Source of the DNA: a virus
DNA length: 20,632 bases
IMG/VR virus record: IMGVR_UViG_3300030118_001181
Location: 1-20,632 of that record
Reading direction: 5' to 3' (one strand)
The notes under the pieces were generated by a model. The model did not search any database. It was not told the DNA's origin and saw only the letters and a list, made by a program, of their open reading frames with translations. The translations under genes and the position numbers were made by a program. Of this stretch, positions 1-20,632 are shown piece after piece (positions within the stretch are counted from its first letter, which is position 1; each line of letters opens with the position of its first letter).

Positions 1-1218
1 ATATGTGGACCAGGACCTAAATTTAAACCACAAAACAGAAGTGGTAAAGCGTGGTCATCTACAGAGTTTACTGTAGGTACTAGAACAGTTACAGGTATTA
101 AATCACCGACAATGGTAGGCATTGGTCGTGGTGGTAAGATACTGTCAAGAGACTGCGATATTATTATTGCTGATGACATTGAAGATCACAGTTCTACTAT
201 GCAACCAGCATCAAGAGAAAACACAAGAAACTGGTGGACAACAACATTGTCAAGTCGTAAAGAGGAACACACCGCTATGGTAGTTATTGGTTCTAGGCAA
301 CACTATGATGACTTGTACTCACACTTGTTAGAAAACGAATCTTGGAAAACTATTGTAGAAGAAGCACACGATACAGCTTGTACTTTACCTGACTGGGATG
401 AAACAGAACACAATGATTGTATGTTGTGGACAGGTAAAAGAACATACAAGTGGTTAATGGACAGAAAAAGAGCAGCAGAGACAACAGGTGGTAGAGCAAT
501 ATACGAAATGGTTTATCTTAATGTAGCTATGCCAGATGGTCTTGCTTTGTTTGACAGAGTAGAGATAGAAGAGTGTAGAGATCAGAAAAGAGATATAGGA
601 CACATACCACCAGGTATTCGTTTGATTGCAGGACTTGACCCTGCATCTACAGGTTATCAAGCTGCGTTTTTGTGGGCTTACAATATGGATGCTAACAAAT
701 TGTATATGGTAGATATGAACAATAGTTTAGGTGGCGGTATACCACAAGCATTAGAAATTATAAAAGAATGGTGGAGCAAATATAATTTATCACATTGGGT
801 AATAGAAGAAAATGGTTTCCAAAAAGCTATTAGACAAGATAAAAGCATAAGAGAGTTTGCATCAAGTCATGGTATATTTTTGGAAGGACATGAGACATAT
901 AAAAATAAATTTGACCCAGTGTATGGTGTAACAGCTATGAGACCTATGTTTCAAGAACAAATAATTTCTTTACCATATCTTAGCTTTGAAGCACAAGAGA
1001 AGGTAAACTTATATACAAGTCAGTTAGTTTACTTTTCTTCTGCAAAAAATAAAAGCAAAAGTGTAGGTACAAAAACTGACATAGTTATGGCAAGTTGGTT
1101 TCCAATGAGAGCTATAAGAAGAATGCAAAAAGAAAAATTTGCAGAGTTAGGATATGAATACAATCCTAGCTTTACTGGCTATAATTCAAGTAATATGGAT
1201 ATAGATAATTGGAGTTAA
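1..1218 (+). CDS. terL: Terminase large subunit, 5'-truncated by the window edge
   Basis: This is the motor ATPase and nuclease that packages phage DNA into the prohead by docking on the portal. The frame is open from base 1, so the first ATG at 112 is internal; 405 residues are visible. Residues 54-62 form the Walker B strand (IIIADDIED). Residues about 98-110 carry the ATPase coupling motif (IGSRQHYDDLY), like the GTRxHxDDL motif of phage terminases. The C-terminal half is the RNase H-like nuclease: D213 in GLDPAS, E269/E270 in IEENG and D360 in KTDIVMASW are the probable metal ligands. Walker A lies upstream of the window. The stop is 4 bases before the portal gene, the usual terminase-portal neighbourhood. 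The family call is strong; the terminase subtype cannot be settled here. Confidence 0.93.
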   Translation: MCGPGPKFKPQNRSGKAWSSTEFTVGTRTVTGIKSPTMVGIGRGGKILSRDCDIIIADDIEDHSSTMQPASRENTRNWWTTTLSSRKEEHTAMVVIGSRQHYDDLYSHLLENESWKTIVEEAHDTACTLPDWDETEHNDCMLWTGKRTYKWLMDRKRAAETTGGRAIYEMVYLNVAMPDGLALFDRVEIEECRDQKRDIGHIPPGIRLIAGLDPASTGYQAAFLWAYNMDANKLYMVDMNNSLGGGIPQALEIIKEWWSKYNLSHWVIEENGFQKAIRQDKSIREFASSHGIFLEGHETYKNKFDPVYGVTAMRPMFQEQIISLPYLSFEAQEKVNLYTSQLVYFSSAKNKSKSVGTKTDIVMASWFPMRAIRRMQKEKFAELGYEYNPSFTGYNSSNMDIDNWS

Positions 1219-1222
1219 ACAG

Positions 1223-2983
1223 GTGTTAGACAGCAATAAAATATACGACAGAATAGATTACCTTAGAGTTGTAAATCAAGAACAAATGATTGATAGGTCA
1301 AGGATTAGAGACATAATGAATGGTGGTGAAGCTGGAGTACATGCTTTATTAGGTAAATCAATAAATGTAGAATACCACGAATTACCAGCACCTAATTTAT
1401 TTTTAACTGCGTTAGAAAGATTTGCACAAAAATTAGGTAGAAGTCCAGATTTAAAAGTAGATATAGTAAATCAAAAAGATTCTGAAAGAGCAAAAAAGAA
1501 ATCTGAAAAATTAGAACGCATTGTAATGGCGTATGATAAAAACCAAAAATTAAACATGCAACTACCACAAGTTGGTAGATGGCTACCAGGTTATGGATTT
1601 GTTGTATGGGTAGTCAAACACAAAAAAGATAAAGATGGTAATCCATATCCTTACGCAGAATTAAGAGACCCATTTAGTTGTTACCCAGGTTATTTTGGTA
1701 ACGATCAACAACCAAAAGAACTTGCAATAATAACTAGAGTTCCACATAAAATTTTAGCCGATCAATATCCAGAAGCTAAACCATACATATACGCACAAGA
1801 AGATAATGATGGATTTCAAAATGCATACTCTGCATTGATGAATGGTAATGATAAGTCTGGAAGTTGGGCAAGTTCAACAGGGCATGGCAAAGTAGTAGTA
1901 GAGTATATGAACGAAGATGGTACATATGTTTATTTACCAGAAAACAAAAAAACTATTGACTACATGGAAAATCCATTAAAATCTGGTCCATGTTTTGTTA
2001 TAGCTAAAAGATACAGTTTTGATCAGATGCAATCACAATTTCAACACATTACTGGTCTTATGGCAAATATGGCAAAAATAAACATACTTGGAACTATTGC
2101 CATGGAAGATGCAGTGTTTACAGAAACAAACATAATTGGTGAGATTGAATCAGGAAAATATAGAAAAGGCAGATTTGCTGTTAACTATTTAACACCTGGT
2201 TCGCAAGTGTCAAAGCCAGTCAACAATCTACCTTATCAATTATTTCAACAAGTAGATAGACTTGAAAGACACTTGCGACTTGGTGCTGCTTATCCAGTTT
2301 CTGATGATGGACAATCACCTAATTCTTTTGTTACTGGTAGAGGATTAGAAGAGCTTGGACAATCTGCATCACTGCATGTAAGAGAATATCAATCAGTATT
2401 AGCAAATGCATTAGAAGAACTTGATGCTAAAAGATTAGAATATGATGAATCAATGTTTGGTAATACAAGAAAACCAATAGCAGGTTTTCACAAAGGAACT
2501 GCTTATAGAGAAAACTACACACCATCTGTAGATATAAAAGAATTTTACAATACAAGAAGAGTCTATGGTGTTATGGCAGGATTTGATGAGCCACAAAAAA
2601 TTATTACAGGGTTGCAATTAAAACAACAGGGTATTATTGATACACAAACATTACAAGAAAACATGGATGGGTTAGATAATATAACTAAGATACAACAAAG
2701 AATATCTGCAGAAAAAGCTGAAACAGTATTGTTTGAGTCTTTAATGGCACAAGCTGCACAAGGAGATCCAAAAGCAACTATGGCAGCTATAGAAATAAGA
2801 AAAAATCCACAAAACATGACAAGAATTATGGATAAATTTTACACACCAGAAGAACCAACTATGACAGAAGAAGAAATGTTACTAGCACAACAACAAGCAG
2901 CAGGTGTACCACAAGGACCAGTTGCTGAACCAGACATAGCAAGTGTATTAGCTGGATTAGCAGGTGGTGGTCCAGTTGCCTGA
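1223..2983 (+). CDS. Portal protein
   Basis: This is probably the dodecameric portal ring at the capsid vertex through which DNA enters and leaves. The start is a GTG at 1223, supported by GGAG at 1211-1214, 8 bases upstream and inside the end of the terminase gene. At 586 residues it is within the usual portal size range. It shows the expected layout: a helical N-terminus, a central alpha/beta region with an aromatic-rich stretch (PFSCYPGYFG, about residues 150-160), and a C-terminal helical part including SPNSFVTGRGLEELGQSAS (about 366-384), like the portal clip/crown segment before the long helix. The last 40 residues are low-complexity (Gln, Ala, Gly, Pro). Placement directly after terminase and before scaffold/capsid supports the call. 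I infer function from layout and overall look, not from a catalytic motif. Confidence 0.85.
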   Translation: MLDSNKIYDRIDYLRVVNQEQMIDRSRIRDIMNGGEAGVHALLGKSINVEYHELPAPNLFLTALERFAQKLGRSPDLKVDIVNQKDSERAKKKSEKLERIVMAYDKNQKLNMQLPQVGRWLPGYGFVVWVVKHKKDKDGNPYPYAELRDPFSCYPGYFGNDQQPKELAIITRVPHKILADQYPEAKPYIYAQEDNDGFQNAYSALMNGNDKSGSWASSTGHGKVVVEYMNEDGTYVYLPENKKTIDYMENPLKSGPCFVIAKRYSFDQMQSQFQHITGLMANMAKINILGTIAMEDAVFTETNIIGEIESGKYRKGRFAVNYLTPGSQVSKPVNNLPYQLFQQVDRLERHLRLGAAYPVSDDGQSPNSFVTGRGLEELGQSASLHVREYQSVLANALEELDAKRLEYDESMFGNTRKPIAGFHKGTAYRENYTPSVDIKEFYNTRRVYGVMAGFDEPQKIITGLQLKQQGIIDTQTLQENMDGLDNITKIQQRISAEKAETVLFESLMAQAAQGDPKATMAAIEIRKNPQNMTRIMDKFYTPEEPTMTEEEMLLAQQQAAGVPQGPVAEPDIASVLAGLAGGGPVA

Positions 2984-3188
2984 TATTAATAAAAAATTTT
3001 TTGATATTATAAATCAAGAAGATTGGAATCCAATAGTAGATGATATTGATCCAACTATACATACACAATATATATCGCAAACTGATGTACCATTAGGTAA
3101 CATGTTTTTACCTACACCAATACCTGGTGTATGGATAAGTTTATCTTTAGGTTTTGAAATAGAAAATCCAGAGGAGGATCGGTGGTAA
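2964..3188 (+). CDS. Small protein of unknown function after portal
   Basis: This 74-residue protein is not recognised. It overlaps the portal end by 20 bases in the +1 frame. The start is uncertain. GTG at 2964 or 2967 is possible, but TTG at 2976 sits 8 bases after AGGTGG (2962-2967) and would give a 70-residue protein starting MPDINKKFF. The protein is acidic, with many Asp and Ile, and no membrane segment or cysteine. A proline-rich, hydrophobic stretch near residues 46-62 (NMFLPTPIPGVWISLSLGF) looks like the core of a small beta fold. Its stop overlaps the next gene by 7 bases, so it belongs to the same translated chain. It may be a small head or virion component; nothing in the sequence fixes its role. 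Confidence 0.6.
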   Translation: MVVQLPDINKKFFDIINQEDWNPIVDDIDPTIHTQYISQTDVPLGNMFLPTPIPGVWISLSLGFEIENPEEDRW

Positions 3189-3559
3189 GAAAAAAAAGTA
3201 AGTTAAAAGAATTTACAGACATGAAAGCAGATGTTGACAATGCAGGTCTTTATGTACCACCAAGAGCTGAAGGAGACCCTTATGGACAAACAAAAGATTT
3301 ACAAACACAAGTAGATGCGGTTGGCGGTCCACTAGCACAAGAAGTAGCTGCAACAGGCGGTATGCCAAATGTAGATAATTTACCAGTTATGTCAGGAGAT
3401 CAATTATTTGACGCTCCTACACAACTACCAGATCAACCAGGGAATACAATTACAGATACATCACAAATATTTAATCCAGAATCAAACAGGGTAGAAGTAT
3501 TAAAAAATATAATATTAGAAAAATATCCACATAGAGCAATTAAAAATAGGTTGTTATGA
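3182..3559 (+). CDS. Small virion-associated protein, unknown function
   Basis: This 125-residue protein is not assigned to a family. The GTG start at 3182 follows a very strong ribosome site (AGGAGG at 3172-3177, spacing 4 bases), better than that of its neighbours; an in-frame ATG at 3221 has no such site. The N-terminus is lysine-rich (RKKSKLKEF). The middle, residues about 25-95, is low in hydrophobics and rich in Pro, Gly, Gln and Asp (for example DAPTQLPDQPG), so probably disordered. The last 25 residues form a likely amphipathic helix with a basic end. Short disordered proteins of this sort occur beside portal genes in podovirus-like genomes. Its stop overlaps the giant gene through ATGA, so the two are translationally coupled. 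Confidence 0.7.
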   Translation: MVRKKSKLKEFTDMKADVDNAGLYVPPRAEGDPYGQTKDLQTQVDAVGGPLAQEVAATGGMPNVDNLPVMSGDQLFDAPTQLPDQPGNTITDTSQIFNPESNRVEVLKNIILEKYPHRAIKNRLL

Positions 3560-6500
3560 GTTATTTCACTAAGTGGAGTGAAGATTGGCTTAATGCAAAA
3601 AATGAAAGAGAAGCACTTAGTCAATTCCAAAACAATGAAGAGGCAACAGCAGATACTGATTTATTAACTAAAAGATATTACGAATTAGAACAATTTAATC
3701 CTAGAGAAGATGAAAATTTATTATCAGCATTAGCTAGTGAAAATGCTACTAATACCGATTATTACAATTTATGGAAAACAACTAATAGTAATGATTACAG
3801 AAAATATTCTGGTTATGTTCCATTAGAAGCAAAAGAACATACTTCTTTTGTAAAATCTGCATTAGCATTAGATTTTAAAAATCCATTAAGAATAGGTTCA
3901 TTAGTAAGAAGAGGTTTAGATGCAAGATACCCAGGAACTAATTTTTCTAGCACATTGTGGAATGGTGCATTATTATCTTTGGAATCAATAACTTATCCAT
4001 TTCAAAGTATTTTTGGTCCAGCTATGGGTATTGAATATGAAGCAGCAGCAGATCGTATAATGAAAAATAGAGGCGATACATCTGGTGCAAGAAGTTTTAG
4101 AAGCTACCCAGGAGAACAAGGGGAACAAAAAAAATTACCATGGACAGTAAGGGCAAGGGCAGGTTTAGAAGCATATGTAAAAGGGTATGGTTTATCTGGT
4201 ACAGCAGGTGCTATTGCTGGTGCTAAATTAGGTGCTACAACAGGTAGTGCTGCAGGACCAGTAGGAACATTTATAGGTGGCAGTTTAGGTGCAATAGGTG
4301 GTGCTATTCTTGGTGCAACAGGACAAGCTATTGTCGGTGGTGGTTACGAAAATAATCCAGGTATTAAAAATGATTTTATTAGATTTGCACCTAGTGAGTC
4401 TGCATTAGAGTATCTAGGAGAAATAGGTGTTGATTACAAAAAAATAGAAGAAGATAATATTACTAATTTAGGTGCTGTATTAGAAGCTGCACCAGATATA
4501 TACAACAAAAATTTGCAAGTAGTTACAGATGGTAAAAAAAGAGAATTAACATTTAGTGAAAAAGCAGATGTATTTTATTTAACTGCAAATGAATTATTGG
4601 CAGCACCATTAACAGAAGAACAATCTGCAATAGAAATATTTAACACAGGTAAAAGCATTAATGTGCCGCAATTTTTTAATAGAAGCGAAGTGTTAAATGA
4701 TGCGATAAGAAGTAGAGATGGTTTGTATGCACAAGGTATAACAGCAAATGTAGGAGATTATTACAGAATGGCATTGTTAGGAAGTATGGAAAATAAATAT
4801 TCTCCTAAATATGCACTTACAGAAGAAATAGATGAAGCATACGAAATATCTGTATTGGCTATTAGACAGTTATTAGCACAAGGAGATATTACAGAAGAAC
4901 AACAAAAATTATTACTAGAAGATATAGAAACTACTGCTAACGAAATGTATTCAGAACTTAAATTTAATCCAGACACAAAAGGTGCTGGTAGATTTTTATC
5001 AGGATTGTTAAATTTTTATATAATGTATAAAACAGATCTGTTTGTAATGGGAAGTAAAGGTGTTGGTGTTGCAGGTAAAAGTGTAGATACTGATTTAGTA
5101 TTAGCAGGATTAGGTAAACAATACAATGATGAAGTTATTAAAGGCGGAATGGAAGTGTCAGAGTGGTGGGCTAAAAATGATGATGCATTAAGAGGATGGA
5201 CTAATAAATTTCAACAATTAATGGAAGAGTCACCAGATGCACCAGCATTGTTAGCTATGGTAGAAAATGGTATGCACCCAGAGTTTGCATTAAGATTAGT
5301 AGATAATCCAAGTGCAACTTACGATATATTAAAACAAGGAGTTACAGAAGGATTTGTAGCTGATGTAAGAGCAGGTTCAAGAACTATACCAGGAAGCAAA
5401 GGTCCTATTGGTGGTGAAACAGTTGGTGATGCAGTGCAATATGCATTACAACCTAAAGTATTAGATGATGCATTTATAGACAATATAGCAGATTTAATGA
5501 AGGGTAATGTAGATGAAGTATTTAACCAAGCTGCATATTCAAGAACTGGTAGTGTTTTAGATATATTTTTAGGCAGAGATAGAAGATTGCCTTCTATGCC
5601 ATGGGGTGATTTATCTAACCCACAAAATGCAGCAGATACATTTTTTAAAGTTGCAAACATGTTATCTATACCAGATCCAGTCATAGAAAAGTATTTAAGA
5701 CAATTTGTTCGTGCAGTACAAAATGGAGACCAGGCACTAGCACAAAAAATATACTATGACGATTTGCTTAAAGTAGAAGGTGCAATACAACTTAAAGCAT
5801 TGTTTGGTTTGTCAGATGACGAGATAGCAAAGTATTTTCAAAAAAACATAGATGAAGTTAGAGGGTTCGGTGTTGAAGGCGGTATATATAATGCTTCTAT
5901 ATTAAATAAATTTAGAGACCCAGATTTTATAAATGTAATTGTTAAAAAAACATTTGGTAATTTATTTGCTAATGAAGAAGATTTAATAAAATTTTCAGAA
6001 AAATTTATTTCTATAATAGGACAAACTAGAGATATGTCTATTGCTGTGCCTAACCTAAGACAAACATTACGATACACAGGTTTAAAAAGAAAATTAAGAA
6101 ACAGATGGAGTGGCTCAAAGACAGTAGACGAAAGTATAGCAACAATCAGAAAAGCACATGATGAAGGTGTACCTGGAACATTTTTTGACCCAGATACACC
6201 TTTAGGAGAAATTACAAAAGGTGCATTTGCAGATATGAAAGATCCATCATTGTTGTATAGAGGTCTTGAAACAGGTATTGGTTTAGCTGAAACAGGATTA
6301 TTTACTGCAATATCAAGAGGATGGATGCCATTACAATTATTATTTAGATTATCTTTCCCATTAAAAGTTATGTTAGATGGACAATTAAGAATGTCAGCAT
6401 TAGGTATAGACTCATTATTTAGAAATCCTGTTGGCTTACTTAAATTACTTGCTAATGACCCAGAAGGTTATTTAGCAAAAGGATTAGGAATAGATGTATT

Positions 6501-9500
6501 TACTGGGCTACAAGGACCATTTAGAACTGTATCAGAAAAAGGTCCACAATTTCTGCCAAGGTCTTTGCGTAAAGTTATGAATCTTGTACAAGAAGGTAAA
6601 CAAGAATATTCTATTCCAGAAGTTATGGCTATGTTTGCAAGAGACCCTAAATTTACATCACAGTTTACAAAACCAACTGACCTATGGGATGAAGCATTAA
6701 AACAAGGTACAAAAAATGTTAAGTTAAAAGATGGCACAGTATTACCTTTTGTGCCAAATGATGAATTTATAGAAGCATATGTAGATTTCCTAGTCACTCA
6801 ATTAGTGCATGATCCATTAATGCCAACAATAGCAAGAGGGTTAAGAGAAGGGTTAACAGATGATGAAATGGTAAAACAAATACTTGATAGTCAAGAACTA
6901 ACACAAGAACTGTTAACACTCAATCAAAGAATTATTGCAAGAAATCAAAAAAATGGTGGAGTAAAAATTGTAAAAATAATAGAAGATGACACAGATGTAG
7001 CAAACATAGTTGCACAATATAGACAAACTATAAATGGTTTTGCTGGTGGTAGTGATGACATTATTGATGTTATTGGAAATGGCACAATAAAAGGTATAGA
7101 TTTAAAGAGTTTTAGCATATTAAAACAAACACAAGCAACAAAAGCTAAAAACGAAATACAAAAAATTATGCAACCAGTGTACGAAGATTTACCTAGCTCT
7201 GTACCAATGTTAAGTAAAAATGTTAATAAAGAAGCAGCTAATTTTGTTACATCTTTTTTTGACAGTATGTTTTTTGCTGTAGGTCAGCTTGAAGCAGTAT
7301 GGTCCAGAATACCTACATTTAAACAGGCATACTTTTATTTCTTAGAAAACAACATACCATTTGCACAAAAAGAAGCATTAGCAGAATTACTTGCAAAACA
7401 TTTTGATCCAGAAAGTGTAATTAAATTACCAGACAATATTGTACAGTTAGCAAAAGAAAACTTAGAAGCAGCAAGAATAACACCAGAAGAGTTGCAATCT
7501 ATAATGAATGCAAAAGTACCAGTAAAACTTCAATACAATGCTAACTCTATAGATACAGTTCTTTATAACACAGAGGGATTGTTTGATGTTAGATTGTTTA
7601 GAGGTACATCTGCTACAGATGAAATAGTATTTGATTTAGATTTACAGAAAGCAGAGTTTACAGCTTTTAAAACTGAAAGAGAAATAGCTAATGTAAGAGC
7701 AGGTGCAAACAATACAAAAATATCTGCATATGCAGCGTCTATACATGATGAAGCGTTAATAGTAAATGGCGGTTTGTCAGAACAACAACTAACAAAATTA
7801 AAACAAAATTTAACTACAAAATTAGAAGATGATGCATTAGTTGACAAGATAATAGATGATTTTGCAAAAGCATTAGAAGATAATCCAGGTATGTCATACG
7901 CAGAAATATTAGAAAGATTAGGTATTAGTAACAAAGAATTTAATATTGCAAAGATTACAGATGATTTAAGAAAAGGTAGACATAAAGAAGGTGATGTAAA
8001 TCCAGCAATAATTAAAAGAGTTTTAGATTTAGATACCAAACGACCAATACCAAATAAAAAAATAATAGATGGTGAAGAAAGAAATATATGGAATGATGCA
8101 AATTCAGGACAGTTTGGTGGTAGTTATGATTTAAGTAAAAAAGTAGCAGATTCACAAGACATGGATTTCTTAGAGGGTATATATGTTAGTCCATATGCAA
8201 CTAGAGTTAAAAAAGTTAAATCAGATGTTGAACCTGGCACTATAGCACCAGTAGAAATACCAAAATCAGAATTTACTCCACAAGTTATAAAAGAATACAT
8301 AGAAACAAATAAAGATTTGTTACGAAGGCAGGGACATTACTTAGGTATATGGGATGATGGTAGCACAGTTTATATAGATGTTTCTATAAAAATACCATTA
8401 AAAGAACAAAGAGGATTACTAGATGAACAAATTGCTAAAGCTATGTATGTAGGTCTGTTGTCAGAACAACAATCTATAGCTGTTATTAAAAAAGTTTCTA
8501 CTCCTACTGTGGGTGCAGATGGTAAACAAGTTGTTGTAGATACACTTGAAATATCATATCCAAAAGTTTACAAAAAAAATGGAATTGCATCACACACATC
8601 ATTAAATTACATAAAACAATATGGAACAGAATTACTAGAAAGTATTAATAAACTTAATTCATTAATTAGAAACACTGGTGTTGCACCAATAGTTAAAGGC
8701 AAAAGAGGTAAAGTTAACAGTAACAATGTGTTATTTAGTTCAGGTATGCATGGTAATTTAAACACTATAGATGATGCTAATAAATTAATATTGTTCGGTG
8801 GTAAAGATAATCCACAACTAAACAAACTTACACAAGTAGATTATTTTTCTATGCTAGATTTGCATGGCATTAGATCTAATCTAAAAAGAAATATGACTTA
8901 TGACGATTTAGACAGAAGAGCAGCAGAATATGGATATGAGCTACATAACAGATTATTGTATAACTTGCTAGAAAGAGGTTATTTAGCTGAAGCATATCGT
9001 GTTGCATTACCATTCTTTGAAGCATATAGAGAGGTGTTAGGTAGATATGCAACATTAGGTGCTGTAAATACTAGAGCAGCAGCACAAGTACAACACATTT
9101 ACAGAAGAGGTGTAGAAACAAATATTATATATGAAGATAAGTATGGAGAAAAATATCTAATACTACCAGTAGGTGGTACACCATTAGAAGATTATGTTAA
9201 GTCTGAAGGTAGAGGCACATGGGTAAATGATATGGATATAGATGATTCTAAAGTTATATTAAAAAGAGGAATACCAATATCTGCATTAGGTGTAGCAGGT
9301 GGTGGTTTATATCCACCATTAGGACCAGTAGTAGCACTGCCAGTAGGTTATCTGACAAAAGATAAACCAGATCTTCGTAGAATGTTTGAACGAACAATAT
9401 TTCAGTTTGGTTTGCCATTTGAATCAAGAGGCGACACATTTGTTGGTGAAGCATTAGAAGAATCAATGCCATCAGTAGGTAGAAATTTATTAGGTGCAGT

Positions 9501-10716
9501 ATTTGGTGAAAATTCACCATCATTTGGTTTAGATGAAGATATATGGTTTAGATCTGTAAACGAAGGATTGCAAATTGCAGCAGTATTATATCCAGATATA
9601 GCACAAGATTTTGAAGCATTAGAACCTGTAGCACAACAAATAGCAAAAAATATTTATCAATTAAAAGCATGGGATAGATTTATAAATCCATATGCACCTA
9701 ACTTGCGTTTGTTGTATGAAGTAGATGTTAATGATGAAATGTTTGCAAAATGGTATGGAGAAAAAGGTGAGGAATCAGGATTAATGTGGAACTCTTTTGT
9801 AGAGTTAGCAGTAATACATACATATTACAGAGACCTGAGAAGTTATTATTCACATTATATGGGTACAAGAGCTGCAGACTTTGAAGCAACAAAACAAATG
9901 GTATTGCTTTTTGACTTAGGCAAGTATGACTTAGAAGATAGTTATACATCTATAGCATTAGTAAAGCAAGGTAAAAAAATAACAGAGTCTGGTAAATTAC
10001 CAATGACAAAACCAGAGTATGACTTTGTCAATGACAATGAAGAAGATTATAAAAAATATGGTGGATCAATATTATATTTTTTTGAGGGTCTTGGTACAGG
10101 TGATGTAGATTACTCCGCATATCAATCATTAGATAACTTAGGTAAAGTTACACCATTAACACCAGATGAGTTCTTTTATTCTGCTGCTATGTATGGTTCA
10201 TCTATTGTAGAAAGGGCATTAAAAAATGCAGAAAGAAAAAGATTACAACAAGCAGGTTATTCAAACACAGACGACTTGTGGAAAATTAGTATGGCAAAAA
10301 TAGATATTAAATTAAGAGAAATGTTTCCACTTGCATATGGTAGAGATTTAGGTGAGTTGTCAAAAATAGATGGTTACAGCACTGTATCTAATCAAGAGTA
10401 TGACATAGAAATAAGAATGATGGAAGAAATTTATAAAGACAAAGCATTTAAAGATAGTCCAGTGTTTCCATTTTTAGAGGAGTATTTAATTGCAAGAGAA
10501 AGCGTAATAGCATCTGTAATGACAGTTAAACAACAACCAACAAGACAGGATGCTATAGACTTTATAACTCGTAATGATTCAGAAGATGCACAAGAAATGA
10601 GAGATATACTGTATTATAAAGGTGTAGAGATAGCTAAGAAAAACTATATGTTTGCTATCATGTTTGATGAGATATTTTATGAGGAAATATCTTACTATGG
10701 AATAGGAACAAGCTAA
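3556..10716 (+). CDS. Giant 2386-residue virion protein, probably ejected
   Basis: No enzyme family is recognised with confidence. The ATG at 3556 overlaps the upstream stop (ATGA), with only a short AGG at 3548-3550. Residues about 213-266 form a glycine-zipper segment (GAIAGAKLGATTG, GGSLGAIGGAILGATG), a pattern seen in membrane-inserting proteins. Residues 916-960 form a second hydrophobic block (WMPLQLLFRLSFPLKVML, then DGQLRMSALG). Residues about 1590-1680 look beta-rich (DDGSTVYIDVS, 1601-1610). Residues 1905-1930 (ISALGVAGGG, PPLGPVVALP) recall segments I associate with other very large phage proteins. The rest is mainly helical, without tandem repeats. Position after portal, a lysozyme-like neighbour and the zipper suggest an internal virion protein ejected to form a channel. 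A tape measure is less likely from the location. Confidence 0.8.
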   Translation: MSYFTKWSEDWLNAKNEREALSQFQNNEEATADTDLLTKRYYELEQFNPREDENLLSALASENATNTDYYNLWKTTNSNDYRKYSGYVPLEAKEHTSFVKSALALDFKNPLRIGSLVRRGLDARYPGTNFSSTLWNGALLSLESITYPFQSIFGPAMGIEYEAAADRIMKNRGDTSGARSFRSYPGEQGEQKKLPWTVRARAGLEAYVKGYGLSGTAGAIAGAKLGATTGSAAGPVGTFIGGSLGAIGGAILGATGQAIVGGGYENNPGIKNDFIRFAPSESALEYLGEIGVDYKKIEEDNITNLGAVLEAAPDIYNKNLQVVTDGKKRELTFSEKADVFYLTANELLAAPLTEEQSAIEIFNTGKSINVPQFFNRSEVLNDAIRSRDGLYAQGITANVGDYYRMALLGSMENKYSPKYALTEEIDEAYEISVLAIRQLLAQGDITEEQQKLLLEDIETTANEMYSELKFNPDTKGAGRFLSGLLNFYIMYKTDLFVMGSKGVGVAGKSVDTDLVLAGLGKQYNDEVIKGGMEVSEWWAKNDDALRGWTNKFQQLMEESPDAPALLAMVENGMHPEFALRLVDNPSATYDILKQGVTEGFVADVRAGSRTIPGSKGPIGGETVGDAVQYALQPKVLDDAFIDNIADLMKGNVDEVFNQAAYSRTGSVLDIFLGRDRRLPSMPWGDLSNPQNAADTFFKVANMLSIPDPVIEKYLRQFVRAVQNGDQALAQKIYYDDLLKVEGAIQLKALFGLSDDEIAKYFQKNIDEVRGFGVEGGIYNASILNKFRDPDFINVIVKKTFGNLFANEEDLIKFSEKFISIIGQTRDMSIAVPNLRQTLRYTGLKRKLRNRWSGSKTVDESIATIRKAHDEGVPGTFFDPDTPLGEITKGAFADMKDPSLLYRGLETGIGLAETGLFTAISRGWMPLQLLFRLSFPLKVMLDGQLRMSALGIDSLFRNPVGLLKLLANDPEGYLAKGLGIDVFTGLQGPFRTVSEKGPQFLPRSLRKVMNLVQEGKQEYSIPEVMAMFARDPKFTSQFTKPTDLWDEALKQGTKNVKLKDGTVLPFVPNDEFIEAYVDFLVTQLVHDPLMPTIARGLREGLTDDEMVKQILDSQELTQELLTLNQRIIARNQKNGGVKIVKIIEDDTDVANIVAQYRQTINGFAGGSDDIIDVIGNGTIKGIDLKSFSILKQTQATKAKNEIQKIMQPVYEDLPSSVPMLSKNVNKEAANFVTSFFDSMFFAVGQLEAVWSRIPTFKQAYFYFLENNIPFAQKEALAELLAKHFDPESVIKLPDNIVQLAKENLEAARITPEELQSIMNAKVPVKLQYNANSIDTVLYNTEGLFDVRLFRGTSATDEIVFDLDLQKAEFTAFKTEREIANVRAGANNTKISAYAASIHDEALIVNGGLSEQQLTKLKQNLTTKLEDDALVDKIIDDFAKALEDNPGMSYAEILERLGISNKEFNIAKITDDLRKGRHKEGDVNPAIIKRVLDLDTKRPIPNKKIIDGEERNIWNDANSGQFGGSYDLSKKVADSQDMDFLEGIYVSPYATRVKKVKSDVEPGTIAPVEIPKSEFTPQVIKEYIETNKDLLRRQGHYLGIWDDGSTVYIDVSIKIPLKEQRGLLDEQIAKAMYVGLLSEQQSIAVIKKVSTPTVGADGKQVVVDTLEISYPKVYKKNGIASHTSLNYIKQYGTELLESINKLNSLIRNTGVAPIVKGKRGKVNSNNVLFSSGMHGNLNTIDDANKLILFGGKDNPQLNKLTQVDYFSMLDLHGIRSNLKRNMTYDDLDRRAAEYGYELHNRLLYNLLERGYLAEAYRVALPFFEAYREVLGRYATLGAVNTRAAAQVQHIYRRGVETNIIYEDKYGEKYLILPVGGTPLEDYVKSEGRGTWVNDMDIDDSKVILKRGIPISALGVAGGGLYPPLGPVVALPVGYLTKDKPDLRRMFERTIFQFGLPFESRGDTFVGEALEESMPSVGRNLLGAVFGENSPSFGLDEDIWFRSVNEGLQIAAVLYPDIAQDFEALEPVAQQIAKNIYQLKAWDRFINPYAPNLRLLYEVDVNDEMFAKWYGEKGEESGLMWNSFVELAVIHTYYRDLRSYYSHYMGTRAADFEATKQMVLLFDLGKYDLEDSYTSIALVKQGKKITESGKLPMTKPEYDFVNDNEEDYKKYGGSILYFFEGLGTGDVDYSAYQSLDNLGKVTPLTPDEFFYSAAMYGSSIVERALKNAERKRLQQAGYSNTDDLWKISMAKIDIKLREMFPLAYGRDLGELSKIDGYSTVSNQEYDIEIRMMEEIYKDKAFKDSPVFPFLEEYLIARESVIASVMTVKQQPTRQDAIDFITRNDSEDAQEMRDILYYKGVEIAKKNYMFAIMFDEIFYEEISYYGIGTS
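4192..4353 (+). other. Glycine-zipper membrane-like segment in the giant protein
   Basis: Residues about 213-266 of the 2386-residue protein contain Gly or Ala at every third or fourth position (GTAGAIAGAKLGATTG, then GGSLGAIGGAILGATG) separated by Ile, Leu, Val and Ala, with almost no charge apart from one Lys. Two helices joined by a GPVG turn is the simplest reading. Such glycine zippers pack transmembrane helices tightly and occur in channel-forming proteins. In a virion protein this suggests insertion into the host inner membrane after ejection. This is inferred from composition; no topology program was run. Confidence 0.6.
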
Positions 10717-11669
10717 TGTTAAAGAATTTTATTATACAATACGATACAGTATCTAATGTAGATGAAGGTACAGATCCTATAACAATTCTTACAGATGATG
10801 AAAATGGTATACCTGTAGACCCTGGATTAGCACAATCAATAGTAGATAGACTTGTAGATGAATTAGGTTTAGATTCTAACAAACCACTAGGAATAGGTTT
10901 TAAAAGTAAATACAAAGTAATGGTTCTTGATGATGTATTAGGTGTAGAAGCACCTATGGATGTAGATGCAGAAGATTATTTAAGGTCACAAGGTTTTAAA
11001 TATATATATTTTCCAGAAGATATTACACAAGAAGGTGGTGCATTTGGTCCTAAGATAGTAGAACAAATGAAAAATATGATGGCAACAATAGGATTTATAA
11101 ACATAAACAAAACTACTGGCGTACAAAAAGATGCAGAGTATTACAAAGGTATACAAAAACTTATGGAGTTTTCTATGAATAATAAGGGTAAGTTTACTTA
11201 TGTACAAGGATTAAAAATATTGTACAACGCAACCCTTGCAGGACAAGCTCCTGTACAACAATATCAAATGGACACAGATGAGATGGATGAATTAGTAGAT
11301 GATTACATTGGTAAAGCAGAAACTAAAAAAGGTAGTCCATTAACAAAAAATGAAAAGGATTATTTAACAAGACAACTAAATGCTAAGCTAGGAGACTTTA
11401 GTTCTTCACTTGCAAACTTACAACCAGCATCAACAGCAAGGATAGAGTTTGATGAAATGTCAGGTGTGGCTACAACTATACCTGGACAAGAGGCAGAGCA
11501 ACCAGATGTAGAAGGTTTAGAAGATGATTTATCAGGAGTCGTAGATGAATTTATTGCACCAAGAGAAGAATTAGCAAGACAAGCAGATATAGAATCAGAT
11601 GCAGCTACAAGATTTGCTAGAACAATGGGTAGTTTGTCAGCAGCAGAAAGTGATAGAGTAAACAGATAA
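10716..11669 (+). CDS. Acidic protein of unknown function in the giant-protein cluster
   Basis: This 317-residue protein is not recognised. It starts at the ATG of TAATG overlapping the giant gene's stop by one base, with AGGAA at 10704-10708, 7 bases upstream. The N-terminal half (1-110) seems alpha/beta (IGFKSKYKVMVLDDVLG, GFKYIYFPEDI). The middle (about 110-235) is helical and includes KFTYVQGLKILYNA and SPLTKNEKDYLTRQLNAKL, which look like short helix-turn-helix packing modules found in phage structural proteins. The last 80 residues are acidic and probably disordered (QPDVEGLEDDLSG) and end in a charged helix. There is no signal peptide, transmembrane helix or catalytic motif. It lies between the giant protein and the lysozyme-like protein, so a role in the same virion complex is likely. 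Confidence 0.75.
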   Translation: MLKNFIIQYDTVSNVDEGTDPITILTDDENGIPVDPGLAQSIVDRLVDELGLDSNKPLGIGFKSKYKVMVLDDVLGVEAPMDVDAEDYLRSQGFKYIYFPEDITQEGGAFGPKIVEQMKNMMATIGFININKTTGVQKDAEYYKGIQKLMEFSMNNKGKFTYVQGLKILYNATLAGQAPVQQYQMDTDEMDELVDDYIGKAETKKGSPLTKNEKDYLTRQLNAKLGDFSSSLANLQPASTARIEFDEMSGVATTIPGQEAEQPDVEGLEDDLSGVVDEFIAPREELARQADIESDAATRFARTMGSLSAAESDRVNR

Positions 11670-12733
11670 TGGCAACTACAGCAGAAGTTATAGAAGCGTT
11701 AAAACAAGAGGGTCTTGCAGATGATGTAATAAAAATGCTTGTACCTATACTTGCTTACGAATCAAGAGTAGATGGCGTTCCATATGTACTTACCGCTATA
11801 GATTCTGAATCACCATCTTATGGGTTAGGTCAAGCAAACATAACATCAATGGAATCTGCATATTGGATGGCATTTAACGAACTTAATATAGATCTGCCTG
11901 GTCAAACGCAACAACAAGCAGACCAGTGGAGAAGAGCAGGGTATGATGTTAATGAAGAAGATGTAAGAGACTTTACACCAGAACAAAAAGAATTTGTAAT
12001 TAATTACATGAAAACTGCAGATTTAGAATTTAACGCTAAATTAGTAAAACACATGTTGCATCAAAAAGAATTAGAACAAGACTTAAATCCTATGGATGCA
12101 ATAAAAGATTTGTATAAATTAACTATTGCTAAATTTAATCAACCAGATAGACATCCAGAAACTGCAGCGTTTAAAAGCGATATAGATGCAGAAGTTGAAG
12201 AATATTATAGTATGCCACCAACCACAACCACAGTTCCAGAAACTACTACAACTACAGTTCCAGAGACTACTACAACAACTACGCCAACGACTACAACAAC
12301 TATGCCAGAAACAACAGTACCACAGGTAGATGTAGGTTTTGACGAAAGAAGTCCTGGCATAATAAATCAATTTGGTACACCTCCACAAGATCAAATAAAT
12401 ACTGGTGCAGGTGGTAACCAATCATTTGCGGATAATTTTAATGAAAATTTTTCTGAACCTGTTGGTCCAATAACACAAAAAATTAGAGATAAATACAATT
12501 CAAAAGAACAAAAAAGTATTACACAAATTATTGAAATGTTACTTGCTACTACTAATAAAAGAAGAGCTGAAAAAGGAATGAAAGAACTTGATAAAAAAAA
12601 CATATTAGAAAAAAGAATGAGCAATTTAATAGACAGAGATAATCAATTTTTTAGAGAAACAGGGAAAATGCAATTTCCTGGTAGTAGTGTTCCTTTCAAT
12701 ATAGAGGATGTAACAGACTTTTTAGACGAATAA
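11669..12733 (+). CDS. Virion-associated lytic transglycosylase-like protein with Thr/Pro linker
   Basis: This is probably a peptidoglycan-cleaving enzyme that opens the wall during DNA entry. Residues 29-58 resemble the active-site region of SLT/goose-type lysozyme folds: a helix ending in YES with candidate catalytic E31, then SPSYGLGQANI (48-58), matching the S-x-GL-x-Q signature. Residues about 182-219 are a low-complexity linker almost entirely of Thr with VPE, TPT and MPE breaks. Residues 220-354 form a Gly/Asn-rich stretch and then a charged helical tail (KRRAEKGMKELDKKNI). There is no signal peptide, as expected for a virion-packaged enzyme rather than a secreted endolysin. The start overlaps the previous stop in TAATG and has no clear ribosome site, so coupling is likely. 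The lysozyme fold is inferred from a short motif. Confidence 0.72.
   Translation: MATTAEVIEALKQEGLADDVIKMLVPILAYESRVDGVPYVLTAIDSESPSYGLGQANITSMESAYWMAFNELNIDLPGQTQQQADQWRRAGYDVNEEDVRDFTPEQKEFVINYMKTADLEFNAKLVKHMLHQKELEQDLNPMDAIKDLYKLTIAKFNQPDRHPETAAFKSDIDAEVEEYYSMPPTTTTVPETTTTTVPETTTTTTPTTTTTMPETTVPQVDVGFDERSPGIINQFGTPPQDQINTGAGGNQSFADNFNENFSEPVGPITQKIRDKYNSKEQKSITQIIEMLLATTNKRRAEKGMKELDKKNILEKRMSNLIDRDNQFFRETGKMQFPGSSVPFNIEDVTDFLDE
12212..12328 (+). repeat. Thr/Pro low-complexity linker coding repeat
   Basis: About 39 codons, mostly ACA, ACT, ACC and ACG, encode repeats of the form VPE plus four to six Thr. The codons for Thr are mixed, so the protein composition and not just the DNA seems to be maintained. 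Such linkers are common in extracellular proteins of actinobacteria, above all Acidimicrobiia, and act as flexible, extended spacers between a catalytic domain and an attachment domain. Here it separates the lysozyme-like domain from the helical C-terminus. Confidence 0.85.
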
Positions 12734-12734
12734 A

Positions 12735-15700
12735 ATGGCAGAGGAAAAATTACCTGATGCTGATGAAATAAAAATAGTTGGTATTTTTGCTAGTACAAGA
12801 ACTACACCAGATGGACCAAGTTTAGTTTACGCAGACATAAATGACATATTTGATTTTGTTGAATATGACAGAAGAGAAATTTCTGCATTTGGACAACAAA
12901 AATCTGATAGAACTATTGATGCAATTAAAAAAACAATATATGAAAAAGGTTACTTGTTTGACATAGGAGAATCATACAATAGTTCTATCGCATTTCCAGT
13001 TTCTATGGGAATTAATGGAAGAATACAAATAGGAGAAGGTAACCATAGATTAAGAGCAGCTTATGAAGTAGCACAAGAAACAGGACAAACAATATATGTA
13101 CCAATATATGCTTACCCTTCTAATGTAAGTGTTGCAGGTGATAAATTTTTTGGAGGGGTGTATCGTGGTAAATCACGATTTGTTGGCGAACAAACACTGT
13201 TTGATGCTTTAAGACAATTAATGTTTGATTCAGGTGCTGACGATTATGCAGTTGATGACAAAATTGGAGAACGATTAGGTTCAAAAAGTCAATATACAGG
13301 CAGTAATTATTTAGGTTCTGGTGGAACTGGTGGTAATAGCGTAAGTCAAAAAGATATGAAAAAGTTTTTTACTGCTATAGGAGTAGAGGTTTTAACTTAT
13401 GATGAATTACCAGAAGATAATGTATACAAAACAGGAATTAATAATTTAACAAACACTACAAATGTAGTAGATGAAGGCATAGAGTTATTTCATGGAAGAG
13501 GTAAAGGTAGTAGAGTTCCAGAAGATTTACATGCAGGTACATATCAAGCAGCAGTAGATAGAAATGCATTTATGTTTGGTAGCGAAAATATGTATGAAAT
13601 GATATATGAAATTAAAAGAGATTTTGTAAATCAAGTTGCAGAAGCATTAGAGAACATAGAGCTAGATGATGGTTCATTTTATACCACAGACTATTTACAA
13701 CCAGAAGTTTATTTACCTAATGGTAATGTTGATACTTATGACATAAGAATAGATGTATTAGAAGATGGAACAGTAGATGTTGTATTAGGTAAAGATGGTG
13801 AAGAAATAGCTACAGTGTTTAATGATAGTAGTGCTGGGTATGTCATTGATGAATTAGAAGATGGTACTAATTTATATTCACAAATTAATCAGGAAAAATT
13901 AGAGGACATTATACAAAATAGAGATGTAGATAAATATTTTGGAGAAGCAGGAGGGTTTTTAGATCCTGATAGAAGTTTTAAATACGAAAATGGTTATGAA
14001 TTATATAGAGTAACTATTAGTCCAAATGCAAAAGTTGTAGAGTTTACAGAAGATATACAGATGGTGTTGGATGGAAAACCAAAATCTATAGACCCAGATA
14101 TATTTGTAAATTATTTAGAATCTGGAAATTTAGCTACTGTAGATGAAATTTTATTACCAAATGGTAAGACAATAACACTATCAGGAAGTAATAAAGAAAA
14201 AATAAATATCTTAAAAAATGAAATGGATGTTGTTGGTTACAGAAATCAAATGGAAGATGTCGGTAGTACATCTTATTATTTTTTAAACAAAGATGTTTAC
14301 ACAGAGACACCAGTAGATGCAGCATTTAATAAACAATTTGATGAGGATGTACTTAAAAAGTTTGTACAAAATGATCCATACAGAGATTTAGATGCATTTG
14401 ACACCGCACCTATAGACAGACAAAGGTTAGCTAAAACATTTATGGGAGAAGTAGAAGATATTGCTGATGGCAAACCACTATTAGAAACAAGAATGTTACC
14501 TGGTGATGACCGATTACAATGGGCAAATGATGTTATAAAACCTAACAAAATTTTTAATCCAGATGCTTTAACTAGATTAGAAAGTTCAGAACCTGGTGAC
14601 GAAATGAGATATATTTGGAATGATACAACAGAATTTAAGCCAAGTGAATTGTATTCTAGGATAATAACTAACACTGCTACTGATGAAGATATAACTAAAT
14701 TTTTTATTTACTTAGCTACACATAGCGAAACACAAGCATATGCTAGACAACCATTTAGTAAACCAGATGCTATTGCAGATATTGTAAAAATAGGAATATT
14801 TAGTGATTTACCATTAGACGAAATAATACCTATGGGTCAACCATATTTTGAAGCAAAATTTATAAACAATTTAAAAAGTAAAAACATATTAATAGGAGAC
14901 GAAATATATAAAGTGTTAGTTAATTTAGTAACTGAACAAGGACAGTTTGCTAATTTAAAAGAAACAATGAGAAATGTAATACTAGAAGCTCACAGAGATA
15001 TATACGCTGCAAACCCTAATGATTACTTTATTGTATGGAGAGGTGGTGATTTAAATAGATTCGTTCCTTGGCAATCAACAAGTAAAAGTTATGGGTCTGC
15101 ACAAGGAGTAATGTATCAAATGGTACAAGGTGGTTATGGTGGTGGTAGATCTGTAGACACTTATGTAGTACATAAAAATAATATGATAGATTTAGATGCA
15201 TTAGGTTTATCGTATAGTAATGAAAAAGAAATTATTGTATTAACTGAAGAATTAAAATCACCTCTTGCAAAAAGACCTACAACAATAGAAGGTAGAAAAG
15301 ATATTAGGTCAATAAATGATTGGTGGTTATTAGCTAGAGAACGAGAAGAGTCATTTCCAAAAGATGGCAAGGTCATTACAAACATATCACAACCACTTAC
15401 TGATGCAGGTCAATCTACACAAAATTGGTTTAGTGATGTAATTGATGGTATTGATCCTAAATACAAACCAAAAAAACCATATCAACAAATAATAGAATTA
15501 AATAATCCTGCATTATACGCTTTTCAAGATGACTACAATGCTTTTATAAAAGGCGGTGGTAATTTTAATCAACACATATTTACTTCTATACCTACATTTT
15601 ATGAAACACAAGTTGCAAAAATGCAAGGTATAACAAATATGATTAACAAAAATAAACTTGTAGTTGGTGATATGTCAGGACCAAGACCATACAGAATATT

Positions 15701-17156
15701 AGACATAGGTGGAACTGAAGGTGCATGGGCAAAAGCTCTTGCAAAAAATAATCCACTTGTTGATATACAAGTATTAGACCCTAATCTAAAAGCTAAATTA
15801 GCTTTTGAAAGTGGAGATATAGTTACTAATGCACAATTTTTACATGCAGCATTTACACATGTTGTAAAAGATCAAGGCAAACCATTTGTAGAAGGTGGTA
15901 TTAAACAACCTGTATTTTTCCAAGGGTTTAAAAAGCCATACGCTGATATTGTGCATGAATCTATGGCATTTCAATTTATGAGTAATGAGAGAGCAGAACA
16001 AATAAAGTATATTAAAGAAAATGTGTTGAATACAAATGGTGTATTAATAATAGAAGAAAAGTTTTTAGATGACAATCAAGCAATATATGACGCTAATGAA
16101 GCTAAAAAAAATAATTTTAAAGCAGAGTATTACACACCAGAACAATTAGCAGATAAAAAATTAAATGTGTTATTAGATATGGAAGGTAATCAAGTAGCAG
16201 TACAAGAGGTTCAAAAAATATTAGGTGAGAATTTTAATAGTGTAGAACAATATTGGGATGCTGGAAACTTCAAAGGTTTTGTAGCATCAGATGATGCAAA
16301 AAAAGTAGAAGATTTTACAAATGGTATTAATGATGTAGGTTTATCACTAACTAATCATAGCTACTCTACTGCACCTAATAACACTGATATTAAAGGTGCA
16401 ATAGAAAGACAAATGTTTAACAAAGGTACAGATAGTAAACTTGCTGCACAATTAGCAGAAGAGACAGTAAAACAAAATCCTAAGTTTTTTGAAAGAGCCG
16501 CAAATGCATTAAACAATTTTGATCCTTCTTTATCAGCAACTAAATTACTTAGTAGATTAGGAGTTGTTGCTGCACCAGCGTTAAATGTATTAGGTAGAAC
16601 AGCACCACTATACGCACCTGGTGATGTATTTATAGAAAAAGTTGTAGAAAAAACTGTGCCATATTTAGATGACGCAGCAGCTAGATTAGGTTTTGCTAGA
16701 ATACCTTTTAACAAATTATTACCAACATACATATCTTATGAAATAGGAGTAGCATTAGCTGATGTTGCACAAGCAGCTTTGTATGCTTATGATGAATCAC
16801 AAAAAAAAGGTCCAAGACAAGCTAGTAATTTTCAGATAGGATTAACTAAATTATTATTACCAAAAGCATATGAAGAAGAAGCAATAAAAAGAAGTCAGAT
16901 ACCAGGAGATTTACAAGCATTTTATAATACACCTACAGGGAAAAAAGTGTTAGAGGAAGTAGATTTTGGTAGTCAATTTATGAAAGAATTAGAAGCAGAA
17001 AAAATATCTAAGTATTCTCCAGGATGGGGTTTAACTAAAGGATTGTTTAATATAGTCGGTAGCGTCTATGATGCTAGTCAAAACCCTAGTGATTATACTA
17101 CAAAAGTTAAAGAAAATCCTGCTAGTATATATAATGCAGGATTCACAGGAAGATAA
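12735..17156 (+). CDS. Polyvalent virion protein: ParB-like, two ADP-ribosyltransferase-like and methyltransferase domains
   Basis: This 1473-residue multidomain protein is probably packaged and ejected. Residues about 13-130 are ParB/sulfiredoxin-like, with GEGNHRLRAA at 100-109. Residues about 245-520 match ADP-ribosyltransferase-like domains of phage polyvalent proteins: FHGRG (252-256), LHAGTYQAAVDR (265-276), and YRNQMEDVGSTSYYF near 502-516. Residues about 755-840 form a second ADP-ribosyltransferase-like domain: R769 in VWRGGD, STS at 781-783, ExE at E830/E832. Residues about 985-1130 are a Rossmann SAM methyltransferase: LDIGGTEG (D990), VLDPN (D1015), IVHESMAF (1072-1079), then VLIIEEKF. 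The C-terminal 220 residues are Ala-rich and partly hydrophobic. The gene starts one base after the previous stop with no ribosome site. Targets are unknown; activity is inferred from motifs. Confidence 0.8.
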   Translation: MAEEKLPDADEIKIVGIFASTRTTPDGPSLVYADINDIFDFVEYDRREISAFGQQKSDRTIDAIKKTIYEKGYLFDIGESYNSSIAFPVSMGINGRIQIGEGNHRLRAAYEVAQETGQTIYVPIYAYPSNVSVAGDKFFGGVYRGKSRFVGEQTLFDALRQLMFDSGADDYAVDDKIGERLGSKSQYTGSNYLGSGGTGGNSVSQKDMKKFFTAIGVEVLTYDELPEDNVYKTGINNLTNTTNVVDEGIELFHGRGKGSRVPEDLHAGTYQAAVDRNAFMFGSENMYEMIYEIKRDFVNQVAEALENIELDDGSFYTTDYLQPEVYLPNGNVDTYDIRIDVLEDGTVDVVLGKDGEEIATVFNDSSAGYVIDELEDGTNLYSQINQEKLEDIIQNRDVDKYFGEAGGFLDPDRSFKYENGYELYRVTISPNAKVVEFTEDIQMVLDGKPKSIDPDIFVNYLESGNLATVDEILLPNGKTITLSGSNKEKINILKNEMDVVGYRNQMEDVGSTSYYFLNKDVYTETPVDAAFNKQFDEDVLKKFVQNDPYRDLDAFDTAPIDRQRLAKTFMGEVEDIADGKPLLETRMLPGDDRLQWANDVIKPNKIFNPDALTRLESSEPGDEMRYIWNDTTEFKPSELYSRIITNTATDEDITKFFIYLATHSETQAYARQPFSKPDAIADIVKIGIFSDLPLDEIIPMGQPYFEAKFINNLKSKNILIGDEIYKVLVNLVTEQGQFANLKETMRNVILEAHRDIYAANPNDYFIVWRGGDLNRFVPWQSTSKSYGSAQGVMYQMVQGGYGGGRSVDTYVVHKNNMIDLDALGLSYSNEKEIIVLTEELKSPLAKRPTTIEGRKDIRSINDWWLLAREREESFPKDGKVITNISQPLTDAGQSTQNWFSDVIDGIDPKYKPKKPYQQIIELNNPALYAFQDDYNAFIKGGGNFNQHIFTSIPTFYETQVAKMQGITNMINKNKLVVGDMSGPRPYRILDIGGTEGAWAKALAKNNPLVDIQVLDPNLKAKLAFESGDIVTNAQFLHAAFTHVVKDQGKPFVEGGIKQPVFFQGFKKPYADIVHESMAFQFMSNERAEQIKYIKENVLNTNGVLIIEEKFLDDNQAIYDANEAKKNNFKAEYYTPEQLADKKLNVLLDMEGNQVAVQEVQKILGENFNSVEQYWDAGNFKGFVASDDAKKVEDFTNGINDVGLSLTNHSYSTAPNNTDIKGAIERQMFNKGTDSKLAAQLAEETVKQNPKFFERAANALNNFDPSLSATKLLSRLGVVAAPALNVLGRTAPLYAPGDVFIEKVVEKTVPYLDDAAARLGFARIPFNKLLPTYISYEIGVALADVAQAALYAYDESQKKGPRQASNFQIGLTKLLLPKAYEEEAIKRSQIPGDLQAFYNTPTGKKVLEEVDFGSQFMKELEAEKISKYSPGWGLTKGLFNIVGSVYDASQNPSDYTTKVKENPASIYNAGFTGR
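12771..13125 (+). other. ParB/sulfiredoxin-like domain
   Basis: Residues about 13-130 of the 1473-residue protein. The order fits the ParB N-terminal fold: a strand with Arg/Glu (YDRREI), a helix (TIDAIKKTIYEKG), a strand (IAFPVSM), then GEGNHRLRAAYEVAQ at 100-114 and VPIYAY. In this fold the G-x-x-R region binds nucleotide. Known versions act as CTPases, nucleases or in polyvalent phage proteins. I cannot say which activity applies here. Confidence 0.7.
13468..14295 (+). other. ADP-ribosyltransferase-like domain 1 (polyvalent type)
   Basis: Residues about 245-520. The start has LFHGRGKG and LHAGTYQAAVDR, the H-G-x and H-x-G-T-x-x-A-A pattern of the polyvalent-protein ADP-ribosyltransferase-like family. 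The end has YRNQMEDVGSTSYYFLN, which matches the family's closing strand (Y-x-N-x-x-E-D-x-G-x-x-S-Y). The centre (about 320-420) holds an inserted beta-rich stretch that reads YTTDYLQPEVYLPNG and DVVLGKDGEEIATV. Whether it still binds NAD is not known. Confidence 0.62.
14997..15254 (+). other. ADP-ribosyltransferase-like domain 2 with R, STS and ExE
   Basis: Residues about 755-840 show the three signatures of the R-S-E class in order: R769 in IVWRGGD, S781-T-S783, and E830-K-E832 followed by IIVL. Between them is SYGSAQGVMYQM, a helix typical after the STS strand, and DTYVVHKNNMIDLDALG. The ExE pair is the arginine-modifying signature in well-studied enzymes such as T4 Alt. The Arg-to-STS spacing of 12 residues is short for classical toxins but plausible for phage variants. 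Confidence 0.68.
15687..16125 (+). other. Class I SAM-dependent methyltransferase domain
   Basis: Residues about 985-1130. Motif I is LDIGGTEGAW with D990, G992, G993 and G996 forming the SAM loop. The acidic residue closing strand 2 is D1015 in VLDPN, motif IV is the ADIVHESMAFQF strand (D1071, E1075), and the later strand is GVLIIEEKF. Substrate is unknown: I do not see the NPPY or DPPY of N6-adenine enzymes, nor a PC motif of cytosine-C5 enzymes. A protein, RNA or small-molecule target is open. Confidence 0.78.
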
Positions 17157-18791
17157 ATGGAATTAACAACAGAACAAATAATAGATTATCAAACTATCCT
17201 AAAGGAAAATGGTTTTGACCCTGGTCCTATAGATGGAATTATAGGTCCTCAAACTAGACAAGCAGCAAGAGATGCTATGGCAAGTGGTAATCTTCCTTTA
17301 AATATAAGAGCAGTCATAAGTAAAATAAGAGCTACAGAAGGTTTAGTGTTTGGAACTGATGCTAATACAGAAGAAACAGAAGATACAACAATGTATTGGG
17401 GTAGATATGATAGTGGCTCATGGTTTACATCAACACTTGGTGGTAAGCCAGAAGGTTCTAAATGGGCATGGGAATTACCAGAGTTTGAAGGCACATCACA
17501 AGAAGATTACACATCTGACAATACATTAGAAGAAGTTTTAGATAAAGTTACAGATCCTGCTGTAAATCCACCAGGTGGCGGTGGTGGTGAAGGCGGTGGT
17601 GGTGAAGGTGATGTATCTACAGGTTTTCAAGGTACACAACTATGGGAATTAGATGGTAAAACATATGTAGTATTTTCTGTTCCAGATACAGATATATTTA
17701 TAAGATACGAAGCTGACCAACCTACATTAGATTTATATTATTCAAGTGGTAGAGAAAAACCAGATGTAATATCTAAATCTGTTGATGATGAAGAATGGGT
17801 GAACTCTAGTTTTTTTGGTAGTTTAGCTGAAGTAGATGAAGATATATTATTAGGTGACAAAGACCCATTTACAGGATTAGCAGATAAATTTGATACTGCT
17901 AAAAAATATAGACCATGGTTAGAAGATGATGAGTTGTATGACATATGGTTAGAAGCATTTATAGAAAATAGAGATATATTAGATGAAGAGTGGAAAACAA
18001 CAGAGTGGTGGCGTACACATACACAAGAAGAAAGAGATTGGCTATTATTATCACAGGGTCAAGATTTAAGTACACTACCAGCAGATGCAACAGCATATCT
18101 AAATAACAACATAATTAAATTTAGAGATATGTTTAAAGCTGCAGGTGTAACAAACATAGAAGATATTGTAAACACAAATGGTGAGTCATTTTTAGATTGG
18201 TTTTCATTTAACTTTACATCAGGTAAATGGACAGAACTATATACATTAGATCAATTAAAAGCTATTGCTGACCCTAGTACAGGTATAGAACAAGATGAAG
18301 CTATTACTACCTGGATGCAAGGTAAAGCTGAAGGTGTTGATGTATCTACAACTAAACAATTTGAAGCACAAGTAGAAAACCTAGCTAATGAATGGTTAGG
18401 ACCATTGTATGGTGTATTGACTGATGAACAAAAATCTGATTATGCAGCTATGATCCGCAACGCAGAGTCAGAAGAGATAGGTGCAAGTAATGTAATAGAA
18501 AAATTTAAAGGTATTAGAGGCACATTGTTTGGAGATTATGATGAAAACCTAACATACAATGAAATAGCTACACCATGGAGAAATTATAGTTTTCAGTTAT
18601 TAGGACAAAGAATGGATGAGACAGATGCTACATTTGTAGATGTTATAAAAGCTAATGACCAAAAAACTGCAACAACAATGCTGACTGAATGGGGTATAAA
18701 TAATAATGCAACAACATTATTAGACAAAGTAACAGATGATATAGGACAAGCACTAGGTGCTGGTCAAGTTGTAAGAGGGGTAGCTACATAA
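17157..18791 (+). CDS. Peptidoglycan-binding domain protein, virion-associated
   Basis: Residues 6-45 match the PG_binding_1 fold: IIDYQTILKENGFDPGPIDG, then IIGPQTRQAA, the D-G-x-x-G-x-x-T-x-x-A pattern that grips the glycan-peptide. A glycine-rich linker (about 139-153, five and four Gly around Glu) follows. The rest (about 155-544) is rich in Trp and acidic residues with many short helices (EWKTTEWWRTHTQEERDWLL) and is not recognised. It begins directly after the stop of the polyvalent gene, with AGGAAG at 17147-17152. It has no catalytic motif, so it probably anchors the virion or ejected complex to the wall while the lysozyme-like protein cuts. Length and position suggest a virion protein. 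Confidence 0.72.
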   Translation: MELTTEQIIDYQTILKENGFDPGPIDGIIGPQTRQAARDAMASGNLPLNIRAVISKIRATEGLVFGTDANTEETEDTTMYWGRYDSGSWFTSTLGGKPEGSKWAWELPEFEGTSQEDYTSDNTLEEVLDKVTDPAVNPPGGGGGEGGGGEGDVSTGFQGTQLWELDGKTYVVFSVPDTDIFIRYEADQPTLDLYYSSGREKPDVISKSVDDEEWVNSSFFGSLAEVDEDILLGDKDPFTGLADKFDTAKKYRPWLEDDELYDIWLEAFIENRDILDEEWKTTEWWRTHTQEERDWLLLSQGQDLSTLPADATAYLNNNIIKFRDMFKAAGVTNIEDIVNTNGESFLDWFSFNFTSGKWTELYTLDQLKAIADPSTGIEQDEAITTWMQGKAEGVDVSTTKQFEAQVENLANEWLGPLYGVLTDEQKSDYAAMIRNAESEEIGASNVIEKFKGIRGTLFGDYDENLTYNEIATPWRNYSFQLLGQRMDETDATFVDVIKANDQKTATTMLTEWGINNNATTLLDKVTDDIGQALGAGQVVRGVAT

Positions 18792-19666
18792 TGGCATTAA
18801 CACAAGCAGGTATAGACAATATAAAAAATTTAGTACAAACAAAGTATGGTTTTAATTTACCAGATAATTTACTAGCTTTAGTATCTCGTGAGTATGTAGC
18901 TAGTGGTAATGATATTGCAGAAGCTATAACACAAATGCGTAAGAGTCAAGAGTATGCAGAAGTTTTTGCAGGTAATTTAAACCCAGATGGTGTAACTGTT
19001 AAATATTCAGAGTCAGAATATCTAAACATTGTAGATGCTTACAAAAGAAAAATAGAATCATTAGGTGTAAATGCAGATTTAATTATGACAGGTGATAGAC
19101 AAAAAACATTGATAGAAAATGTTGTATCTCCAGATGAGTTTGGTACAAGATTGTCTGCATTATATAACCAAGTTGTAACTGCTATACCACAAGTCAAAGA
19201 GTTTTATAAGACAAACTTTGATAGAGATTTAACTGATGTAGAAATACTAGCATCTGCTATAGACCCTAAAGTAGGACAAGATATTATTAGCGGTGCTATT
19301 GGTGCAAGAGATGTATTAGCACAAAGAATAGTCAGAGCAGAAATAGGTGGTCAAGCACTTAAAGCTGGGTTTGAAATATCACAAGCACAAGCTGACGCAT
19401 TACGACAAATGGGTATATCTGGTCAACAAGCAGGTCAAGCGTTTCAACAAGCTAGTCAAATAGCATCAATAGCAGCTAGACAAGGTAGGCAACTAGGACA
19501 AACAGAAGCTGAAGCAGCTATAGAAGTAGTTGAAGGATTATCTGGACAAGAAGCAGAACAAAGACAATTAGAAAAATTATTAGCACAACAACAAGCTGAA
19601 TCCTCTGCACAATTAGGTGCAGTAACAACACGATCTGGTGCAGTCACTGGTTTAACTGAACAATAA
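18791..19666 (+). CDS. Helical Gln/Ala-rich virion protein, unknown function
   Basis: This 291-residue protein is not recognised. The start is the ATG of TAATG overlapping the upstream stop; AGAGGGG at 18774-18780 is the likely ribosome site, 10 bases away. Residues 1-175 are helical and acidic (EYLNIVDAYKRKIESLG, LTDVEILASAIDP). Residues about 185-275 are rich in Gln and Ala (ISGQQAGQAFQQASQIASIA), compatible with coiled-coil or amphipathic helices; residues 276-291 end with Thr, Ser and Gly. There are no cysteines, transmembrane segments or signal peptide. It is the last gene before the capsid promoter. Helical Ala/Gln-rich proteins of this size are common among internal virion or ejection proteins; this is only analogy. 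Confidence 0.75.
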   Translation: MALTQAGIDNIKNLVQTKYGFNLPDNLLALVSREYVASGNDIAEAITQMRKSQEYAEVFAGNLNPDGVTVKYSESEYLNIVDAYKRKIESLGVNADLIMTGDRQKTLIENVVSPDEFGTRLSALYNQVVTAIPQVKEFYKTNFDRDLTDVEILASAIDPKVGQDIISGAIGARDVLAQRIVRAEIGGQALKAGFEISQAQADALRQMGISGQQAGQAFQQASQIASIAARQGRQLGQTEAEAAIEVVEGLSGQEAEQRQLEKLLAQQQAESSAQLGAVTTRSGAVTGLTEQ

Positions 19667-19667
19667 C

Positions 19668-19694
19668 TTGCAATCTTAATTGATGTGATATAAT
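19668..19694 (+). promoter_or_regulatory. Sigma-70-type promoter with extended -10
   Basis: TATAAT lies at 19689-19694, preceded by TG at 19686-19687 and one base, giving the full TGnTATAAT extended -10. A -35-like TTGCAA is at 19668-19673 with a 15-base spacer, shorter than the ideal 17, which an extended -10 can compensate for. The transcript would begin near 19700-19702. The only genes downstream in the window are scaffold and capsid, so it likely supplies extra capsid message. Confidence 0.7.
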
Positions 19695-19700
19695 AGTTAT

Positions 19701-19774
19701 GACCCTATAGATAGGTCTGGGGGTAAAACTAGACCTTCATTTTGTAATCGGTCTTGATGCCTACTGACAAGACC
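19701..19774 (+). promoter_or_regulatory. Leader RNA with alternating complementary segments
   Basis: Five alternating segments can pair with neighbours: GACC (19701-19704), AGGTCT (19713-19718), AGACCT (19731-19736), GGTCTTG (19750-19756) and CAAGACC (19768-19774). Segments 2 and 3 form 6 perfect pairs plus G-U and G-C extensions; segments 4 and 5 form 7 perfect pairs with an 11-base loop. Pairing 3 with 4 (5 bp) or 1 with 2 would be mutually exclusive with these. No T-run follows, so this is not an intrinsic terminator. Confidence 0.55.
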
Positions 19775-19809
19775 TGTCAAATAAAAACAGTAGTGTAAGA
19801 CTAAAAATC

Positions 19810-19830
19810 AGTGGTTACTTATACACCACT
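19810..19830 (+). promoter_or_regulatory. Small stem-loop ahead of the scaffold gene
   Basis: AGTGGT (19810-19815) and ACCACT (19825-19830) are perfect reverse complements with a 9-base loop. It sits 21 bases before the first possible scaffold start and could affect message stability or ribosome access. Confidence 0.45.
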
Positions 19831-19851
19831 TGTAAAAATATCGTATAAAGA

Positions 19852-20307
19852 ATGGACAATAGAATAATGGCAGAAGAACTAAACAACCCTGACACTGAAG
19901 GCGATAAGAACTGGAAAGAGATGAGGGAGAAACTAAATCTCTACGAAGCAAAGATCGCAGAATACGAAGGTAAAGAAAGACAAGAAGTTTTTAAACAAGC
20001 AGGTCTTGACACTACTAAAGGTGTAGGAAAAGCAGTTGAGATGATGTACGAAGGTGATTTAACTGTAGAAGGAATCCAACAATACGCATCAGAAGAATTT
20101 AAAGTTGAGTTTGGGAATCAAGACAGATTACAAGAAAATGTAGAACAAAGTCAAGAAAGACTGGACAACATACAAAAAAATTCTGTTGTAGATCTTTACA
20201 ACACAGATGTAGTATCGCAGGTTAGAGATATAGAAAAATCAGGAACTGTGCGTGATTCAATAGCTGCCAAGCTCTCTGTTATAGAAGAAGCAAAAAAGAA
20301 CAACTAA
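19852..20307 (+). CDS. Capsid scaffolding protein
   Basis: Probably the internal scaffold that guides capsid assembly and then leaves the prohead. It has 151 residues from the ATG at 19852, or 146 from the ATG at 19867 (MAEELNNPD). Neither has a good ribosome site, so the start is open; the second gives an N-terminus more typical of such proteins. It is highly charged and helical with no cysteine. Residues about 19-45 look like a coiled coil (KEMREKLNLYEAKIAEYEGK), followed by FKQAGLDTTKGVGKAVEMMY and LTVEGIQQYASEEF, which resemble the central motif of scaffolds in actinophage-like genomes. The position just before the major capsid gene is the classical scaffold slot. It is the first gene after the internal promoter. 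Confidence 0.8.
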   Translation: MDNRIMAEELNNPDTEGDKNWKEMREKLNLYEAKIAEYEGKERQEVFKQAGLDTTKGVGKAVEMMYEGDLTVEGIQQYASEEFKVEFGNQDRLQENVEQSQERLDNIQKNSVVDLYNTDVVSQVRDIEKSGTVRDSIAAKLSVIEEAKKNN

Positions 20308-20329
20308 GTAGTAGCTTTTACTTCTTCTA
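20282..20329 (+). promoter_or_regulatory. Long stem-loop at the scaffold-capsid junction
   Basis: TAGAAGAAG (20282-20290) pairs perfectly with CTTCTTCTA (20321-20329). After one C-A mismatch, AAAA (20292-20295) pairs with TTTT (20316-20319), giving 13 pairs around a 20-base loop. The scaffold stop codon (20305-20307) lies in the loop. It is followed by A-rich sequence, not a T-run, so it is unlikely to terminate transcription. It may protect or process the capsid message. Confidence 0.55.
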
Positions 20330-20352
20330 AAAACAACTAAGACAATTAACAT

Positions 20353-20360
20353 AGGAGAAG
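20353..20360 (+). promoter_or_regulatory. Strong ribosome binding site of the capsid gene
   Basis: AGGAGAAG sits 6 bases before the capsid ATG. It is the best combination of sequence and spacing among the genes here, and fits the high copy number of the capsid protein. Confidence 0.85.
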
Positions 20361-20366
20361 ATTAAA

Positions 20367-20632
20367 ATGGCAAGTATTTCGTTAACAAACGATACAATAT
20401 ATGCACAAAATATTAATAACTTTGCTGGTGAATTGTTTAAAGTTGGCGGTCAAAGAACACCTTTGCTTTCAGCAGTTGGTGGTTTGAATGGTGGTAAAGT
20501 ATTAAACTCTACATATTGGCAAGTCCAAGTAGAAGATAGTGCAATCATTAATTCAGAACCAACTAAAGGACAAGAAGGTAATACACCTACAGAATATCTT
20601 GGAAGAGATAGAAGTGCATTTACATATGTAAC
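20367..20632 (+). CDS. Major capsid protein, 3'-truncated by the window edge
   Basis: Probably the main shell protein with the HK97 fold. Only the first 88 residues are in the window. The ATG at 20367 follows AGGAGAAG at 6 bases. The N-terminus (MASISLTNDTIYAQNINNFA) has no signal or membrane segment. Residues about 27-60 (VGGQRTPLLSAVGGLNGGKV, then STYWQVQVEDS) and the last visible stretch (TPTEYLGRDRSAFTYV) recall the N-terminal region of SU10-like capsid proteins, where a G-R-x-R motif precedes the first core strand. Placement straight after scaffold supports the call. No family-defining core is visible because the gene is cut. Confidence 0.82.
   Translation, partial: MASISLTNDTIYAQNINNFAGELFKVGGQRTPLLSAVGGLNGGKVLNSTYWQVQVEDSAIINSEPTKGQEGNTPTEYLGRDRSAFTYV

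Follow-up and report, generated by a model that had tools for sequence, protein, structure and literature searches.

The window analyzed here is a 20,632-nt stretch of viral DNA (IMG/VR record IMGVR_UViG_3300030118_001181, positions 1 to 20,632), on whose plus strand the genes lie in the order terminase, portal, small protein, giant protein, peptidoglycan-directed proteins, gp13-like protein, small gene, and major capsid protein. The terminase large subunit (1..1218; its 5′ end is cut by the window) and the portal protein (1223..2983) are assigned by homology. They are followed by a 125-aa protein of unassigned function (3182..3559), conserved upstream of the giant in uncultivated relatives, and then by the giant itself (2386 aa, 3556..10716). 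Downstream come a 317-aa protein, likewise without assigned function and conserved at this place in close relatives (10716..11669); a 354-aa protein (11669..12733); a 1473-aa multidomain protein (12735..17156); a 544-aa protein (17157..18791); a 291-aa protein (18791..19666); a 151-aa protein that by its position may be a scaffold (19852..20307); and the start of a further gene (20367..20630). In a longer relative (L005, locus L147), this last place is taken by an SU10-type major capsid protein, followed by tail-fibre-like proteins. A hairpin that resembles a terminator, by consensus match only, lies between the 291-aa and 151-aa genes (19713-19736).

The giant's ORF begins with an ATG at 3556, its stop codon ends at 10716, and it runs in one reading frame without interruption; both ends overlap the adjacent genes. 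The first-pass annotation had described a single ORF with no tandem repeats, and this holds: Tandem Repeats Finder reported nothing inside the giant, and self-BLASTP gave only the trivial self-match. Scans of IMG/VR returned ten clear related loci in the first round and fifteen in the second. These relatives are 58-98% identical in their best segment (67-98% for the close ones), and their gene order is identical to that of the window where the flanking DNA suffices. Substitutions in the giant are mostly synonymous, and the dN/dS ratios of about 0.16-0.24 (0.160 vs. L001, 0.163 vs. L005, and 0.242 vs. L002) indicate purifying selection; the gene is real and conserved. In one contig (L013, 1379-8472), two ORFs of 1757 and 609 aa take the place of the single giant gene; their frames overlap near 6646, owing to a frameshift or an assembly error.

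Direct searches with the giant against Pfam, NCBIfam, PHROGs, and PDB gave nothing useful, tblastn against cultured phages and a scan of the genome collection returned zero matches and zero relatives, and a direct scan of the giant (P0001) against phrog_10618 was likewise empty. At this level the initial description of a protein with no clear family stands; at the profile level it does not, and the giant joins the phrog_10618 family. The window's terminase and portal are ∼24% identical to their counterparts in Beephvirinae phages of Streptomyces, whose genomes encode a hypothetical protein of 1635-1648 aa (gp9) at the giant's position. A scan based on the terminase brought up 80 uncultivated loci. 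In all of the terminase-linked ones with at least 2.9 kb of DNA beyond the terminase (41 out of 41), a family giant lies downstream of the portal. Family members follow the terminase, the portal, and one or more small proteins, and precede a gp13-like protein and the capsid gene.

A first hhalign comparison of shallow profiles with Beephvirinae gp9 fell below significance; deep profiles were later significant. With profile membership built iteratively from the fetched loci, and with E-values that refer to a small database, a profile made from uncultivated giants only recovered full-length gp9 homologues (E = 9e-20 to 2e-10), matching in three colinear blocks (window residues about 473-769, 1219-1278, and 1785-2047). 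Shorter gp9 fragments matched more weakly (down to about 5e-6), and the giant of ct2KA10 joined at 3e-7, or at 2.5e-19 with the full profile. The predicted model of the C-terminal half (residues 1188-2386; mean pLDDT 63.8) matched by Foldseek a protein of phage Manuel (E = 2.2e-4) and proteins of uncultured phages (E down to 8e-10), support that is incompletely independent since Beephvirinae rows are present in the alignment behind the model. The N-terminal model (mean pLDDT 48.6) is too poor for interpretation or Foldseek. From these profiles, we regard the family assignment as solid; Beephvirinae gp9 corresponds to phrog_10618, which is annotated as function unknown, and no annotated function comes with the assignment. 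Deep-profile matches in PDB to 9hnh_A (per-domain i-E = 0.064) and to "Cake" proteins were taken as chance or repeat matches.

Among the four landmarks that the first-pass annotation had pointed out in the giant, all are present, and they differ in how widely they are shared. Most of residues 1-210, 260-1290, and 1785-2386 are occupied in most uncultivated relatives, while residues 213-266 and 1300-1780 are unoccupied in most of them. The glycine zipper (residues 213-266; 4192..4353) has 30 Gly and Ala in 54 residues, compared with at most 21 in 200 shuffles, and its longest GxxxG chain of five was equalled in three of 500 shuffles. As judged from the alignments, it is confined to close relatives and fast-evolving (dN/dS 0.53-0.59). 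The second hydrophobic segment (916-960; 6301..6435) lies inside the conserved core, where it forms a motif, W-P-QL-R...R...LR, with conserved Arg and Pro. The core further contains the three blocks common to Beephvirinae gp9: block 1 (about 473-769; 4972..5862), block 2 (about 1219-1278; 7210..7389), and block 3 (about 1785-2047; 8908..9696). The last of these holds PPLGPVVALP (1917-1926), in which P1920, G1923, and P1924 reach 90% conservation or more across the C-half alignment, counting Beephvirinae; in many relatives, no stretch is more hydrophobic than the PPLGP region.

The beta-rich block (1590-1680, with strands predicted at about 1594-1600, 1604-1613, 1642-1652, and 1658-1667) falls within a variable insert (about 1300-1780; 7453..8895) that Beephvirinae and many uncultivated relatives lack. 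Thus two of the four landmarks, the 916-960 segment and the PPLGP block, belong to the shared core, and the glycine zipper and beta block are accessory pieces, so that membrane insertion of residues 200-270, a test suggested earlier, would be uninformative on the general function of the family. Gly, Pro, and Arg dominate the most strongly conserved core positions, which also include a few Asp, Glu, and Phe, and inspection of the alignment revealed no obvious catalytic residue set in the conserved core. An HTH_24 match within the variable insert (1439-1459; E = 0.01, below the cut-off) was not used.

The beta-rich region (about 1575-1680; 8278..8595) behaves as a mobile domain, resembling phrog_17808 proteins that stand alone in actinophages. 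Three relatives (L061, L062, and L066) carry it elsewhere in the core, near position 1037 (i-E = 2e-16 to 9e-18). Its resemblance to the stand-alone gp106 of Rhodococcus phage Jflix2, which matches phrog_17808, has E = 0.04 by tblastn over the whole collection and 7e-8 in a single-sequence profile test uncorrected for the database. In the Foldseek search with the C-terminal model, a 139-aa protein of Gordonia phage Yvonnetastic was matched (E = 0.017, probability 1.00); this is probably Yvonnetastic gp202, since gp202 has 139 aa and is matched by tblastn to Jflix2 gp106. Other relatives carry other domains at other sites: a cpYpsA domain near core position 754 (above the Pfam cut-off in L102, at it in L100, and below it in L104) and a DUF7831 near core position 1100 (L100, E = 1.5e-34). 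With three domains at differing sites among relatives, sequence comparison describes the giant as a conserved core, or chassis, with exchangeable plug-in modules.

Several neighbors appear to be directed at peptidoglycan. The 354-aa protein has a conserved lysozyme/transglycosylase-like motif near its N terminus, seen by eye and with no profile match; a 24-bp tandem repeat of 2.2 copies in its gene (12224-12276) encodes a Thr/Pro-rich linker. The 544-aa protein has an N-terminal PG_binding_1 domain just below the Pfam cut-off and, in iterated searches, proves homologous to Beephvirinae gp11 (NlpC/P60) and gp12 (SLT). Both of the latter (L017-L019) appear in its profile results and thus resemble a duplicated pair whose N-terminal hydrolase domains have been swapped. 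A peptidoglycan-degrading function linked to the giant, one of the features of the ejection class, is thus represented by the below-cut-off PG_binding_1 domain in the window and by NlpC/P60 and SLT in the Beephvirinae homologues. The 291-aa protein belongs to phrog_8424 and has homologues in Beephvirinae (gp13) and in ct2KA10.

Ejection proteins are recognized mostly by synteny and size, with <10% conserved (PMC8954989). The earlier suggestion that the giant resembles ejected giants gains support from its genomic position and its neighbors, and we consider it probable that the giant is the largest internal virion protein (an "ejection" or pilot protein) of a short-tailed phage. From the location of its gene between the portal and capsid genes, the peptidoglycan-directed neighbors, which are as expected of ejectosome partners, and a short-tailed relative, we infer virion location and ejection, and with them a conduit role and functions for the inserts. 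The relative is Abafar: its giant and Immanuel3 gp9 are 81% identical, and microscopy shows this phage to be a podovirus whose tail measures 16 nm (PMC11536984). Other findings point the other way: The giant gene lies between the portal and capsid genes, compared with after both in T7 and P22, and searches turned up no sequence homology to known ejection proteins. A search of the literature for proteomic, structural, or genetic signs of any family member in the virion or being ejected found none.

As an ejection protein, the giant would probably be made late, together with the portal and capsid proteins, be packed in the head close to the portal, and exit via portal and tail into the host, before or with the DNA. 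The core that the family conserves, which in Beephvirinae spans about 1,600 residues, could then help to build a trans-envelope conduit for DNA, with the 544-aa peptidoglycan-binding, 354-aa lysozyme-like, and 291-aa gp13-like proteins as partners. The lineage-specific inserts (residues about 1300-1780 with the beta domain here; cpYpsA and DUF7831 elsewhere) would enter as extra activities or cargo.

Other readings of the same locus seem less probable. The giant might be a structural internal or head-tail protein (a core, connector, or portal-associated scaffold) that is retained in the particle, a reading suggested by a gene that adjoins those for portal and capsid and by the fact that ejection itself is what we infer. 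Peptidoglycan-directed neighbors and cargo-like exchangeable inserts point instead to delivery into the cell, and we think retention unlikely. The genes of phage polyvalent proteins lie close to virion genes, and injection of these proteins is presumed (PMC5512222), and the insertion of cpYpsA, DUF7831, and the mobile beta domain at different sites would suit an effector of this type, a carrier of conflict domains directed against the host with no role in DNA passage. However, Beephvirinae members consist of the core without these inserts, and that core, which has no recognized enzymatic domain, is present in 41 out of 41 testable loci; a purely effector role is improbable in our estimation. 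Disparate domains in one chain, as in polyvalent proteins, are found in relatives (cpYpsA and DUF7831), and the window's giant has only the beta domain, to which no activity is assigned.

Two further alternatives are very unlikely. A role in a long-tailed phage, as its tape measure or as a tail protein, would fit a long chain predicted to be largely helical, and PHROG families of tape measures and tail lysins are matched (E = 5e-5 to 0.07). These weak matches start at residues 210-215 and center on the glycine-rich stretch, which is missing from most relatives, so that the clear tape-measure or tail-fibre match named at the outset as the result that would overturn the first reading did not occur. 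By the tape-measure rule of 1.5 Å per residue used in PMC11536984, about 1,640 residues correspond to about 246 nm, against the 16-nm tail of Abafar, which excludes a tape-measure role for Beephvirinae gp9. Size, a single chain, and a late gene cluster would be shared with a virion RNA polymerase like N4 gp50, in this case a highly diverged one. Against this, we found no RNA polymerase match in PHROGs, Pfam, or PDB profiles; a direct profile test against N4 gp50 gave a best E of about 0.5 in scattered pieces; and Foldseek of the C-terminal half against PDB returned nothing below 0.001. The lack of a polymerase motif observed in the initial reading is therefore borne out, and we give this possibility scarcely any weight.

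The closest comparison is with Beephvirinae gp9 (FlowerPower, Immanuel3, WRightOn, and Abafar), which shares the homologous core in three colinear blocks, the location after portal and small proteins, and homologous downstream proteins of the gp11/gp12 and gp13 types. Unlike the giant, gp9 has about 1,640 aa and lacks both the glycine zipper and the 1300-1780 insert, and Beephvirinae genomes differ from the window in a tRNA cluster before the capsid gene and in their Streptomyces hosts. For the window, the terminase scan reached three MAG contigs labelled Gammaproteobacteria, Rhodobacteraceae, and Flavobacteriaceae, and these labels are too contradictory for a host to be named. The N4 virion RNA polymerase gp50 (Schitoviridae) is likewise a single giant chain in a podovirus virion gene cluster, although it has no sequence relation to the giant and different neighbors, and no polymerase signal was found in the giant. 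If ejected, the giant would act like T7 gp14, gp15, and gp16 or P22 gp7, gp20, and gp16 in leaving via the portal, and like them it is linked to a peptidoglycan-acting partner or domain. It differs from them in sequence and gene order, and its peptidoglycan domains are on separate neighbors.

With filters off, hmmsearch of the giant family against T7 gp14-16 and P22 gp7/16/20 gave nothing below E of about 1, and a corresponding search against N4 gp50-54 and phiEco32 gp21-26 found no homology. The giant may thus work like the ejection class by position and partners while standing outside those known sequence families. With polyvalent proteins (Iyer et al. 2017, PMC5512222), it shares the character of a multidomain giant near virion genes with lineage-variable domains, although it is mostly conserved core without recognized enzymatic domains.

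A giant without family assignment is now tied to cultured Streptomyces phages (such as Abafar and Immanuel3), which are harmless models, so its function is directly testable. If the ejection reading is true, the ejection proteins of T7, N4, and P22 gain a giant counterpart with no sequence relation to them, which is also an instance of natural domain swapping in a protein that has to traverse a narrow portal channel. More tentatively, an ejected chassis into which lineages plug different effector domains at sites about 754, 1037, 1100, and 1300-1780 could amount to a modular protein-delivery platform of short-tailed phages of very different hosts, an extension that we consider possible and rather doubtful.

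The 1473-aa protein is likely a cargo protein of polyvalent type. Its only profile match is in a methyltransferase region (phrog_4752, 2.7e-6), where DIGGTEGAW occurs at residue 990 (15690-15730). By eye, it also has a ParB-like GEGNHRL at residue 100 (13032) and an ADP-ribosyltransferase-like (ART-like) R / S-T-S / E-x-E arrangement at 15036-15240 (WRGG 768, QSTSKS 780, and EKE about 830). A second ART-like stretch (LFHGRG...HAGTYQAA, 13485-13600) is absent from the L002 and L108 homologues, which suggests whole-domain gain or loss in this protein as well.

Follow-up and report, generated by a model that had tools for sequence, protein, structure and literature searches.

In the shufflon of plasmid R64, short in-frame repeats lie within one gene and segments can be exchanged between them, which requires inverted repeats and an adjacent tyrosine recombinase. 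Integrons hold interchangeable cassettes that are separate genes, share a common short attC site and are moved by IntI. Polyvalent proteins are known as mosaics, and recombining cassettes have been raised as a possibility for one type of their loci (Iyer et al., 2017, PMC5512222); the text of that paper contains no match for "linker", "shuffl" or HPr. In phage genomes, mosaicism is produced by Rad52-like recombinases that act on short stretches of homology (De Paepe et al., 2014, PMC3945230), and mycobacterial prophages exchange polymorphic toxin-immunity cassettes (PMC9934374).

The gene analyzed here lies on a 20.6-kb fragment of an uncultured marine virus (IMG/VR record IMGVR_UViG_3300030118_001181, 20,632 nucleotides; hereafter the window). 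Like polyvalent proteins, its product and the relatives are large and appear to be multi-domain mixtures of ADP-ribosyltransferase (ART), ParB-like, GNAT and methyltransferase types, encoded in a terminase/portal context both in the window and in the relatives. Unlike the polyvalent proteins of Iyer et al. (2017, PMC5512222), however, all modules are joined by a single DNA linker, and HPr modules occur. The short in-frame repeats inside one gene resemble those of the R64 shufflon, but linker copies are direct only, and the 18 viral contigs searched yielded no tyrosine recombinase. The locus recalls the integron in that its cassettes can be interchanged and share one short joining site; here, however, they lie within a single ORF, and these contigs yielded no integrase either. 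Annealing at short homology, which we propose as the engine, is shared with phage mosaicism, where the homologies are incidental (PMC3945230), whereas in these arrays a single dedicated sequence recurs at dozens of borders within the gene. The mycobacterial prophages resemble this locus in that actinobacterial phages trade effector cassettes, but they swap whole toxin-immunity gene cassettes (PMC9934374), in contrast to the in-frame modules here, of which the C-terminal types stay last. The layout of polymorphic toxins (constant N-terminus, variable C-terminal toxin, downstream immunity gene) is not that of this gene, in which N-terminal and middle modules vary, several large families are seen only in last position and the downstream gene is of a peptidoglycan-binding, structural type. 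Literature searches returned nothing for the linker peptide, no matching description of linker- or boundary-mediated module exchange, and no description of a joint in polyvalent proteins.

Genomic Context and Host

The gene order of the window is terminase, portal, a small gene, a giant gene, two genes, the effector gene, three genes and capsid gene (Table 1). The first-pass annotation had placed the effector between portal and scaffold genes, and this location holds: terminase and portal lie upstream, and a small gene in scaffold position (a putative scaffold by its place) and the capsid start lie downstream. A 354-aa gene ends one base upstream of the effector ORF, and a conserved 544-aa gene of structural type, which encodes a peptidoglycan-binding motif, adjoins directly downstream. 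The 354-aa gene (window 11669-12733) has a Thr/Pro/Glu repeat stretch (TTTVPETTTTTVPE) and is more variable than its neighbours among close relatives (99% identity in L001, 61% in L002). The giant gene (window 3556-10716) encodes one protein of 2386 aa whose sole matches are tape-measure/lysin-like glycine-zipper proteins; it is likely a giant internal virion or ejection protein.

Table 1. Features of the window. Positions refer to the 20,632-nt stretch; res, residues of the effector protein.
Feature	Position	Strand	Evidence or remark
Terminase large subunit	1..1218	+	5' open; phrog_38 E 7.3e-41
Portal protein	1223..2983	+	phrog_104 E 2.4e-5
Whole modular polyvalent-type effector gene	12735..17156	+	ATG-started ORF, 1473 aa; relatives in 8 contigs
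ParB-like module, res 1-239	12735..13451	+	36-41% identity to M8-type cassettes of several other arrays
Decayed 27-bp in-frame linker copy	13452..13474	+	AACACTACAAATGTAGTAGATGA; peptide NTTNVVDE; 3-bp deletion relative to the consensus
ART-like module 1 (ART1), res 248-577	13475..14465	+	H253, HAGT 266-269, DR, EDxGS
Next module junction	14430..14480	+	Linker unrecognisable: EDIADGKPLLETR versus DTPTNVVDDAPLLETR in relatives
ART-like domain 2 (ART2), first part of C-terminal module M2	14466..15365	+	Invariant R-S-ExE residues
SAM-dependent methyltransferase domain, about res 895-1216	15417..16382	+	PHROG and fold match
C-terminal tail region	16383..17153	+	Res 1278-1347 common to otherwise different last modules (M0)
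Major capsid protein gene, start only	20367..20630	+	3' open; 91-98% identity to full-length relatives

The window terminase matches Streptomyces phages, and the capsid protein of close relatives matches capsids of Mycobacterium, Propionibacterium and Bifidobacterium phages. In the bacterial collection the sole linker match was a 58-kb contig binned to an Actinomycetota MAG (G012:C30, with loci L216-L218). According to the gene lists, the first 14.4 kb of this contig are repeated at its end, and it therefore represents a complete phage genome of ~43.9 kb rather than a chromosome; the genome encodes an exonuclease, an annealing protein and a DNA methyltransferase. On the basis of the capsid and terminase matches and the MAG-binned contig an actinobacterial host is likely, and the source is probably a lytic-looking marine phage of Actinomycetota.

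Domain Composition of the Effector

The effector ORF is complete and has exactly the limits first reported. Four sets of enzyme-like motifs had been reported from its 1473-residue chain, and all are present and conserved in relatives. GEGNHRL occupies residues 100-106, and EGN.RL is kept in 10/10 aligned ParB-module sequences. In ART1, HGRG starts at residue 253 and LHAGT spans 265-269, with H253, H266, G268 and T269 kept in all 10 sequences. ART2 contains WRGG (769), STS (781-783) and EKE (830-832); R769 (codon at nt 15039) is invariant in 13 sequences, and S781 (15075), S783, E830 and E832 (15228) are invariant in 12. LDIGGTEG (989-996) is kept in 9/9 long relatives.

The domain assignments themselves fared unequally. 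That of the methyltransferase was borne out by a match to PHROG 4752 (E 2.7e-6) and by a Foldseek match in the PDB to the class I SAM methyltransferase fold (E 8.7e-9, TM (target) about 0.7), together with the conserved glycine motif LDIGGTEG; the SAM methyltransferases matched by fold include CysG, CmoA and YecO (E 1e-8 to 4e-7). Stand-alone relatives of 32% identity are encoded on a 340-kb jumbo phage contig (L008:9767-11221, + strand) and in Maribacter phage Panino (PP540027.1:31843-32703), where the gene is annotated as tRNA methyltransferase. When 50,697 phage records were searched for relatives, only the methyltransferase part was matched, in one Maribacter phage, and a multi-module relative as query gave no match in the phage records. 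ART2 is assigned by motif, its invariant residues having the catalytic order R, S-x-S, E-x-E of arginine-type ADP-ribosyltransferases. Alignment of ART2 to T4 ModA by hhalign placed R and S-x-S in register, but at a non-significant E of 0.26; no significant score against T4 ModA/ModB was obtained for ART1 or ART2, and methyltransferases dominated the fold-search list of the ART2-containing part. ART1 and the ParB-like module are tentative assignments. The best PDB fold matches of ART1 include ART-fold proteins, weakly (RES toxin, TreX and, lower down, PARP/tankyrase; E 0.15-0.5), and the best viral fold matches of the ParB-like region include, also weakly, a ParB/sulfiredoxin protein (E 0.03, probability 0.99). 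Sequence searches with the ParB-like module gave no match, ParB and ART1 alignment profiles retrieved nothing significant from PDB sequences, and a fold search of residues 1-577 against PDB and viral structures returned nothing below E 0.001; mean pLDDT was 64 in both structure models. With its methyltransferase fold, invariant R-S-ExE residues and the GNAT and HPr modules of its relatives, the protein can be retained as a polyvalent-type multi-enzyme protein of a structural locus. The shared part of the C-terminal tail (residues 1278-1347) is likely to serve in anchoring or packaging.

An In-frame DNA Linker at Module Borders

The modules are separated by a linker of 27 bp (A-GAC-ACA-CCT-ACA-AAT-GTA-GTA-GAT-GA; peptide DTPTNVVD[D/E]), which is found at module borders and whose DNA is near-invariant between unrelated modules. 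Scanning IMG/VR with CCTACAAATGTAGTNGATGA retrieved 86 stretches. Ninety-seven of 100 linker copies from the DNA scan were located within ORFs, all 97 in one frame, and the other three lay near contig ends without a listed ORF of at least 60 aa. In a neutral 16-mer scan of all loci, linker words stood in about 38 different contexts on the left and 38 on the right, and no other repeated linker reached five on each side. On 12 whole contigs, all 22 near-copies were on one strand and confined to a short region per contig, which fell inside the effector gene in the three genomes checked; no inverted copies were present within contigs, where all copies point the same way in one gene. Few additional loci were gained by scanning with the M2 and ART1 alignments. 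Of the 60 capsid-selected loci that extend far enough upstream, 13 have a recognisable linker; the linker is accordingly either the device of one lineage-group or often decayed.

In the window, the linker is degraded at the junction of the ParB-like module and ART1, where no copy is expected by chance (0 expected), and unrecognisable at the other two junctions; the array would thus be static in this lineage. The linker core CTACAAATGTAG (window 13456-13467) contains a small dyad, CTACA-AA-TGTAG, which could be incidental or a candidate protein-binding site.

What is conserved in the linker is its DNA. Among all peptide-perfect linkers, 88/90 have identical DNA. However, the linker DNA itself served as the query for many loci, which biases their linker conservation, and only two sets are free of this bias: the imperfect copies, found by peptide similarity, a criterion blind to synonymous change, and the loci fetched through the capsid gene, independently of the linker. 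In the capsid-selected loci, 17 of 18 peptide-perfect linkers share the same 21 nucleotides, whereas codon usage alone would predict identical DNA at 0.028 per copy (2.8%). Unique imperfect variants differ in 34 non-synonymous versus 2 synonymous codons (neutral expectation 27% synonymous, P 0.001), a count that sets aside two doubtful peptides, TPASVVD and APTTVVD; when these are included, the numbers are 42 and 8 (P 0.05). Both P values are rough, since linker copies are related to each other. As the variants are mostly non-synonymous, the peptide is not what is preserved, and the conservation of the DNA fits its repeated homologous use.

Exchange of Modules at the Linker

The order of domains is not fixed, modules being reshuffled at the linker. 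An alignment of eight relatives showed residues 578-1472 to be constant and everything before them exchangeable. L006 lacks the entire ART1 module, whose homologs occupy other positions in other arrays, and the segment that is first in L001 is the second-to-last module in L007. Once duplicates had been removed, 185 segments remained in 69 ORFs, at 2 to 5 per ORF, and were grouped at 75% mutual coverage into 75 module families; their 116 junctions represent 97 distinct adjacencies. In the five arrays that contain M7, its left neighbour is different each time, and so is its right neighbour; the same holds for M5, and M8 (215 aa), the type of the ParB-like module in the window, is present in five arrays. 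Several families are found both first and mid-array, and the large families M0, M2, M9, M10, M12 and M14 were seen only last.

Homology between relatives begins and ends at the linker. In pairs that share only the right module, nucleotide identity climbs from about 0.3 to 1.0 between linker positions -4 and +2; where the left module is shared, it drops from about 1.0 to 0.25 between positions +21 and +24. The steps in these profiles lie exactly at -4 and +21/+23. Cassettes are gained, lost and replaced with breakpoints at the linker, as pairs of near-identical phages show. In L012 and L059 the middle module is replaced between two linkers while the flanks are 92.5% and 95.7% identical. L097 and L098 share 99.4% identity over 7364 bp from the linker onward and do not match before it, and the upstream 3 kb of L098 match L075 at 95.7%. 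A single 72-aa module with one linker copy distinguishes L051 from L058, and an HPr module, gained or lost, distinguishes L050 from L112. Between distant lineages, module identity has no clear excess over capsid identity, and recent transfer between very distant lineages is therefore not claimed.

Recombination Genes and Alternative Explanations

Neither tyrosine (PF00589) nor serine (PF00239) recombinases were found in 18 viral contigs, and none of the early genes scanned in the complete genome matched a tyrosine recombinase. A Red-like phage exonuclease (phrog_284) is encoded in 19 of 20 contigs, and 17 of 19 have homologs of a single-strand annealing protein, the two genes adjoining in the complete ~43.9-kb genome; both also occur in relatives without recognisable linker. 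According to values cited by De Paepe et al. (2014, PMC3945230), Red-beta needs at least 23-27 bp for pairing and RecA 31-34 bp, and given the former value, a linker of 27 bp fits annealing recombination. We consider it probable that this polyvalent effector gene is diversified by annealing recombination at the in-frame linker, the enzyme and the benefit being inferred. The gene consists of a short N-terminus followed by linker-module repeats and a terminal C-terminal module, and cassettes would be exchanged during co-infection by the phage's own exonuclease and annealing protein, for which the linker might provide the minimal homology. Because every linker copy is in the same phase, the ORF stays open after an exchange. 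The product could be packaged and delivered with the DNA, and shuffling may let the phage vary which host functions or defences are modified, by ADP-ribosylation, methylation, acetylation or other activities.

The initial reading was of one fixed fusion of ParB-like, two ART and methyltransferase domains, acting as an injected multi-tool effector. Domains and locus are as it describes, and the same three-part order recurs in the close relatives L001 and L002; however, a fixed architecture is contradicted by the N-terminal ~577 residues, which are exchanged or absent in most relatives, and this reading is now quite improbable. To seek the novelty in this particular domain order is to overlook the main result, since swapping of modules at the linker has given rise to many orders, of which this is one. 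That the combinations are metagenome-assembly chimeras is more improbable still. Short-read assemblers can misjoin at short repeats such as these 27 bp, and contig L020, with an array ending in a partial aldolase, may itself be chimeric, but misjoining cannot place a linker at the module borders of every such contig, nor would it keep the frame in 97/97 copies. Moreover, of 71 clusters of 420-bp junctions about 20, counted by hand from contig names, recur at 90-100% identity in different IMG datasets (for example L055/L089/L176, L046/L048/L062 and L022/L023/L088), and L176, an independent MAG assembly, has the same array at 99-100%.

If the linker were instead a peptide signal, such as a processing-protease site or a flexible hinge, the protein could be cut into its domains after delivery; the position at module boundaries would suit this role, and polyvalent proteins can be processed, as is DdrB of phage P1 (PMC5512222). 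Yet the conservation of DNA rather than peptide argues against a protease site, the drift of the peptide (34:2, above) being unrestrained, intact proteins with decayed or missing linkers exist, the window included, and the scanned arrays yielded no peptidase domain, which makes a peptide signal improbable. Somewhat less remote, though still unlikely, is a dedicated site-specific enzyme, either an unrecognised recombinase or a homing-type endonuclease, that targets the linker in a shufflon- or integron-like manner. The site is short, fixed, conserved at the DNA level and contains the dyad, and many early genes have no family match; uncharacterised phage genes could encode an unrecognised recombinase. 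Against this stand the missing PF00589 and PF00239 matches in the 18 contigs searched, the uniform orientation of copies in one gene and the weakness of the dyad; given the annealing genes, such an enzyme is also not needed.

Annealing recombination at the linker thus remains the preferred explanation. A stronger version would be a dedicated natural modular-cloning system, in which the linker is kept at the DNA level so that the annealing recombinase can assemble, exchange and rearrange multi-enzyme effectors out of a cassette pool shared across lineages, without any site-specific recombinase; we regard the case for this as evenly balanced. If true, it would constitute a class of protein-diversifying elements alongside shufflons, integrons and diversity-generating retroelements. 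The fixed linker also yields a prediction open to experiment in a laboratory phage, namely that an annealing recombinase should be able to exchange cassettes in frame with no more than about 27 bp of homology. The origin of multi-domain phage effectors had been an open question; the fixed linker makes the process traceable, as cassettes can be counted and their pools compared between oceans, where viruses appear to assemble new multi-tool effectors by cassette swapping.

Module Repertoire

The linker can also serve as a probe for new effector domains: the module families number 75 or more, and the majority lack annotation. The repertoire of the relatives includes HPr, GNAT, ART-like, ParB-like and methyltransferase modules, and most modules had no match. 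HPr modules scored up to 26.7 bits (Pfam cut-off 23), and GNAT was above the cut-off in L043. HPr-like modules with a GLHARP-type signature are encoded in L112:4775-6886 (+), L109:3093-6749 (+) and L085:676-2220 (-). In L020:6354-8405 (+) the last part of the array is the C-terminal half of a class II fructose-bisphosphate aldolase (Pfam E 6.4e-36); this contig is 99.4% identical to L049 as far as about 5.5 kb into the compared stretch, beyond which the two diverge, and the aldolase end may reflect capture of a host gene or a chimeric contig.
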